Below, one piece after another: positions 1 to 64,000 of a stretch of DNA of 64,000 nt. The translations under genes were made by a program, and so were the position numbers. The notes beneath the pieces are model-generated. The model was not told the DNA's origin and ran no database searches. It saw only the letters and a program-made list of their open reading frames with translations. Source of the stretch: Parabacteroides faecis (GTDB lineage Bacteria; Bacteroidota; Bacteroidia; Bacteroidales; Tannerellaceae); assembly GCF_014647375.1 (NCBI RefSeq), contig NZ_BMPB01000002.1, forward strand, positions 186,001-250,000, read 5' to 3'. The stretch's first letter is position 1, and each line of letters starts with the position of its first letter.

Positions 1-1766
1 ACTAATAACGTTGTTAATGTCAGATGATTATCTTTGACGATCTTAGCCAGGTCTTTCAATTCGCCCCGGTAGATACGCTCATCTTTCCAGGTCAGTTTGT
101 AGCAGGCGGCAACCGGTGTGGTAGGAGCGTAGTGTTGGAGAAGTTCTTCCTGAACCTTGTCTGCAATCCCTGCGCTCAGGTAAATACACATCGTACTCTG
201 GCTGGCAGCCAGTTTGTGTAACTGTTCTTTTTCGGGCATCGGCGTACGGCCTTCACCACGGGTAAGAATAATGGTCTGTACTTTTTCCGGAATGGTGAAC
301 TGCGACTGTAAAGCGGCAGCAGCTGCCTGGAAGGAAGATATTCCCGGGGTGATATGATAACTCATATTATATTGATCGAAGAAAGCCATCTGTTCCTGTA
401 TAGCTCCGTAGATACAAGGATCGCCGGTATGCAGGCGGACGATGAATTTGCCTTTGTCGTAGAACTCTTTCATCAGAAGGAATTGTTCTTCCAGATTCAT
501 ATCTGCCGAACTGCGTACGGTAGCTCCCGGTTTGGCACAAAAAGTGAGTTCTTTCGGGACCAGACTGCCTGCATATAAGATCAGGTCCGCTTTCTCAAGC
601 ATCCGGCGGCCACGGATAGAGATCAGTTCCGGATCACCGGGACCGGCACCGACTATCTCGATATGGCCCTGCCGCTGAACGGATTTATCCATTGCCACGG
701 CAAATGTATAATCGTTGTGTTCTCCCAGTCGTCCTTTCTGTTTTTCCAGCAACAAAAGGCCGCCTCCGGCACTTTGTATAGCGGCAGCTTCTGCAACACT
801 CGACGATTGGGTCACCTCTTTCACTTTGGCAGATGGGTTGGGTACAGATAATTTATCCAATGTATCTGCCGGATATGTTTTGAAAGGACGATTCATAATG
901 CCATATGACAATAGAGCAAGTATCACTTCGTCCTTTTTCAAGTCGATGGAAGAGATATCGGCAAGCGACTCAGGGCAGAGATTGTTATCGATCAGTGTCG
1001 AGATAATATGCTGGTGCATTTCCTTCGGATCGCCATTAAGCCCCTTCCGGCAACCGATACCTAGATGTAGCACTTTCGGGAAATAAGAGATCATCTTGAT
1101 CTCGGCTTCATATATGAACGGCCCGACTGTGATCACCAACTCGAACTGGTCGAGCGGAATGTCGGAGAATTTATTGAATATTTGGACGTGTTCGGGACGG
1201 CTTTGTTCGAGATACTCTGTGCCTTTATCGCGGATGTTCAGTAAGAGGGCTGTCGGCCTTTTATTGACGAATGCGGCAATACATGCGTTCATCGCATTCT
1301 CATTGTCTGTCAGATCATCGGCCACAACCGACCAATCGAATTTCTCCGCCAGCGTATCGAGAGCCCATAGTCCGGTATTATCGCTTTGGGTGGTAACAAT
1401 GGCATTTCCTCCCAGTATTTGTGCCAGTTCTATGCTCAGTTCGTTTGCTCCGCCGATATGGCCGGATAAAACCGGAATAATGTATTTACCGGTACTATCG
1501 ATGCAAATCACAGCGGGATCGGTGTGTTTATCCATCACATAAGGTGCGATACAACGTACACAGATACCCATTGCCCCGATAAAGATAATAGCATCCGATT
1601 GGAGGAACAGATCTCCAACAATGGAATCGATGGATTTCATCACCACTGTCTCTTCCTGCGATTCTTTGCTATATATCACCGCATTAGGATATTGCTTTTT
1701 TATTTGTCGTGCCAAAGGCAGGCTACTGACCGATACTACGACAATTGCTATAGATTTCTTATTCAT
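1..1766 (-). CDS. cbiGF: CbiG-CbiF fusion: cobalt-precorrin-5A hydrolase / cobalt-precorrin-4 C11-methyltransferase (3' end outside window)
   Basis: An uninterrupted minus-strand frame starts at the ATG at 1764-1766 (MNKKSIAIVVVSVSS) and is still open at base 1, so at least 588 residues are present and the C-terminus is missing. Residues 1 to about 350 resemble CbiG: a GAMGICVRCIAPY segment and a GGANELS segment typical of the N-terminal domain, then a GIGCRKG segment. From about residue 367 (HIEIVGAGPGDPELIS) the chain is a SAM-dependent tetrapyrrole methylase like CbiF/CobM, with HTGDPCIYGAI and TPGISSFQAA motifs. By family knowledge CbiG opens the precorrin-5A lactone and CbiF methylates C11 in the anaerobic B12 pathway in the cytoplasm. 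The gene starts 7 bp downstream of cbiET's stop, so it is co-transcribed. The family calls rest on motifs read by eye. Confidence 0.9.
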   Translation of the reverse strand, partial: MNKKSIAIVVVSVSSLPLARQIKKQYPNAVIYSKESQEETVVMKSIDSIVGDLFLQSDAIIFIGAMGICVRCIAPYVMDKHTDPAVICIDSTGKYIIPVLSGHIGGANELSIELAQILGGNAIVTTQSDNTGLWALDTLAEKFDWSVVADDLTDNENAMNACIAAFVNKRPTALLLNIRDKGTEYLEQSRPEHVQIFNKFSDIPLDQFELVITVGPFIYEAEIKMISYFPKVLHLGIGCRKGLNGDPKEMHQHIISTLIDNNLCPESLADISSIDLKKDEVILALLSYGIMNRPFKTYPADTLDKLSVPNPSAKVKEVTQSSSVAEAAAIQSAGGGLLLLEKQKGRLGEHNDYTFAVAMDKSVQRQGHIEIVGAGPGDPELISIRGRRMLEKADLILYAGSLVPKELTFCAKPGATVRSSADMNLEEQFLLMKEFYDKGKFIVRLHTGDPCIYGAIQEQMAFFDQYNMSYHITPGISSFQAAAAALQSQFTIPEKVQTIILTRGEGRTPMPEKEQLHKLAASQSTMCIYLSAGIADKVQEELLQHYAPTTPVAACYKLTWKDERIYRGELKDLAKIVKDNHLTLTTLL

Positions 1767-1773
1767 CGTTTTT

Positions 1774-2982
1774 TTATTTTGCTTCTTTGAATGCCTTTAA
1801 TATGGTGATCGGATTATAATCGCTCACACGTATATCCAACGGATCGTCCAATTTCAGTCCGGTTTCGTGGACTGCCTCTATAAACATTTTTTCGCTATCT
1901 TCGGATACAGAGTTGAAGACCAGTAAGCCGTCGGGTGCCAGATAACGGGCTACTTTGTGCACGATCTCTTTCAGTTTGCCGCCATGTCCTCCGATAAATA
2001 CTGCATCGGGTGCGGGCAGGTCGGAGACATCTTCTTCCATAAAGTCACAGATATGTACATCGATACCCGGGGCTCCCAGCTTGGAACTGTTTTCCTCGAT
2101 CAGTCTCCAGCATTCTTTGCGTATTTCAAATGCGTGGATATGCAGATGAGGATACTGGCGTTTGGCTTCGATGGATACGGAACCCGTACAGAAGCCGATA
2201 TCCCAGAAATGATTACACATGGGGAGCATCAACATACTCATATCCAGTATTCGGATAGGCGCTTTTGTAATCATCCGTTCCCTTCCGTCGAGCAATTCGA
2301 ACATTTTGTCGGGAATGCCCAACGGGCGATAGGTGATATCGTTGTACATGCGCTGGAGGATCACGCAGTTCGGACTATCGAAAGGATGTTCCTCTGCTTC
2401 AGACAAGATAAGCGAACGTGAGATACGTTGCTTTTCCGGGTTACCCAAATGTTCGCCGATATACATTTTATATTGTGTGAAGCCGTATTTCAGTAAACGT
2501 TTGGCAATCGCAGCCGGGGTATGTACATGATCGGTCAGGATGCCTATCTTGGCTCTGTTTTCTATCAATGCACGGTCCAGTTCATGCCAGGGGCGTCCGG
2601 TGAGGGAAACCATGATCATGTCGTCGTAGGATATTTTTAGCTCGTGTGAAAGCATCTGCAGTGAATTGAACGAGGGCAGGAGTGTAATCTCTGCGTCCGG
2701 CATCCGTTTGAGGATCGTCGAAGCGAATCCATAGAATAAAGGATCGCCCGAAGCAAATACAACGATCTTCTGGTGATATTCGTATTCGTCGAAAACTTTG
2801 TCGAGCGGTACTTTTATATCGATCCATACAGCTCCCTCAGGCAGGAAAGGCATAAGGATTTCGTGATGCCGCTTACCTCCCGAAAAGTAGGTATTACCGT
2901 TGATGATATCTACTATCTTTTTGTTCTTGCTGATATAACTGGGGTCATCGGGGATGCCGATAACGATAAATTGAGTTCTCAT
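1774..2982 (-). CDS. cbiET: CbiE-CbiT fusion: precorrin-6Y C5,15-methyltransferase (decarboxylating)
   Basis: The 402-residue protein matches the two-domain CobL/CbiET layout. Residues about 1-195 form the CbiE tetrapyrrole methylase part (FIVIGIPDDPSY, then FASGDPLFYGFAS). Residues about 210-402 form the CbiT part, a Rossmann-type methyltransferase with the SAM-binding loop DIGFCTGSVSIEA near residue 261 and a GGHGGKLKEIV segment. The enzyme methylates C5 and C15 and removes the C12 acetate carboxyl group in corrin ring synthesis. The gene overlaps the upstream cbiH-cbiC gene by 4 bp and is followed by cbiGF after 7 bp, so translation is probably coupled along the operon. Length is normal for the fused form. 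Confidence 0.93.
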   Translation of the reverse strand: MRTQFIVIGIPDDPSYISKNKKIVDIINGNTYFSGGKRHHEILMPFLPEGAVWIDIKVPLDKVFDEYEYHQKIVVFASGDPLFYGFASTILKRMPDAEITLLPSFNSLQMLSHELKISYDDMIMVSLTGRPWHELDRALIENRAKIGILTDHVHTPAAIAKRLLKYGFTQYKMYIGEHLGNPEKQRISRSLILSEAEEHPFDSPNCVILQRMYNDITYRPLGIPDKMFELLDGRERMITKAPIRILDMSMLMLPMCNHFWDIGFCTGSVSIEAKRQYPHLHIHAFEIRKECWRLIEENSSKLGAPGIDVHICDFMEEDVSDLPAPDAVFIGGHGGKLKEIVHKVARYLAPDGLLVFNSVSEDSEKMFIEAVHETGLKLDDPLDIRVSDYNPITILKAFKEAK

Positions 2983-4436
2983 ACGTCTCTTCCTGGTTTT
3001 AAATTAATAGCATCATTGTAACAAAGTATAGAATTTACCAGTGTTGCGGCCAGGTTACTTCCGCCTTTCCGTCCTTCCACGATCAGTTTGGGAATAGAGG
3101 TAAACGGTTTTACCATATGTTTGGATTCCTGTACATGGACAAAGCCGACAGGTGCTGCGATAATTCCGGCAGGGGTTGCTTTTCCTTTGCGTATCAGATC
3201 GCATAGCTCCATCAAAGCAGTCGGTGCGTTACCGAAGACGAATAATGCATCCGGATGTTCGCCGACAGCTATCCTGATTCCGGCTTGTGTACGGGTAATT
3301 CCTTTCTCAGTAGCGAGAGCAACGGTCTTTTCGTCCTGCAGATAACATTTCACTTCGAGTCCCATGCGTTGCAAGGCTCCTTTGCGGATGCCGGATGCTG
3401 CCATTGTTACATCGGTTATAATGGTGCGGACTGCACCGCTGTTCAGCCTGTCGTATAGCGAAGCTACCGCATTATCGTCGATCCGCAATATGTTCTCCAT
3501 ATCGAAATCGGCTGTCGTATGGATGGCATGCAGTAACGCCCATTTCTTATCTAACGGAATATCTCTATTCTTCAGTTCTTTCTCGATGGTACGGAAGCTG
3601 CGGATCATGATATCCTGTCCGATCCCGGTTTCAGCTTTACCCATTTTGATTTCGCCGTAATAACCGCGCGGAGTGATCATCTTGTTGTCGAACCGGTAAG
3701 TTTGTGAATTACCGATAAGGATAACAGTGAACATATCCACCTGTTCAGGATCGAAATCAGCCAAAGTCGTGATCGTAACTTCCTGTTCTTCGCGTCCTGC
3801 CTGGCGAACGAAGCCGACGGGTGTCTGTGGGTCGCGTTCCTGCAGGAAAAGTTCGATCAGACGGTAAAGTTGCCAGTAGCGTCCTTCGCTTTTGGGATTG
3901 TAGATAGCTGTGATAAAGTCGGCCATTGCAGCCGCTTTGATCCGTTTCTCTATCAGTTCCCAGGGGGTCATCAGGTCGGAGAGAGAGAGCACACAGAAAT
4001 CGTGTCCTACCGGAGCACCAAGCAGAGAGGCTGCTTTCTGGAATGCGCTGATACCAGGAAGAACCTCGATAGGGATGTTGCTCCCTTTTTCCCGTTGCAT
4101 CTCGTAAATGAGCGGTGCCATTCCGTAAATACCGGCATCACCGGAACTGATAACCGTTACAACTTTGCCTTCGGCTGCATAATTATATGCTTCCTCAGCA
4201 CGCGTTTTTTCCCGTTTCATCCCCGAGTCGATGCAGATTGCTCCGGGATGGATTATTTTCTCGATGAAGCGGAAATAATACTTATATCCTACGATTACAT
4301 CTGATTGTCGGATAGCAGACAGTACTGCGGGTGTTATATCTGATTCACTGCCAGGGCCTATCCCGGCTACGATTATTTTACCTGTACCCATTTTAGCTTT
4401 GAGTTGTTGATTCTGATACTTTATATGATTAATCAT
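2979..4436 (-). CDS. cbiHC: CbiH-CbiC fusion: precorrin-3B C17-methyltransferase / precorrin-8X methylmutase
   Basis: The 485-residue protein joins two corrin enzymes. Residues about 17-255 are a CbiH/CobJ tetrapyrrole methylase (IIVAGIGPGSESDITPAV, then SSGDAGIYGMA and LPGISAFQKAASLLGAP). From about residue 271 (IMIRSFRTIEKEL) to the end is CbiC/CobH methylmutase, with HTTADFDMENIL carrying the expected catalytic histidine and a glycine-rich GGSNLAATL near the C-terminus. The first performs ring contraction with C17 methylation; the second moves the C11 methyl group to C12. The start at 4436 is 17 bp after the stop of the upstream small gene. A second possible start is Met16 at 4391, immediately before the conserved fold, and I cannot exclude it. 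The gene overlaps cbiET by 4 bp. Confidence 0.93.
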   Translation of the reverse strand: MINHIKYQNQQLKAKMGTGKIIVAGIGPGSESDITPAVLSAIRQSDVIVGYKYYFRFIEKIIHPGAICIDSGMKREKTRAEEAYNYAAEGKVVTVISSGDAGIYGMAPLIYEMQREKGSNIPIEVLPGISAFQKAASLLGAPVGHDFCVLSLSDLMTPWELIEKRIKAAAMADFITAIYNPKSEGRYWQLYRLIELFLQERDPQTPVGFVRQAGREEQEVTITTLADFDPEQVDMFTVILIGNSQTYRFDNKMITPRGYYGEIKMGKAETGIGQDIMIRSFRTIEKELKNRDIPLDKKWALLHAIHTTADFDMENILRIDDNAVASLYDRLNSGAVRTIITDVTMAASGIRKGALQRMGLEVKCYLQDEKTVALATEKGITRTQAGIRIAVGEHPDALFVFGNAPTALMELCDLIRKGKATPAGIIAAPVGFVHVQESKHMVKPFTSIPKLIVEGRKGGSNLAATLVNSILCYNDAINLKPGRDV

Positions 4437-4453
4437 ACAGACACAAAGATAAT

Positions 4454-4729
4454 CTATTTATTCTTATTTTCGGGCAGATTTGGTATTTCTATTATTACAA
4501 CCGGAAGTTCAGCTCTCCATACTCTGTTCTTTTTGTGTTCAGAAAAGCGTTTTAAAGCCTTGCGTTTGAGGTGGAGATATTGTAGCCAGGAAATTACCCG
4601 TATCAATACAACAAGTAAAATCACCCCCGACAAAATATAACTGACTAAAGGAGTTGACATCTTCTCCTCAATAAGACAATTATCCCAACCCTTAATCTGG
4701 GATAATAACACATACATTTTGGTCATCAT
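4454..4729 (-). CDS. Small single-pass membrane protein, first gene of the cobalamin operon (function unknown)
   Basis: I do not recognise the family. The 91-residue frame has one clear hydrophobic segment (LVSYILSGVILLVVLIRVISWL, about residues 27-48) followed by a strongly basic stretch (HLKRKALKRFSEHKK), so it would be a small inner-membrane protein with a positive cytoplasmic tail. Met24, just before the membrane segment, is an alternative start. Two things argue that it is real: it ends 17 bp before cbiHC on the same strand, and a perfect -7 element (TACCTTTG, minus strand 4757-4764) lies just upstream, which puts the first transcribed base about 20 nt before its start codon. A link to cobalt or corrin handling is only suggested by position. 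Confidence 0.5.
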   Translation of the reverse strand: MMTKMYVLLSQIKGWDNCLIEEKMSTPLVSYILSGVILLVVLIRVISWLQYLHLKRKALKRFSEHKKNRVWRAELPVVIIEIPNLPENKNK

Positions 4730-4756
4730 AATTTAAAGAATCTGTATTTAGATATA

Positions 4757-4764
4757 CAAAGGTA
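4757..4764 (-). promoter_or_regulatory. Predicted promoter (-7 element) of the cobalamin operon
   Basis: The minus strand reads TACCTTTG, a full match to the Bacteroidetes -7 consensus TAnnTTTG. Transcription would start near 4750, about 20 nt upstream of the small gene at 4729. No good TTTG -33 element is seen, and there is no cobalamin riboswitch in this short leader, unlike at the cbiK operon. Confidence 0.5.
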
Positions 4765-4861
4765 AAGTGTGTAAAAGGAGAGAGGTGTATACAATGTCAC
4801 ATATAAAATATATAATCTGATATAAAAGTGGAGATACTGATCGAAAAGGAATAATAATCTC

Positions 4862-5704
4862 TTATCGATTTAATTTCTTTCTTAATTCTTCGGGAGTAAC
4901 TCCGAATTGCGTCTTACAGAATTTGTAGAAATGTGAGTGCGAACTGAAGTCGAACTCATCTATTATGCTCTTGAAATCCTCCTCTTTTGTTGTCAGGCAT
5001 TTTAAGATCCGTTTTGCCTTTTCATTCAGTAGCCATTGGTATGCGGGAATACCGAATGTCTCTTTGAATTTGATCCGGAAAGTATTCACTCCGTATCCCA
5101 TCAAGTTGGCTAATTCTTTTACATTCTTTACTTTCATATAATTTGCTGCAACATGTCTCTCGAAGTCTGTGGTATGGTTGACCAGCAAATAGAAAAAATT
5201 ACCTAGTTCTTCTTTTGTGTATATTCTTTTAAGAAGATAGAACATTTCATCTCTTTTGGATGCGTACAGTTTATAGTCCAGGTAATTATTCTCCTGATAC
5301 TGAATGAGGAGTTTCAAGAAACTGTATAAAGGTTCGATTATCTTCAATTCGATCCATTCGAATGTCGATTCAGGCAGCAGGTCATATTTGGCCTGGAAAC
5401 TCAAAAGCTCGTCGATAGTCAGGCTATCGAAGGTAAAAAGCAGGACTTTTGAGCATGGGGCAATCTCATAGGTACAATTATCGAACATTTTAATAAATAA
5501 CATATAAGGTTCTTCAATAAACTTCATTTTGATATGTGGAGAGTTTATTTTCAGAGACCCGCCCAGAATGAAAATAATCATATTATTGTATATGCAAGAT
5601 TTTGTTAGTTTTGTTCCTTCAGGTTTATTAAAGAGATCAAAACCGGCATGCAGTATTTGGTTATTTGATACTTCGGAAGAAGTATTGTTGATCGTACTTT
5701 TCAT
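4862..5704 (-). CDS. AraC-family transcriptional regulator
   Basis: The protein has 280 residues. The C-terminal 100 residues form the AraC/XylS double helix-turn-helix: VKELANLMGYGVNTFRIKFKE for the first unit, then the linker FGIPAYQWLLNEKAKRIL and the second unit ending SSHSHFYKFCKTQFGVTPEELRKKL. The N-terminal 170 residues look like a weak cupin-type sensor domain and give no ligand hint. The gene stands alone on the minus strand between the cobalamin operon and the receptor operon, with about 130 bp downstream and 300 bp upstream. By position it might regulate either neighbour, but nothing in the sequence proves this. Confidence 0.85.
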   Translation of the reverse strand: MKSTINNTSSEVSNNQILHAGFDLFNKPEGTKLTKSCIYNNMIIFILGGSLKINSPHIKMKFIEEPYMLFIKMFDNCTYEIAPCSKVLLFTFDSLTIDELLSFQAKYDLLPESTFEWIELKIIEPLYSFLKLLIQYQENNYLDYKLYASKRDEMFYLLKRIYTKEELGNFFYLLVNHTTDFERHVAANYMKVKNVKELANLMGYGVNTFRIKFKETFGIPAYQWLLNEKAKRILKCLTTKEEDFKSIIDEFDFSSHSHFYKFCKTQFGVTPEELRKKLNR

Positions 5705-6080
5705 CTTTTGGCCTAGATTTAGTTATTATTTCTATCGCTTATGAATGTAGATGCAAAAAAAGTACAATGTTACAGTTCCGCATATATACAAAATGTCATT
5801 TTATGTGCATAAATTAATATAAATAAAAATACAAGTGAATGAGATAAATAATTAGTTGATAACAGATAAAATATCTATTGTTATTGCTCCATTAATATTA
5901 TAGTATAAGGATATTAGTATTCTGAAATAGAAGCTTTGAGTTAATCACACTTGGACTTTGAACTGCAAAGATATATAAAGTATTGATTATTTGAATAAAA
6001 AACGGTCGTTTCCCTATATTAAGAGAAGCGACCGTTCTTATATAATACTGTGCTGTATGCAAGCACAGGGTAACGGGATC
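5705..6080. other. AT-rich intergenic stretch between the AraC gene and the receptor operon
   Basis: This stretch holds no credible gene. It contains the terminator described separately and an imperfect palindrome at about 5860-5886 (ATAACAGAT, five bases, then ATCTATTGTTAT) that could be a regulator site. No full TAnnTTTG element reading into the AraC gene was found. Confidence 0.5.
5993..6036 (-). terminator. Rho-independent terminator of the cbiK-PepSY-receptor operon
   Basis: An 8-bp perfect stem (AACGGTCG at 6001-6008 with CGACCGTT at 6029-6036) can be extended by further pairing of the inner bases. On the minus strand it is followed by a run of T bases. It lies about 45 bp past the stop of the TonB-dependent receptor gene. 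Confidence 0.8.
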
Positions 6081-8438
6081 TTATCTGAAATTGTAAGAGA
6101 TAGTAGCCATAAAATTGCAAGGTTTACCTAAAACGGTACTCTTTACAAAGTATTCTTTATTAAAGAGGTTGTTTACGTTTACAGCCAGGTTGATTGACTT
6201 TTTGATGGTATAGTAAATACCTGCATCAACGATGTAGCAGGATGGAATATATGAGTTATCGGCAATATTCTGGTAGATACGGTCTGTAAATGTTCCGCTC
6301 AGGTGGAATGACAGATCTTTCAACGCACCTTTAGGGATTGTGTAGTCTGCATAAGTATAGAAGGTAACGCGCGGAACTCCTGTGCTGCGTTGTCCGGTTG
6401 TTTCACTGAAATTAAACCAATCCGCATTCGTGTCTATATTTTTGAGAAAACTACTCATCAGACGATAGTCAGACCATCCGCATCCGCCTACGATTTGCAG
6501 GTTAGCGACAGGACGTAATGTAAGATCGATGTCAAAACCCTTGGTGTCTGCACGGCCGACTTGTGCCTGAACATTTTTATCTACAGCAGCTCCATTTTCT
6601 TCTGTAGACATTTTACCGATTGTCTTGACGACATTATGTTTACGAATGTAATAAATACTGGCATTCACTTCCAATAACTGGTTCAATTCATAACGGGCTC
6701 CCACTTCATACTGATTACCTCTTTCCGGTTTGAAGACTTCTCCTCCGGTTTCATCAGGATTGAAGAGTTTTCCATCGGCTCCCATATATAGTATATTTTT
6801 ATCATAAAATGTTTTATTCGGTTTGAAATAGGAAGCTGCGGAAGCATAGATAGAAACTGCCGGAATCGGCAGATAGACGATGCCGCCACGATAGGTAAAA
6901 GCAGCAGTACTAACTTTATTCCAGTCTGTACGATTCTCTTTTTCGTAATGTTGACGTCCGTCATCGATCAATGCTGAGGCGCTCTTATATTTGTAAATGT
7001 CAAGACGTCCGCCCAACATCCCTTTCCAGTGATCGTTGATCTCGAAGACATCATGCAGATAGATACCATTGGTGATATATTTGGCAATACTAGCTTTAGA
7101 GACTTTACTATCCCACCAGTCACGTACAATATGAGGGTTATCAACCGGAAGTATCTGATTTTTGCCTGGTCCCCAAACATCATCGCTGTTATATCCTGTA
7201 TAATTGGTATAATCGAAATAGGTATAGTTCCATCCCAATGTATAATTGTTGGTGATGAAGCCTGTTTCGATTTTTCCTGTTAGTTCGGTGGTATTTGTGA
7301 TGGAATAATTATCCGGATTAAAACATAACGGGTCTCCTGATCGTAGCGAATCGAGATTTACATATGTTTTTTTCCCTTTTCTATCGAAATAATACAAATC
7401 ATAAATAGGGTCTGAACTGCTGACATATGACATTCCTTCTACACAACAGTAATCCAAATTGCTGTGTCCGTAGGATAGAGTTTCACGGAATTTCATCCAG
7501 TCAGTTAACGGTTGGGTATATTGCATACGTACATCCATGTTACGGCGGTGCATCTTATTGTTTGCAAAGTCGTTGTACACGGTATGGGGATCGGCTGTGG
7601 GGTGCAGTGCTCCGCTAGGTAGATAAAGTTTGTCATCGGATGCATAAAATATATCTCCCGGCATTGTCGGCGCCGCACCTATCTCCGTGGTATAATGGTC
7701 GTCATTGAAACTGATATTTCCTTCGAAATAGCCTTTTCCTATTTCTGCTCCCAGGGCGAAGAGGCCGGAGAAACGATCAGCATTCACATCGCGGTAACCA
7801 TCGCCTGTACCATAATGAATATTTGCACGGTAATTGACCGGACCGATCAGTTTGCCACCGAAACCGACTGTTGCTTCTTTCTGGTTCCAGCTACCGTAGC
7901 TGATACTGGCATTTGCCGAGAAATCGGCAGATGCCTTTTTCGTTATGATATTGATAACGCCACCCATGACCGAGTGTCCGCTCAGGATAGAAGCCGGACC
8001 TTTGATTACTTCTATCGATTCGACAAAAGAAAGATCGCCGAACGGCATTGTGTTTAACAGTGTACGCTCGTCACGGATTCCGTCGATAGCGAATACGGCG
8101 TCCGACGTACCACGAATGCTGTACCGCTGGAAAGCACCCAGCTGGTTGCTGCTCAATGTAACCCCCGGCAGGAAACGTACGGCATCTTCCATATTCAGGA
8201 TATGCTTTCTTTCCAGCGTCTTGCTGTCCAGGCGGGTAACAGTGATAGGAAGGAACTTCAGTGGAACATCCATGTTCAGCAATTGGACCGGTTGTTCCCG
8301 TAATGGCGTTGCCTGTTTCTTTTTAGCTGTAATTTCAACATTGCCGACGGTAAAGATCGAGTCGGTAATACTTCTTTGTCCGAACATGAATGACGGACAA
8401 GCGATAACCATTGATAAGAGTAAAATTTGCTTTCTCAT
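6081..8438 (-). CDS. TonB-dependent outer-membrane receptor, cobalamin-riboswitch operon
   Basis: The 785-residue protein starts with a signal peptide (MRKQILLLSMVIACPSFMFG). A plug domain at about residues 50-170 shows IRGTSDAVFAIDGIRDERTL and VESIEVIKGPASILSGHSVMGGVINIITKK. A long beta-barrel follows, with the TonB-receptor ending NVNNLFNKEYF and a terminal aromatic-rich strand ending in YNFR. It looks like the FhuA/FecA (siderophore) group rather than the SusC group, as there is no N-terminal carboxypeptidase-like domain. It overlaps the PepSY gene by 4 bp and is last in an operon with cbiK under a B12 riboswitch. That context suggests uptake of a cobalt complex, corrinoid or related tetrapyrrole; the substrate itself is inference. 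Confidence 0.88.
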   Translation of the reverse strand: MRKQILLLSMVIACPSFMFGQRSITDSIFTVGNVEITAKKKQATPLREQPVQLLNMDVPLKFLPITVTRLDSKTLERKHILNMEDAVRFLPGVTLSSNQLGAFQRYSIRGTSDAVFAIDGIRDERTLLNTMPFGDLSFVESIEVIKGPASILSGHSVMGGVINIITKKASADFSANASISYGSWNQKEATVGFGGKLIGPVNYRANIHYGTGDGYRDVNADRFSGLFALGAEIGKGYFEGNISFNDDHYTTEIGAAPTMPGDIFYASDDKLYLPSGALHPTADPHTVYNDFANNKMHRRNMDVRMQYTQPLTDWMKFRETLSYGHSNLDYCCVEGMSYVSSSDPIYDLYYFDRKGKKTYVNLDSLRSGDPLCFNPDNYSITNTTELTGKIETGFITNNYTLGWNYTYFDYTNYTGYNSDDVWGPGKNQILPVDNPHIVRDWWDSKVSKASIAKYITNGIYLHDVFEINDHWKGMLGGRLDIYKYKSASALIDDGRQHYEKENRTDWNKVSTAAFTYRGGIVYLPIPAVSIYASAASYFKPNKTFYDKNILYMGADGKLFNPDETGGEVFKPERGNQYEVGARYELNQLLEVNASIYYIRKHNVVKTIGKMSTEENGAAVDKNVQAQVGRADTKGFDIDLTLRPVANLQIVGGCGWSDYRLMSSFLKNIDTNADWFNFSETTGQRSTGVPRVTFYTYADYTIPKGALKDLSFHLSGTFTDRIYQNIADNSYIPSCYIVDAGIYYTIKKSINLAVNVNNLFNKEYFVKSTVLGKPCNFMATISYNFR

Positions 8439-9916
8439 ACTTTTTGTTTAAAAAATCTATTTGCCTTTCTGATAATCCATTTGATCGATAATACGACCCC
8501 GGTCAATGACAGGAATGTCCCGCCGAGTAGTAAAGTGTACATAACGATATTCCAGAGTACCGGACGGTCGGTAAGGAATTTGATGTTGAGACTGTGAAGA
8601 CCGCTGTAAAGTAAACGGCGTAACCGGCCGTCATCGTCTACCCGTCGCTGCATCAGCGTTTCCGGCTGATAGTAATGGCGTGTATGCATTTCATCGTCGA
8701 CGATGATACGGTAGACCGGCAACTGCGTACGATCTTTCTTGCGTCCGTAATAATCCTGGTCGTATTCCGTAAGTAAGTCTAATTTATAGGGGATGCTGTC
8801 TCCATACATTTTAACCGCCTCTTTCCGTACCATATCTTCGGTCAGGAGGAAAATCCGGATTGCTGTTGTATCGGTCGCATCGATGTTGATTGTTTGCGAA
8901 TCGGTGGTAAGCCTGTAGTAAGGATACTTTTGCCAGGTTGCCCATTCGATGCTTTTTACACTGTCGACCGCCTCCAGTACTTTCCGGTAATCCAGGCGAT
9001 AGGCAGAGGCGACAAAGCGTCCTTCCGATCCGCCCCACGGGATGCGGCGTGACATATCCTGCTTTTCTTTCGGAGCTTTTTTCATCCAGTCGGGAATATC
9101 CATTAACGACATCATTCCGCTGAAAGCGAATGTAATGGTGAAAATACCGAAGATCAATCCACTGACATAATGCCATTTGAACCATCTTTTCCTGTAAGGG
9201 GAAAATAACTTCTTATGGCGGTTGCGCCAGGCCAGTTGTATGGAAAGGATCAATCCTGCCAGGCACATGATACAACCGATGCCGGAACTCCATTTCACGA
9301 AGTTGATCCAGGCAACCTGATTCTGGCGGAGCGATGTGAAGTAAACCCAGTGGGGAATGGCTCCGAGCCACGCCCATAAGCGCTGGTCTTTGTCGGTGAA
9401 TTGCAGGACGCGCCCTGTTTTTGAAGAAATATAGAGTTCATGGCGGCCATCATCCGCAAATGTATATTTATAGATGGGAAACTCTTCGCGCAACCGTCCG
9501 AAAGGAATCCATTGATCCAGCTTATACATCGAATCCACACGCAGTATCGGAGATGAGCACCATTGTGCTGCAGTCCGCTCGATAGTTTCGTCATTTATTG
9601 CTTCGACTGGTTGCAGAGAGTCTGCATAGAGTGTTTCGGGCGTATTCTTTCCCCGGAAATGAACCACAGGCCGGTCAAAATACATTTCCATGGAGAGTGA
9701 ACGGACCTGTGCTGAATCGGGAAGAACGGACAGAAGAGTTTCCATATCCGGCAAATTTCCGTCGATAACCTGTTGCCTTTCTAATTTATCCTGTTGTGAT
9801 GCTCTGGGAAATGAATGATAGATCATTACTATACCTGAAAGGAACCACATCAGAAATAAGATACTCAGAAGTAATCCGAGTATCTTATGTGTAAGTTTTA
9901 GTATTTTTCTGAACAT
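8435..9916 (-). CDS. PepSY-domain inner-membrane protein
   Basis: The 493-residue protein has the PepSY_TM layout: a first membrane helix (GLLLSILFLMWFLSGIVMIYH, residues 14-34), a large periplasmic domain with PepSY-like HELYISSKTGRVLQFTDKDQR, two or three middle helices (IGCIMCLAGLILSIQLAW, then WHYVSGLIFGIFTITFAFSGM), a second periplasmic domain, and a last helix near residues 455-480. Proteins of this type accompany TonB receptors for metals, and some act as membrane reductases for imported metal complexes. The gene lies 18 bp after cbiK and overlaps the receptor gene by 4 bp, so the three proteins probably form one outer-to-inner membrane pathway for cobalt or a tetrapyrrole. Its exact reaction is unknown. 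Confidence 0.85.
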   Translation of the reverse strand: MFRKILKLTHKILGLLLSILFLMWFLSGIVMIYHSFPRASQQDKLERQQVIDGNLPDMETLLSVLPDSAQVRSLSMEMYFDRPVVHFRGKNTPETLYADSLQPVEAINDETIERTAAQWCSSPILRVDSMYKLDQWIPFGRLREEFPIYKYTFADDGRHELYISSKTGRVLQFTDKDQRLWAWLGAIPHWVYFTSLRQNQVAWINFVKWSSGIGCIMCLAGLILSIQLAWRNRHKKLFSPYRKRWFKWHYVSGLIFGIFTITFAFSGMMSLMDIPDWMKKAPKEKQDMSRRIPWGGSEGRFVASAYRLDYRKVLEAVDSVKSIEWATWQKYPYYRLTTDSQTINIDATDTTAIRIFLLTEDMVRKEAVKMYGDSIPYKLDLLTEYDQDYYGRKKDRTQLPVYRIIVDDEMHTRHYYQPETLMQRRVDDDGRLRRLLYSGLHSLNIKFLTDRPVLWNIVMYTLLLGGTFLSLTGVVLSIKWIIRKANRFFKQKV

Positions 9917-9934
9917 TTAGTTTTGTGCTTGAAC

Positions 9935-10849
9935 TTAGTCCTTTTCAGCAGCGTATTGTTTTTTCTTTTCAGTGATATTGACCATTTTATGTTTGGCCGC
10001 AAACCTGGCATGATCGATGAATAGTTTCTGGATATCCGGATTTTGTCCTAATCCCTGCATAAAGACAGACACCTGGTAACCTTTGCTTTCCAGTTCCTGC
10101 TTCATATCGCCTGCTATATCGTTGTTGGCATGGTCGCCTGCAACAAACATAAAAGGCATCAGCAGTACTTTCTTTACACCGCTGACATCCAGTTTGGCTA
10201 CCATATCGTCGAAAGAAGGATAGCCTTCTACGGTGGTTACATGGTAATCGGTATATCCTTTGGATTGCAGCATATAATCCATCATGGCGTACTGTGCCGT
10301 GGCTGGTGTATATGTTCCGTGTCCGACAAGAACTGTCGCGCCTTCTTTGGCTCCGTTCTTTGCTACGGCTGCTATCACATCTTCAAAGTCATGCGGTGTA
10401 TAAAGCAGCGGGTTGCCGATACGTACCTCTTTGAAATTCTTTTCCAGCGGTGCAATGTCTTTGCGAAGCGATTCCATTTCCACCCCTTCGATAATGTTTG
10501 TAGATTGGATGAGGATATGAGTATATCCGTCTGCTTTCAGTTTTTCCAGTGCTTCGACCGGATTCAGTTTTTCGATACCGCGGGCTTTCAGGCGGCGTGC
10601 CACGATGCGGGAAGTGTAGGCTTCGCGTACTTCCATGTCTTTGAAGGCTTCTTGCGCTTTCCGGTTGATCGCGTCGATGGTGAGAGCACGGGTGTCGTCA
10701 TACGTGGTACCGAAATGTACCATTAATAAGGCGGCTTTGTCACCCGGTTGCATGGAGGCCAGCATGTCGGATGCCTTGAAGTTCTCGCCGTCATGTGCCC
10801 AGCACATAGGTGCGAGCATACAAGCAATAAGTAATAGTAAATGTTTCAT
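9935..10849 (-). CDS. cbiK: Exported sirohydrochlorin cobaltochelatase CbiK
   Basis: From the ATG at 10847-10849 the protein has 304 residues and begins with a signal peptide (MKHLLLLIACMLAPMCWA). The longer open frame to 10891 adds 14 residues that would spoil this signal, so I chose the inner start. The chelatase fold is clear: LLMVHFGTTYDDTRALTIDA near residue 41, GHGTYTPATAQYAMMD with His177, and PFMFVAGDHANNDIAGD with His240. These match the two metal-binding histidines of CbiK enzymes, which insert cobalt into sirohydrochlorin. A signal peptide puts the enzyme in the periplasm, as described for CbiKP of Desulfovibrio. The leader carries a cobalamin riboswitch. Why a chelatase is placed outside the cytoplasm here is open: it may handle an imported tetrapyrrole, metal or heme-like ligand. 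Confidence 0.92.
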   Translation of the reverse strand: MKHLLLLIACMLAPMCWAHDGENFKASDMLASMQPGDKAALLMVHFGTTYDDTRALTIDAINRKAQEAFKDMEVREAYTSRIVARRLKARGIEKLNPVEALEKLKADGYTHILIQSTNIIEGVEMESLRKDIAPLEKNFKEVRIGNPLLYTPHDFEDVIAAVAKNGAKEGATVLVGHGTYTPATAQYAMMDYMLQSKGYTDYHVTTVEGYPSFDDMVAKLDVSGVKKVLLMPFMFVAGDHANNDIAGDMKQELESKGYQVSVFMQGLGQNPDIQKLFIDHARFAAKHKMVNITEKKKQYAAEKD

Positions 10850-10987
10850 ATAATGTAAATTAAAAGGTAACGAACGAATACGACAAGCCACAATACCGGC
10901 TGTCGGTAAACATTTTCTTTTATCAAAAAGAGATTGTCCGTATGTTTTATCATTCTCCTGACCCCGGGGGAATACGATATAAATAAA

Positions 10988-11156
10988 CCTTGGCAGGTTT
11001 CCTGACTTGCCCGGAAAGCGACCTTCCCATCCTTGTATCGGACAGTGGTGTAAGAATGCTTTCCTTATTATCGGGCTTCACAGTAGCGGGCACTGTTCCG
11101 GATTCAAACCGGATTCCCTTTTATACGATTAACGGAATGTTATCGTATCACCAAAG
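10988..11156 (-). promoter_or_regulatory. Cobalamin riboswitch
   Basis: Read on the minus strand, this leader has the hallmark B12 riboswitch blocks in order. P1 is formed by CTTTGG (11151-11156) with CCAAGG (10988-10993). Next come a hairpin (ATACGAT...ATCGTAT, 11123-11148), then AAAAGGGAATCCGG...CCGGAAC, then GCCCGCTACTGTGAAG, then CCACTG, and finally the B12 box AGTCAGGAAACCTGCC (10992-11007). It lies between the predicted promoter at 11163-11170 and the cbiK start. Adenosylcobalamin or a related form would be expected to repress cbiK, the PepSY gene and the receptor. A GC-rich palindrome just downstream (CCCCCGGGG, near 10962-10973) may be part of the expression platform. Confidence 0.95.
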
Positions 11157-11162
11157 CGGGGA

Positions 11163-11170
11163 CAAAGATA
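11163..11170 (-). promoter_or_regulatory. Promoter of the riboswitch-cbiK operon (-7 element)
   Basis: The minus strand reads TATCTTTG, a full TAnnTTTG match. The expected start site, about 7 bases downstream, falls at the first base of the riboswitch P1 stem, which supports both assignments. Confidence 0.65.
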
Positions 11171-11310
11171 GAAAATTATTTAAAATAAGATGGATTTTAT
11201 ATTCTCTTAATTGAATCGGCCGGAACAACTTCCTTGTGGATACTGTTCCATTTACCACAATAAAACCGGACATATCGTATGTCTTAATATTAACGCCAAA
11301 CAATTAATAT

Positions 11311-13008
11311 ATGGAGTGGTTTGCAGATTTACTCAAACATTATCCGGAACTGGCCATTTTTCTTACACTGGCATTGGGCTTCTGGATCGGTAAATTTAAA
11401 ATAGGGAAGTTTTCTTTGGGGACAGTTACCAGTGTTCTACTGGTCGGAGTATTGATCGGACAATTGCATATAGAGATCGGTGCACCAATTAAATCGGTAT
11501 TCTTTCTTTTGTTCCTGTTTGCTGTCGGCTACAGCGTAGGACCGCAGTTCTTTCGGGGACTGAAGAAGGAAGGGCTTCCGCAGATGCTTTTTGCAGCATT
11601 GATGTGCCTGTTCTGTTTGTTCATTCCTTTCCTTCTTGCCAAACTGATGGGATATAATGCGGGCGAAGCTGCCGGGTTACTGGCCGGTTCACAGACTATT
11701 TCGGCCGTATTGGGAGTAGCGGAAGATACGATCAATCAGGGAAGCCTGAGCGATGCCGATAAAACGGCTATGATCAACGTGATGCCGGTGGCTTATGCCG
11801 TGTCGTATATTTTCGGTACGGCGGGTTCTGCCTGGATCATGAGTGACGTGGCTCCCCGTCTGCTGGGTGGACTGGCATCCGTGAAAAAGGCTTGTAAAGA
11901 GCTGGAAGCCAGGATGGGGAATGATGATGAAAGTGAGCAGCCCGGATTTATGCCTGCAGCACGTCCTATCACTTTCCGGGCTTATAAGATAAGCAATGAC
12001 TGGTTCGGTGCCGGAAAGACCGTACAGGAACTGGAGGATTATCTGGAAGGGCAGGGGCGCCGCTTGTTTGTGGAGCGTGTCCGTATCAATAATGTTATTT
12101 ATGACGTAAAGCCGGACCTTATGCTCCAGAAAGGAAATGAAGTTGTCTTGAGCGGACGGCGTGAGTTTGTGATCGGTGAGGAAGACTGGATAGGGGATGA
12201 AGTGAATGATATCGATTTGCTGGATTTCCCTGCAGAAACATTACCTGTATTGATCTCCCGCAAAAAGTTTGCAGGCATGACGGTGGCACAACTCCGCAAG
12301 GAAAAGGTGATGCATGGTGTCAGTATCAAGAGTATCAAACGTGCCGGGATCAGTATTCCGGTATTGGCTGCGACCCGGATCGATCCGGGCGATATGCTCG
12401 AACTGGTCGGGACAAAGCTGGAAGTGAATGAGGCGGCTGCTACTTTGGGATATGCCGATCGACCTACGAACCAGACGGATATGATCTTTGTCGGGTTGGG
12501 TATCTTTATCGGTGGTATAATCGGTTCGCTGGCTATCCACTTCGGGGATATTCCTGTCAGCCTGAGTACGAGTGGCGGCGCGTTGATTGCCGGGTTGGTA
12601 TTCGGATGGCTTCGCTCCAAACATCCGACATTCGGACGCATTCCGGAGCCTTCGCTTTGGGTGTTGAATAATGTCGGACTGAATATGTTCATTGCCGTGG
12701 TCGGGATTACGGCAGGTCCGAGTTTTGTGACCGGGTTTAAGGAAGTAGGGGTGAGCCTGTTTGTTATCGGCGCTTTGGCAACGACTATCCCGTTGATTGC
12801 CGGTGTCCTTATGGGACGTTATCTCTTTAAATTCCATCCGGCCATCACTCTTGGCTGTACTTCCGGTGCACGAACGACAACTGCTGCCCTCGGTGCCGTG
12901 GAGGATGCGGTGGAGAGCCAGACACCGGCATTAGGTTATACTGTTACCTATGCGGTAGGTAATACTCTTTTAATTATCTGGGGAGTAGTAATCGTGTTGT
13001 TGATGTAG
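11311..13008 (+). CDS. aspT: Aspartate:alanine antiporter (AspT/YidE family)
   Basis: The 565-residue protein has the AspT plan: five or so N-terminal membrane helices ([18 protein letters not shown], then [21 protein letters not shown]), a cytoplasmic middle with two TrkA-C/RCK-like domains (about residues 205-380, ending [18 protein letters not shown]), and a second membrane half ([19 protein letters not shown] to the end). The motif [16 protein letters not shown] lies near the C-terminus. AspT imports aspartate in exchange for alanine made by aspartate decarboxylation, which gives the cell a proton motive force and acid resistance. The aspD gene follows on the same strand after 180 bp. That pairing is what separates this gene from the second YidE-type transporter at 35091. 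Confidence 0.9.
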
Positions 13009-13017
13009 GGATAACGG

Positions 13018-13109
13018 GCCAGTGCCATTACTGTGGCAAGACTCTGCCATGCCTTTGGCACAACTCTGCCATTACTATGGCATAACTCTGCCACTAGAGT
13101 GGCACTGGC
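13018..13109. repeat. Array of four 22-bp palindromic units between aspT and aspD
   Basis: Four head-to-tail units start at 13023, 13045, 13067 and 13089, exactly 22 bp apart. Each is TGCCA, six variable bases, TGGCA; units 1-3 end in the linker ACTC. The whole array is bounded by a perfect 10-bp inverted repeat (GCCAGTGCCA at 13018-13027 and TGGCACTGGC at 13100-13109). It could act in RNA as a cluster of small hairpins or one large stem between two co-transcribed genes, or in DNA as four sites on one helix face. Confidence 0.9.
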
Positions 13110-13188
13110 TTCGGCTTAGGAGAGAACATACTCTTTTCATAAGAGTAAATCTGGTAAAAACAAGCATTAATTATACATTATATATAAT

Positions 13189-14841
13189 ATGGAAGATAAA
13201 AAGAAAATCGTAGTTACCCGTGAATACGAAAAGAAGATGTCGGAGATCAGTCCATTCGAATTAAAAGATATCCTGATCGACCTGGCCGATGAAAGTGCAC
13301 GTAAGAGCACACACATCATGTTGAATGCCGGACGCGGCAACCCAAACTGGATCGCCACCACACCCCGCGAAGCCTTTTTCCTGCTTGGCCAGTTCGGTTT
13401 GGAAGAATGCCGCCGGGGGACTAAGCTGGAAGATGGAATGGTCGGCCTTGCCGGTGTTCCCCAGAAACCGAGTATTGCCTATCGTTTCCGGGAGTTCCTC
13501 GATAAGCACGAGGGAACGCCGGGTTCCAAGCTTTTACGCGATACTTATAATTATATGGTACGTGAAAAAGGTATCGATGAAAATGATCTCGTCCATGAAT
13601 GGGCGGAAGGTGTAATAGGTGATCAGTATCCGATCCCCGACCGTATTTTGAAATATACGGAAGTCCTAGTCCGTGACTATCTGGATCAGGCCCTTTGCAA
13701 CAACCTTCCCCCTGAAGGGAAATTCGACCTGTTTGCTACTGAAGGCGGAACGGCAGCCATGTGTTACATTTTTGATTCCCTGCAACAGAACTTCCTGTTG
13801 AATAAAGGAGATAAGATCGTCTTGTTCGCCCCGGTCTTTACACCGTATATCGAAATACCCGAACAGGCACGTTACCTGTTTGATGTAACAGAAATACATG
13901 CATTGAAAATGACGGGTGACGGCTATCATACCTGGCAGTATCAGGAAAAGGACTTGGATATATTGAAAGATAAATCGGTTAAGGCTGTCTTTATCGTCAA
14001 TCCGAGTAACCCGCCTTCTTACGCACTGACACACGGACTGACGGAACGTCTGGTCGATATCGTAACCAATTATAATCCCGACCTGATGATCATTACCGAT
14101 GATGTGTATGCCACTTATGTTCCCGGTTTCCGTTCCCTGATGGCGGAATTGCCGGACAACACCTTGTGTGTCTATTCTTTCTCCAAATACTTCGGAGCCA
14201 CAGGCTGGCGTCTGGCTGTAGTCTCTTTACACGAAAAGAATATTTACGACCGGATGATCACTGAATTACCGGACGATAAGAAAGCAGCACTGACAAAACG
14301 TTACAGCAGCATCATGCTCGACCCGTCGAAGATGAAGTTCATCGACCGTATGGTTGCCGACAGCCGCCAGGTTGCACTTAATCATACAGCCGGTCTTTCC
14401 CTGCCGCAACAGACACAGATGGCTTTGTTTGCTTCCTTCTCTATCCTGGATACCGAGAATCTGTATCAGTCGCGAATGGTGGAAATTATCCATGAACGCC
14501 TGCATACGCTTTGGGAAAGTACAGGCTTTACTTTGCTGGATGATCCTCTTCGTGCCGGTTATTACAGTGAGATAGATATGGAGGTCTGGGCAAAGAAGTT
14601 CTACGGAGATGAATTTGTAGAATATCTGAAAGCCAATTACGAACCGGTCGATGTCGTATTCCGGCTGGCACAGGAAACTGCGCTCGTCCTCTTGAACGGA
14701 GGTGGCTTCGATGCTCCCGAATGGTCGATCCGCGCTTCGCTGGCAAACCTGAAACAGGGTGATTATGTACGGATCGGAGAAGGGATTGCTTCTATTTTGC
14801 ACAGTTATGCCGACAGGTGGAAGGAATCTAAAAAACAATAA
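13189..14841 (+). CDS. aspD: Aspartate 4-decarboxylase (bifunctional with aspartate aminotransferase activity)
   Basis: The 550-residue protein is a PLP fold-type I enzyme of the AspD group, close to the usual length of about 530-550. Recognisable parts are MLNAGRGNPNWIATTPREAFF near residue 43, ATEGGTAAMCYIFDSLQ, FIVNPSNPPSYALTHGL, ITDDVYATYVPGF, and the PLP lysine K333 in SFSKYFGATGWRLA. It converts L-aspartate to L-alanine and CO2 in the cytoplasm, using a proton, and supplies the alanine that AspT exports. It follows aspT and the 22-bp repeat array, and is followed by a strong terminator, so the two genes form a unit. No separate full promoter match was found in the gap. Confidence 0.93.
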   Translation: MEDKKKIVVTREYEKKMSEISPFELKDILIDLADESARKSTHIMLNAGRGNPNWIATTPREAFFLLGQFGLEECRRGTKLEDGMVGLAGVPQKPSIAYRFREFLDKHEGTPGSKLLRDTYNYMVREKGIDENDLVHEWAEGVIGDQYPIPDRILKYTEVLVRDYLDQALCNNLPPEGKFDLFATEGGTAAMCYIFDSLQQNFLLNKGDKIVLFAPVFTPYIEIPEQARYLFDVTEIHALKMTGDGYHTWQYQEKDLDILKDKSVKAVFIVNPSNPPSYALTHGLTERLVDIVTNYNPDLMIITDDVYATYVPGFRSLMAELPDNTLCVYSFSKYFGATGWRLAVVSLHEKNIYDRMITELPDDKKAALTKRYSSIMLDPSKMKFIDRMVADSRQVALNHTAGLSLPQQTQMALFASFSILDTENLYQSRMVEIIHERLHTLWESTGFTLLDDPLRAGYYSEIDMEVWAKKFYGDEFVEYLKANYEPVDVVFRLAQETALVLLNGGGFDAPEWSIRASLANLKQGDYVRIGEGIASILHSYADRWKESKKQ

Positions 14842-14875
14842 ACATACATATTCGTTAATATCTATTGAACAAAAT

Positions 14876-14921
14876 AAGTTCGCCGCGCGTTTTATAAATG
14901 AACGTAAGGCGAACTTTTTAT
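14876..14921 (+). terminator. Rho-independent terminator after aspD
   Basis: A perfect 9-bp stem, AAGTTCGCC (14876-14884) with GGCGAACTT (14908-14916), is followed by TTTTATTTG. It closes the aspT-aspD unit. Confidence 0.88.
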
Positions 14922-14983
14922 TTGTATAGATATCCTCTATGGTCTCATAGACATTATTGAATAAAAGGTGTTTTATTTATATA

Positions 14984-14991
14984 TACATTTG
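14984..14991 (+). promoter_or_regulatory. Predicted promoter of the acn-icd-gltA operon (-7 element)
   Basis: TACATTTG is a full TAnnTTTG match. The start site would be near 14998, leaving a leader of about 118 nt before the aconitase ATG. The -33 element is poor. Confidence 0.4.
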
Positions 14992-15115
14992 TTAATGAGA
15001 AAATAGAATTGCAAAACGATAGCTGTCATCTATATTACATTCTTTATGGCAATGAATCGTTTTATTTGCATACAAACAAGCATTCTGATAAACAAACAAC
15101 TAATAGGATTATAAT

Positions 15116-17362
15116 ATGGTGTACGACATTGAAATGCTGAGAAGCTTTTATTCCAATTTCCCGAAACGGGTAGATGCGGCCCGCGAAAAGATCGGTCGTC
15201 CGATGACTTTGGCCGAGAAAATCTTATATGCTCATTTATATGATGAAGAAGCACTCCGCTTGTTCAGGCGCGGAGATGATTATGTGAACTTCCGTCCCGA
15301 CCGTGTGGCGATGCAGGATGCGACAGCGCAGATGGCATTGTTGCAGTTTATGAATGCTGGAAAAGACAAATCGGCTGTTCCTGCTACCGTTCATTGCGAC
15401 CATCTGATCCAGGCAAATATCGGGGCGAAAGCGGATATTGAAACAGCGACCAAGGGGAACAGCGAGGTATATGATTTCCTTAAATCCGTATCCGATAAGT
15501 TCGGGATCGGTTTCTGGAAGCCCGGAGCTGGCATTATTCACCAGGTTGTGCTGGAAAATTATGCATTCCCCGGCGGAATGATGGTGGGGACAGATTCCCA
15601 TACGCCGAATGCCGGAGGTTTGGGAATGGTTGCCATTGGTGTCGGTGGCGCTGATGCGGTCGATGTAATGACCGGTATGGAATGGGAACTGAAGATGCCG
15701 AAACTGATCGGTGTTAAACTAACCGGACGTCTGAATGGCTGGGCTTCTCCCAAAGATGTCATCTTGAAATTGGCAGGAATTCTGACAGTGAAAGGTGGGA
15801 CGAATGCCATTATCGAATATTTTGGTGAAGGTGCTTCCTCTATTTCCGCTACGGGAAAAGCGACGATCTGTAACATGGGGGCCGAAGTCGGAGCAACTAC
15901 TTCATTATTCCCCTACGACCTGAATATGGCTACTTATCTGCGTGCCACCGGACGTGATACGGTTGCCGCCTGGGCCGACGCTATTCAGGATTATCTGGAA
16001 GCCGATATGGAAGTGAGGGCACAGCCGGATGAATATTACGACCGTGTAATCGTGATCGACCTATCGGAACTGGAACCGCATATCAACGGTCCGTTCACTC
16101 CGGATGCAGCGACACCTATCTCTGAATTTGCAGCTAAAGTGAAGGCTAACGGTTATCCGCGTAAGATGGAAGTCGGTCTGATCGGTTCGTGTACCAACTC
16201 TTCTTACCAGGACTTGAGCCGTGCTGTCTCCATTGCCCGTCAGGCTTTTGAAGATAAGATTCCTGTCGCTTCTCCGTTGATTATCAATCCGGGTTCGGAA
16301 CAGATCCGTTACACAGCCGAACGTGACGGTATTATCGGTGACTTTGAAAAGATCGGTGCAACGATCATGGCAAATGCTTGTGGCCCGTGTATCGGACAGT
16401 GGAAACGTCATACCGACGATAACACCCGAAAGAATTCTATTGTAACTTCCTTTAACCGTAATTTCGCCAAACGTGCAGATGGAAATCCGAACACACATGC
16501 TTTTGTCGCTTCTCCGGAACTGACACTTGCCTTGACAATAGCAGGAGACCTTTGCTTCAATCCGCTGACAGATACATTGAAGACCGAAGACGGTCGTGAA
16601 GTTAAACTCCGTGAACCGCAGGGTACGGATTTTCCACCTGATGGTTTCGATGTCAAAGACAACGGTTATCTGGCTCCGACCGGAAAGAATGTGGTAGTAA
16701 ATATCAATCCCGAATCAAATCGTTTGCAGGTCTTGCAGCCTTTTGCCCCGTGGGACGGAAATGACCTGTTGGAAATGCCGCTTTTGATAAAAGCGTCCGG
16801 CAAATGTACGACAGACCATATTTCGATGGCCGGTCCGTGGCTGCGTTTCCGTGGTCATCTGGAAAATATTTCCGATAATATGCTGATGGGTGCTGTGAAT
16901 GCTTTCAACGGCCAGACGAATGCAGTGTTGAATCAGTTGAATAATGAATATGAGGCTGTTTCTGCTGTTGCCAAACAGTATAAGGCGAAAGGTATTTCGT
17001 CCATCGTGGTTGCTGAGGAAAACTATGGTGAAGGTTCGTCCCGCGAACATGCGGCAATGGAACCCCGCTTCCTGAATGTGAAGGTGATCCTTGCCAAGAG
17101 TTTTGCCCGTATCCATGAGACGAACCTGAAAAAACAGGGCATGCTGGCCCTGACCTTTGTAAATAAGGAAGACTATGACAAGATCCGCGAAAACGATCAT
17201 ATCTCTATCGTCGGTCTGAAAGACTTTGCGCCGGGTAAACCTTTGGCAGCTATCTTGTATCATGCGGACGGCACACAGGAATCATTCCCCGTAAATCATA
17301 CGTACAATGATTTACAGATCAAATGGTTCAAAGCCGGGTCGGCATTGAATGTAGCACATTAA
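15116..17362 (+). CDS. acn: Aconitate hydratase
   Basis: The 748-residue protein has the mitochondrial-type aconitase layout. The three cysteines that hold the [4Fe-4S] cluster are Cys359 in [14 protein letters not shown], and Cys422 and Cys425 in [12 protein letters not shown]. Other family segments are [37 protein letters not shown], and [16 protein letters not shown] in the C-terminal swivel domain. It interconverts citrate and isocitrate in the cytoplasm. It is the first gene of a three-gene set with icd (12 bp downstream) and gltA. In Bacteroidales this short branch mainly supplies 2-oxoglutarate for glutamate synthesis. Confidence 0.97.
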
Positions 17363-17374
17363 TAAACTATCACA

Positions 17375-18634
17375 ATGAGTAAAATAACAAAACAAAACGG
17401 CCGCCTGATTGTCCCGGACAAGGTGGTTATTCCTTATATAGAAGGTGACGGTGTGGGAGCAGAGATCACCCCGGTCAGCCAGAAGATTGTCAATGCCGCT
17501 ATTGAAAAAGCATATGGTGGTAAACGCTCCATAGAATGGAAAGAAGTCCTGGCTGGTGAAAAAGCATTTAATAAAACAGGCAGCTGGTTACCAGAAGAAA
17601 CAATGGATGCCTTCCGCGAATATATGGTCGGTATAAAAGGACCGCTGACTACTCCGATCGGTGGCGGTATCCGTTCCCTGAATGTCGCTTTGCGCCAGAC
17701 ACTCGACCTGTATGTCTGCCTGCGCCCTGTCCGTTGGTTCAAAGGAGTTGTTTCTCCGGTCAAAGAGCCGCAGAAAGTGGATATGTACATCTTCCGTGAA
17801 AATACGGAAGATATTTATGCCGGTATCGAATGGCAGCAGGGAACGCCGGAAGCTGCTAAATTCCTGAAGTTCCTGACGGAAGAAATGGGAGTGACGAAAG
17901 TCCGCTTCCCGGAAACGTCTTCGTTCGGTGTGAAGCCTGTCTCTGTAGAAGGAACCGAACGCTTGGTACGTGCCGCTATCGAATTTGCTCTGACGAATAA
18001 ATTACCGAGCGTAACGCTGGTGCATAAAGGTAATATCATGAAATTTACCGAAGGTGGTTTCAAGCTCTGGGGATATGCTCTTGCAGAACGCGAGTTCGGA
18101 GATAAGACATTCACCTGGCCGCAATATGAAAAGATCAAAAAGGAAAAAGGCGAAGCTGAAGCCGTTAAAGCGATGTTTGAAGCGACTGCTGCCGGAAAAG
18201 TGATCATCAAGGATGTGATAGCAGATGCTTTCCTGCAAAACACCCTGTTGATTCCCGAAGAGTATTCGGTTATCGCAACTCTGAATCTGAATGGCGATTA
18301 TATATCGGACCAGTTAGCAGCGATGGTTGGCGGCATAGGCATTGCACCGGGTGCCAATATTAACTACGACAGTGGTTATGCTATTTTTGAAGCAACCCAC
18401 GGTACGGCTCCCAATATTGCCGGAAAGAATATCGTGAATCCGTCATCCCTCTTGCTCTCATCCGTGATGATGCTTGAATATATGGGCTGGGATAAAGCGG
18501 CCGGACTGATCACTGCTGCTATGGAAGAAGCATTCTCAAAAGGAGAAGCAACGAATGACCTGGCACGCTTTATGCCGGAAGGAAAAACTCTTGGCACCAA
18601 GGAATTTGGTGATTGTATCATATCTTTATTGTAA
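17375..18634 (+). CDS. icd: Isocitrate dehydrogenase (NADP-type)
   Basis: The 419-residue protein has the length and motifs of the E. coli-type homodimeric NADP enzyme. [15 protein letters not shown] lies near the N-terminus, [26 protein letters not shown] carries the substrate-binding serine and arginines, and [29 protein letters not shown] and [20 protein letters not shown] follow. It decarboxylates isocitrate to 2-oxoglutarate with reduction of NADP+. Cofactor choice is inferred from family similarity. It lies 12 bp after acn and 20 bp before the gltA ATG in one operon. Confidence 0.96.
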
Positions 18635-18654
18635 CCTCGTAAAAATAATTCGTG

Positions 18655-20001
18655 ATGAAAAAAGAATATCTTATTTATAAGCTGTCGGATGCGTCGAAGG
18701 ATGCCTGCAAGATCGATAATGAACTGTTCCCGATGTATAACGTGAAACGCGGTCTGCGCAATGAAGACGGCAGCGGCGTATTGGTCGGATTGACCAAGAT
18801 AGGTAATGTGGTCGGTTACGAACGTCTGCCGGATAACGGCGGTTTGAAAGCCATCCCCGGGAAATTGTTTTACAGAGGTTATGATGTCGAAGATCTGGCA
18901 CATGCCCTGATCAAGGAAAAACGTTTCGGTTTTGAGGAGGTTGCTTATCTGCTTCTTTCCGGCAAATTACCCGATAAGGAGGAACTGGAATCTTTCAAAG
19001 GACTGATCTGCGACAACATGCCGCTGGAACAGAAAACAAAGATGAATATCCTCGATCTGGAAGGCCAGAATATTATGAATATATTGGCTCGTAGCGTACT
19101 GGAAATGTATACTTTCGACCCGAATCCGGACGATACCTCCCGTGACAACCTGATGCGTCAGTCTATTGAACTGATCTCCCGGTTCCCGACCATAATAGCT
19201 TATGCTTATAATATTTTCCGTCATAGTACACACGGCCGTTCGTTGCATATTCGCCACCCGCACGAAAATCTTTCGCTTGCAGAGAACTTCCTGCACATGC
19301 TGAAGAAAGACTTTACCGAACTGGATGCCCGTACATTGGATTTATTGCTTGTTTTACAGGCTGAACATGGCGGTGGTAACAACTCGACCTTTACGGTTCG
19401 CGTAACCAGTTCGACAGGAACTGATACTTATTCTTCCATTGCGGCTGGTATCGGTTCGCTGAAAGGCCCGTTGCATGGTGGAGCCAATATTCAGGTTGTC
19501 GATATGTTCCATCACCTGAAAGAGAACATCGGCGATTGGAAGAATGTAGATGAAATAGATACGTATTTTATGCGTATGCTGAATAAAGAAGCCTATAATA
19601 AGACCGGTTTGATTTATGGTATCGGTCATGCCGTCTATACCATTTCCGATCCGCGTGCCGTCGTACTTAAAGAACTGGCCCGCGATCTGGCAAAGGAAAA
19701 AGGACGCGAAGAAGAGTTCGCCTTCTTGGAGTTACTGGAAGAACGTGCTATCGAATGTTTTGCGAAGCATAAAGGAACGAAGAAACGTGTTTCTTCAAAC
19801 GTAGACTTCTATTCCGGCTTTGTCTATGAAATGATCGGTCTGCCGCAGGAAATCTATACACCGCTATTCGCTATGGCACGTATTGTCGGTTGGACTGCCC
19901 ACCGTATCGAAGAGCTGCACTTCGACGGTAAACGTATCATCCGTCCGGCTTATAAGAATGTTCTGGAAGAAGCGACTTATGTTCCGATATCCGAACGTTG
20001 A
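18655..20001 (+). CDS. gltA: Citrate synthase
   Basis: The 448-residue protein is a citrate synthase of the type found in Bacteroidetes. Active-site regions are QAEHGGGNNSTFTVRV, GPLHGGANIQVVDMF, GIGHAVYTISDPRAVVLK and VDFYSGFVYEMIGLP (catalytic aspartate). It condenses oxaloacetate with acetyl-CoA. A GTG at 18652 lies directly before the ATG at 18655; I chose the ATG because it is the stronger start and loses only one residue. It is the last gene of the acn-icd-gltA operon, closed by a terminator. It could also accept propionyl-CoA (methylcitrate synthase), but the neighbours favour citrate. Confidence 0.94.
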   Translation: MKKEYLIYKLSDASKDACKIDNELFPMYNVKRGLRNEDGSGVLVGLTKIGNVVGYERLPDNGGLKAIPGKLFYRGYDVEDLAHALIKEKRFGFEEVAYLLLSGKLPDKEELESFKGLICDNMPLEQKTKMNILDLEGQNIMNILARSVLEMYTFDPNPDDTSRDNLMRQSIELISRFPTIIAYAYNIFRHSTHGRSLHIRHPHENLSLAENFLHMLKKDFTELDARTLDLLLVLQAEHGGGNNSTFTVRVTSSTGTDTYSSIAAGIGSLKGPLHGGANIQVVDMFHHLKENIGDWKNVDEIDTYFMRMLNKEAYNKTGLIYGIGHAVYTISDPRAVVLKELARDLAKEKGREEEFAFLELLEERAIECFAKHKGTKKRVSSNVDFYSGFVYEMIGLPQEIYTPLFAMARIVGWTAHRIEELHFDGKRIIRPAYKNVLEEATYVPISER

Positions 20002-20022
20002 TAGAAAATCAAAGGTATAATT

Positions 20023-20071
20023 AAAGGCTATATGAAAAGCATCGATGAGTTTTTCGTATAGCCTTTGTTTT
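20023..20071 (+). terminator. Bidirectional terminator between gltA and the Hsp70-like gene
   Basis: A 16-bp stem with one G-T pair, AAAGGCTATATGAAAA (20023-20038) with TTTTCGTATAGCCTTT (20051-20066), is followed by GTTTT. It sits between two convergent genes and may serve both. Confidence 0.85.
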
Positions 20072-20086
20072 GATATCTATTAGAGA

Positions 20087-21328
20087 TTAGTAACTGAGCG
20101 ATAACCCGTATGCCACACTATTAAAAGTATTCCCTGTGCGTATCTTATCCTCTCCGAAGATACGATAAAGAATTTCTCTTGCCGGAATAACAAGGCTACT
20201 GCCGCCTGTGATGAAAACCGAATCGATATCCTCGGCTTTGTATTTGGCTGTTTCGAGCATCTTGCGGAGGTATTGCTCGATCTCGTTCGTATGTCGTTCG
20301 ATGATCGTGGCGAACTCGGATGGTGTGAAAGGTTCGTGTATGCTGATAGCATCCTTTTCAAAGTCTATCGTCGTTTCTTTTCCGTCCGAGAGGTTTATCT
20401 TGGATTGTTCGATTCTTTTGAATAGGGAGAATACATAGTTATTGTCTATTAAAACCCTGACATTGTTTATTCTGGGATTGTTACCTGAAAGATGATAGTA
20501 ACTATCCATCGAGCGGCGCAGCTTACTTTCTTTCAGCATAAATGTCCTTTCCCAGTTTTTCAGTTCACGGTAAAGGATGGAGGGAACTTCTATCTCCTTA
20601 TCGTAGGATTGATATTTGGCACCGCGGCCCAGGTGAGGAGTCACTTTGTACCACATGATTTCCGAATCAAACAGGTCACCGCCAATATAGACACCGCCAT
20701 GAGCAATGATATCGTCTTTGCGGTCTTCTTTCCGGATTTTCCCTGGTGATAGGTTCATAATGGTAAAATCGGACGTACCGCCGCCGAGATCAGCTACCAG
20801 TACATTTTCACTATGGTCGAGTTGTTGTTCGTAGGAGAGGGCGGCAGCGATTGGTTCCAGTTGCAGCTTGATATTTTTGAAACCAGCATTGCGGGCGGCA
20901 AGCGTCAAGCGATTGACAGCGAGATTTTCCTGTTTTATGTCTTCAGAGAAAACAGCAGGTCTTCCGAGTATCACATCGGTTATTTCTGTGCCGGTAAAGG
21001 CTTCCGCTTTTTCTTTCAGATGGCGGATGATGCAGGTAACGAGCTGATCGGGCGTCATTCTTTTACCGGATATCCAGGTAGAAAGAAATTTGTCCTGACG
21101 GAGCAGCGTCTTGACGGATTTCAGCAGACGCCCGGTCATTTCTTCTTCTATGTATTTATTGTGGGCTTCTTTTCCCACATAGTATTTCATTTCATTTGTG
21201 TCCGGAAAGTACAGAATGGAACTGGTGCTGTATGAAAATACTTCTTTCCGTGTTGCTTTGTCTGTGAGTGATATAATGGAATTGGATGTTCCGAAATCCA
21301 GACCGCATGTCAAATCTTTTATATTCAT
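20087..21328 (-). CDS. Hsp70-family protein (YegD-like)
   Basis: From the ATG at 21326-21328 the protein has 413 residues. It carries the actin/Hsp70 ATPase motifs: GLDFGTSNSIISL near the N-terminus (phosphate 1), VLVADLGGGTSDFTIMNL (phosphate 2) and SVFITGGSSLVIPAREIL (adenosine). There is no Hsp70 peptide-binding domain, and the length matches the YegD group of ATPase-only relatives. A longer frame to 21382 adds 18 residues that break the fold start; the inner start has AAGGCAAAG just upstream and a near-consensus -7 element (TATCTTCG, minus strand 21360-21367). The cellular role of this group is not settled. Confidence 0.85.
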   Translation of the reverse strand: MNIKDLTCGLDFGTSNSIISLTDKATRKEVFSYSTSSILYFPDTNEMKYYVGKEAHNKYIEEEMTGRLLKSVKTLLRQDKFLSTWISGKRMTPDQLVTCIIRHLKEKAEAFTGTEITDVILGRPAVFSEDIKQENLAVNRLTLAARNAGFKNIKLQLEPIAAALSYEQQLDHSENVLVADLGGGTSDFTIMNLSPGKIRKEDRKDDIIAHGGVYIGGDLFDSEIMWYKVTPHLGRGAKYQSYDKEIEVPSILYRELKNWERTFMLKESKLRRSMDSYYHLSGNNPRINNVRVLIDNNYVFSLFKRIEQSKINLSDGKETTIDFEKDAISIHEPFTPSEFATIIERHTNEIEQYLRKMLETAKYKAEDIDSVFITGGSSLVIPAREILYRIFGEDKIRTGNTFNSVAYGLSLSY

Positions 21329-21412
21329 CTTTGCCTTATCTTTTAAGAAAAATAGGGCGCGAAGATATAAAATACGACACATTTATATACTATATATACA
21401 TGTAATTTATGT

Positions 21413-23179
21413 TTATAATTTTTTCTTAAGGGTAAAGAAGAAAGTGACTCCTTTCCCCGGGCTGCTTTTTGCAGAGATCTGTCCTTTATGGAAATTGACT
21501 CCGTTTTTAACGATAGACAATCCTAATCCGGTTCCTCCGACTTTCCGGCTGCGTCCTTTATCCACCCGGTAGAATCTTTCAAAGATCCGGTTGATATGTT
21601 CTTCTGAAATACCGACACCGTTATCTGCAAAGCTGAAATAATAGAATTTAGGATCTTCCTTATAACAGTTTACCGTAATCTGGCTTCCTTCTCCGGCATA
21701 GGCAATTGAATTGTCATATAGATTCCGGAAGATAGAATATAATAATGAATAATTACCGTGTATCGTAGGATCACCGGGCAAAATAATCTCGGAAGTAATC
21801 TGTTTTTCTTCCATCTCTTTTGAGCATTCCTTTTGGATCTCTGCAATCAGTTTCGGAATGTTTATATCAGACAGATCGAACATGTCGGAAGCTTCGTCCA
21901 GACGGTTCAGAACAGAAATATCCCGTAATAATCCTGTCAGGCGGGTACTTTGTGAGTAACAACGTTCCAGGAAAAACTGACGTTTGTCGGAAGTGAGTTC
22001 CGGATTGCTGATGATCGTTTCCAGATATCCCTGAATGCTGCTGACGGGTGTTTTCAACTCGTGTGCTACGTTCTGTGTAAGCTGACGTTTCATCCGGCTT
22101 TCCTCTTCCTGACGCGAAATGTCATTGATGGAGATCTCGTAGCTGTTATCCAGGAACAGGATACATTCGATCAGGAATATTTTTCCGTTCTTATCGATGG
22201 TGACAGATTCACGCAAAACCTTGCGTTTACGATTCGTATTAGGAATATTTTTATTCAGAAATGCCTTGATCGGTTCCAGCTCATGGATCTCTATCACTTC
22301 TTCGGCTTGCCGTATCTGACTGTCGGAGATAACGTTCGAGAACTGAATGAGAAGAATATTCGACAGAATCTCTTTCCCTTCGGGTGTAAACATGGCAAAC
22401 CCTTCTTTGGCATATTGGAAATGTTTTATCAGCTTTTCACGCTCCATAGAGAGTTCGTCTTTTGCCTTTTGCTGTTGATGATATAAAGTGATGATGTTCT
22501 TTGAAATATCGCCTAGTTCATCATTGGGAAAGGTATAATCAGTCTCCGGTATCCGGTCTTTTTCAATATTCAGGGCAAAATCTCGTAATTTGGAGATGGT
22601 CCGGCCGATACTGAAAGTGAAACGGGAGAGGACAAAGAAAAAAATCAGGGTCATCAATATCATAAAATATATGAAGTCCTTGTCTGTCGATAAGGCACTT
22701 TGCACATACGGATCATAAGGGAGTGCCGAGCGGTAGATATAGCTGCCGATGTTGCTGGCCGAATAAAAATATCGTCTGCCTGTCGATCCGGAGGTTCGGA
22801 TGGCAAAGCCTTCGTTATACAAACGGGCCTTACGTACTTCGCTGCGGTCGTTATGATTATTAAATTCTTCTGTTCCGCTATTATCGAATAGCACTTTACC
22901 GTTAGGATCGATAATTGTTACACGTAACTCTTTCTGTGGAATCTCCTCGATGAATTGCTGTACGACTTTGTTAATATCGGCATCTTGCTGGGTACGGCGA
23001 AATAATTGGTAATTATAGTTACTCAATACATTATTCAACTTTTCCTGCGAAAATTCCCGTTCCCGTTGATATTGAAACAACAGAAAACAAACAGTGAATC
23101 CAAGGAACATCACAAAAATGGACCAGAATAGCCGTTGACTGAACGGCATCCGGTTTCTCATCTTTTCTACTCTTACCAT
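21413..23179 (-). CDS. Sensor histidine kinase (PhoR-like)
   Basis: The 588-residue protein has two membrane helices (about residues 14-34 and 168-188) around a periplasmic sensor region. A linker follows, then HisKA with QNVAHELKTPVSSIQGYLE (phospho-accepting His near residue 374), and HATPase_c with FRNLYDNSIAY (N box), FADNGVGI (G1) and GGTGLGLSIVKN (G2). It should phosphorylate the response regulator encoded 16 bp upstream in the same operon. The layout is close to PhoR and to RprX of Bacteroides, but the signal cannot be read from the sequence. Confidence 0.92.
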   Translation of the reverse strand: MVRVEKMRNRMPFSQRLFWSIFVMFLGFTVCFLLFQYQREREFSQEKLNNVLSNYNYQLFRRTQQDADINKVVQQFIEEIPQKELRVTIIDPNGKVLFDNSGTEEFNNHNDRSEVRKARLYNEGFAIRTSGSTGRRYFYSASNIGSYIYRSALPYDPYVQSALSTDKDFIYFMILMTLIFFFVLSRFTFSIGRTISKLRDFALNIEKDRIPETDYTFPNDELGDISKNIITLYHQQQKAKDELSMEREKLIKHFQYAKEGFAMFTPEGKEILSNILLIQFSNVISDSQIRQAEEVIEIHELEPIKAFLNKNIPNTNRKRKVLRESVTIDKNGKIFLIECILFLDNSYEISINDISRQEEESRMKRQLTQNVAHELKTPVSSIQGYLETIISNPELTSDKRQFFLERCYSQSTRLTGLLRDISVLNRLDEASDMFDLSDINIPKLIAEIQKECSKEMEEKQITSEIILPGDPTIHGNYSLLYSIFRNLYDNSIAYAGEGSQITVNCYKEDPKFYYFSFADNGVGISEEHINRIFERFYRVDKGRSRKVGGTGLGLSIVKNGVNFHKGQISAKSSPGKGVTFFFTLKKKL

Positions 23180-23195
23180 AATTCAAATAACAGGA

Positions 23196-23882
23196 TTAGC
23201 ATTCAAAACAATAACCGAAGCCGAGGCGGGTAACAATGTTTTTTCCGTAAGGGCCTATCTTTTTCCGTAACCGGGTAATATTTACGTCTATTGTACGGTC
23301 CAGCACATATACTTCGTCTTTCCAGATGCGTGACAGTATCTCTTCGCGTGAAAAAACATTCCCTTTATTCTCCAATAGTAATTTAAGTATTTCAAATTCT
23401 TTTTTGGTCAGGGGCACTTCTTTGCCGTCAACCGATGCTTTGATACGTTTTGTATCTAACACTAATGTATCATAGTTGAGACGCTCGTTTATATCGACTT
23501 TTTCCTTTTCAGCCGTTCTTCGTAACACGGCTTTAACACGTGCGACTACCTGACGGATCGAAAATGGTTTTGAAATATAATCGTCTGCTCCCAGGTTAAA
23601 GCCTGTCAACATATCGTTTTCAGTATCTTTCGCTGTCAGGAAGATAATCGGGATATTGGAAGTGTTTTCTTCTTTCCTTAAAATACTCGCCATCTTGAAT
23701 CCGGAGATTTCTCCCATCATGACGTCCAGTAAAAGTAGTTGATAAACAGATAGATCCTTTTTTAAAGCATCTTCTGCACTGAAGGCGGTATCCACTTCGT
23801 AACCTTCTATTTCCAGATTGAATTTGAGGATTTCGCACAAGTCCTCTTCATCATCCACAACAAGAATTTGGGGCATATCCAT
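23196..23882 (-). CDS. Response regulator, OmpR/PhoB family
   Basis: The 228-residue protein has a receiver domain with acidic residues at Asp10-Asp11, the phosphorylation site Asp53 (LLLLDVMMG), a Thr/Lys pair (FLTAKD, and DDYISKPF), and a C-terminal winged helix typical of OmpR (LTKKEFEILKLLLENKG, SREEILSRIWKD, RTIDVNITRLRKKIG). It binds DNA as a phosphorylation-driven dimer and pairs with the kinase gene 16 bp downstream. Met3 is an equally good start. A promoter-like TAATTTTG lies at 23928-23935 on the minus strand, and a second, distal promoter with a terminator in between lies at 24031-24159. Confidence 0.93.
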   Translation of the reverse strand: MDMPQILVVDDEEDLCEILKFNLEIEGYEVDTAFSAEDALKKDLSVYQLLLLDVMMGEISGFKMASILRKEENTSNIPIIFLTAKDTENDMLTGFNLGADDYISKPFSIRQVVARVKAVLRRTAEKEKVDINERLNYDTLVLDTKRIKASVDGKEVPLTKKEFEILKLLLENKGNVFSREEILSRIWKDEVYVLDRTIDVNITRLRKKIGPYGKNIVTRLGFGYCFEC

Positions 23883-23927
23883 AGTCTTTTTATTTTATTT
23901 GAAATGAACAATTCATTCCATCGTTTA

Positions 23928-23935
23928 CAAAATTA
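23928..23935 (-). promoter_or_regulatory. Predicted proximal promoter of the response regulator-kinase operon
   Basis: The minus strand reads TAATTTTG, a full TAnnTTTG match, placing the start site about 40 nt before the response regulator ATG. Confidence 0.4.
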
Positions 23936-24025
23936 ATTATTTTCTGCAAAGGAAGGCATTCGGTATTTCGGCAGAGTGAAATAACTGTTACATTTCTGTT
24001 ACAAAAGAGAGGTGTGTTCTGGATA

Positions 24026-24121
24026 AAATAAAAAAGTCTACTTTCACAAGTAGACTTTTTTAATACTTATAATGACCAATACCTTTACCTAAAAATGAGA
24101 GGCTTTAGCCTCAAATATTAC
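24026..24121 (-). ncRNA. Candidate small RNA or attenuated leader, about 95 nt
   Basis: The element has a promoter and a terminator of its own but no gene between. On the minus strand the transcript would start near 24121, fold a small hairpin (GAGGC, four bases, GCCTC; 24099-24112), and end at a strong terminator: 11-bp stem AAAAAGTCTAC (24031-24041) with GTAGACTTTTT (24050-24060), followed on the minus strand by TTTTTTATTTTAT. No reading frame of useful length fits. It is either a free small RNA or a leader that stops most transcripts before the response regulator gene, which starts 144 bp further on. Confidence 0.55.
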
Positions 24122-24127
24122 TTGTCA

Positions 24128-24159
24128 CAAAAATAAAAATAGTTTTTGATAAAAACAAA
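24128..24159 (-). promoter_or_regulatory. Near-ideal Bacteroidetes promoter for the candidate small RNA
   Basis: On the minus strand TTTG (24156-24159), 20 bases, then TATTTTTG (24128-24135). Both consensus elements and the spacing match the Bacteroides -33/-7 promoter. Among the promoters I noted here, this is the only one with both boxes intact. Confidence 0.7.
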
Positions 24160-24336
24160 TTATAACGCATATTTTTCAAGGTTTGTGTAAAAGTAAAAAT
24201 ACCCTCTTTCTCGTGTAATGCCCTAAATGAGATCAAAATGTAATTAAAAGCTCACAGAAATGTCATTTTGCTCTTTATTTTTTGTCGATTAGAATGTTTT
24301 AAAAGTGGATATTCATAGTTTTTCGATTAAAAATGT

Positions 24337-24344
24337 TATATTTG
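24337..24344 (+). promoter_or_regulatory. Predicted promoter of the KamA-like gene
   Basis: TATATTTG is a full TAnnTTTG match. The leader would be about 120 nt. No TTTG lies at the expected -33 distance. Confidence 0.45.
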
Positions 24345-24473
24345 TGGACATGTGTAACAGTCTGGACTACTTCAACCATTTCTTATGATTTGATAACCCG
24401 TATCCCCGGATATAATCTCTCCAGGTGAGTGGCATGATTTATAATATTATTCTAATCTATCTAAAAAGCAGTG

Positions 24474-26600
24474 ATGTTTATGATTAAAAGAAAAGAACTA
24501 ACGTACGACAATTCTTATTTACTCAAAGTGTTTAACAGGGACTTTCCTCATTTGGTGACAATGGCGGAAGAGAGCCGGAACGTGAAATTGTTCAGGGAAG
24601 CTCTACGCTCATTCGTTTCTTCCCGGATTGAAATCAACGGAGGTGGCAGTAATATGGGGAATGCCGTGGCGAAGCGTATTTTACTTTTAATAGAATATGA
24701 CGGATCTCCGATAGATGAGCTTTCGACCGGAGAGGAGATGTCTATACAGACTATCACTTATTTCTGGCAATTATTGGCAGGAAAGTTGACGGAAGAGGTT
24801 TCACCTGACCTGTTTATAGATCTTTATCATCAGTTCACGTTGTTGGAGCATCCGGAGACTGTTGAGCCGGACCGTGCTTTGGTGAAACGCCAGATGAATC
24901 GCTGGCCTACAGGATTGGATGAAGATGTTATTGCGATACGTGAAGCCAATAAAGACCGTATTATAAAGAGACTGATCCGTAAGATCGAACGTAGGAACGC
25001 TCCTTCCTCCCGTTTTCAGTTCTCACCGGAAATGACTTATGAAGAAAAGTATGACCAGGTGAAAGAATGGTGGAATACTGCACGTTTTCATCTGGCTTTG
25101 GCAATCAAAAGTCCGACAGAACTGAATTATTTCCTGGGAGAATCCCTTTCGGAAGAAATGATGCAGCTCCTTGCGCGGGCCAGGAAAAAAGGAATGCCGT
25201 TTTTCGTTACACCTTACTACTTGTCGTTATTGAATCCCGGAGAAGACGGATATGATGATAAAACGATCCGTTCATATATCCTTTATTCAAATGAACTGGT
25301 CGATACTTACGGTTGTATAAAAGCCTGGGAAAAAGAAGATATCGTGGAAGCCGGTAAGCCGAATGCAGCCGGATGGCTTTTGCCGGAAGGACATAATATT
25401 CACCGTCGTTATCCAGAGGTTGCTATTCTGATCCCTGATTCGATGGGAAGGGCCTGCGGAGGTTTATGCGCCTCTTGTCAACGTATGTATGACTTTCAGA
25501 GTGAACGTCTTAATTTCGATTTTGAAGCATTGAAACCGAAAGAGACCTGGGATAAGAAGTTGCGCCGTTTAATGCATTATTTTGAAGAAGACGCACAGTT
25601 GCGTGATATACTGATCACCGGTGGAGATGCCCTGATGAGCCAGAACGCCACATTGCGTAAAATATTGGAAGCCGTATATAAAATGGCGGTCCGCAAACGC
25701 AAGGCGAATGAACTGCGTCCGGAAGGTGAGAAGTTGGCCGAATTGCAACGAGTCCGTTTGGGGTCACGTTTGCTTGCTTATCTACCTTTGCGAATTACCG
25801 ACGAACTGGTATCTATCCTTAAAGAGTTCAAGGAAAAAGCATCGACTGTCGGAGTTTCCCAGTTTATTGTTCAAACACATTTTCAATCCCCTTTGGAAGT
25901 GACTCCTGAAGCTAAACGTGCTATAAAGGCGATACTCGATGCCGGATGGGTGATCACGAACCAGTTGGTTTATACGGTTGCTGCTTCCCGCCGCGGACAT
26001 ACTGCCAAATTACGGCAGACGCTCAATTCTGCCGGTGTGATATGTTATTATACGTTCTCGGTGAAAGGCTTCCATGAAAATTATGCTGTTTTTACTCCAA
26101 ACAGCCGTTCGCTCCAGGAACAACATGAAGAGAAGATTTTCGGTAGAGTACCCGATGATAAGCTGGCAGAACTGGACGATATAGTGACCAATAAACGTCC
26201 TTTAGGCAGGAAACTATATAATTTCCTGCGTGAGAATCATCTGTTGTTCGCAGCCACAGACCGTAATGTTCTGAATCTTCCTGCAATAGGTAAAAGTATG
26301 ACATTTAAAACCGTAGGATTAACGGCCGAAGGGAAGCGCATCCTGAAGTTTGATCATGATACCGGCCGTCGCCATAGTCCGATCATCGATAAGCTGGGGC
26401 AAGTATATATTGTAGAGAATAAGTCGGTGGCTGCTTATTTGAGGCAATTGGAAGAGATGGGAGAGGACGTGAAAGAATATCGCAGCATCTGGAATTATTG
26501 CGAAGGAAAGACAGAACCGCGTTTCAGCTTGTACGAATATCCCGATTATCCGTTCATGATTACAGAAAAGATGACTAATCTTGAACTCGAAAGCGAGTAA
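24474..26600 (+). CDS. KamA-family radical SAM protein
   Basis: The protein has about 708 residues. The [4Fe-4S]/SAM motif is ACGGLCASCQRMYDF, with the CX3CX2C cysteines near residues 328, 332 and 335. It is followed by the GGDAL SAM-binding segment (DILITGGDALMSQ) and family segments such as RLGSRLLAYLPLRIT, FIVQTHFQSPLEVTPEAKRAI and GWVITNQLVYTVAASRRGHTAKLRQTLNSAG, all as in lysine 2,3-aminomutase and EpmB relatives. It is much longer than KamA (about 415 residues), with roughly 300 extra N-terminal residues, so the substrate cannot be assigned. GTG at 24471, ATG at 24474 and ATG at 24480 all lie close together; I chose 24474. A ferredoxin-type protein gene follows. Confidence 0.85.
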   Translation: MFMIKRKELTYDNSYLLKVFNRDFPHLVTMAEESRNVKLFREALRSFVSSRIEINGGGSNMGNAVAKRILLLIEYDGSPIDELSTGEEMSIQTITYFWQLLAGKLTEEVSPDLFIDLYHQFTLLEHPETVEPDRALVKRQMNRWPTGLDEDVIAIREANKDRIIKRLIRKIERRNAPSSRFQFSPEMTYEEKYDQVKEWWNTARFHLALAIKSPTELNYFLGESLSEEMMQLLARARKKGMPFFVTPYYLSLLNPGEDGYDDKTIRSYILYSNELVDTYGCIKAWEKEDIVEAGKPNAAGWLLPEGHNIHRRYPEVAILIPDSMGRACGGLCASCQRMYDFQSERLNFDFEALKPKETWDKKLRRLMHYFEEDAQLRDILITGGDALMSQNATLRKILEAVYKMAVRKRKANELRPEGEKLAELQRVRLGSRLLAYLPLRITDELVSILKEFKEKASTVGVSQFIVQTHFQSPLEVTPEAKRAIKAILDAGWVITNQLVYTVAASRRGHTAKLRQTLNSAGVICYYTFSVKGFHENYAVFTPNSRSLQEQHEEKIFGRVPDDKLAELDDIVTNKRPLGRKLYNFLRENHLLFAATDRNVLNLPAIGKSMTFKTVGLTAEGKRILKFDHDTGRRHSPIIDKLGQVYIVENKSVAAYLRQLEEMGEDVKEYRSIWNYCEGKTEPRFSLYEYPDYPFMITEKMTNLELESE

Positions 26601-26605
26601 AAGTG

Positions 26606-26613
26606 TATCTTTG
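26606..26613 (+). promoter_or_regulatory. Predicted promoter of the DUF2148 gene
   Basis: TATCTTTG, a full TAnnTTTG match, starts 5 bp after the KamA-like stop codon. It would give the next gene its own transcript with a leader of about 15 nt. Confidence 0.45.
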
Positions 26614-26635
26614 TTCCTGCTAAACCAATAAAAAG

Positions 26636-27178
26636 ATGATACAGAACGAAAGAGAAATACGGCACGAACATGTGTTAGAGGCTGTCCGTCAGATGATGAC
26701 GGCTGCCCGTACGGCTCCCAAGGGGAAGGGGATCGATATTATAGAAATAGCAATGGTTACCGGCGAAGATATACAACGTTTGTCTGACGAGATGCTGAAC
26801 CTGGCGGCAGAGACCGGATTTAAGTTCATTTTGCGTGATGCAGATAATATTTTAAGTGCGGAAGCAATCGTGATATTGGGTACACGGCAGCAGGTACAAG
26901 GACTCAACTGTGCTCATTGCGGTTTTGAAACCTGCGTAGAGAAGCCGGCAGAAGTACCGTGTGCTATCAACTCTGTCGATTTGGGTATTGCTATCGGTTC
27001 GGCTTGTGCAACCGCATCCGATTTGCGTCTGGATACCCGTGTTATGTTCAGTGCCGGTCTGGCAGCCCAACGTTTGGGATGGCTGGGAGAGAGCAGGAGT
27101 GTGATGGCCATTCCGGTCAGCGCCTCTTCTAAAAACCCGTTCTTCGACCGTAAACCGAAAGAACAACCCGTGAAATAA
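26636..27178 (+). CDS. DUF2148 ferredoxin-domain protein
   Basis: The 180-residue protein matches the DUF2148 group. It has a conserved N-terminal helix with AVRQMMTAARTAPKGKG and a cysteine cluster CAHCGFETC followed by a further cysteine in AEVPCAINSVDLGIAIGSAC, suitable for an iron-sulfur cluster. It also has the C-terminal GLAAQRLGWLGESRSVMAIPVSA segment. Proteins of this group are cytoplasmic, often thought to be nitroreductase-like or electron-transfer proteins, but no reaction is established. It follows the KamA-like radical SAM gene by 35 bp and might be an electron donor for it, which is inference only. Confidence 0.8.
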   Translation: MIQNEREIRHEHVLEAVRQMMTAARTAPKGKGIDIIEIAMVTGEDIQRLSDEMLNLAAETGFKFILRDADNILSAEAIVILGTRQQVQGLNCAHCGFETCVEKPAEVPCAINSVDLGIAIGSACATASDLRLDTRVMFSAGLAAQRLGWLGESRSVMAIPVSASSKNPFFDRKPKEQPVK

Positions 27179-27213
27179 TTAGCAGGAATTAGGACAAATA
27201 ACACAATGACTTT

Positions 27214-28170
27214 ATGATAAAGTTTGACAACAAACTTGAATTACGTTATTCATTTAACGATAAGTCCAGTTATATGGATGCCTGGGTCAAACATCGCTGT
27301 GAGAAAGAGATACTTTCCATGCTGCGTGTGTTGGCAGATGTACTGGACGTGAAGATGACAGCCCATTGTGAACCCTTTTCGCAGGAAGGCGGATACCGGG
27401 TCGTATGGCCGATAGCAGGTGAGAGTTCGCGCTCTATCTCAGTAGTATTGAATATTCTGATGCAGGTTTTAACCAGGCCGACATTGTCTGTCGGCGGTCA
27501 ACCTTTAGTCGACAGGACGAATGCCGACGAAGAGGATATGCAGAAGGAAATCTCCTTATTGAAACGTTCGCTTAAATTGAAACAGGCGGGGGCTTTGATA
27601 CCTCGCGAACTGGTGGAATTGTTGGCATCCTGGCCGAAGTTCTGTAAATATAAATCCAACTTTTACGAAGCGTTGCGTGGATATCCCAAAGTAACGAAGA
27701 TCAATGTACGTGAATTAAATGATAAAAATCGTAGCCGTTCCGGCTCCTTGGAGGTGAAGCGCGAACAGTTTGATTACTTTATTCTTCGTTCGGATGACCT
27801 GCCGACTGTCAAAGATAATAAAGCTACCATTGAGATTATCTCGCCGGTATTGAAGGATAGTCGTTATCGTTGGAAAGGTATTTATAACAAAGGTGGCGAG
27901 ACGATCGACTTCTACATGTGCGATGAAGATTTCAAAAAGCAGATGTTCGATGAAAAGATATCTTTTACAAGCGGTATGTGCATCGATTGTGTACTGGAGA
28001 TTGCTCGTAAATTAAGTGAGATGGGCGAGACGATCAATATCAGCTATACCGTGACCACTGTGATTCGTACCCGTTTTGATAAAATGGAAATCGTTACTCC
28101 GCAAGGCAAGCGCCACCTGCGTAAGCTGGAGGCGGAGAAGAAACAACTTACACTCGACTTATTTGGCTAA
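27214..28170 (+). CDS. Conserved protein of unknown function with a possible beta-clamp-binding tail
   Basis: I do not recognise a named family. The 318-residue protein is soluble, with no signal peptide or membrane segment. It has an N-terminal alpha/beta region (residues 1-100), a charged helical middle (EEDMQKEISLLKRSLKLKQAG), and a C-terminal beta-rich part with two cysteines (GMCIDCVLEIARKLSE). The last residues, KKQLTLDLFG, resemble the hexapeptide QL[SD]LPL used by Hda and other proteins to bind the DNA polymerase sliding clamp. The gene lies 35 bp after the DUF2148 gene and 34 bp before radA, which fits a DNA-related role; this remains inference. Confidence 0.75.
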   Translation: MIKFDNKLELRYSFNDKSSYMDAWVKHRCEKEILSMLRVLADVLDVKMTAHCEPFSQEGGYRVVWPIAGESSRSISVVLNILMQVLTRPTLSVGGQPLVDRTNADEEDMQKEISLLKRSLKLKQAGALIPRELVELLASWPKFCKYKSNFYEALRGYPKVTKINVRELNDKNRSRSGSLEVKREQFDYFILRSDDLPTVKDNKATIEIISPVLKDSRYRWKGIYNKGGETIDFYMCDEDFKKQMFDEKISFTSGMCIDCVLEIARKLSEMGETINISYTVTTVIRTRFDKMEIVTPQGKRHLRKLEAEKKQLTLDLFG

Positions 28171-28204
28171 CTTTTCCTATCTTTACGCCAAATCTTAAAG
28201 ATGT

Positions 28205-29578
28205 ATGGCTAAGACAAAAACAGTATACGTCTGCTCCAATTGTGGAGCAGACTCTCCTAAGTGGATCGGTAAATGTCCGAATTGCGGCGAGTGGAATACC
28301 TATGTGGAAGAGATCGTAGCTACTAAAGAACCTGCGGCAAAACGTATTATTCCCGGTATTACGGAAACAGGAAAAATCCGTCCGGTCCTGTTGCGTGACA
28401 TTACATCCGAAGAAGAAACCCGAATCGATTTGAAAGACGAAGAACTGAATCGTGTCCTGGGAGGCGGTTTGGTCAAAGGTTCGTTGGTACTGATTGGCGG
28501 TGAGCCGGGTATCGGTAAGTCTACCCTGGTTTTGCAGACTGTTTTGAGGCTGAATAATTTGAAAACATTATATGTATCCGGCGAGGAAAGTAGTCGGCAA
28601 CTGAAACTTCGTGCTGATCGTATCGCTCACGAAAATCCGGAATGTTTTATCCTGAGTGAAACGAATCTGGAACAAATATTTATCCAGGCACGCAACGTAC
28701 AACCTGATTTATTAATCATAGATTCTATCCAGACAATCTATACGGAGATCGTAGAATCTTCTCCCGGTAGCGTATCGCAGGTGCGTGAGTGTAGTGCTGC
28801 AATCCTGAAATATGCCAAAGAAAGTGGTGTGCCTGTTTTGTTGATAGGCCATATTAATAAAGAAGGAAGTATTGCCGGACCGAAAGTATTGGAACATATC
28901 GTCGATACGGTTCTTCAGTTCGAAGGCGATCAGCATTATATGTACCGCATCCTCAGGAGCATTAAAAACCGTTTCGGTAGCACGGCGGAACTGGGTATTT
29001 ATGAAATGCGTCAGGATGGCTTGCGTGAAGTCAGCAATCCGTCAGAGTTATTGCTGACACAAAACCATGAAGGGTTGAGCGGTGTGGCGATTGCTGCAGC
29101 CATCGAAGGGATACGTCCTTTCCTGATTGAGACACAGGCATTGGTCAGTTCTGCTGTCTACGGGACTCCGCAACGTAGTGCGACCGGATTCGATCTTCGG
29201 AGAATGAATATGCTTCTGGCCGTCCTGGAGAAACGTGCCGGATTTAAGTTGATACAGAAAGACGTCTTTCTTAATATTGCCGGTGGTTTGAAGGTAAACG
29301 ATCCTGCGATAGATTTAGCCGTTATCAGTGCAATCCTTTCATCGAGTCTGGATATCAGTATCGAACAAGGTGTCTGTATGTGCGGTGAAGTCGGTTTGTC
29401 GGGAGAGATCCGTCCTGTCAACCGTATCGAGCAACGTATTCTGGAAGCGGAGAAGTTAGGATTCTCACGTATTATCATTCCTCATAATAACCTGAAAGGG
29501 TTCGATACCAATAAATGTAAGATACAAATAGTACAGGTACGGAAAGTAGAAGAGGCTTTCCGGCAATTGTTTGGATAA
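28205..29578 (+). CDS. radA: DNA repair protein RadA
   Basis: The 457-residue protein shows all RadA/Sms parts: an N-terminal zinc finger (Cys10, Cys13, Cys24, Cys27), a RecA-like ATPase with Walker A GGEPGIGKST near residue 98 and Walker B LLIIDSIQTIY, the RadA-specific KNRFG motif (ILRSIKNRFGSTAELGIY), and a C-terminal Lon-like domain (GLSGEIRPVNRIEQRILEAEKLGF). It drives branch migration and helps process recombination intermediates in the cytoplasm. A near-consensus promoter element TATCTTTA lies at 28178-28185. Confidence 0.97.
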   Translation: MAKTKTVYVCSNCGADSPKWIGKCPNCGEWNTYVEEIVATKEPAAKRIIPGITETGKIRPVLLRDITSEEETRIDLKDEELNRVLGGGLVKGSLVLIGGEPGIGKSTLVLQTVLRLNNLKTLYVSGEESSRQLKLRADRIAHENPECFILSETNLEQIFIQARNVQPDLLIIDSIQTIYTEIVESSPGSVSQVRECSAAILKYAKESGVPVLLIGHINKEGSIAGPKVLEHIVDTVLQFEGDQHYMYRILRSIKNRFGSTAELGIYEMRQDGLREVSNPSELLLTQNHEGLSGVAIAAAIEGIRPFLIETQALVSSAVYGTPQRSATGFDLRRMNMLLAVLEKRAGFKLIQKDVFLNIAGGLKVNDPAIDLAVISAILSSSLDISIEQGVCMCGEVGLSGEIRPVNRIEQRILEAEKLGFSRIIIPHNNLKGFDTNKCKIQIVQVRKVEEAFRQLFG

Positions 29579-29610
29579 ATATTTCTTGTATGAAAAATCA
29601 GATATAACGA

Positions 29611-31419
29611 ATGAATAAAAATGTATCATGTCTTTTGTATATTTTCATCCTTTTGTTTACAGGGTGTGAATATCAGGTAGGAGACAACTTCATTGATGTG
29701 GAAAAACCTGCAGGCGAGATTGAGATGAGTGTTGAACTGACTGCCGATAATGATGGTCAAAAGATTGTTATTTCCGAAGAAAGTACGACGATTAAGTATA
29801 ATCTGAATACCTCAGGACATAAACTGGTTGTTTGTATCTTTAACATGGGAGAGAAGCAATGGATAGAGAAGGCCGCTTCCGGTGTATTTGTTATTAATAA
29901 AGGAGAAGTTCCGGTTGGTAATTATACATTAAAATGTGACATATACGTAAGCTCCGGCTCCGGAAGTATTGCCGATCAGACAGGAATGGAAAATTACCTG
30001 GGTACATATAGTTGGCCAGTCGAAGTCATAACCTATGAAGAACCTGCATACAGTCTGACTTACAAAACGAATGCCGATGGTTACCTGGAACTGTCATGGG
30101 AGAAACCGTTACTGAATGAATCGATATTCGATTATTACAGGGTGATCGGTTCTAGTCTGGATGTGAAGATAACCGATCGGGATCAGCTCTCCTATATTTG
30201 CAAATCTCACATCGGTCAATCTACAGATTATCAGGTTTCTGTTTATTTTAAGAATGGCAGAACCCCGTGGTTGTTAGGATATGCCAACCTACCGATGCAG
30301 TATCCGGAAATCACCTATGATTCCAGTGATCCGGACAGTTTGCAGATAAACATTATAAGACCTTATAAGTCGGTTATGAACATCGAGTATGACCGGAAAC
30401 TGCTGGTCAGTGAGTATGCTGCTGATTTTATTCGTGTTCCATATGCTGCTTTTGGTGCATCGAATCCTGAGATGGTCGTTGAGGTCGTTCCGTGGGATAA
30501 AGCAGATCGTGTGTTCGGTGCCAATATACAAAAATATGAAAGTGTACAAGCAAGTTCAGGTATATTAATTGCCCCGGAACAGAACTGGGCGCGTTACGGC
30601 TATAATGTGCAGGAAGATATAATGTATGTCAGTTCATACGGTGAAATAACAAACTGGCTATGGCCGGACATCATTCGGTATAAAGAGTATAAAGGTCCGG
30701 ACGGTAATAATGTGAATAATTATGCATTGTCTATGTACAATAGCCGGATGGCAGCAGCTCATAATCAGACGATAGATGTGTTGGAAAGCAAGGAAATGCA
30801 GCATGTACGAACGATCAAGCTTGGAAATCCCTATTCTTTTGTTGGAGCGATGACTTTTACGAAAGATGATAAATTGGTCTGCCTTGTTTCTTCTCTGAAT
30901 CAGACTGTACTTGTTTACCGTATGTCCGACGGGGCATTGGAAAATTCTTTCGAGTTTTCGGAATATCTGAATGCGTATAACGCTTCTTTTTCGTCCGACG
31001 GACGTTATCTGTGTTGTGAGAATGGCGATAGAAGTGGATTTACGATGGTTATTCTGGAAAATAACCGGCCCGTATCGATGAAAAAGATGGATTTGTCTTA
31101 TTCCGGTTTATGCATGAATCCTCTGAATCCTGAACAGCTGATTGTCTCGACAAATGGAAAGATACAGGTGTATAATTGTCGTGACCTATCTTTGGTACAT
31201 TCGCTGGATTATCCGGGAATGTTAGTAAGCAACGTCGATCCCAAGACCGGCTTTTTGCTTTTACGTGGTTCGGGAAATGTAAAAGTTATAGATATGAAGA
31301 CCAATACAGTCTTGTATACAAAGGAAGTCTCTTCTTTTTCCGAATGTAAATTGTATGGGAATGTCTTGTTGTCCAATACCGGATATGCTTTGCATATAGA
31401 AAAATATCTGAAGAAATGA
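29611..31419 (+). CDS. Surface lipoprotein with an N-terminal beta-sandwich region and a C-terminal beta-propeller
   Basis: The 602-residue protein has a lipoprotein signal with the lipobox ending at Cys19 (ILLFTGCEYQ). Residues about 35-250 look like two immunoglobulin or fibronectin type III folds (for example AYSLTYKTNADGYLELSWEKP). Residues about 330-602 contain repeated short segments of the kind seen in WD40/YVTN propellers, such as SFSSDGRYLCCENGD, MNPLNPEQLIVSTNGKIQVYNC and DPKTGFLLLRGSGNVKVIDM. It would be anchored in the outer membrane. It overlaps the next gene by 4 bp, so the two products probably work together. The function is unknown. Confidence 0.7.
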   Translation: MNKNVSCLLYIFILLFTGCEYQVGDNFIDVEKPAGEIEMSVELTADNDGQKIVISEESTTIKYNLNTSGHKLVVCIFNMGEKQWIEKAASGVFVINKGEVPVGNYTLKCDIYVSSGSGSIADQTGMENYLGTYSWPVEVITYEEPAYSLTYKTNADGYLELSWEKPLLNESIFDYYRVIGSSLDVKITDRDQLSYICKSHIGQSTDYQVSVYFKNGRTPWLLGYANLPMQYPEITYDSSDPDSLQINIIRPYKSVMNIEYDRKLLVSEYAADFIRVPYAAFGASNPEMVVEVVPWDKADRVFGANIQKYESVQASSGILIAPEQNWARYGYNVQEDIMYVSSYGEITNWLWPDIIRYKEYKGPDGNNVNNYALSMYNSRMAAAHNQTIDVLESKEMQHVRTIKLGNPYSFVGAMTFTKDDKLVCLVSSLNQTVLVYRMSDGALENSFEFSEYLNAYNASFSSDGRYLCCENGDRSGFTMVILENNRPVSMKKMDLSYSGLCMNPLNPEQLIVSTNGKIQVYNCRDLSLVHSLDYPGMLVSNVDPKTGFLLLRGSGNVKVIDMKTNTVLYTKEVSSFSECKLYGNVLLSNTGYALHIEKYLKK

Positions 31420-32138
31420 AAAGGCTTATAATTGTATTTTTTTTATTAACCGGCTCATTTGCCGGAAATGCTCAAAAGATTACCGTAGAGTATAATGCGG
31501 GCTTTGGTTCGTATAATATGTCCGGAATGAAAGATCTGTTGAATACCATGTTGCCCGAATTGAATGGAGTGAAGACGACAGATAATTTTCCTGGTTATCT
31601 GATGCATGATATGCGGATTGGTTTTGAATGGAAAAGGCACCAATTGGGAGGTCTGTTTGACTATATGAATACCGCGGGAAAGAAAGGGGTTTCGGATTAT
31701 TCGGGAGATTATAGTCTGGTGATACGAACCAAGGGATATAAAGCGGGTATCTTTTACCGTTACACGCTGACCGATGTTCTTTTAGGTGAATTACATTTGC
31801 AACCTTACCTGGAAATGTCTTCTGGGATGATATTTAATAATGTGAATCTGAAAGAATCATTACATTATAATATATCAGGTAATCCGGCACCGGAAAACGT
31901 TCCGGGAATGGAAGAGCAGTTAAAGTTTACCGGACCTAACTTTTTCCTGGCTCCTGCAATCGGTGCCCGTTTAAAGTTATGTAGTTTTGTTGCTGTAAAC
32001 CTAAGTATAGGTTATGAATGGGATGCGGTAAAGAAGCTGTATATGGATGGAGATAAAAGCAAAAAATTAACAAAGAATGCTGACTGGAGTGGCTTTCGGG
32101 CACAGGGAGGTCTTATTTTTTATATACCCCTGTACTAA
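31416..32138 (+). CDS. Outer-membrane beta-barrel protein
   Basis: The 240-residue protein has a signal peptide (MKRLIIVFFLLTGSFAGNAQ) and then alternating amphipathic strands rich in Gly, Tyr and Phe, ending in GFRAQGGLIFYIPLY, a typical barrel-closing strand with a terminal aromatic residue. It is the size of small 8- to 10-stranded barrels. It is translationally coupled (ATGA overlap) to the lipoprotein gene before it. The lipoprotein may sit on or plug this barrel, which is inference from the gene pair. Confidence 0.75.
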   Translation: MKRLIIVFFLLTGSFAGNAQKITVEYNAGFGSYNMSGMKDLLNTMLPELNGVKTTDNFPGYLMHDMRIGFEWKRHQLGGLFDYMNTAGKKGVSDYSGDYSLVIRTKGYKAGIFYRYTLTDVLLGELHLQPYLEMSSGMIFNNVNLKESLHYNISGNPAPENVPGMEEQLKFTGPNFFLAPAIGARLKLCSFVAVNLSIGYEWDAVKKLYMDGDKSKKLTKNADWSGFRAQGGLIFYIPLY

Positions 32139-32164
32139 ATAATTAAGCATAAAGGATTAAAATA

Positions 32165-33754
32165 ATGATACAAGAATTACAACTCCGCATCTTGCCGGAA
32201 GAAGCAGTAAATGAGCAGTCATTAAAACAGGTGGTGGCCCGTGAGACCGGTGCTGCTCCGAAAGATATACAGGCTGTCCGGGTTTTAAAACGTTCTATCG
32301 ATGCCCGCCAGCGTACGATCTATGTGAACGTTAAGCTACGTGCATTCATCGGTGAACAGCCGGAAGAACCGGAATTTCAGTCTGTGGAATATAAGGATGT
32401 GTCGGGTGGAAAACAGGTCGTTGTTGTCGGTGCCGGTCCGGGAGGATTGTTCGCAGCCCTTCGCCTGATCGAATTGGGTTTGCGTCCGGTCATCCTCGAA
32501 AGAGGAAAGAATGTGCGGGAACGTAAAAAGGATATAGCCCTGATCAGCCGTGAACATACTGTAAACGGTGAATCGAATTACAGTTTCGGTGAAGGTGGTG
32601 CCGGAGCTTATTCCGATGGTAAATTATATACCCGCAGCAAGAAACGCGGATCGGTAGATAAAATATTGAATGTCTTTTGCCAGCATGGAGCGAGCACATC
32701 TATTCTTGCTGATGCCCATCCTCATATAGGAACAGACAAACTGCCCCGCGTGATAGAAAATATCCGTGAACAGATCATCCGTTGTGGCGGAGAAGTCCAT
32801 TTTGAAACCCGTATGGACAGACTGATCATCGAAAAAGATGAAGTGATCGGAGTGGAGACTAATACAGGCAGAAGCTTCTATGGTCCGGTAGTTCTGGCTA
32901 CAGGCCATTCTGCTCGTGATGTCTACCGCTATCTTTATGAGAAACAGATTCCTATCGAAGCAAAAGGTATTGCCGTAGGTGTACGTCTGGAACATCCGCA
33001 AGAATTGATCGACCAGATTCAGTATCACCGGAAAGAAGGAAGAGGCAAGTATCTTCCGGCAGCTGAGTACAGTTTTGTAACTCAGGCAAGCGGTCGGGGA
33101 GTCTATTCTTTCTGTATGTGCCCGGGGGGATTCGTAGTGCCGGCAGCAAGTGGTCCCAGACAGGTCGTTGTCAATGGTATGTCTCCGTCCAATCGTGGTT
33201 CCCGCTGGTCCAATTCCGGCATGGTGGTCGAGATCCGTCCGGAAGACTATACAGAACTGATGAAACACGAAGAGATAACAGTTCCTGCCGATTCTCCATT
33301 GGCCCTGATGGCTTTTCAGGAACGTTTGGAGGAAGTCTGCTGGTTAAACGGGGGCATGAAACAGATAGCCCCTGCCCAGCGTATGAACGATTTCGTTAAT
33401 AAGAAGAATTCATTTGACCTGCCTGTCTCTTCTTATACGCCTGGGTTGTTGGCTTCACCGCTTCATTTTTGGATGCCTGAATTTGTAACCAGTCGTTTGC
33501 GGGATGGTTTCCGTCATTTCGGCAAGACATCGAAAGGCTTTCTGACCAACGAAGCTCTGATGATAGGAGTGGAGACACGTACATCTTCTCCCGTTCGCAT
33601 TCTTCGTGATCGGGACACTTATCAGCATATAACCATAAAAGGACTTTTCCCTTGCGGGGAAGGAGCTGGTTATGCAGGCGGCATTGTCTCTGCAGCGATC
33701 GATGGAGAACGTTGTGCGGAAGGAGTAGCCGAGTTATTGAACTCGGTTTCCTGA
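32165..33754 (+). CDS. FAD-dependent oxidoreductase-like protein
   Basis: The 529-residue protein has an N-terminal region of about 85 residues, then a Rossmann FAD-binding motif (VVVVGAGPGGLFAALRLIELGLRPVILERG, glycines near residues 88-93). Further on come GEGGAGAYSDGKLYTRSKK, VVLATGHSARDVY and a C-terminal GEGAGYAGGIVSAAIDGERCAE that closes the FAD site. This is the bacterial group often labelled FAD-dependent protein or uncharacterised FAD-dependent dehydrogenase; the substrate is not known. It is cytoplasmic. It converges on the next gene, with only 9 bp between the stops. Confidence 0.85.
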   Translation: MIQELQLRILPEEAVNEQSLKQVVARETGAAPKDIQAVRVLKRSIDARQRTIYVNVKLRAFIGEQPEEPEFQSVEYKDVSGGKQVVVVGAGPGGLFAALRLIELGLRPVILERGKNVRERKKDIALISREHTVNGESNYSFGEGGAGAYSDGKLYTRSKKRGSVDKILNVFCQHGASTSILADAHPHIGTDKLPRVIENIREQIIRCGGEVHFETRMDRLIIEKDEVIGVETNTGRSFYGPVVLATGHSARDVYRYLYEKQIPIEAKGIAVGVRLEHPQELIDQIQYHRKEGRGKYLPAAEYSFVTQASGRGVYSFCMCPGGFVVPAASGPRQVVVNGMSPSNRGSRWSNSGMVVEIRPEDYTELMKHEEITVPADSPLALMAFQERLEEVCWLNGGMKQIAPAQRMNDFVNKKNSFDLPVSSYTPGLLASPLHFWMPEFVTSRLRDGFRHFGKTSKGFLTNEALMIGVETRTSSPVRILRDRDTYQHITIKGLFPCGEGAGYAGGIVSAAIDGERCAEGVAELLNSVS

Positions 33755-33763
33755 AATCAAGAC

Positions 33764-34156
33764 TCAGCTATTTATCTGTTCTTCGATCTCATTCAGCAGA
33801 TTAACCCTTTCCAGCGAGAATGTGGTATCATGTGTCTGTAGATATTCCAGCAATTCTTTTGCCCGGCGGAGTATATCCGGTTGGTTCTTCGGTTGCTGAT
33901 AGCTGCTTTCGATCAAGGTTTTGATCGCTATTTCAAGACGTAGGATACCGCTCTTCTCTTCGTTGTCGAGGAAACGGAGGATATCGTCGGGAGCTGTTGT
34001 CATCAGGAAATCCTGATCCAGTTTCAGGTTCTCGAAAACAGTTTGTATCAGCTCCGGATTCTTCGCGGCAGCATTGTTATTACGATTGAAGATTACCTGG
34101 GCAACCATCTTGCCCAGTTCTTCTATCTGTACCATGATTAAATCTCTTTTCAGCAT
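33764..34156 (-). CDS. Small helical protein of unknown function (DUF6483-like)
   Basis: The 130-residue protein is predicted to be all-helical and soluble (EELGKMVAQVIFNRNN, then helices to the end such as RRAKELLEYLQTHD). It resembles short proteins grouped as DUF6483, which I recall only loosely. Met8 (MVQIEELGK) is an alternative start. It lies 12 bp after the cyclophilin gene on the same strand and is probably co-transcribed with it. Confidence 0.65.
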   Translation of the reverse strand: MLKRDLIMVQIEELGKMVAQVIFNRNNNAAAKNPELIQTVFENLKLDQDFLMTTAPDDILRFLDNEEKSGILRLEIAIKTLIESSYQQPKNQPDILRRAKELLEYLQTHDTTFSLERVNLLNEIEEQINS

Positions 34157-34168
34157 ATTGGATGAATT

Positions 34169-34978
34169 TTATTCTATTGTAACACTAATAATCCGGATAT
34201 CTTTTTGGGGACGGTCATATTGGTCTTTCGGCTGGTTGGCAATAACATCCAACACATCGAACCCTTCTGTCAGTTCACCGAAAATCGTATAAATACCATC
34301 CAGATGATGGCATCCGCCGACTGTTGTGTATGCCTTCCGCTCTTCTTCAGTAAAGATCAGGTGACCTGGCGTTGCCAGAATCATGGAATCTATTTGGGCA
34401 TTCACAGCAGTTACTCGTTTGTTATATTCCCGTTTGTTGCTTTGTTTCAACATTTTCAGGTCTACGGCAATAGGACGGTAGTACTTATCCAGCGCCTTTT
34501 TCCGTATATCCTGGTTGGCGATCAGTTCCAGTGTATCCAGTTCCCCGTTGCGATATACTTTTCCCTGTACGATAAAGAATTGCGACATATCCGATTTCTT
34601 TTCCGGATTGACATCGTCATTCTGGCGCGGGGCAGCAAGGGCACCTCTCTTGTGGAAATATTTATCTTTCAGTTCCGGCATAATCTCTGCCGACGAATCA
34701 CCGAAACCGCAACGTGCTCCGGCAGGTGCGTTCTTTGAATCGGGTGCTCCTCCCTGGATCATGAACTCTTTGATGACACGGGTAAAAAGTGTACCGTTGA
34801 ACTCTCCCTGTTGGGCGCGGTTGATAAATGTACGTACATGATTCGGTACATCGTCGTATAGCCGGGCCTTCATGGTCCCGACGTTCGTTTTGATAGTCAC
34901 TGCTTTTTCTGAGCTTTGAGCGTTAAGACTTGCAGCTGCCAGTAAGAAAGCCAGTGTCAAGCTGTATAATCTTTTCAT
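34169..34978 (-). CDS. Exported cyclophilin-type peptidyl-prolyl isomerase
   Basis: From the ATG at 34976-34978 the protein has 269 residues with a signal peptide (MKRLYSLTLAFLLAAASLNAQ). The cyclophilin fold is shown by VGTMKARLYDDVPNHVRTFIN, FNGTLFTRVIKEFMIQGGAP (catalytic arginine region), SDMSQFFIVQGK and GIYTIFGELTEGFDVLDVI. An insert of about 60 residues sits before the ILATPGHLIFTEEERKAY region. It should catalyse proline isomerisation in periplasmic proteins. Two residues upstream (Met-Phe) are also open. Confidence 0.9.
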   Translation of the reverse strand: MKRLYSLTLAFLLAAASLNAQSSEKAVTIKTNVGTMKARLYDDVPNHVRTFINRAQQGEFNGTLFTRVIKEFMIQGGAPDSKNAPAGARCGFGDSSAEIMPELKDKYFHKRGALAAPRQNDDVNPEKKSDMSQFFIVQGKVYRNGELDTLELIANQDIRKKALDKYYRPIAVDLKMLKQSNKREYNKRVTAVNAQIDSMILATPGHLIFTEEERKAYTTVGGCHHLDGIYTIFGELTEGFDVLDVIANQPKDQYDRPQKDIRIISVTIE

Positions 34979-35041
34979 GAACATTTATTTTTTTCTCGGG
35001 TAAAGATAGTGTTTATGTTGTTAAACACAAACTTAATGGCT

Positions 35042-35049
35042 ACCTTTGC
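35042..35049 (+). promoter_or_regulatory. Predicted promoter of the YidE-type transporter gene
   Basis: TACCTTTG is a full -7 match with GTTG 20 bases upstream (35018-35021), three of four bases of the -33 element. The leader would be about 35 nt. Confidence 0.55.
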
Positions 35050-35090
35050 GAACTTTATTTAATGGCGAAAAGATTTTTTAATAGAATATT

Positions 35091-36767
35091 ATGAATTGGA
35101 TCAATGATTTGTTATGGGGAGAAGGCATTGGGCACTCCATCCTGCTGCTGTCGTTTGTTATTGCGGCGGGTATTCAGTTAGGAAAAATTAAAGTGTTTGG
35201 TGTATCGCTGGGGATTACACTGGTTCTGTTCGTGGGGATTGTATTGGGCCATTTTGGTTTTACGATCAATCATAATGTGATTCACTTTTTCAAAGAGTTC
35301 GGTTTGATCTTGTTTGTCTATTCCGTAGGTATGCAGGTTGGTCCGGGATTCTTTTCTTCGTTCAAGAAAGGTGGTATTACATTGAATATGTTGGCTTGTG
35401 GAATCGTCTTCCTGGGAGTACTGACAGCTATTATCCTGCATTATGTGACGGGTATTCCGATGCCGACTATGGTTGGTATTTTATCCGGAGCAGTAACGAA
35501 TACACCTGGTCTGGGAGCTGCGCAGCAGGCCTTTTCCGATATGCACGGCTTTACAGATAATACAATTGCATTAGGATATGCGGTTGCTTATCCATTGGGT
35601 GTTATCGGGATTATCTTGTCTCTTATCTTTATCCGCTATGTATTCCGGGTTTCTTTCGATAAGGAAAATGAGGATCTGAACAAAACGGATGCTTCTCATA
35701 CCAATGAAGCTAAACCTATTTCATTGATTGTAAAAAATCCGGCTGTTTTCAATAAGTCTGTCGGTGAGTTATCTGCTTTGCTGGAACACCGCGACTTCGT
35801 TATTTCCCGTATCTGGCATGATGACAATAAGCAGATCGAGATTGCTTCGGCAAATGTTTTGTTAAGAGAGAACGATAAGGTCTTTGTCATTACGACCGAA
35901 CAGGATGCTCAGACCATCAAAACATTTATCGGTGAAGAGATCGATATGGAACGTAAACAGTGGATCCGCATGGAGAGCCAGTTTATTAACCGTCGTATTC
36001 TGGTTACAAAACCGGAACTAAATGGAAAACGTTTAGGCCAGTTAAAGTTGCGCCAGTTGTATGGTATCAATATAACGCGTATTAACCGTGCCGGTGTGGA
36101 TCTGGTGGCAACTCCGGCTTTGACGCTTCAGGTAGGCGACCGTGTGAATGTTGTGGGTACTGAAACAGCTGTAACGAATGTAGAAAAGGTGTTGGGTAAC
36201 TCTATGAAACGCCTGAACGAACCGAACCTGATCACTATCTTTGTCGGAATTGCTTTAGGTATTATCCTGGGAAGTATTCCTATCACTTTCCCTGGTATTC
36301 CCCAGCCGGTAAAACTTGGATTGGCAGGCGGTCCGCTGATCGTAGCTATCCTGATCAGCCGTTTCGGATATAAGTATAAGTTAATCACCTATACGACCCA
36401 AAGTGCCAACCTGATGTTGCGTGAGATCGGTATTACTTTATTCCTTGCCTGTGTCGGTATCAGTGCAGGAGATGGTTTTGTCGACACGATCGTAAATAAT
36501 GGAGGTTTCGCCTGGATCGGTTATGGCTTTATTATTACTACTGTGCCTTTGCTTATCATCGGTTGTATCGGTCGTTATTTCTGCAAAGTGAATTACTTCA
36601 CGTTAATGGGGCTGATTGCCGGTAGTACGACCGACCCCCCTGCATTGGCTTATTCTAATGCAACGGCCGGAAATGATGCTCCTTCTGTAGGCTATGCAAC
36701 AGTCTATCCGCTGACAATGTTCCTGCGTGTATTGACAGCACAGTTACTGATATTGTTCTTTGCATAA
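35091..36767 (+). CDS. Putative transporter, YidE/AspT superfamily
   Basis: The 558-residue protein is a paralog of AspT at 11311, with the same plan: N-terminal helices ([40 protein letters not shown]), two TrkA-C-type domains (about residues 205-290 and 295-375), and a second membrane half ending in [19 protein letters not shown]. Conserved signature segments are [17 protein letters not shown] and [17 protein letters not shown]. There is no decarboxylase gene nearby, so aspartate exchange should not be assumed. The substrate is unknown, probably a small organic anion or amino acid. Confidence 0.85.
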
Positions 36768-36777
36768 ACAAATAAAT

Positions 36778-38322
36778 TCAATAAATATTTGCCATACTCA
36801 CCAACGGTTCGTATAATTTTTCAATATCCTGCGCGTCGATCTCGAGCGTAAGCTGGTCGCCGGGCAGGATGGTTTGTCCGGCAGGAGGGAAGTCCTTGCG
36901 GTCACGGTGGATGTTGATGATGATACAGTTGTTTGGCAGGTGTAGTGTGTTTACTTGTTTCCCGTCGAAATAAGAACCTGCCATCACTTCAACGTCGAGC
37001 TTTAGCCGTTTTTCTTCCTGAAAGATCGGCTTTTTGATCATCTCTTCGTAAAACATGACGTTGAAAGGTTTTATCTCCAGAAGTTCCGTGAAATAATAAG
37101 TTAACCCTCCGACAACGATCGAAGGGTAGAATACCTCGAAATGTCCGGTAATCTCCGTGATCAGAATAATGGCAGTGATAGGGGTGCGCACGACGGCAAC
37201 CAGAAAGGCTGCCATCCCGATCAGCATGACATAGCTGATATTTTCCGGCGCTATAACCCCCTGTTGTACCAGTAACAAAGCGCAGATTTTACCCAATAGT
37301 CCGCCGGTGACCAATGTCGGAATAAAACTTCCTCCCGGCAGTCCGGATGAAAACGAGTAGACTGTGAACACCATGTGCAGCAACATCATTCCGGTAATCC
37401 ATAAGATGCTCTCTTTTCCGCCTAAAGCCTGTTGCATCAGGAACTGTTCGCCGCCGCCGGTCAGGTCTGTCAATGTCAGTGAGATGGTATAAGCCATGAT
37501 CAGCAATCCCAGCAGCTTGATATATTCAGGCTGCTTTATGGCAGGATACAACCTTTTGACATAAAGCATTAGCAATGAGTAGAACTTACCGAAAACGGAA
37601 ACGATAACGGCAAACAACAGAAATAGTTTGAGCTGTACTTCGAACGAAAGGTCCGGGGCGACCGCATTTATTTCGTGATAAGGGTTGATAGGGAATATCA
37701 TATTGGCGATGCCTCCGGCAACGACCCCTGCCAGAATGGTTGTGATGGCTGTCTTGGGAGCATCGAAACGTTCGATCGATTCGATAACCAGGGTAGCCGC
37801 AGCTAATGGAGCGGCAAAAGCAGCCGCCAATCCCGCACCTGCGCCTGCTGCCAGCAATTGCTTCCGTTCGCCACTCAGGATATGTCCCCATTTACCGACC
37901 AGGTCCCCGATGTACGATCCCATCTGGACGGACGGCCCCTCACGTCCCATGGAAAGACCGCTGCTCAGCGTCAGTACTCCACCGGCAAACTTAGCCAGTA
38001 ACTGCCGTAGGGAATGTTTGTAAACGATTCTGCCGTTGATCGCCCCTCGCGTCTGCGAAATACCTCCACCTGATATATAAGGCCAGCGTTTCACCAGCCA
38101 GGAGACGAAAATAAGTACACCCCAGAAAGCGAAAAATGCGATAACGTGAAGATACCAGGGAGGCGACGATTCAAAGAAATCTTTCCGGTAGTTGTAGAAA
38201 AGTTGTAATAAATAATGGTAAGGAACTGCTACCAACCCGGTTAGCAACCCTACAATAAGGCTCACGAAATAGAGCCTGGCATCCACCAGTTTCAGCTTTA
38301 ATATCCTCCAGTTTACCTTCAT
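36778..38322 (-). CDS. ClC-family chloride channel or Cl-/H+ antiporter with a TrkA-C tail
   Basis: The 514-residue protein has about ten membrane helices and the ClC selectivity motifs: SGGGISQTRG (GSGIP-like), GREGPSVQMG with the gating glutamate, and GGSFIPTLVTGG. Residues about 440-514 form a small C-terminal cytoplasmic domain like TrkA-C (DVEVMAGSYFDGKQV to GDQLTLEIDAQDIEKL), common in Bacteroidetes ClC proteins. It moves chloride, possibly against protons, in the inner membrane. It converges on the YidE-type gene with only 10 bp between stops. Confidence 0.93.
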   Translation of the reverse strand: MKVNWRILKLKLVDARLYFVSLIVGLLTGLVAVPYHYLLQLFYNYRKDFFESSPPWYLHVIAFFAFWGVLIFVSWLVKRWPYISGGGISQTRGAINGRIVYKHSLRQLLAKFAGGVLTLSSGLSMGREGPSVQMGSYIGDLVGKWGHILSGERKQLLAAGAGAGLAAAFAAPLAAATLVIESIERFDAPKTAITTILAGVVAGGIANMIFPINPYHEINAVAPDLSFEVQLKLFLLFAVIVSVFGKFYSLLMLYVKRLYPAIKQPEYIKLLGLLIMAYTISLTLTDLTGGGEQFLMQQALGGKESILWITGMMLLHMVFTVYSFSSGLPGGSFIPTLVTGGLLGKICALLLVQQGVIAPENISYVMLIGMAAFLVAVVRTPITAIILITEITGHFEVFYPSIVVGGLTYYFTELLEIKPFNVMFYEEMIKKPIFQEEKRLKLDVEVMAGSYFDGKQVNTLHLPNNCIIINIHRDRKDFPPAGQTILPGDQLTLEIDAQDIEKLYEPLVSMANIY

Positions 38323-38370
38323 AAGCTCGATAAAAACAAGACTGAATCGGCTTTGGTTTAGAGAAAATAG

Positions 38371-38378
38371 TATCTTTG
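38371..38378 (+). promoter_or_regulatory. Predicted promoter for the 74-residue protein and GH95 genes
   Basis: TATCTTTG is a full TAnnTTTG match, about 32 nt upstream of the ATG at 38411. Confidence 0.5.
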
Positions 38379-38410
38379 TGTATTGTTGAATTAAAATAAA
38401 TTAGATTATT

Positions 38411-38635
38411 ATGGATACCCCGAGATACAAAACGATCATCAGCGTATTGAACTCATCCTGTGAAGGTTTCGATGAATATATAGAAATGAGTAAACGGATC
38501 AGCCTGTTTATTGAAACAAACGGAGCGAGCGAATCCGGCGGAATGATGGAAGAAAGTTATTTAGGGCAATATGTTGTTCTTCAGGATGAGCTTTATAAAC
38601 TGGCATTGGAAAAGAAAAGGAACGAATCGTGTTAA
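38411..38635 (+). CDS. Small conserved protein of unknown function
   Basis: The 74-residue soluble protein (MDTPRYKTIISVLNSSCEG...) is helical and acidic in the middle and basic at the end (ALEKKRNESC). I do not recognise a family. It has its own promoter-like element 32 nt upstream, and the GH95 gene starts 10 bp after its stop, so the two are probably co-transcribed. Confidence 0.6.
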   Translation: MDTPRYKTIISVLNSSCEGFDEYIEMSKRISLFIETNGASESGGMMEESYLGQYVVLQDELYKLALEKKRNESC

Positions 38636-38645
38636 GAGTATTATT

Positions 38646-41042
38646 ATGAAAAAGAAATGGTTGTGTCTGGTTTTTAGTTTCGGACTACTGGTGCAAGGTC
38701 TGTCCGCACAGGAAAGCCCTGTGAAGATGTGGTATGACAAACCTTCGGACGACTGGATGAAGTCGTTGCCCATCGGTAACGGGCGGTTGAGTGGAATGGT
38801 ATTCGGGGGCATAGAAAAAGACAATATAGCCTTCAATGAGATCACGCTCTGGTCCGGACAGCCCGACCCGGAACAGGAGAAGCCTTTCGGAAAAGAGGCA
38901 TGGCGGGATATACAGCAGATGTTTCTGGATGGTAAACTGGAGGAAGGGAACGCCCTGGCTTCAGAAAAGCTGGTCGGCGTTCGCAATTCTTTCGGAACGC
39001 ATGTCCCTTTCGGTGATATAGAACTGACTTTCAGGCAAAGTGGCGGAGCAACAGAAAGTTATATCCGTTCGCTTGATCTTGCCAGGGGTGTTGCATCCGT
39101 AACCTATCAGCAGGATGGCGTGACCTATGCTCGTGAATATTTTTGTTCTAATCCGGCTAATGTCCTGGTGGTACGTCTCAGTGCCTCGGAGAAAGGAAAA
39201 CAGAATCTGGAAGTCGGTTTGAATCCATTAAGGAAATCCGTTGTAACGACGGAAGGAGATGCCATTTCTTTTTCCGGCCAGGTCGATTTTCCAACCTTTG
39301 GTCCCGGTGGTGTAAACTTCTACGGGAAAGTGAAAGTTCTGACGGAAGGAGGGATTATCAGACAGAATAAGGAAAGCCTGTCTGTGGAAAATGCCGATGA
39401 AGTAGTCCTTATAGCAGACCTTCGTACGGATTTTGTGCCGGGAGATATGAAGGAAGTGGTTTTATCTACAGTGGAAAATGCCGGAAAGAAAGGAGTTGAA
39501 ACATTAATGCAAGAACATGAAGCGGATTTCGGCCGTCTATTCAACCGTGTCAGTCTTTCTTTGGGCACAGCGAAAAATGATATAGCTACGGATGAACGCC
39601 TGAAGTTACTGAAAGAAGGGAATAACGACCCGGACCTGATTGCCCTGTTTTGCCAGTACGGACGTTATCTGCTGATCTCCGCATCACGGGAAAATTCTCC
39701 GTTACCTGCCAATCTTCAGGGAATATGGAATGATAATCTGGCATGCAACATGGAATGGAGTTGCGACTACCATCTGGATATCAATACACAACAGAATTAC
39801 TGGGCTGCCAATGTCGGTAACCTTGGTGAATGTAATGTTCCCCTGTTCAATTATATAGGAACCTTGGCCGAAGCCGGGGCAAAAACGGCTAAGACGGTTT
39901 ATGGTTGTGAAGGCTGGGTCGCTCATACAATGGCGAATGTCTGGGGATTTACGGCTCCGGGCTGGGGAACAGGCTGGGGGCTTCATCCTACGGGCGGTGC
40001 ATGGCTGGCAACTCACCTGTGGGATTATTACCGCTTTACAAACGATGAAGTGTTCCTGTTGAGAGCCTATCCGATTCTGAAACAATCGGCATTATTCTTC
40101 CTCGACTATATGATAGAAGATTCGAATAGCGGTTATCTGGTCACCGGTCCGTCTACTTCACCCGAAAATGCATTTCTTTGGAACGGCAAACAGTTGCCGC
40201 TTTCCATGATGCCGACTTGTGACAGGGTGATCGTTTATGAGATATTGAATGCCTGCCAGAGTGCAGCCGAGTTATTACAGGTAGATGAAGAATTAAGAGG
40301 ACGTGTGATCGATGCAATCGACCGGTTGCCTCCTTTTAAAATAGGGAAATACGGTCAGCTTCAGGAGTGGCAGGAAGACTATGAGGAGGCCGTCCCTAAT
40401 CACCGGCATACCAGCCATCTGCTTGCTTTGTATCCTTATGCACAGATAACGCCGGAAGAAACGCCCGAATGGACGAAAGCCGCTGCTGTGACTATCGACC
40501 GCCGTCTGAATGCAGCCGATTGGGAAGACGTGGAATGGAGCAGGGCCAATATGATCAATTTCTTTGCCCGCCTGAAGGATAGCAAAAAAGCCAGTGAAAG
40601 TGTGTTGGGATTAATAAACGACCTGAGTCGCGAGAACATGCTGACGATCTCTCCGAAAGGTATTGCCGGTGCTCCGACGGATATATTCGTTTTCGACGGT
40701 AACGAAGCCGGTGCAGCCGGTATTATGGAGATGTTGCTCCAGAGCCACGAAGAATATGTGGAACTCCTTCCATGCTTGCCGGAAGAATGGAATACGGGCA
40801 GTTATAAAGGTTTATGTGCCCGCGGTGGTTTTCAGGTTGATCTGTCCTGGAACGATGGGACTGTTAAGCATGCGCAGATTACTGCAACAACCGATAATAC
40901 CTTGAAGTTGAAGTTACCCGACCGGACCGGACATGAGAAGTATTATAAGAATAAGAAGATATTCGATCCGATCACTCTCCCTTACGGTATCGTAAGAGTG
41001 GACATGCAAAAAGGTGATATTTTTGAAGTCGCTTATGATTGA
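38646..41042 (+). CDS. Glycoside hydrolase family 95 (alpha-L-fucosidase or alpha-L-galactosidase type)
   Basis: The 798-residue protein starts at the ATG at 38646 with a signal peptide (MKKKWLCLVFSFGLLVQGLSAQ); the longer open frame to 38571 would bury this signal and overlap the gene before it. GH95 landmarks are WMKSLPIGNGRLSGMVFGGI, NEITLWSGQ, LPANLQGIWNDNLACNMEWSCDYHLDINTQQNYW, HRHTSHLLALYP and the C-terminal FDGNEAGAAGIMEMLLQS. It is an inverting exo-enzyme acting on terminal alpha-1,2-linked L-fucose or L-galactose. Where some GH95 enzymes have two asparagines (NIN), this one has DIN. The exported enzyme probably acts in the periplasm. No SusC/SusD pair lies next to it, so it is not in a standard PUL here. 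Confidence 0.9.
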   Translation: MKKKWLCLVFSFGLLVQGLSAQESPVKMWYDKPSDDWMKSLPIGNGRLSGMVFGGIEKDNIAFNEITLWSGQPDPEQEKPFGKEAWRDIQQMFLDGKLEEGNALASEKLVGVRNSFGTHVPFGDIELTFRQSGGATESYIRSLDLARGVASVTYQQDGVTYAREYFCSNPANVLVVRLSASEKGKQNLEVGLNPLRKSVVTTEGDAISFSGQVDFPTFGPGGVNFYGKVKVLTEGGIIRQNKESLSVENADEVVLIADLRTDFVPGDMKEVVLSTVENAGKKGVETLMQEHEADFGRLFNRVSLSLGTAKNDIATDERLKLLKEGNNDPDLIALFCQYGRYLLISASRENSPLPANLQGIWNDNLACNMEWSCDYHLDINTQQNYWAANVGNLGECNVPLFNYIGTLAEAGAKTAKTVYGCEGWVAHTMANVWGFTAPGWGTGWGLHPTGGAWLATHLWDYYRFTNDEVFLLRAYPILKQSALFFLDYMIEDSNSGYLVTGPSTSPENAFLWNGKQLPLSMMPTCDRVIVYEILNACQSAAELLQVDEELRGRVIDAIDRLPPFKIGKYGQLQEWQEDYEEAVPNHRHTSHLLALYPYAQITPEETPEWTKAAAVTIDRRLNAADWEDVEWSRANMINFFARLKDSKKASESVLGLINDLSRENMLTISPKGIAGAPTDIFVFDGNEAGAAGIMEMLLQSHEEYVELLPCLPEEWNTGSYKGLCARGGFQVDLSWNDGTVKHAQITATTDNTLKLKLPDRTGHEKYYKNKKIFDPITLPYGIVRVDMQKGDIFEVAYD

Positions 41043-41060
41043 TTGAAGTCTGATGCCGGA

Positions 41061-42020
41061 TTAATCCAGCATCAGACTCATATATGCTTCCCGGTTCGGG
41101 TATCCCATGACGATCCGGGTAAATGTTTGAATATCCATATCCTTCAGATTCTGCTCCGTTAAGGGACTATCCTTATGTGTAGACAGCCAGTGATGTCTTA
41201 ACCTTTCGGTGTCGATAACTCGAGCCATCCCGAAAGGACGGGTTGCCGGTATGACCGGAGGGGTTTTGTAGGTTGCCCTATTTACATTGTTTTGTAGGGT
41301 CGCTTCCTGCAACAAAAGATTTGCCACCCGGTCGTCATCGTAGAAGAATTCTTTTACATACACCTGCTTTTTCTCTTCCGGAAGTGTGTTGTCCGGTGAA
41401 AGAACGAAAGCCATGCCGATCGGCTGGTCTTTTTCATTCAATGCGGTAAGCATTTGTCCTCCGTCCAGTTGCAAATCGCGCAGTATTGTTATAAAATCAT
41501 CCTGGGTATGCAGTACACAACATTTTCTTTCACGGAGTTTCCGGTTGAAATACGCATATAATTTATCGATGGAAGGAACTTCCGGCGGAACGACCGTGAT
41601 CTCGGGTGCATAAACGGGAGTTTCCGGGCGTGTGTAAACTTCTTCGGAATAATCGAACGCTTCCGTATATCCTTGTACACGGTAGTAGTCGAACAACCAG
41701 GGATCAGCAGGGATCAGAGCCGTTACGGCAACCGAACGGTATTTCATTTCCTCAAATGCATTCTGCAGGAGTTCCCGCATCAGTCCTTTACCCCGCATGG
41801 AGGGGAGGGTACAGGCGCCGGAGATATAAGCTACGGATATCTCTGTACCATAATAAGTCATTGTGTAAGGCAGCATCTGCAAGGCAGATACCACCTGTCC
41901 GTTCTTTTCGATGACCAGTGTATTCTCTTCTTTGTACACCCGGTCGAAATAAAGGCGAATGAACTCTTCTGAATCATTGAACGAGAGACGCCATAGATCG
42001 ATTATTTGCTGCTTGTTCAT
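41061..42020 (-). CDS. GNAT-family N-acetyltransferase
   Basis: From the ATG at 42018-42020 the protein has 319 residues. The N-terminal half is a GNAT domain with AYISGACTLPSMRGKGLMRELLQNAF, the acetyl-CoA-binding R-G-K-G loop, followed by IPADPWLFDYYRVQGYTEAF. The C-terminal half resembles the second domain of Eis-like acetyltransferases. It is cytoplasmic; the substrate is unknown. The start lies inside the end of the upstream DUF2156 gene, a 47-bp overlap in another frame, so the two are coupled. A 12-residue longer frame exists but begins with a basic, unlikely leader. Confidence 0.85.
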   Translation of the reverse strand: MNKQQIIDLWRLSFNDSEEFIRLYFDRVYKEENTLVIEKNGQVVSALQMLPYTMTYYGTEISVAYISGACTLPSMRGKGLMRELLQNAFEEMKYRSVAVTALIPADPWLFDYYRVQGYTEAFDYSEEVYTRPETPVYAPEITVVPPEVPSIDKLYAYFNRKLRERKCCVLHTQDDFITILRDLQLDGGQMLTALNEKDQPIGMAFVLSPDNTLPEEKKQVYVKEFFYDDDRVANLLLQEATLQNNVNRATYKTPPVIPATRPFGMARVIDTERLRHHWLSTHKDSPLTEQNLKDMDIQTFTRIVMGYPNREAYMSLMLD

Positions 42021-42936
42021 CTTGTTTATTATTTTGCGTTTTCTTAATCGCGGCACTCTTTTCTAATAGTATGACCGGGTTATAAGAAAGTTTTGCTTTC
42101 CGCAATCCCGGGATACCGAGGTCCTCTTCGCGGTTAACGTAGATGAATTTTTCCGGCAGGCGCGATGCGAATTCCTGATTGATAACAGTGTAAGCACCCT
42201 CATAGTTCACATCCGCTTTTTCTACATGAACTCCGAACGTATCATGGTTGATCGGTGCTCCGAAGGTGAAGGCGATCACTTTTCCGTCTACCAGCAATGC
42301 GCCTCCGAGTAGTCCCAGTTCGTCGAAGTGATTAAGCGCATACGTCATGGAAATACGTTCGTAGTTCAGATCTTCGGCATCGTCTTCCGTCTTGTTGGCC
42401 TTATACCAGGTACATTCCAGTTTCAGGCATTGTTGGATCAGATCGGGAGTGATAGGCGCATATTCGTATTCATATCTTTTTTTGAAATTATTAATATGAT
42501 TGCGCTTCGATTGATACTTTTTACCTTTCAGTAATGCCAGATCTTCACGCAGGTAGATATAATCGAAATAATCGCGTTCGGGAATATAGAAGAACCCGCC
42601 GGGCAATGCTTGCTCCAGTATATCTTTGGCATCCGGTGTGACTCCCAACATGCAAAGCGGGTGTCCATGTGCCAGGGAGTCTGCTTCGAGTAATTCCAGC
42701 GCGTGCTTCAGGTCTCCCTTTCCGGCAGGTGTCATGTAAACGAGACGGCTTTTATCTTCTATCCAAAAACGGATCAGCAGAAAACCATCGACAATGGCAA
42801 ATTCGGTTTCATACAGAAAGCGCCAGCTGCAAATGTTGGCAAACGAATAATCGCAATTACGATAGTTATGAGGATAAATAAATGATGTTATAAGTTCTTT
42901 ATCCTCTATTTTAATTGGTTTAAAAGGAATCTTCAT
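41974..42936 (-). CDS. DUF2156 acyltransferase-like protein (MprF C-terminal domain type)
   Basis: The 320-residue protein resembles the cytoplasmic catalytic domain of phosphatidylglycerol lysyltransferases, a double GNAT fold. Segments are FIYPHNYRNCDYSFANICSW, KYQSKRNHINNFKKRYEYEY, and GGALLVDGKVIAFTFGAPIN near residue 230, then YVNREEDLGIPGLRKAKLSYNP, which is typical of this group. There is no membrane part, so it may modify a soluble aminoacyl or peptide substrate rather than a lipid. I chose the ATG at 42934-42936 over one 7 residues upstream. A -7 element TATATTTG lies at 42955-42962 on the minus strand. The last 25 residues are low-complexity and overlap the GNAT gene start. Confidence 0.82.
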   Translation of the reverse strand: MKIPFKPIKIEDKELITSFIYPHNYRNCDYSFANICSWRFLYETEFAIVDGFLLIRFWIEDKSRLVYMTPAGKGDLKHALELLEADSLAHGHPLCMLGVTPDAKDILEQALPGGFFYIPERDYFDYIYLREDLALLKGKKYQSKRNHINNFKKRYEYEYAPITPDLIQQCLKLECTWYKANKTEDDAEDLNYERISMTYALNHFDELGLLGGALLVDGKVIAFTFGAPINHDTFGVHVEKADVNYEGAYTVINQEFASRLPEKFIYVNREEDLGIPGLRKAKLSYNPVILLEKSAAIKKTQNNKQDEQAANNRSMASLVQ

Positions 42937-42986
42937 ACTTTTCTTTTTGTCGTACAAATATAAAACTAATAAGTGTCCGCTAATGT

Positions 42987-44846
42987 TTAAAACGGAAATA
43001 TTAAAGGCAGCACAAAGATCATAATAATTCCCATAATAATCTGCAGAGGTAATCCGACTTTTACATAATCCATAAATGTATACTTACCTGCCGACATCAC
43101 AAGCGCATTGGGCGGTGTAGAGAATGGGGAGGCAAAACACATACTGGCTCCGACCGTTACGGCAAGCAGGAACGGATAAGGACTTACGCCTATAGAAAGG
43201 GCTGACTGTAAAGCGATAGGTGCTACCAGTACGGCCGTTGCCGTATTACTGATAAACATCGTCAGTAGTGAAGTCGTGAAATAGATACCCGCCATCAGGA
43301 CAAGCGGTCCGTAATTACCCAGGCCGCCAACCAGCTTTTCAGAGATCAGCGACGAAGCCCCTGTTTTTTCCAGTGCCAGCGACATCGGTAACATGGCGGC
43401 AATCAGGACAATGCTTTCCCAATTGATCGTTTTATATGCATCTTCTACGTTCCGAAAACAACCGGTCAGTACCATTAATATAGCAGCTATCAGTACGGCT
43501 GCGACTGGTGGAATAGGTATAAAATCGAAAACCATGGCAGCGATCATCAGGATCATGATACCGGCAGCGACGGGTGCTTTGTAGTCGAGTGTGACTTTGG
43601 ATGCCTCTTCGACAGGTTGTCCCAATACTACCCATTGCGATTGTTTCTTGCTCATGCGGGCAATATCATCCCAGTTTCCTTGTATCAGCAGAAGATCTCC
43701 CGCGTGCATCTTTACGTCCTTTACATCGGATAGGATATATTCGTTACCCCGTTCTATTCCCAGGATATTGACGGAATATTTATCGCGGAAACCGGAATCT
43801 TTGACTGCCCTGTTGATCAGCTTGGAATCGGGCATCAATAAAACTTCTGCAATCCCGATTTCACGGACACTTAGTTTTTCATTGTCACCGGTGAATTCGG
43901 AGACCTTGGATTCGGTCAGGTCCAGATGGTTTTCTTCAACGAACTTATTAATATTATCGAAGCTGCCGAATACATATAATATATCTTCTTCCTGTATTTC
44001 TGTATCGGGACCGGCCAGTTTCTGGTCGACCGTTTTCATGAAACGGCTCTGTGAGGAGGATTTGCGCCTGATCTCCAGAATCGTCAGATTGTATAGGCTG
44101 GTGATATTCAATTCCTGTAGTTTCTTGTTCCGTATTCGTGAATCTTTATGGACACGTACACGGTACAGATTATCGGAAAGGCTATACTTGTTTGCCAGTT
44201 CCTGCGGTGAACGTCCGGTAGACGCATCGTTCTTTTTAGTATCTTCTTTTTTGGAGAGGAACCATTTGCTGAGCGGGATCAGAATAATGACACCGACAGT
44301 TATACAGACGATACCGATTGGAGTGAACGAAAAGAAGGACAGGTCTTTATAGCCTGCATTGGAAAGTGCTTCCTGTACAACGAGGTTGGGAGGGGTACCG
44401 ATCAGAGTCGCCATACCTCCCATACTGCTTGCGAATGCCAAAGGCATCAGGAAACGGCTCGGGCTGATATTGGCATTTACAGCCATACTGACAACGATAG
44501 GTAGCATAAGGGCAACGGTTCCTGTGTTGCTGACGAACGCCCCGATAAAGGCTGTTACCAACATGATCAGAATGAAAAGTTTAATCTCGCTGGTACCTGC
44601 CAGCTGCAATATTTTACTGCCGATCATTTTGGCCAGGCCGGTCTTGAAGATCGCACCGCCTACCACAAACAGACCGACCATCATAATAACGACGGAGTTG
44701 GAAAAACCTGAAAGTGCCTCTTCGGGAGTCAGGATATTGAACACCATTAATAAGACCAGGGCACATAATGCAACAAGGTCTGAACGTATTTTCCCATTAA
44801 CAAAAAAGACTGCCGACAAGGCTAGAATAATAAGAGTTGTTATCAT
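42987..44846 (-). CDS. SLC13/DASS-family anion permease with two TrkA-C domains
   Basis: The 619-residue protein has an N-terminal membrane half with SNTGTVALMLPIVVSMA and GGMATLIGTPPNLVVQEAL, a central cytoplasmic region with two TrkA-C domains (about residues 210-305 and 315-400), and a C-terminal membrane half with FISNTATAVLVAPIALQSALS and FASPFSTPPNALVMSAGKY. The paired SNT motifs mark the two halves of the divalent anion:sodium symporter fold. Substrates of the family include sulfate, phosphate and dicarboxylates; the TrkA-C insert is common in the sulfate-type group. A -7 element (TATTTTTG) lies at 44944-44951 on the minus strand. Confidence 0.9.
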   Translation of the reverse strand: MITTLIILALSAVFFVNGKIRSDLVALCALVLLMVFNILTPEEALSGFSNSVVIMMVGLFVVGGAIFKTGLAKMIGSKILQLAGTSEIKLFILIMLVTAFIGAFVSNTGTVALMLPIVVSMAVNANISPSRFLMPLAFASSMGGMATLIGTPPNLVVQEALSNAGYKDLSFFSFTPIGIVCITVGVIILIPLSKWFLSKKEDTKKNDASTGRSPQELANKYSLSDNLYRVRVHKDSRIRNKKLQELNITSLYNLTILEIRRKSSSQSRFMKTVDQKLAGPDTEIQEEDILYVFGSFDNINKFVEENHLDLTESKVSEFTGDNEKLSVREIGIAEVLLMPDSKLINRAVKDSGFRDKYSVNILGIERGNEYILSDVKDVKMHAGDLLLIQGNWDDIARMSKKQSQWVVLGQPVEEASKVTLDYKAPVAAGIMILMIAAMVFDFIPIPPVAAVLIAAILMVLTGCFRNVEDAYKTINWESIVLIAAMLPMSLALEKTGASSLISEKLVGGLGNYGPLVLMAGIYFTTSLLTMFISNTATAVLVAPIALQSALSIGVSPYPFLLAVTVGASMCFASPFSTPPNALVMSAGKYTFMDYVKVGLPLQIIMGIIMIFVLPLIFPF

Positions 44847-45063
44847 AAAAAGTTATTAAGATGGTTTTTACTAAACACAAAATCCCACTGTAATATAAAC
44901 CGGAAAGTTTGTTTATATGTTTACCTAATACCTGATTTTAGTACAAAAATAGTAGAAACATTGATACTATAATACATATCCGCCTGCCAAATTCAAGTTT
45001 GGTCATCAACCAAATACTGGTATGGATTGTTTTCTGTAAAATAAAGATATAGTGGATAGGGAT

Positions 45064-45627
45064 ATGAAGTATTTGATTATTATATGTATGTTTTTATATC
45101 AGTTGCCAGGTTTTTCACAAGACAGAAAAAATATGAATTCTAATAAAAAGGAGAAAGTGACAATGGAAAAGACAACTTATCAAAAGCCGGACGATGCAGC
45201 CTTACGGAATATATTGACCGATGAACAGTATGCAGTAACCCAGAAGAATGCAACTGAACATCCTTTCCATAACGAATATTGGAATGAATTTCGTGAAGGT
45301 ATTTATGTCGATATTACGACAGGTGAACCTTTGTTCATCTCTACCGATAAATTCGACTCCGGATGCGGCTGGCCCAGTTTCTCGAAACCGATCGACAAAA
45401 AACTGGTAAAGGAAAAACTGGATACTTCGCATGGTATGACGCGTGTGGAAGTGCGTAGCCATACAGGTGACGCGCACCTGGGGCATGTTTTTACCGATGG
45501 TCCGGCAGAGTCAGGGGGCTTGCGTTATTGCATAAATAGTGCTTCGCTACGTTTCATCCCTAAAGGTAAGATGAAAGCGGAAGGATATGGTGAATATCTT
45601 TCTTTATTAGAGAAAACGCATAAATAA
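45064..45627 (+). CDS. msrB: Exported peptide-methionine (R)-S-oxide reductase
   Basis: From the ATG at 45064 the protein has 187 residues with a short signal peptide ([19 protein letters not shown]); a GTG at 45052 is a less likely start. The MsrB fold shows [35 protein letters not shown] (Cys101), and [17 protein letters not shown] with the conserved histidines. The catalytic site is [11 protein letters not shown] (Cys156). The two zinc-binding CxxC pairs of many MsrB proteins are absent. It repairs R-methionine sulfoxide in periplasmic or surface proteins. Confidence 0.95.
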
Positions 45628-45690
45628 TTGCATGGCTGCAATGAATATATTATCTTCGCGGGATTGTTAACAACGACTGATGTGAAGAGA

Positions 45691-48108
45691 ATGAAGAAGT
45701 GTTTTTATCTCATTGTGGCCTTATTGTGTTTTAGTCTGTCTGTTTCCGCTGCTCCGATATCCCGTATCAAAGGGAAAATTGTGGATGCCGGAACAAATCA
45801 GCCATTAGATTTTGCGGATGTGCTCCTGTTTAAAAAGGGAGACAGTAATCCTGTGTTCCATGCTTTGCCTGACAGGGACGGAAGTTTTGGTATCGCAGAT
45901 GTGAAGAACGGAGAATATAGCCTGATGATCCGGCTGGTAGGATATGATTTGTTTACCCGTCCGGATATTGTGCTGGCATCGTCGTCGGCTACTGTCGATC
46001 TGGGAACGATCGCTATGAAGCCGCTGGAAGTCGGCCTGGCAGAAGTAGAGGTCGTGGCACAGAAGAAGCAGGTGATATATAAACTCGACAAAAAAGTGAT
46101 CGAAGCCTCTTCGAATATGCTGGCGAGCGGAGGGACGGCGGTCGATATCCTGGAAAATACACCTTCTATCCGTGTGGATGCAGAAGGGGAAGTCTCTTTC
46201 CGTGGAAGTACAGGCTTTACCGTTTATGTGGACGGTAAGCCGAGTGTTTTCAGCGGGACTCAGGCTTTGGAACAGATTCCTTCCGGACATATCGAAAATA
46301 TAGAGATCATCACCACCCCGTCTGCCCGCCACGATACGGGAGGCGATGTCGGGATTATCAATATCATTACCAAGAAGCATGCGCAACACGGATTCAGCGG
46401 AATGGTGAACCTGACGGGAAGTACTTTCCTTTCAAGAGGAGTCGATTTCCTGCTTACCCAACAGAATAAATCTTCCCGATGGTATTTCGGCGGAGGCTGG
46501 ACCGACCGTTTGCGAAAGAGTGATTTCGACCAGGAAAAGACGACGATCGTAGCCGATACGGCAACGACCTCCCATTCGAACGGACCGCGTGAGAGTAATA
46601 ATTTCAATTACTCGTTGAAAGCCGGTTGGATGTATACTTTGCCTCATACAACATTCAATGCCGACCTGGAAGGTGGCTACGGGGGCCGTACCCGTAACGG
46701 TGACCTGGACTATACGGAAGAACGTGTTGTCGATAAGAAGCCTTTCGAGAACGGCGATTATTACAGCCGTGACGATTACGACCTGCATGAAACATATTTC
46801 CAGGGAAGTGTGGGTTTCGACCATAAATTCAATGATCAGGGACATCAACTTACAGGAAGTTTTTATCTGAAATACGGCGGCGATGCGATGGAATATTTCC
46901 AGAGCGACCTCTTCAATAAGAATAATGAGCGCGAACAGGGGCATCGTGCCTGGGAAGACGAACACCGCTGGACAGTACGTGGAAATCTCGATTACCTATA
47001 TCCGTATAGTAAAACCGGACATATCGAGGCCGGTTATCAGTATTTTTCCTATCTGGAGGACGGCGATTACAGTATGCAGTTCTGGAGTCCTGAGAAGCAG
47101 GAGTTTTACTGGAGGGATGATATCTACAATACTTTTTATTTTCAGCACGGCATCAATTCGATCTATGCCATTGTCGGCGACAGTTATAAGTCGTTCGATT
47201 TCCAGGCTGGTGTAAGAGGGGAACATACACATCGTGTTCTCCGCAGTTCGATTCCCGGAAAGAACCGTGAATATAATAAATTCGAGTTTTTCCCTTCGGT
47301 TCACCTGGGATATACTTTCCCGAAAGATCACAAACTGATGGCATCCTATTCACGCCGTATCACGCGTCCGGAGCTTTTCTTTATGGAGCCTTATATTACG
47401 TATCGTGACTATTATTCGGCCGAGATCGGTAACCCGGATATCCGTTCGGAATATATCAACTCTTTTGAGCTTAACTATAAGAAGAATATCGGCGACCATA
47501 CGGTTTCCGCCACTGTGTTTCACCGTAGCCGGAAAGATAAGATAGAACGGTTACGTGTTCCTTATCAGGCTGGCGTGACATTGGATTCTATGGCAAATGT
47601 GGGACATGATTATTCAACCGGACTGGAGTTGAGCGGTCAGGTTCAGCTGACCCGCTGGTGGAACATGAACCTGAATGGTAGTTTATATCATTATAAGGTA
47701 AAGAACCAATACAAACAGGATGGAACGAACGAGAAAAGTACTAATTACGATATTATCTGGAATAATGCTTTCGATCTGGGGAAATCGACCCGTATCCAGT
47801 TGGATGGAAATTTTGTTGGCCCGTCGGTTACCACACAGGGGCGAACGGATGCTTTCTGGTATGTGAATCTTGCTCTCCGCCAGCAATTGATGAATCGTAA
47901 ACTGTCGGCTACACTTGCCTTCCGCGACGTATTCAATTCTGCCCGTTATGTAAGTAAGATAACTACTTCAGACTTACAGTCCATCACCCGTATCCGTCCG
48001 AATTATCCGCTTATCACCTTGACTTTGAGTTATACATTCAATAACTTCAAAGCCAAGACTACTCAGCGGAAAGAGGATCACGATCTGTTTGAAGGAACGA
48101 ATCATTGA
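45691..48108 (+). CDS. Outer-membrane beta-barrel receptor with a carboxypeptidase-like regulatory domain
   Basis: From the ATG at 45691 the protein has 805 residues with signal peptide MKKCFYLIVALLCFSLSVSA. Residues about 22-110 form a CarboxypepD_reg-like beta-sandwich (IKGKIVDAGTNQPLDFADVLLF). A plug follows (LASGGTAVDILENTPSIRVDAEGEVSFRGSTGFTVYVDG, GHIENIEIITTPSARHDTGGDVGIINIITKK). The long barrel matches the Bacteroidetes outer-membrane beta-barrel 3 group. It is TonB-dependent-receptor-like, but many of this group lack a clear TonB box and their cargo is unknown. A near-consensus -7 element (TATCTTCG) lies at about 45650. It ends 50 bp before the recombinase gene. Confidence 0.85.
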   Translation: MKKCFYLIVALLCFSLSVSAAPISRIKGKIVDAGTNQPLDFADVLLFKKGDSNPVFHALPDRDGSFGIADVKNGEYSLMIRLVGYDLFTRPDIVLASSSATVDLGTIAMKPLEVGLAEVEVVAQKKQVIYKLDKKVIEASSNMLASGGTAVDILENTPSIRVDAEGEVSFRGSTGFTVYVDGKPSVFSGTQALEQIPSGHIENIEIITTPSARHDTGGDVGIINIITKKHAQHGFSGMVNLTGSTFLSRGVDFLLTQQNKSSRWYFGGGWTDRLRKSDFDQEKTTIVADTATTSHSNGPRESNNFNYSLKAGWMYTLPHTTFNADLEGGYGGRTRNGDLDYTEERVVDKKPFENGDYYSRDDYDLHETYFQGSVGFDHKFNDQGHQLTGSFYLKYGGDAMEYFQSDLFNKNNEREQGHRAWEDEHRWTVRGNLDYLYPYSKTGHIEAGYQYFSYLEDGDYSMQFWSPEKQEFYWRDDIYNTFYFQHGINSIYAIVGDSYKSFDFQAGVRGEHTHRVLRSSIPGKNREYNKFEFFPSVHLGYTFPKDHKLMASYSRRITRPELFFMEPYITYRDYYSAEIGNPDIRSEYINSFELNYKKNIGDHTVSATVFHRSRKDKIERLRVPYQAGVTLDSMANVGHDYSTGLELSGQVQLTRWWNMNLNGSLYHYKVKNQYKQDGTNEKSTNYDIIWNNAFDLGKSTRIQLDGNFVGPSVTTQGRTDAFWYVNLALRQQLMNRKLSATLAFRDVFNSARYVSKITTSDLQSITRIRPNYPLITLTLSYTFNNFKAKTTQRKEDHDLFEGTNH

Positions 48109-48114
48109 TCAAAG

Positions 48115-48155
48115 CTTCTTTCATTTTGTTATATTGAACAACAAAATGAAAGAAG
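48115..48155 (+). promoter_or_regulatory. Long hairpin covering the recombinase translation start region
   Basis: A perfect 16-bp inverted repeat, CTTCTTTCATTTTGTT (48115-48130) and AACAAAATGAAAGAAG (48140-48155), has a 9-nt loop and ends 3 bases before the recombinase ATG at 48159. There is no T tract after it, so it is not a normal terminator. In an mRNA coming from upstream it would lock up the purine-rich GAAAGAAG in front of the start codon. Confidence 0.75.
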
Positions 48156-48158
48156 TCT

Positions 48159-49397
48159 ATGTATACAGTCTCAGTAAAAATTAAAAGAGGTATATCCGTA
48201 TCCGAAGAAAAGCGCATGCCGCTTTACGTGCAGCTGATTTACCGTCGTGAAACCCGGAAGATCCGGTTGCCCTACCGTGTCTCCGCTGGTGAATGGATAA
48301 GTGAAAGGGAAGAGGTGCATATTCCTTCCGGAAGTGAGGGGGAACGGAGTGAAGAGTTGCGCGGCATACGCGAACGTCTGGTCCGTGATTGCCGTACGGT
48401 CCGTCAGGTAGTTTGCTTGATGGAGAAGAAGAAAGTATTTACGCTGGACGAGATCGTGGCAGCGTGTAAGGAACGGTTCACGGTTTCCAACCTGACAAAA
48501 TATGTGGAGAAACTAATTGGGGAACTGTTTGCCGGAGGTAAGGATCAGACGGCCCGTCATTACCGGAGCACACTGAATTCTTTTCTCCGTTTCCGTCAAG
48601 GCAGTGACTTGCGTCTGGATGAACTGGACCCTGTCCTCGTGAAAGAATATGAATCTTATTTGTTCGGTACGGGACTTTGTGCCAATACGGTCTCTTTTTA
48701 TCTTCGTGTGCTGCGTTCCATCCTGAACCGTGCGGTCAGGGAAGGTCTGGTGGAAGCGGTTCCGATGCTTTTCAGCCATGTTCATACCCGTATTGAGAAA
48801 ACGCGTAAACGTGCGGTGGAGGAAAAAGTGATTCTTGAACTTGCCACCCTGCAACTGTCGTCTCCGGGGCTGGCCCTTTCCCGCGACCTGTTCCTTTTCT
48901 CTTATTATGCCCGTGGAATGGCTTTTGTCGACCTGGCCCACTTAAGGCGTGAGAATATCCGTGGCGGCAAGATCGTTTATATCCGGCGTAAAACCGGTCA
49001 GGAACTACAAATACAATTGTTGCCTGTGATGAAACAGCTTCTGTCGCGTTACCGGGATGCTTCGAGCCCCTATCTGTTTCCGGTACTGAAAAGTGCCACT
49101 CCCTCCCGTAAGGAGTATGAAAGCGCCCTCCGTCTTCAGAATAAGCGTCTGAAAAGGCTGGGAAGTTTGGTCGGGTCGGACCTATCCACTTATACAGCGC
49201 GGCATAGTTGGGCAAGCGTGGCCCTGGAAAAAGGTATATCCGAAGAACTGATCTCGAAAGGCATGGGCCATGAGTCAGTTAAAACGACACGTATTTATAT
49301 AGCCTACCGGAATACCTCGCAGATCGATCGTGCCAATGAGATAGTCATATTAGGAAGGAATTGTAAATCAAGGCTGCCCCGTGGAGTTGTCTTGTAA
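48159..49397 (+). CDS. Tyrosine site-specific recombinase (phage-integrase family), likely inverts the adjacent promoter
   Basis: The 412-residue protein has an N-terminal Arm-type region, a SAM-like core-binding domain (about residues 110-205) and a C-terminal catalytic domain. Catalytic residues are Arg252 in YYARGMAFVDLAHLRREN, a lysine in RRKTGQE, Arg348 in YTARHSWAS, His371 in GMGHESV and the nucleophile Tyr380 in TTRIYIAY. The usual His of the HxxR box is Tyr345 here. This is the Bacteroidetes class that controls phase variation. A 474-bp segment bounded by 22-bp inverted repeats begins 11 bp after the stop, and a fimbrial operon follows, so inversion of that promoter segment is its probable job. 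Translation may be limited by the hairpin at 48115-48155. Confidence 0.9.
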   Translation: MYTVSVKIKRGISVSEEKRMPLYVQLIYRRETRKIRLPYRVSAGEWISEREEVHIPSGSEGERSEELRGIRERLVRDCRTVRQVVCLMEKKKVFTLDEIVAACKERFTVSNLTKYVEKLIGELFAGGKDQTARHYRSTLNSFLRFRQGSDLRLDELDPVLVKEYESYLFGTGLCANTVSFYLRVLRSILNRAVREGLVEAVPMLFSHVHTRIEKTRKRAVEEKVILELATLQLSSPGLALSRDLFLFSYYARGMAFVDLAHLRRENIRGGKIVYIRRKTGQELQIQLLPVMKQLLSRYRDASSPYLFPVLKSATPSRKEYESALRLQNKRLKRLGSLVGSDLSTYTARHSWASVALEKGISEELISKGMGHESVKTTRIYIAYRNTSQIDRANEIVILGRNCKSRLPRGVVL

Positions 49398-49407
49398 GGG
49401 GGATTCT

Positions 49408-49429
49408 GTCTCTTGGTAAGAGACGGAAC
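49408..49429 (+). repeat. Left inverted repeat of the invertible segment
   Basis: The arm reads GTCTCTTGGTAAGAGAC followed by GGAAC. It is itself a palindrome (GTCTCTT, three bases, AAGAGAC), which suits two recombinase subunits on each site. The identity with the right arm stops sharply on both sides. Confidence 0.92.
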
Positions 49430-49457
49430 GGTAAAGGCAGTTAGTGTTAAAACTTCG

Positions 49458-49465
49458 CAAATGTA
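49458..49465 (-). promoter_or_regulatory. Promoter -7 element inside the invertible segment, facing the recombinase gene
   Basis: The minus strand reads TACATTTG, a full TAnnTTTG match; the -33 element is weak. In the present orientation transcripts would run left, out across the left repeat and antisense into the 3' end of the recombinase gene. Confidence 0.6.
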
Positions 49466-49538
49466 CTAACTCTTTTTTATATTTACGTTATGGTATCCAT
49501 GTTTTTTCGCATAACCAGCCTTAATATTCATTGTGTTT

Positions 49539-49643
49539 ATGAATATCATTACAAAAATTAAGAAAGAAGGCCGGTTGCTTTGGCTTCTCTCTCAGCTGGC
49601 TGTATTTATTCTTTTTTATTATTTCCTGTTCGTTTCTCTTTGA
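49539..49643 (+). CDS. Possible 34-residue membrane peptide inside the invertible segment
   Basis: A short frame encodes a basic N-terminus (MNIITKIKKEGR) followed by a hydrophobic stretch (LLWLLSQLAVFILFYYFLF) and a stop at 49641-49643. It looks like a one-helix membrane peptide. No promoter is seen for it in this orientation. In the inverted orientation it would lie on the strand opposite to fimbrial transcription. It may be chance in AT-rich DNA. Confidence 0.25.
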   Translation: MNIITKIKKEGRLLWLLSQLAVFILFYYFLFVSL

Positions 49644-49859
49644 TAATCTGTTGTTTATGAATTGTTTTCTTCTTTTTCTCCTGCATTGAATGTTGGATTA
49701 TCTTTTCTTTCCCCTGAAAAACAATCACTTTTCAATAGTCTGTCCAATCCTTTTACCAATTTCTGTTTTTTGAATGTTGTCCGGGGATGCTTTTTATGTA
49801 TGAAGATCCCGGTGGTAAATGACTAAAAGTGTTGTCGGTAGCTGGTTGTTGTTCCTACT

Positions 49860-49881
49860 GTTCCGTCTCTTACCAAGAGAC
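49860..49881 (-). repeat. Right inverted repeat of the invertible segment
   Basis: The plus strand reads GTTCC then GTCTCTTACCAAGAGAC, the exact reverse complement of the left arm over 22 bases. Confidence 0.92.
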
Positions 49882-49921
49882 GGCCCCGGTGCAGACGGTA
49901 ACCTAATCTGGTATTAATATA

Positions 49922-50491
49922 ATGTATAGGGCTCTTTATTTATCGCTATTATCTATCATATTTCTTCTCTCCTCTGTCCCGGGTCTGTGGGGACAGCAGA
50001 GCGCATTGAAAACGAATGTGCTGTATTGGGCAACGACTACGCCCAATGGGGGAGTGGAGCTGGGATTGGGGCGCCGTTTCTCTGTCGACTTGTGGGGCGC
50101 CTATAATGCGTGGAAGTTTTCCAATGAAATGAAATTGAATCTTTATCTGGTGCAACCAGAAATCCGTTTCTGGCCGTGCCGTAAGTTCGAGGGTCATTTT
50201 GTGGGTGTACATGGTCATTACGGTCATTTTAATATCGGACTGATCCCGTTCATCTCGGGCTTAAAGGATAATGTATTGAGGGGAGACCTGTATGGGGGAG
50301 GACTCACCTACGGCTACCATTGGGCGTTCGGTGACCGTTGGGGCGTGGAAACCCTTCTCGGTTGTGGTTATGTTTCGATGAAATACACCAAATATCGGTG
50401 CTCGGAATGTGCTGAACCTGTCGGAGCTTATACCCGTAGTTATTTCGGACCTACCCGTCTTGGTTTCTCCGTAATCTACATTTTACGTTAA
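49922..50491 (+). CDS. DUF3575 outer-membrane protein, first gene of the fimbrial operon
   Basis: The 189-residue protein has a signal peptide (MYRALYLSLLSIIFLLSSVPGLWG) and the DUF3575 pattern: ALKTNVLYWATTTPNGGVELGLGRRFSVDLWGAYN, then RFWPCRKFEGHFVGVHGHYGHFNIG, and amphipathic strands to the end (RLGFSVIYILR). It is probably a small beta-barrel in the outer membrane. Genes of this type regularly open Mfa/Fim-like fimbrial operons in Bacteroidales. It starts 41 bp after the right inverted repeat and is the first gene the switch would turn on. Confidence 0.85.
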   Translation: MYRALYLSLLSIIFLLSSVPGLWGQQSALKTNVLYWATTTPNGGVELGLGRRFSVDLWGAYNAWKFSNEMKLNLYLVQPEIRFWPCRKFEGHFVGVHGHYGHFNIGLIPFISGLKDNVLRGDLYGGGLTYGYHWAFGDRWGVETLLGCGYVSMKYTKYRCSECAEPVGAYTRSYFGPTRLGFSVIYILR

Positions 50492-50506
50492 ATCGAATCG
50501 TCTCTT

Positions 50507-51667
50507 ATGAAACAAATAATCTTACATTATATATTATGTATATCCGGTCTGCTTCTATTGCTGCCGCTGGATACTCTGGAGGCGCAGGGTATCCGTATCG
50601 TTCCGCAACGGATATCAGTGAAGAACGACAGCCTGCATGTACAACTCCGAATGGATTTGAACGAGGTGAGGGTAGGGCGTAACAGGGCCTTTATCTTTAC
50701 GCCGCAATTGTTGGGAGCGGGGAAGCAACAGGTCTCTTTACCTGCTGTCGTAATCAGCGGCTCGATACGCGACCGTCAGGATCGTCGGGAGGCGGCGCTT
50801 TCTCTCTGTAAAGAATGTACTGTTCCTTATCTTCGTATCCGTGACAGCCGGAATGTTTCTAAAAATATCACTTACCATATTTCCATACCTTATGCCTCAT
50901 GGATGCAGCATGCCATGTTGCTATTGAAACAGGAAAGTCGTGAATGTTGCGGCAATGAACTCTTGGCGGTAGATACGCTGCAATGCGATTTGGGTTTGGC
51001 TGCTGTGGCAGGTATTCCTCAATTGCCTGTTGTAAAGATGAAACTGCATCCGGAAGAAGCAGTGAAACCGAAAGTCGTAAAACCGGAACCGGCAGCTGTT
51101 ACAAGACCAAAGTCAACAATGGTTTCAACGTCAAAAGTAGCATCTGCAACTACTGAGAGTGTGGTACTCTATTTTGATTACCCGATTGGAAAGGACGATA
51201 TTCATCCCGACCTAAAAAACAACCGTTATGAGATCGACAAGATTGACCGGTTGATTGCCCCCCTACAGAGAACTCATTTTGCATCCGTCAAGTCCATCCG
51301 TATCTGCGGTTATTGCTCGCCTGATGGTAATTATGGTGATAACGAACGTCTTGCTGAAGCCCGTTCGCGTTTCTTCTCCATTTACCTGCGTAGTATGTAC
51401 GGCGTTCCCCGCGGACTTGTCAAGGTCTCATCGGTGGCGGAAGACTGGGAGGGGTTGGTGGATCTTTTGATGCGTGATAATCCTCCTTACCGTGATGCCG
51501 CCTTGCGCGTAATATCCCGCTATGGTATTTTCAACGGACGGGAAAAGTATTTAATGGAATTGCAGGGAGGTTCTCCCTATAAAGATATGCTGAGACATTT
51601 TTTTCCGAAGCTGCGGCGCATCGAGGTGATCGTTCGTTATGAAGAGGATAAAACGGAGGTGGAATGA
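50507..51667 (+). CDS. DUF3868 / OmpA-like fimbrial operon protein
   Basis: The 386-residue protein has a signal peptide to about residue 26. A DUF3868-like beta region follows (IRIVPQRISVKNDSLHVQLRMDLN, with LGAGKQQVSLPAVVISG). A Pro/Lys-rich linker (PKVVKPEPAAVTRPKS) leads to a C-terminal OmpA-like domain (about residues 218-386) with SIRICGYCSPDGNYGDNERLAEARS, the peptidoglycan-binding helix region. It probably ties the fimbrial assembly base to the cell wall. It overlaps the next gene by 4 bp (ATGA). Confidence 0.82.
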   Translation: MKQIILHYILCISGLLLLLPLDTLEAQGIRIVPQRISVKNDSLHVQLRMDLNEVRVGRNRAFIFTPQLLGAGKQQVSLPAVVISGSIRDRQDRREAALSLCKECTVPYLRIRDSRNVSKNITYHISIPYASWMQHAMLLLKQESRECCGNELLAVDTLQCDLGLAAVAGIPQLPVVKMKLHPEEAVKPKVVKPEPAAVTRPKSTMVSTSKVASATTESVVLYFDYPIGKDDIHPDLKNNRYEIDKIDRLIAPLQRTHFASVKSIRICGYCSPDGNYGDNERLAEARSRFFSIYLRSMYGVPRGLVKVSSVAEDWEGLVDLLMRDNPPYRDAALRVISRYGIFNGREKYLMELQGGSPYKDMLRHFFPKLRRIEVIVRYEEDKTEVE

Positions 51668-52605
51668 ATAAGATGGTGGAGATAGCATACCTGTTGCTGG
51701 CGGTGGTCTTATGCGGTTGCACATTTGGCGATGAACCGGGTGTCTGTCCGTATACGACACGGCTTGATTACTGGTATGCAGGCAACAGCAGTGAAAATAT
51801 GCTTCCGGTCTATGTAGACAATCTCCGCCAGTATCTTTTTGATGAAAGAGGTGATCTTCTCAGTGTGGTTGCTTTGCGGGGTGACACAATCCGCAGTTGG
51901 CAGGGAAATCTGGAAGAGGGTGACTATACCGTCGTTCTCTGGGGCAACCTGTCAGAAGACGGCAGTGATGACCTGGATGTACAGCCGCTGACCGATCGCC
52001 ACCTTGCAGATATGACACTCAGCGCCGTTACAGCCGAGGCTCCACCGGCCTACCGCCGTAATACGGGTCGACTCTATTACGGCTATCTGTCTTTCCATGT
52101 AGAGGAAGGGAAGATGTTTCGCCGACGTGTCTATCTCTCACATGCGCATGCATCATTGCATGTGACGGTACAATGGATGGCGGATGCCCCGCCGGAGGGA
52201 GGCACTTACCGGATGCGTATGAAAGGGGTGGCATCGGAGTATGGTTTCATGAAGGGCTGGGAGAGTGAGCCGCTCACTTCGGGAGGTAGTTATACGGTGC
52301 CGTATATCGGAACTTCCGAGATCAGCCACGAGACACGTGCTGCAATGAATTACGATGGTGAAGTGATAGGCGATTTCGTCACTTTCCGGTACACTTCCGA
52401 CACTCATCAGCTATGGAGCCTGTGGCGGAATGACGAGCGTATCGTCGGTGACCTCGATCTACATCGTTTCTTCTCGAAAAAACCGATGAACATGGATCGG
52501 AATGTGGAGCAGGAATTCGAAATCCTGGTAACGGTCTACGAAGATAAAATCATCGTCTCGGAAATAACCGATTCCGATTGGGACGAGGGTGGGGCGATAG
52601 GATAA
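51664..52605 (+). CDS. FimB/Mfa2-family fimbrial anchor lipoprotein
   Basis: The 313-residue protein has a lipoprotein signal with the lipobox ending at Cys19 (AVVLCGC). The family pattern is seen in the early DNLRQYLFDERGDLLSVV segment, EGDYTVVLWGNLSED, the YGYLSFHVEEGKMFRRRVYLSHAHASLHVTVQW region and the C-terminal DLDLHRFFSKKPMNMDRNVEQEFEILVTVYEDKIIV. Mfa2/FimB proteins cap the pilus base in the outer membrane and limit its length. It overlaps the gene before it by 4 bp and is followed by the large fimbrillins. Confidence 0.88.
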   Translation: MNKMVEIAYLLLAVVLCGCTFGDEPGVCPYTTRLDYWYAGNSSENMLPVYVDNLRQYLFDERGDLLSVVALRGDTIRSWQGNLEEGDYTVVLWGNLSEDGSDDLDVQPLTDRHLADMTLSAVTAEAPPAYRRNTGRLYYGYLSFHVEEGKMFRRRVYLSHAHASLHVTVQWMADAPPEGGTYRMRMKGVASEYGFMKGWESEPLTSGGSYTVPYIGTSEISHETRAAMNYDGEVIGDFVTFRYTSDTHQLWSLWRNDERIVGDLDLHRFFSKKPMNMDRNVEQEFEILVTVYEDKIIVSEITDSDWDEGGAIG

Positions 52606-52647
52606 AAGAGATTTATAAACATATAGTATTCACTTAAAAAAGTAGTT

Positions 52648-55119
52648 ATGAAAAAGACGTATTTGATGTTGCTTTTGGCCCTGGCTGGGTTGGGAAGCAG
52701 TTGTACGAATGAAGACGGGACTGAGGGTGTAACCCCTTCGGGCGATCCCGGTGAAATTCAGTTGGTATTCAGCGGAAGCGGAGAAGAAGAGGAATATACG
52801 AAAGCGATAGCCTCTGACAGTGAGAACAAGATCAGCAAATTAGATGTGTACCTGTTTGGTGCCGCATCTGCATCTACCAATGATGCAGACTACCATTACA
52901 TTGAAACCTGGAAAATGACGGAAGCAACACCGACTGGTAACCAGTTTATATTGCAGCCTTCCGGTTCGTCGTGGACAGCCTCTATCAAGCCGAACGAACT
53001 GAAAGGGCTTCCGTATCTGACATTGGTTTGTGTGGCTAACCAGGATAAACTGTTTGATGCGGATGGTAATGATTTTGCAGCTTTGGACGTGGTTACGACG
53101 GATGCTGGAACTGGTGATATCACTGCAGCCGGTACGACCTTGGATGCATTCAAAGCCGCTTATACGGCTAAGATGGCAGATCCTGCAACTGATTTTATCA
53201 AAACCCCGCTGGCAATGACCGGAACGGGAACGACAAAGATCAGCGGCAGTGTCTCGAAAGTCGCCATTACGTTGAAACGAATTGTTGCCCGTTTCGACAT
53301 CGACAACACGACGGCAACTTCGCAGTTGACCATCGAGAAGGTGTCGATGGGGAAAGGCCGTTCGAACGGTTCACTTTTCGGAGCGACACTGACGGATGCA
53401 GCAGCCGGTGATCTGGTTACTTATAAGGATGTCGATTTCACAGGTGAGAACGCCAATCAGGGAACCCTTGAAAGTGCCATCTACGTATATCCGAATATTC
53501 CCGGCGATGAGAGTTTCCTGATCATCAAGGGTAAATACAAAAGTCCGTCTACCGGTGAACAGATAGCTGTCACTTACAATATCCCGGTTGTTAAAACACC
53601 CGCTGATGCCAAGCCGGATGATCCTGCTAACTATATCGCTATCAATGCCAACAGCCGTTACAAGCTCCGTATTACCGACGTAACCGAATCAAATATCTAT
53701 TCCACTTTCGAGGTGGAAGACTGGACATCGGGCGGTGGTGTCATCATCAAACCGGATAATACGAAACCTGAATTTAACAAGTTTGCAGGAACTAACCCGC
53801 CGACAGATCTTACGGGAGGTTATTACCGCACCTTGGCTGACGGAACATTCGACATTGTGATGACCTCGACCGGAGAACTGGAATACAGCCGTTCACTGGT
53901 AACGAAAGCCGGTGATGAAATAGACTGGCTGACCGTCGGGACACCGACCACTGAACAGAAAGACGGACTGACGATAACGACCTTCCCGGTCACTATAGCC
54001 GATGCTACCGGCAAGCGTCCTGTCTCGCTTACCTTCATCAATCAGGCAGCCTCTTACGATCCCGACTTGCAGACAACGTTGACTTTCGTCGGTCCGGAAG
54101 CCGCTCCTGTAGTAAGCGAAGTTGTCGAAGGGCATAGTGAAGGCAATTCTGTGGATGTAACGTCGCCGGATGCTCCCGAAGCTACCATGGTCAAAGCGGT
54201 GGGCAGCTACGTCTCATTGAACGTCTTCTGTGTGGACGGCCTTGCCGACATTACCGTCCCCAATGGTTATTCGGTAACCCCGGTTGTAACCGAAGGCTTT
54301 ACGACTACTTATCGTGTGGCTATAACAGATGCCGATCAAGCTGCCGACGATGCAACAGTCGTATTCAAGAACAAAGCTGCCGAAGCCAACTCAATTACAT
54401 TGACCATCAAGCATAAAAAGGCTTCCCAACCTTCGATTGTAGCAAACAGTGACGGTTCTTACATTAACAGTACATATAATAGTGGCACGATGGGCGGAAC
54501 AGCCACTGCGGCTACTGCCGATATGTATCTGATCGACGGAAGTACGATTTACGTCAAGGTAACTTGTACGGAAAGTACAACGGCCGGTGCGGTGACGGTA
54601 GCTGCCCCTGCAGGTGTTACGGTAACAGAAGAAACGGCTGCTCCCGGAATATTCAAGATCGAGATCCCGACAGCAACATCCCTGACAGCCGGAACGGCGG
54701 TAACAGTCACGTTCAAGAATGCAACGGACGAGATGGTCACCTCTACGCTGGAAATCACTCCTAAAAGCATGAAGCCGACAGTGGCGTTAGCCGATGATAA
54801 TGGTGCCGTAACAGGATCTGATGGTACTTATACCGTTGATCTTTCCGCCTTATCCACCAACACATTTACATTAACCGTGACAGCTCCGACAGGTGCAACC
54901 ATTGCTGACCTGTCAACTCCGTTTACCAGTGCCGGTTGGTTGAAACTGGATGATAGTAATGCAGGAGGTACGACGATTGCTGCCAATGGAAACCAGGTCT
55001 ACACCTTTACCTCCGGAGATTCCTCGGGTGATACAGGCGATGTAACCCTGACTTTCACCAACACCGTTTCCGGCGGTGGAGACCTGACAGTAACCCTGAA
55101 GAAGAAAACTACTATCTGA
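52648..55119 (+). CDS. Large fimbrillin-like lipoprotein (first of three)
   Basis: The 823-residue lipoprotein has its lipobox at Cys19 (LAGLGSSC). The N-terminal half (to about residue 375) is a Mfa1/FimA-like pair of beta-sandwiches: ENKISKLDVYLFGA, LVCVANQDKLF, TPLAMTGTGT, ITLKRIVARFDIDN, IEKVSMGKGRSNGS and YKLRITDVTESNIYSTFEVEDW. The C-terminal half is a series of Thr/Ala-rich beta domains of 80-90 residues, BACON-like or Ig-like, ending DLTVTLKKKTTI. Such proteins polymerise or decorate the fimbria after maturation. Length is about twice that of FimA. It is less similar to the other two fimbrillins here than they are to each other. Confidence 0.85.
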   Translation: MKKTYLMLLLALAGLGSSCTNEDGTEGVTPSGDPGEIQLVFSGSGEEEEYTKAIASDSENKISKLDVYLFGAASASTNDADYHYIETWKMTEATPTGNQFILQPSGSSWTASIKPNELKGLPYLTLVCVANQDKLFDADGNDFAALDVVTTDAGTGDITAAGTTLDAFKAAYTAKMADPATDFIKTPLAMTGTGTTKISGSVSKVAITLKRIVARFDIDNTTATSQLTIEKVSMGKGRSNGSLFGATLTDAAAGDLVTYKDVDFTGENANQGTLESAIYVYPNIPGDESFLIIKGKYKSPSTGEQIAVTYNIPVVKTPADAKPDDPANYIAINANSRYKLRITDVTESNIYSTFEVEDWTSGGGVIIKPDNTKPEFNKFAGTNPPTDLTGGYYRTLADGTFDIVMTSTGELEYSRSLVTKAGDEIDWLTVGTPTTEQKDGLTITTFPVTIADATGKRPVSLTFINQAASYDPDLQTTLTFVGPEAAPVVSEVVEGHSEGNSVDVTSPDAPEATMVKAVGSYVSLNVFCVDGLADITVPNGYSVTPVVTEGFTTTYRVAITDADQAADDATVVFKNKAAEANSITLTIKHKKASQPSIVANSDGSYINSTYNSGTMGGTATAATADMYLIDGSTIYVKVTCTESTTAGAVTVAAPAGVTVTEETAAPGIFKIEIPTATSLTAGTAVTVTFKNATDEMVTSTLEITPKSMKPTVALADDNGAVTGSDGTYTVDLSALSTNTFTLTVTAPTGATIADLSTPFTSAGWLKLDDSNAGGTTIAANGNQVYTFTSGDSSGDTGDVTLTFTNTVSGGGDLTVTLKKKTTI

Positions 55120-55120
55120 A

Positions 55121-55228
55121 GGTAACCTTTCCCCTCTTGAGAGGGGGCAGGGGGTGTGTTAAAGCAAGTTCTTTTAACCGCCCTATAACACACCCCTTAA
55201 TCCCCTCTCCAGAGGGGAAACAGTTACC
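55121..55228. repeat. Large intergenic palindrome between two fimbrillin genes
   Basis: The 108-bp element is an interrupted inverted repeat: GGTAAC...CCCCTCTTGAGAGGGG...GGGGTGTGTTA on the left and TAACACACCCC...CCCCTCTCCAGAGGGG...GTTACC on the right. Each arm also holds a small hairpin. It looks like the REP-like or MITE-like palindromes that are dispersed in many Bacteroidetes genomes. In RNA it would form a very stable cruciform and could lower expression of downstream fimbrillins or protect the upstream message. Confidence 0.85.
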
Positions 55229-55266
55229 ATTAGTTGTTCAAACATAAATATTAAAACAAGTATATA

Positions 55267-57153
55267 ATGAACCTATTCAAACATATCCCCTTGCTCGCCG
55301 CCATCCTTCTTTTGGCCGCCTGCACCAGCGAGAATACGCTGGAAACCACGACTCCCCCGGACGAGGGCGGAACGTCGGACGGTAACACCCGTGAAGTCCT
55401 GCTGTTACTTAAGAACAAGTTGCAAGTAACCCCGGTCGAAACCAAAGCAGCCGGTGATCCTATCGCCACGACAGCCGAGAACTATATCTATAGTCTCGAC
55501 GTCTACGTCTTCGGCTCCAATACGGAAGACGGCGATTACACATTCCTGCAACAGTTCTATTACCGGGAAGATGCCCGCCAAACGGTTTCCGGCGATTATG
55601 CCACCAGCTTCACCCTGAATACGGGTGCCGATAACTCGACCGCCCTGCTTCGCATGAAGAAAGGTCTTTTTGTGAAGGTTTACTGCATCGCCAACAGTAC
55701 GAAACTGATCCAGGCTGACGGAACCGAATTCGATGATTTCAAAGGATTGATACAGAGTAATCCGGGCCAGGCGGGCAACGCCATTACTGACGGTGTGCCT
55801 ACTGAAAGTGATTTCAAAACCTTCCATACACCGGCCTTGCAGGCAGATGTCGCCGATGATGTGCTGCTCACGCCGCTGCCAATGACGGGAGCCTACACCA
55901 CGCCTCTCGACCTGACTGACTTCTCTGTCTCTACCCGTAGGCAACTGGGTTTCAAACTCACTCGTATGGTCGCCCGCTTCGATGTGACGAATAACGCCGC
56001 AGATTCGAAATTCACTATCGAATCAGTGAGCATGGGTAACGGACGTACCGGAGCCGGTTATTTTCCGGTCAAGGTACTAGGCGCAACACCTGCTCAAGCT
56101 GGCGACCTGATCACTTACCCTGCCCGTGAATATACGGATACCCAGACAGGAGTCAATACGGAAGGAAAAGGCATCTTCTATTCTTATCCCAGTCCGGTGG
56201 ATGATGGTGGTTACCTGATCCTGACAGGAACCTATGCCGCCAACAAGACGGAGGAAATACCTGTCACCTATAAAGTACCCTTTAAACCGGCTGGCGATGC
56301 TTCCGGTAACTATATCGAAGTGGCTTATAACCATCGTTATACTATCAATATCACAAAAGCCGACGAGTATCACCTCGACTTTACGATTGATGTAGCGGAC
56401 TGGACAGACGAAGGTGATATAGACGATTACAAACCGGATAATGACTTCACCAAAGACGCATTAGCGTTAGCAGGTACAGGTAATTCAGCGGATGTCAAGT
56501 TACTGGCTGATGGCAATATCGTAATGGATGCCACTAGCAGTTCGACATCAGGAAAACTCGCCTTTACCATTGCCGGAAATAACAGCGAAGCTTCCGCTAT
56601 CGTCGAAAAACTCGATTATGCTGGTGGCGATGAATGGCTGGTGGCAGACGGCGACAGAGAGACTACTCCTACAAAGGCTTCAACATCGACCCTGTTTAAA
56701 TATAAGATGGCAGACGGCATTGGCTCCATGACCGATTTTCGTCCGGTAACGATCCGCCTGAGCAATAAAGCAAGCGGCAAGAACCTGGATATAAAGGTAA
56801 CGCCTACCGCCTTGTCCGGCCCGGTGATCAGTCTGGTTCCGGTAGCAGGCAGCAGCTATGATGCGGCGACGAATACGGTTACTATCGATAATACCGATGG
56901 ACAGACGTTCAAGCTGCATGCAATAGCTCCCGCCTTGTCCGGTGAAGCAGGTACGACAGGAAGCAGCGTATCCGTGGCTGGGGCATGGCTCACAGCCGAT
57001 CCGTCAAGTGTAACGACCGCCGAAGATGACTACACATTCACAATGGCGACGGCACAGGCTAGTCCGGATGAAACGACCACGGTGACTTTAACCTCTGCTG
57101 CCACTTCGGCTACTACGGTTGTAAATGTTAAACTAAAAACCGTTATCCCCTGA
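55267..57153 (+). CDS. Fimbrillin-like lipoprotein (second of three)
   Basis: The 628-residue lipoprotein has its lipobox at Cys19 (ILLLAAC). The N-terminal 390 residues share a block with the protein at 57464: YSLDVYVFGSNTEDGDYTF, LRMKKGLFVKVYCIANSTKLI, QSNPGQAGNAITDGVPTE, LLTPLPMTGAYTTPLDLTDFSV, LTRMVARFDVTNNAADSKFTIESVSMGNGR and KADEYHLDFTIDVADWTDEG. The C-terminal 230 residues are divergent beta domains. It is probably an alternative major or accessory fimbrial subunit on the cell surface. Its stop overlaps the HU gene start (TGATG). Confidence 0.87.
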   Translation: MNLFKHIPLLAAILLLAACTSENTLETTTPPDEGGTSDGNTREVLLLLKNKLQVTPVETKAAGDPIATTAENYIYSLDVYVFGSNTEDGDYTFLQQFYYREDARQTVSGDYATSFTLNTGADNSTALLRMKKGLFVKVYCIANSTKLIQADGTEFDDFKGLIQSNPGQAGNAITDGVPTESDFKTFHTPALQADVADDVLLTPLPMTGAYTTPLDLTDFSVSTRRQLGFKLTRMVARFDVTNNAADSKFTIESVSMGNGRTGAGYFPVKVLGATPAQAGDLITYPAREYTDTQTGVNTEGKGIFYSYPSPVDDGGYLILTGTYAANKTEEIPVTYKVPFKPAGDASGNYIEVAYNHRYTINITKADEYHLDFTIDVADWTDEGDIDDYKPDNDFTKDALALAGTGNSADVKLLADGNIVMDATSSSTSGKLAFTIAGNNSEASAIVEKLDYAGGDEWLVADGDRETTPTKASTSTLFKYKMADGIGSMTDFRPVTIRLSNKASGKNLDIKVTPTALSGPVISLVPVAGSSYDAATNTVTIDNTDGQTFKLHAIAPALSGEAGTTGSSVSVAGAWLTADPSSVTTAEDDYTFTMATAQASPDETTTVTLTSAATSATTVVNVKLKTVIP

Positions 57154-57431
57154 TGAACAAACACGATTTAGTGCTTGCCTTGTCCGAGCGCCTCTCCCTG
57201 ACACAATCCCAGAGCCTTGAGATTGTGAACGTCTGGGAGGGCGTTCTGTCAGACGCTTTACTGTCTGACGAACGGATTGTGCTGCAAGGTTTCGGCACTT
57301 TTACTTCCTGGAAGCAGAGTGAGCGTTTGGGACGTAATCCACGTACAGGGAAAACCTGTACAATCGAAGCACGTACCAGCGTGAAGTTCAAACCCGGTAA
57401 ATATTTGCTGGAGGTTCTGAACAAGAAATAG
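57153..57431 (+). CDS. HU-family DNA-binding protein inside the fimbrial operon
   Basis: The 92-residue protein is a full HU/IHF-type fold: helices with MNKHDLVLALSERLSLTQSQSLEIVNVWEGVL, then the beta-arm core ERIVLQGFGTFTSWKQSERLGRNPRTGKTCTIEARTSVKFKPGKYLLEVLN. The conserved GFGTF, R-x-G-R-N-P-x-T-G and FKPGK segments are intact, so DNA bending is likely. It shares one base with the fimbrillin stop before it and lies 32 bp before the third fimbrillin gene. It may act on the operon or on the invertible promoter; this is inference from position. Confidence 0.92.
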   Translation: MNKHDLVLALSERLSLTQSQSLEIVNVWEGVLSDALLSDERIVLQGFGTFTSWKQSERLGRNPRTGKTCTIEARTSVKFKPGKYLLEVLNKK

Positions 57432-57463
57432 AATAATAGTAAATCCATAAGAAAGAAACAACG

Positions 57464-60409
57464 ATGAAAATACGTAATAAATTATACGGAATCAGTTTGT
57501 TTTCCCTGCTTCTCTCTGTTGCTGCCTGCACCGGTGAGACAGAAGAAATGAAAACTCCCGATCCGATCTCCTCTGAAGATGTGGGTCGCCGGGATGTTTT
57601 GCTGACGCTGAAAAACCAATTGTCGATTGTACCGACCAAATCCGGTGAAGCATCTACCAAATCCGGTGAGATACAGGCCACCAAGGCTGGTGATGAAATA
57701 GCAACAGCCGCCGAGAATAAAATTTCGGCACTGGATATCTACGTCTTTGGCAGTAAAACCGAAGACGGCGTGTACACTTATCAGGAACGTTTCTGTTATC
57801 GTGAGAATAGTAGCGAGATGCCTTCCGGTAGTGATGTGACCGCTCTCGATCTGACAGCCAAAGGCAGTGAAGGAAAAGAGACGACCGCGCTATTGTCATT
57901 AAAGAAAGGTCTTTTTGTCAAACTCTATTGCATTGCCAACCAAGGTAAGCTGATCGATCCGGCAACGGGAGCTGTGTATACTGATTTTGCTCCTTTATAT
58001 CAGTCCAATCCGGGGCAGGCCGGTAATACGGTGACGGAGGGTAAACCCAAGGAAGTCGATTTTAAACTTCTTCAAAGTACCCAGCTCGACCCTGCTTCAA
58101 CAACCGACATACTACTGACGCCGTTACCAATGACCGGTGCTTATGCGACACCGCTCGACCTGACGGACTTTTCCGTTTCTGCCCGCCTGCAACTGGGATT
58201 TCGTCTGACCCGTGCCGTGGCTCGTTTCGATGTAGTGAATGATGCTACGCAATCGAAGTTTACGATTCAGTCGGTCAGTATGGCAAATGGCCGTAAAGGT
58301 GTCAGCTTTTTCCCATTGACAGTAACCGGTAAATTACCGGATGCCAACACTGGCGAGCTGATTACTTATCCTGCCCGTAAGTTCGACGGAGCGGATGCGA
58401 ATACCGGAATTAGTACCGGCGCTTTCTACACCTGGCCCAGTCCCGTTCAAGATGGTGGTTACCTGATCCTGAGCGGAACGTATGCCGCTAATAAGACGGA
58501 CAATGTCCCCGTCACTTATAAGATCCCTTTCAAACCGTCCGGCAGTGAAACCGGTAATTATATCGAAGTTTCCCAAAACCACCGTTACACAGTCGAAATC
58601 ACAAAAGCAGACGAGTATCATCTAGACTTTACTCTTGATGTAGCCGATTGGACCGACGACGGCAGTATCGACGACTATGAACCGGGTGGAGATACGGATA
58701 AAGATGGTTTCACGATCACTCCGGTAACAGGTGATATGACTTATGATAAATCATCCCGTACTGTAACCATGTCTATTGTGGACGGAACGCAGTTTACTAT
58801 AGATGGAAACTCACTGACCGGTTATTATACCACGATGTATTATGAAAATGGGGACTTGGCGCATCAATGGTTGGAAATGGACCCGAAAGCAGATAATATG
58901 ACAAAAGCAGATGTTGTTCCATCTACATTCACTATAAAGAAAAATGCTGCATATAAAGGGACAAAATTCCCAATCGCAACAATTCGTTTTACCGACAAGA
59001 TTACGGCGAAAGAAACGATTGTGATTGTTCAGCCGATAGCGAATCCCGTAGTCAAAGGTGTAACTCAAACCGAAGGTAGTAGTTTCAATGACAATGAAGT
59101 CTTACTAAATAAGACGAGTACAGTTACTGACCCCAGTGTAACAGTAAGTGTTTTTGCATCGGGCGGAAGTGAATTGGAAAATATACCTGATTGGTTGAAA
59201 GTCTCTCCGGCTAGTTCGCAAACTTTATCTAATGCTCCATATGTATTTACTGCAGATGTTTCGAATGCAAGTTTCCCCAACCCATTCCCGGCAGATGGCA
59301 TTACGATTACTGTAAAGAATACAGGAGACAAAAGTAAAACTCAGGATATAACCATAAAAATGAAGTCGAATGTAACTGTTTCCTGTGCTGCTGCGGGGCA
59401 GGCGGAATACGACACAAATAGTAATGCTATTCGATTATATAATGATGAAAATGCCAAGGTGACCCTGACAGTCAATTCAATAGGGGGAACAGAGTTGGTT
59501 AATAAACCGGATTGGCTGACAGTCACTGACGACGGTAATAAAAATGATGGAAAATATACATTTTATGTTGCTAATAATGGAACGACAGGAGTGAATCAGA
59601 AAGTTACTTTTCGGAATAAAGTCGATAATACGATTGTGAGTAAAGAATTTACAGTATATTCAAATAGCAAGAGTGCAATAATATTTAGCAATTATGATGA
59701 TAATTCCTCTTATTCTTCAATAGATAATATAAATAATTCAACACCTATAATTACATATTTTCCATGTGCTGATTCTTATTGTCAATTTACAGTCATTTCG
59801 CCGAAAGGAGTCACTGTGGGCACAAATCAATCGTGGGCTAATGCAACAATTACCTCTACTACAACTCTTTCATCGGGGAATAGGCAGAGTGTAGTAAAGA
59901 TAACCAGAACAAACAATGATACTTATTATGATGATTTGAGACAGAGCAATATGACGGTTACATTTTCTAATATATATCCCGGACAAGCCGCTAAAACAAT
60001 TATTGTTTCACAGAAATCAGTTGTATTTCCGGGAAGTAAAGTGCCAGCTAATAGAATAGATGGAAATGCAGTTTATTATGTGGCTCCTGTTGAGCAAGGT
60101 GGAGGTTATATGAATTATCAGGATATGCGTAATAAATATCCATGTCCTTCTCCTTGGAAAAAACCTTCTTCCACCGATTTTAAAAAGATGGTAAAGAGAG
60201 AAGATTTTAATATAACCAACACAGCTATGATACCCTGGTCTGGTACACTTGGTGCGCAAATTAAGGCAGCTTATCCTGGTGATAGAAATATATGGTGTTC
60301 AGACGATATTGTTTATGTTTTCCGGGTACGTACTAAAGATGGATGGGGATTCTATAGTTGGCAGGAAGGTGCTACTGCTGCAGTTCGTTGTGTAAAAGAT
60401 GATCAATAA
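57464..60409 (+). CDS. Fimbrillin-like lipoprotein with a divergent AT-rich C-terminal half (third of three)
   Basis: The 981-residue lipoprotein has its lipobox at Cys22 (LLLSVAAC). The N-terminal 410 residues closely match the second fimbrillin (ALDIYVFGSKTEDGVYTY, LSLKKGLFVKLYCIAN, LLTPLPMTGAYATPLDLTDFSV, KADEYHLDFTLDVADWTDDG). After about base 58700 the DNA becomes clearly richer in A and T, and the protein turns into three or more BACON-like beta domains (NIPDWLKVSPASSQ, NKPDWLTVTDDG) and a C-terminal domain with aromatic and cysteine residues (DMRNKYPCPSPWKKPSSTDF, VRTKDGWGFYSWQEGATAAVRCVKDD) that resembles FISUMP-type or lectin-like tips. It could be the tip adhesin. Confidence 0.85.
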   Translation: MKIRNKLYGISLFSLLLSVAACTGETEEMKTPDPISSEDVGRRDVLLTLKNQLSIVPTKSGEASTKSGEIQATKAGDEIATAAENKISALDIYVFGSKTEDGVYTYQERFCYRENSSEMPSGSDVTALDLTAKGSEGKETTALLSLKKGLFVKLYCIANQGKLIDPATGAVYTDFAPLYQSNPGQAGNTVTEGKPKEVDFKLLQSTQLDPASTTDILLTPLPMTGAYATPLDLTDFSVSARLQLGFRLTRAVARFDVVNDATQSKFTIQSVSMANGRKGVSFFPLTVTGKLPDANTGELITYPARKFDGADANTGISTGAFYTWPSPVQDGGYLILSGTYAANKTDNVPVTYKIPFKPSGSETGNYIEVSQNHRYTVEITKADEYHLDFTLDVADWTDDGSIDDYEPGGDTDKDGFTITPVTGDMTYDKSSRTVTMSIVDGTQFTIDGNSLTGYYTTMYYENGDLAHQWLEMDPKADNMTKADVVPSTFTIKKNAAYKGTKFPIATIRFTDKITAKETIVIVQPIANPVVKGVTQTEGSSFNDNEVLLNKTSTVTDPSVTVSVFASGGSELENIPDWLKVSPASSQTLSNAPYVFTADVSNASFPNPFPADGITITVKNTGDKSKTQDITIKMKSNVTVSCAAAGQAEYDTNSNAIRLYNDENAKVTLTVNSIGGTELVNKPDWLTVTDDGNKNDGKYTFYVANNGTTGVNQKVTFRNKVDNTIVSKEFTVYSNSKSAIIFSNYDDNSSYSSIDNINNSTPIITYFPCADSYCQFTVISPKGVTVGTNQSWANATITSTTTLSSGNRQSVVKITRTNNDTYYDDLRQSNMTVTFSNIYPGQAAKTIIVSQKSVVFPGSKVPANRIDGNAVYYVAPVEQGGGYMNYQDMRNKYPCPSPWKKPSSTDFKKMVKREDFNITNTAMIPWSGTLGAQIKAAYPGDRNIWCSDDIVYVFRVRTKDGWGFYSWQEGATAAVRCVKDDQ

Positions 60410-60461
60410 ATATACCTAACCTACTCGAACGAGTATATTCATTAATTAAACAATTTTAAAC

Positions 60462-61232
60462 ATGGCAAATTACACCAAATTCTGGAAGGTCTGGCTTCGC
60501 CTGAACCTCCTAACCAAAGATGTGGATAACGACTATACAGCCGAAGTATCCACGATGAAGAACTCGTTGCGTAACGAAGACATTGCGCAGCGTATAGTCG
60601 ATGAAGGTTCTGAAATCAAGTACGACACCTTATTGTCGATCATCAACCAGCACGACCGCATCATCCGTGAAGCGGTTGCAGACGGTTACAGTGTCTTAAC
60701 GAAAACCTGCCAGTACACTCCGCGTGTGGCGGGAACCTGGATCGGTTCGAGTGCCAAATTCGACCCTGAGAAACATAAGGTGACGCTCGATATCACTCTT
60801 TCTTCCGAGATGCGTGAGTCATTGAGTCATGTCGGAGTAGAGGTGTTGGAGGTAAAAGACAGCGGTGCACGTATCGGTCTTGTTACGGATACGGTCACCG
60901 GCCTTCCTGACGGAACGATCACCCCGGGTGACGATATCCGTATTGACGGTGAGAAGATCCGTATAGCCGGTGACGGAGCCGGTATCGGTGTTTTCTTTAT
61001 CGATGCCGACGGTAAGGAATATCCCGTTACCCGCCGTCTGACGACTAACGACCCTAAATGCCTGCTTGCCCGTGTCCCTTCCGACCTGACTGACGGACAG
61101 TACACCCTGCGTATCGTCACCCGTTTTTCAAACACGACCACTCTGTTGAAAGAGCCCCGTACTATCGAATACGAACGGCTCCTCACTGTCGGTAACGGCG
61201 GTGGTGGCAGCGACCGTCCCGAAATCGAGTAA
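60462..61232 (+). CDS. HU-like N-terminal domain plus DUF4469 C-terminal domain protein
   Basis: The 256-residue protein has no signal peptide. The N-terminal 125 residues (KFWKVWLRLNLLTKDVDNDYTAEV, NEDIAQRIVDEGSEIKYDTLLSIINQHD) match the DNA-binding, HU-like domain found with DUF4469. The C-terminal 100 residues match DUF4469, with ITPGDDIRIDGEKIRIAGDG and DGKEYPVTRRLTTNDPKCLLARVPSDLTDGQYTLRIVTRFS, an Ig-like fold. It closes the fimbrial operon, 52 bp after the third fimbrillin. It is a second likely DNA-binding protein in one surface-structure operon. A short palindrome (ACTCGAACGAGT) lies just upstream, near 60423-60434. Confidence 0.82.
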   Translation: MANYTKFWKVWLRLNLLTKDVDNDYTAEVSTMKNSLRNEDIAQRIVDEGSEIKYDTLLSIINQHDRIIREAVADGYSVLTKTCQYTPRVAGTWIGSSAKFDPEKHKVTLDITLSSEMRESLSHVGVEVLEVKDSGARIGLVTDTVTGLPDGTITPGDDIRIDGEKIRIAGDGAGIGVFFIDADGKEYPVTRRLTTNDPKCLLARVPSDLTDGQYTLRIVTRFSNTTTLLKEPRTIEYERLLTVGNGGGGSDRPEIE

Positions 61233-61239
61233 CTATTCT

Positions 61240-61344
61240 CCGTCGCGATGAGACGCCGCCTTACGTCTCATCGTGACGCAACCCTACGTCTAACCCCGAC
61301 GCAACGTTACGTCTCACCGAGATGCAGCACGGTGTCGGGGTTAG
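61240..61344. repeat. Array of four 23-bp palindromic units after the fimbrial operon
   Basis: Units start at 61240, 61263, 61286 and 61309, exactly 23 bp apart. Each has CGTC, seven variable bases, and GACGC or a close variant. Two larger inverted repeats add to it: CGATGAGACG (61246-61255) with CGTCTCATCG (61264-61273), and CTAACCCCGAC (61290-61300) with GTCGGGGTTAG (61334-61344). The design parallels the 22-bp array at 13018-13109, with different sequence. Confidence 0.85.
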
Positions 61345-61454
61345 ATGCTAATTGTACATGGTTTAATAGACTATTAAGAAATATAGGAGAGTGACCCTAT
61401 CAAAATTGTAACATATTATGTCATTTTTATAAGTCTGAATAATAGCTAGATACC

Positions 61455-61462
61455 TATTTTTG
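61455..61462 (+). promoter_or_regulatory. Predicted promoter of the GH127-type gene
   Basis: TATTTTTG is a full TAnnTTTG match, with the start site about 20 nt before the ATG at 61490. Confidence 0.5.
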
Positions 61463-61489
61463 TTACCATCCATTCTTAGATCAATCATT

Positions 61490-63352
61490 ATGAAAACAAA
61501 ATTAGTTATCCCTTCTTTTTTGTTATGTCTGGCAACTATGCCTGTTTTGGCGCAGAATCCCGCCCAATCACCAGTAACACATATCAAGATTTCCGGTTAT
61601 GTCGGAGAGCGTATCGACGATTGTATCAAACATCGTGTGAAAGCTCAGGATGTTGACCATCTGGTGGAACCGTTCCGGCATAGGGAAGAAAAAACACGCT
61701 GGCAATCGGAGTTCTGGGGAAAATGGATACAGGGGGCAATCGCTTCCTATCGTTATAATCAGGATCCGGAACTTTACCAGATCATAAAGAATGCGGCAGA
61801 ATCGTTGATGAGTACCCAGACGGCTGACGGATATATCGGCAATTATGCGCCGGATGCACAGCTACAACAATGGGATATCTGGGGCAGGAAATACACTACA
61901 TTGGGATTGATCGCCTGGTATGACCTTTCCGGCGATAAAAAGGCGTTGGATGCCGCCTGCCGCGTTGTGAACCATTTGATGACACAGGTGGGACCCGGTA
62001 AAGTAAATATAGTCTCGACCGGTAATTATATAGGTATGCCGAGTTCATCGATCCTGGAACCGGTCATGTATTTGTATAACCGGACAAAAGAAGCACGTTA
62101 TCTGGATTACGCAAAATATATAGTGGAACAATGGGAGACACTGGATGGACCGCAACTTATCAGTAAGGCGATTGCCGGTATTCCTGTAGCGAACCGTTTC
62201 CCGCATCCTAAAATATGGTTTTCCCGAGAAAACGGACAGAAAGCCTATGAGATGATGTCGTGTTATGAAGGTTTGCTGGAATTATATAAAGTAACGGGCA
62301 ATCCGCTCTATTTATCTGTTGTGGAAAAGACCGTAGAGCATATTGTACAGGAAGAAATTAACATAGCCGGGTCAGGAAGTGCGTTTGAATGCTGGTACAG
62401 CGGGAAAGCACGCCAGACAATCCCTACTTACCATACGATGGAAACCTGTGTGACCTTTACCTGGATGCAGCTATGTAACCGTTTATTGCAAATGACCGGC
62501 AATTCCTTATATGCCGATTATATGGAAAGCGCAATCTATAATGCTTTGATGGCTTCTTTGAAGGCGGATGCTTCACAAATAGCCAAGTACAGTCCGTTGG
62601 AAGGTTGCCGCCATGAAGGGGAGGAGCAGTGCGGTATGCATATCAATTGTTGCAATGCGAACGGTCCGCGGGCATTTGCCATGATACCCCAATTTGCCTA
62701 CCAGGTGAAGGATGATTGTATCCGGGTGAATTTCTATGGAGAATCGGAAGCGGAGGTAACGTTGCCAGGTAAAAAGAATGTAAGGATAAGACAGATAACA
62801 GATTATCCGGTAACAGATGAAATAACACTTCAGGTAGATCCGGCAAAAGACAGTCCGTTTACGATTGCATTGCGCATCCCGGCATGGAGCCGCCAGACTA
62901 TGGTACTAGTCAATGGAGAGCCGGAAGATGGTGTATTGCAAGGGGCTTATCTGCCTGTTACCCGGAAATGGAAAGCCGGAGATAAGATAACGGTCCGGTT
63001 AGACCTGCGTGCCCGTCTGGTCGAAATGAACCAGGCACAGGCGATTGTCAGGGGGCCATTGGTGTTGGCACGTGACAGTCGTTTTAATGACGGGTTTATA
63101 GACGAAACGACTGTTGTTGTAAATAAAGACGGTTATGTGGAACTTACTCCGGTCAAAGCTCCCGACTTTGCATGGATGGCATTTACGGCACCATTGATCT
63201 TAGGTACTGACCTGGAAGGCAATAGTGCCGCACGTCCCATTCATTTCTGTGACTTTGCATCGGCAGGCAATACCTGGGACAGGTCACAACGTTACCGTGT
63301 ATGGCTGCCCAGGACATTGAATGTGATGCATGCTCCTTATAAACCGTATTAA
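61490..63352 (+). CDS. GH127-type glycoside hydrolase (beta-L-arabinofuranosidase-like, DUF1680)
   Basis: The 620-residue protein starts at the ATG at 61490 with a signal peptide (MKTKLVIPSFLLCLATMPVLAQ). The family signature is intact: Glu318 and Cys320 in YHTMETCVTF, and Cys387-Cys388 in HINCCNANGPRAFAMIP. These four match the zinc-bound residues and nucleophilic cysteine of GH127 beta-L-arabinofuranosidases. The N-terminal (alpha/alpha)6 barrel and C-terminal beta-sandwiches (LRIPAWSRQTMVLVNGEP, IVRGPLVLARD) are present. It probably removes L-arabinofuranose or a related sugar in the periplasm. It converges on the AraC gene, with a 4-bp overlap of the stops. Confidence 0.88.
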   Translation: MKTKLVIPSFLLCLATMPVLAQNPAQSPVTHIKISGYVGERIDDCIKHRVKAQDVDHLVEPFRHREEKTRWQSEFWGKWIQGAIASYRYNQDPELYQIIKNAAESLMSTQTADGYIGNYAPDAQLQQWDIWGRKYTTLGLIAWYDLSGDKKALDAACRVVNHLMTQVGPGKVNIVSTGNYIGMPSSSILEPVMYLYNRTKEARYLDYAKYIVEQWETLDGPQLISKAIAGIPVANRFPHPKIWFSRENGQKAYEMMSCYEGLLELYKVTGNPLYLSVVEKTVEHIVQEEINIAGSGSAFECWYSGKARQTIPTYHTMETCVTFTWMQLCNRLLQMTGNSLYADYMESAIYNALMASLKADASQIAKYSPLEGCRHEGEEQCGMHINCCNANGPRAFAMIPQFAYQVKDDCIRVNFYGESEAEVTLPGKKNVRIRQITDYPVTDEITLQVDPAKDSPFTIALRIPAWSRQTMVLVNGEPEDGVLQGAYLPVTRKWKAGDKITVRLDLRARLVEMNQAQAIVRGPLVLARDSRFNDGFIDETTVVVNKDGYVELTPVKAPDFAWMAFTAPLILGTDLEGNSAARPIHFCDFASAGNTWDRSQRYRVWLPRTLNVMHAPYKPY

Positions 63353-64000
63353 TGTGCTCTTTCCCTGAATTCGGAGGGCGTTACGCCCTCTTTCTTTTTA
63401 AAGAAGGTCGAGAACTGGCCTGCGTTCTCAAATTTCAGGCTGTAGGCGATCTCTGATATGTTCAGATTGCTTCCCGTAAGAAGTTCTTTGGCACGAAGGA
63501 GTTTCTGTTGTAGCTGGTATTGGGCTGGGGAGACTCCGGTATATTCTTTGAACATACGGCGGAACCAGGAATAGCCTAGGCCTAACTGGCTGGCTATTTC
63601 TTCCGGCGACAGAGGGTTTTCCACCTGTTCTTTCATCAGGATACGCGCCTCGTTGATCTTATCTACTACATATGTATTTGTAAAGGCACCGTTCTTTTTC
63701 TTGTAGTAAACGGTACCCAATATATGAAGTACGATGCTCGATATCATCTGCTGGTATCCGGATTTTTCCTGCAAAGCAAACTTCAGGATATCTTCATACA
63801 ATCCTACTATAGTGGCACTTAAGCCAATTTTGTGAAGCGGCTCTTCTTTGATGAAGAAACGTTTTTCCACCCGTTTGTCGATATGTATCCCGCGAAATCC
63901 TACCCAGTATTCATCCCAGCCTGTCTCTTTATCCGGATAGTAACTGTGCCATTCACCCGGAAAGAGCAGGATCATGGTACCAGCCTCTATCTTTTGTTTT
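63349..64000 (-). CDS. AraC-family transcriptional regulator (5' end outside window)
   Basis: The minus-strand frame is open from 64000 (KQKIEAGTMILLFPGEWHSYYP), so the ATG at 63975 is internal and the N-terminus is missing. The visible sensor part resembles the AraC cupin (ILLFPGEWHSYYPDKETGWDEYW). The C-terminal 100 residues have both helix-turn-helix units: LSPEEIASQLGLGYSWFRRMFKEYTG and LNISEIAYSLKFENAGQFSTFFKKKEGVTPSEFR. It probably senses a sugar. The convergent position next to the GH127-type gene suggests that it controls nearby glycan genes, but the target is not shown here. Confidence 0.88.
   Translation of the reverse strand, partial: KQKIEAGTMILLFPGEWHSYYPDKETGWDEYWVGFRGIHIDKRVEKRFFIKEEPLHKIGLSATIVGLYEDILKFALQEKSGYQQMISSIVLHILGTVYYKKKNGAFTNTYVVDKINEARILMKEQVENPLSPEEIASQLGLGYSWFRRMFKEYTGVSPAQYQLQQKLLRAKELLTGSNLNISEIAYSLKFENAGQFSTFFKKKEGVTPSEFRERAH

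Follow-up and report, generated by a model that had tools for sequence, protein, structure and literature searches.

Inversions of outer surface protein loci by Tsr recombinases have been described in Bacteroides fragilis (Weinacht et al. 2004, as cited in PMC12632263). As in the locus studied here, a tyrosine recombinase, DNA inversion (predicted in our case) and a phase-variable surface locus come together, and a Tsr locus held an open reading frame matching a sequenced fimbrial protein (PMC12632263). However, these loci belong to another genus, and their authors were then unable to show fimbriae (PMC12632263). In BF2766/Tsr19 and IVp-I, the recombinase gene lies directly upstream of the promoter that the recombinase inverts, an arrangement also proposed here (PMC4747536, PMC3090145). 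BF2766/Tsr19 controls exopolysaccharide genes and a distant promoter (PMC4747536), whereas the present assembly yielded no further repeat pair at up to two mismatches. The local promoter of Tsr19 is mostly OFF: it was OFF in three of three B. fragilis genome sequences, with both orientations detected by PCR in three of three populations (PMC3090145), so that an assembly in the OFF orientation does not imply a dead switch.

In gut Bacteroidaceae, invertible promoters are often preceded by a recombinase gene (PMC13114119), and gut bacteria carry fimbrillin genes 3' of invertons as well as neighbouring invertases that the inverton cannot drive (PMC11892184). In hCom2, the fimbrillin-linked inverton groups 137, 112 and 122 are enriched upstream of fimbrillin genes, the position also seen here, and group 137 is linked to an invertase group, a likeness drawn from their description (PMC11892184). 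That such switches are established for surface loci of Bacteroidales, as the initial annotation of the locus had stated, agrees with the B. fragilis Tsr loci and the fimbrillin-linked invertons (PMC12632263, PMC11892184). Because fimbrillin-linked invertons and a B. fragilis phase locus with a fimbrial reading frame have already been reported, the present locus is one more case of a kind of switch known in relatives. It differs from the Mpi-type serine invertase switch, in a comparison that considered the adjacent gene only, in that the adjoining gene encodes a tyrosine recombinase.

The fim locus of Escherichia coli resembles the present one in its order, with a recombinase gene, an invertible promoter and a fimbrial operon in succession, and its fimbriae are unrelated to type V fimbriae. 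In fimE-fimS-fimA, an OFF bias is seen with FimE and the orientation of the segment affects fimE mRNA, features that may have counterparts here (PMC9993118). The E. coli system has 9-bp repeats and two recombinases, however, and the likeness is one of layout, not of membership (PMC9993118).

Putative switch segment, recombinase and fimbrial operon in the window

The window, that is, the whole stretch of 64,000 nucleotides that was analysed, corresponds to C2:186001-250000 of a 6.66-Mb assembly from the genus Parabacteroides. The following features make up its putative switch:

48159-49397, plus strand: tyrosine recombinase of 412 aa, the likely local invertase, reading towards the switch (Pfam, homologues, alignment)
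49408-49429, plus strand: left inverted repeat, putative recombination site, letter for letter the same in three relatives
49430-49859, no strand: interior of the predicted invertible segment, 430 bp, 43.6-55.3% identity to three relatives
49445-49465, minus strand: conserved promoter block, TACATTTG then CGAAGTTTTAACA, towards the recombinase, exact pattern in six switches only
49458-49465, minus strand: -7 element TACATTTG (CAAATGTA on the plus strand), the sole TAnnTTTG of the interior on both strands
49860-49881, minus strand: right inverted repeat, putative recombination site, letter for letter the same in three relatives

The perfect 22-bp inverted repeats around 430 bp that had been annotated were found; GTCTCTTGGTAAGAGACGGAAC occupies 49408-49429 and is matched at 49860-49881 by its exact reverse complement, so that the whole element, repeats included, measures 474 bp. 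The pair grows to 26 nt if one mismatch is allowed, and each repeat is itself nearly palindromic (GTCTCTT-GGT-AAGAGAC). By 4^22 arithmetic, about 4e-6 perfect 22-bp inverted pairs within ~1.1 kb are expected by chance per 64 kb. Repeats around a short intergenic segment, an adjoining tyrosine recombinase and TAnnTTTG inside the segment, by which invertible promoters of Bacteroidales are recognised, are thus all present. The assembly contains no second repeat pair at up to one mismatch in 14 core bases or up to two in a longer pattern; no further copy that could be worked in trans turned up at up to two mismatches, apart from a single imperfect and unpaired site on contig C6. A search of the accessible literature for a 12-base piece of the repeat found no paper containing it, and no Rfam match to a structured RNA was obtained within 44000-64000.

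The recombinase gene adjoins the left repeat as had been annotated, with 10 bases between its stop and the repeat; the 11 bp given earlier was a difference of coordinates. Its product carries the Pfam domains Phage_int_SAM_5 (2.7e-19) and Phage_integrase (1.4e-10), and K278, R348, H371 and Y380 do not vary among seven aligned sequences. Relative to XerD and an archaeal Xer, Ala replaces the first catalytic Arg and Tyr replaces the box-II His, both of which are also missing from the six aligned homologues. The first catalytic arginine is likewise lost in IntDOT of Bacteroides, so its absence does not count against recombinase activity. In three relatives (L027:3647-4924, L029:6100-7362 and L030:55-1002) the recombinase reading frame stops inside the left repeat (C-terminus SVSW, stop in GGTAA), and there the repeat doubles as coding sequence for the end of the enzyme; the stop in the window lies 10 bases before the repeat. 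Upstream, the gap between the stop of a TonB gene and the recombinase start holds a perfect 16-bp inverted repeat with a 9-nt loop (48115-48155), possibly a terminator without a GC-rich stem.

The interior contains a single TAnnTTTG, on the minus strand, in line with the initial annotation; after inversion TACATTTG would sit on the plus strand at 49824-49831, exactly where it had been predicted. By eye, no TTTG box lies at the usual -33 distance from this -7 element. The sibling profile, built from 46 non-redundant sibling promoters, itself shows no more than a weak T-rich signal at -33 (at most 0.5 bit per position), and the -33 box was therefore treated as supporting, not defining. The window promoter, whose upstream half is A-rich, scores -1.2 on this profile, at which 45 of the 46 training sites score at least 7.4, and it is outscored by 121 of 127,906 scored window positions. 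Given the low score and the missing -33 box, the promoter may need an activator, the site of which could be the conserved GTTTTAACA just downstream of the -7 element.

The promoter block is the best-conserved part of the interior. Its identity to three relatives is 93.5, 96.8 and 83.9% over 49445-49475, against 53.2, 55.3 and 43.6% for the interiors, and in 16-base windows 0.81 of its columns are invariant (mean 0.30), with two stretches near 49516 and 49652 a close second at 0.75. An extended motif, TANNTTTGNNAMGTTTTAACA, was derived from the same switches and searched in five genomes (G000, G019, G022, G004 and G024) at up to one mismatch. Six exact matches were obtained (one each in G000, G019 and G022, three in G004 and none in G024), all within the six switches of the family described below and all facing the recombinase, and one-mismatch matches outside switches numbered two (G000 C6 and G004 C153).

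Downstream of the right repeat, eight genes on the plus strand form an apparent operon:

49922-50491, plus strand: DUF3575 protein, first gene of the operon (PF12099, 9.7e-64)
50507-51667, plus strand: DUF3868 protein (PF12984, 1.8e-8), with an OmpA-like C-terminal part by eye
51664-52605, plus strand: Mfa2-like anchor lipoprotein (PF08842, 8.8e-20)
52648-55119, plus strand: fimbrial subunit, perhaps tip-like (partial FimD_tip_adhes, 38.5 bits against a cut-off of 170; no Pfam family)
55267-57153, plus strand: FimA-like fimbrillin lipoprotein (P_gingi_FimA, 8.3e-6)
57153-57431, plus strand: HU/IHF-like DNA-binding protein within the operon (PF00216, 1.4e-26; 75% identity in P. gordonii)
57464-60409, plus strand: large subunit related to the 55267-57153 protein (no Pfam above cut-off; as a query it also matches fimbrillin genes of relatives)
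60462-61232, plus strand: HU-like DNA-binding and DUF4469 protein, last gene of the apparent operon (PF14848, 1.1e-29; PF14734, 1.5e-26)

These Pfam matches bear out the Mfa/Fim-like operon placed 3' of the right repeat by the initial annotation; between the repeat and the first ATG (49922), 40 bases were counted and not the 41 bp that had been given. Anchor and stalk lipoproteins occur together, with the Mfa2 and FimA families above cut-off, as in type V (FimA/Mfa) pili, and lipobox cysteines were seen by eye. A strong fixed promoter at 49882-49921 had been named as evidence against a switch; it was looked for, and a fixed operon promoter 3' of the right repeat was rejected, no promoter-like site being found between the repeat and the operon. 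By analogy with IHF, which promotes fim switching in E. coli (PMC8777976), the HU/IHF-like protein (57153-57431) might conceivably act back on the switch. The P. gordonii counterpart of the 57464-60409 gene is broken into two reading frames that overlap (L028:12336-15270).

The switch family in relatives and the reading of the locus

A search with the switch DNA matched six of 60 genomes, own genome included, the two matches outside the genus being short and weak. The switch family consists of six loci in four genomes, namely the window and five relatives in three other genomes, with three of them, L184 and L030 included, in G004. In G019 (P. gordonii), G004 (MAG BH.2_3) and G022, the recombinase, the repeats, DUF3575, DUF3868, Mfa2 and at least one fimbrillin-like gene occur in the same order, and this co-occurrence in three relatives supports the earlier interpretation of the locus as a switch. 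G019 and G004 share the TonB gene upstream as well, and no homologue of it was found in the stretch fetched from G022. The recombinase of G022 is 47% identical to that of the window, yet its 22-bp repeats are letter for letter the same; three of the five relatives have repeats identical to those of the window, with interiors 44-55% alike. Repeat matches in a viral collection (L023-L026), in Alistipes (L019) and in Clostridiales (L020) were rejected, as 11 window proteins gave no tblastn match there at 1e-5.

Throughout the family (six of six members), the conserved promoter block points at the recombinase and not at the operon side, and OFF, the orientation initially annotated, is for this reason the better reading. 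Altogether, we infer from the sequence, with a probability of about 0.87 and for inversion, enzyme and transcription alike, that the locus is a phase switch of the fimbrial operon worked by a local invertase, with the sequenced copy OFF. The recombinase (48159-49397) would most likely recombine both 22-bp repeats and so invert the 474-bp element, and the asymmetric repeat centre of three bases (GGT versus ACC) between otherwise palindromic arms, a design compatible with a tyrosine-recombinase site, would ensure that the product is an inversion. In the OFF state, transcription from the promoter block would run to the left and enter the recombinase gene at its 3' end in antisense, with the operon left without a recognisable promoter; antisense RNA into the gene is plausible because no terminator was found between promoter and recombinase by a simple scan of 47900-50600 (shuffle average 2.8). 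In the ON state, transcription from the inverted promoter would run to the right, starting ~80 nt upstream of DUF3575, and the leader would include one of the repeat hairpins.

It is very unlikely that the segment inverts and the operon is ON as sequenced, driven by a weak plus-strand promoter within the segment (for example 49629-49642), with TACATTTG in another role such as antisense RNA. Four plus-strand sites in the scanned 49301-50000 (49629, 49635, 49671 and 49795) do reach values of -0.7 to 1.7 with the sibling profile and outscore TACATTTG at -1.2, but none of them is a full TAnnTTTG, and by eye they are not conserved in the three aligned relatives, where GTTG, GCTG and ACTG stand in place of the TTTG at 49639-49642. 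The leftward TACATTTG block, by contrast, leads the interior in conservation, and among the five genomes searched its extended form is exact in family switches only.

A fossil switch that has kept its anatomy and is frozen OFF would fit the one orientation shared by six of six members, and it would fit L030 (G004), which is cut by a contig end and shows one repeat with 2 of 22 bases off the family sequence. It is highly improbable, since the recombinase reading frame is intact and the repeats are perfect in the window and three relatives despite the diverged interior. Moreover, although the repeats of L184 (G004) have drifted from the family sequence, 30 of 31 bases still match between their arms, where a frozen site should decay. 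That recombinase and repeats are remains of a mobile element, with an integrase unrelated to the operon, draws on Pfam domains common to integrases and is scarcely credible, given that P. gordonii, a MAG and G022 all show the recombinase-repeat-fimbrial order and that a repeat pair lies in the 3' flanks of 91 of 113 homologues.

Read as a phase switch, the locus adds a defined fimbrial switch subfamily, whose conserved putative recombination site and switch-specific promoter motif can help to find and score such switches in metagenomes.

Survey of homologous recombinases

With a paralogous recombinase of the same genome as query, 133 homologues were obtained in 31 of 39 genomes of the genus (summed matches). 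Of these, 119 were examined; 11 of the 14 left out had E-values of 2.7e-46 or weaker. A repeat pair was called where its left arm lay near the end of the gene and its score was at least 15. Such an inverted-repeat pair lies just 3' of the recombinase in 91 of the 119 modules, many of which are orthologues and not independent; among the 113 modules with enough flank, 91 have a pair, against 0-1 in each of ten dinucleotide shuffles. TAnnTTTG points only towards the recombinase in 64 of the 91 segments, only away in 7 and both ways in 7, and it is absent from 13, including the probably mispaired segment of L106, counted as lacking it. Recombinase-facing motifs thus occur in 71 of 91 segments (200 shuffles: mean 22.1, largest 36), and away-facing motifs, in 14 of 91, are not above chance (shuffle mean 21.0, largest 34). 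When similar segments are grouped, 28 of 42 groups are mainly recombinase-facing, 3 are opposite and 11 are tied or without a motif. The recombinase-facing to away count is 43:2 in genomes of at most 40 contigs and 21:5 in the others. Reading these modules as OFF presumes regulated genes beyond the far repeat, and the downstream gene is seen for a minority of them. The survey provides a base rate: most examined recombinases stand directly before an inverted-repeat segment, and most motifs face the recombinase.

In the genome of the window, all six recombinases passing 1e-40 have a repeat pair and a motif facing the recombinase, and eight more distant recombinases have no repeat pair. Besides that of the window, this genome has five modules of recombinase and inverted repeats, L062-L066 (G000 C11, C1, C3, C23 and C7), all with the motif facing the recombinase; the first downstream gene of L063 encodes an HU-DUF4469 protein and that of L065 a protein with sigma-70 region 4-like HTH repeats.

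Beyond the genus, 27 loci of other genera were sampled with a simpler exact-match repeat search. A repeat pair was found in 11 of them, with the motif towards the recombinase in 5 (L077, L080, L081, L082 and L098), away in 3 (L092, L096 and L094, the repeats of L094 flanking the recombinase itself), both ways in 2 and absent in 1, and the bias towards the recombinase looks weaker there. A second search, order-wide, gave matches in 6 of 295 genomes.

Homologous segments are inverted between genomes in five locus pairs in total. L126 (G021) and L128 (G013) share 204 bp at 99% in opposite orientation, with colinear flanks at 94-95%, and in L108/L109, L122/L164, L120/L174 and L116/L117 the segments are inverted between genomes at 75-83% identity. 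Among segment pairs with detectable similarity, the best match is in the same orientation in 147 and in the opposite one in 9; no opposite-orientation pair comes from the window's own switch family, whose six members are all alike. A contig end lies no more than 500 nt away on the switch side in 12 of the 119 modules, compared with 1 of 119 for the opposite side, a skew compatible with mixed orientations in the sequenced populations, which other repeats could also cause.

OFF bias and a possible self-locking layout

The strong OFF bias is the unusual aspect, perhaps reflecting a self-locking layout like that of E. coli fimE-fimS. The convergent layout may itself be a regulator, in that antisense RNA from the OFF promoter would repress the invertase, OFF thereby locking itself, and the ON orientation would relieve the invertase and flip back; we regard this idea as tentative and rather doubtful. 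If true, it would account for the skew within the genus, where the promoter points at the invertase in 64 of the 71 modules whose motif faces one way only, and for the vanishing of the local OFF bias in B. fragilis with plasmid-supplied enzyme (PMC4747536). In that species, the promoter beside BF2766 is mostly OFF in the wild type and no frequency difference was reported for the distant IVp-II; the local OFF bias was lost when the enzyme came from a plasmid (PMC4747536). On the other hand, 96 of 96 B. fragilis deletion colonies screened were OFF/ON, and the distant promoter may be ON-biased (PMC4747536). In Phocaeicola vulgatus, a polysaccharide promoter next to a defective recombinase was almost entirely ON in broth (PMC13114119). 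In E. coli, whether fimE is joined to its Rho-dependent terminator depends on the orientation of fimS (PMC9993118).

By analogy, the 64:7 count together with the B. fragilis and E. coli cases would suggest orientational control as a shared principle. The case for self-locking is tempered by the outside-genus sample, which is smaller and weaker (5 towards, 3 away), and the counts would follow equally well from selection for OFF or from the expression of surface structures one at a time. If the bias stems from convergent transcription and not from selection, it would amount to a simple rule by which gut Bacteroidales keep costly surface structures off in most cells. No published claim of antisense control of an invertase in Bacteroides was found in the accessible literature, subscription papers and supplements being mostly out of reach, and the word 'antisense' was not found in the accessible main text of PMC11892184.

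Selection and antisense control could be compared through invertons that have no neighbouring invertase, of which at least one clear pair occurs among the matches listed, too few for such a comparison. This is an inverted CTTATTT-type pair at G024 C36:40538-40961, on a contig with none of the recombinases listed at 1e-40, and it is a candidate for a switch worked in trans. At G012 C2:3018453-3022394, three palindromic repeat cores lie in the same orientation, 1.7 and 2.2 kb apart, unlike simple switches. In one draft genome, L215 and L217 (G001 C50 and C44) have ~1.03 kb in common at 98% over the recombinase end; the motif points away from the recombinase in one and towards it in the other, and their segments are dissimilar in the comparison.
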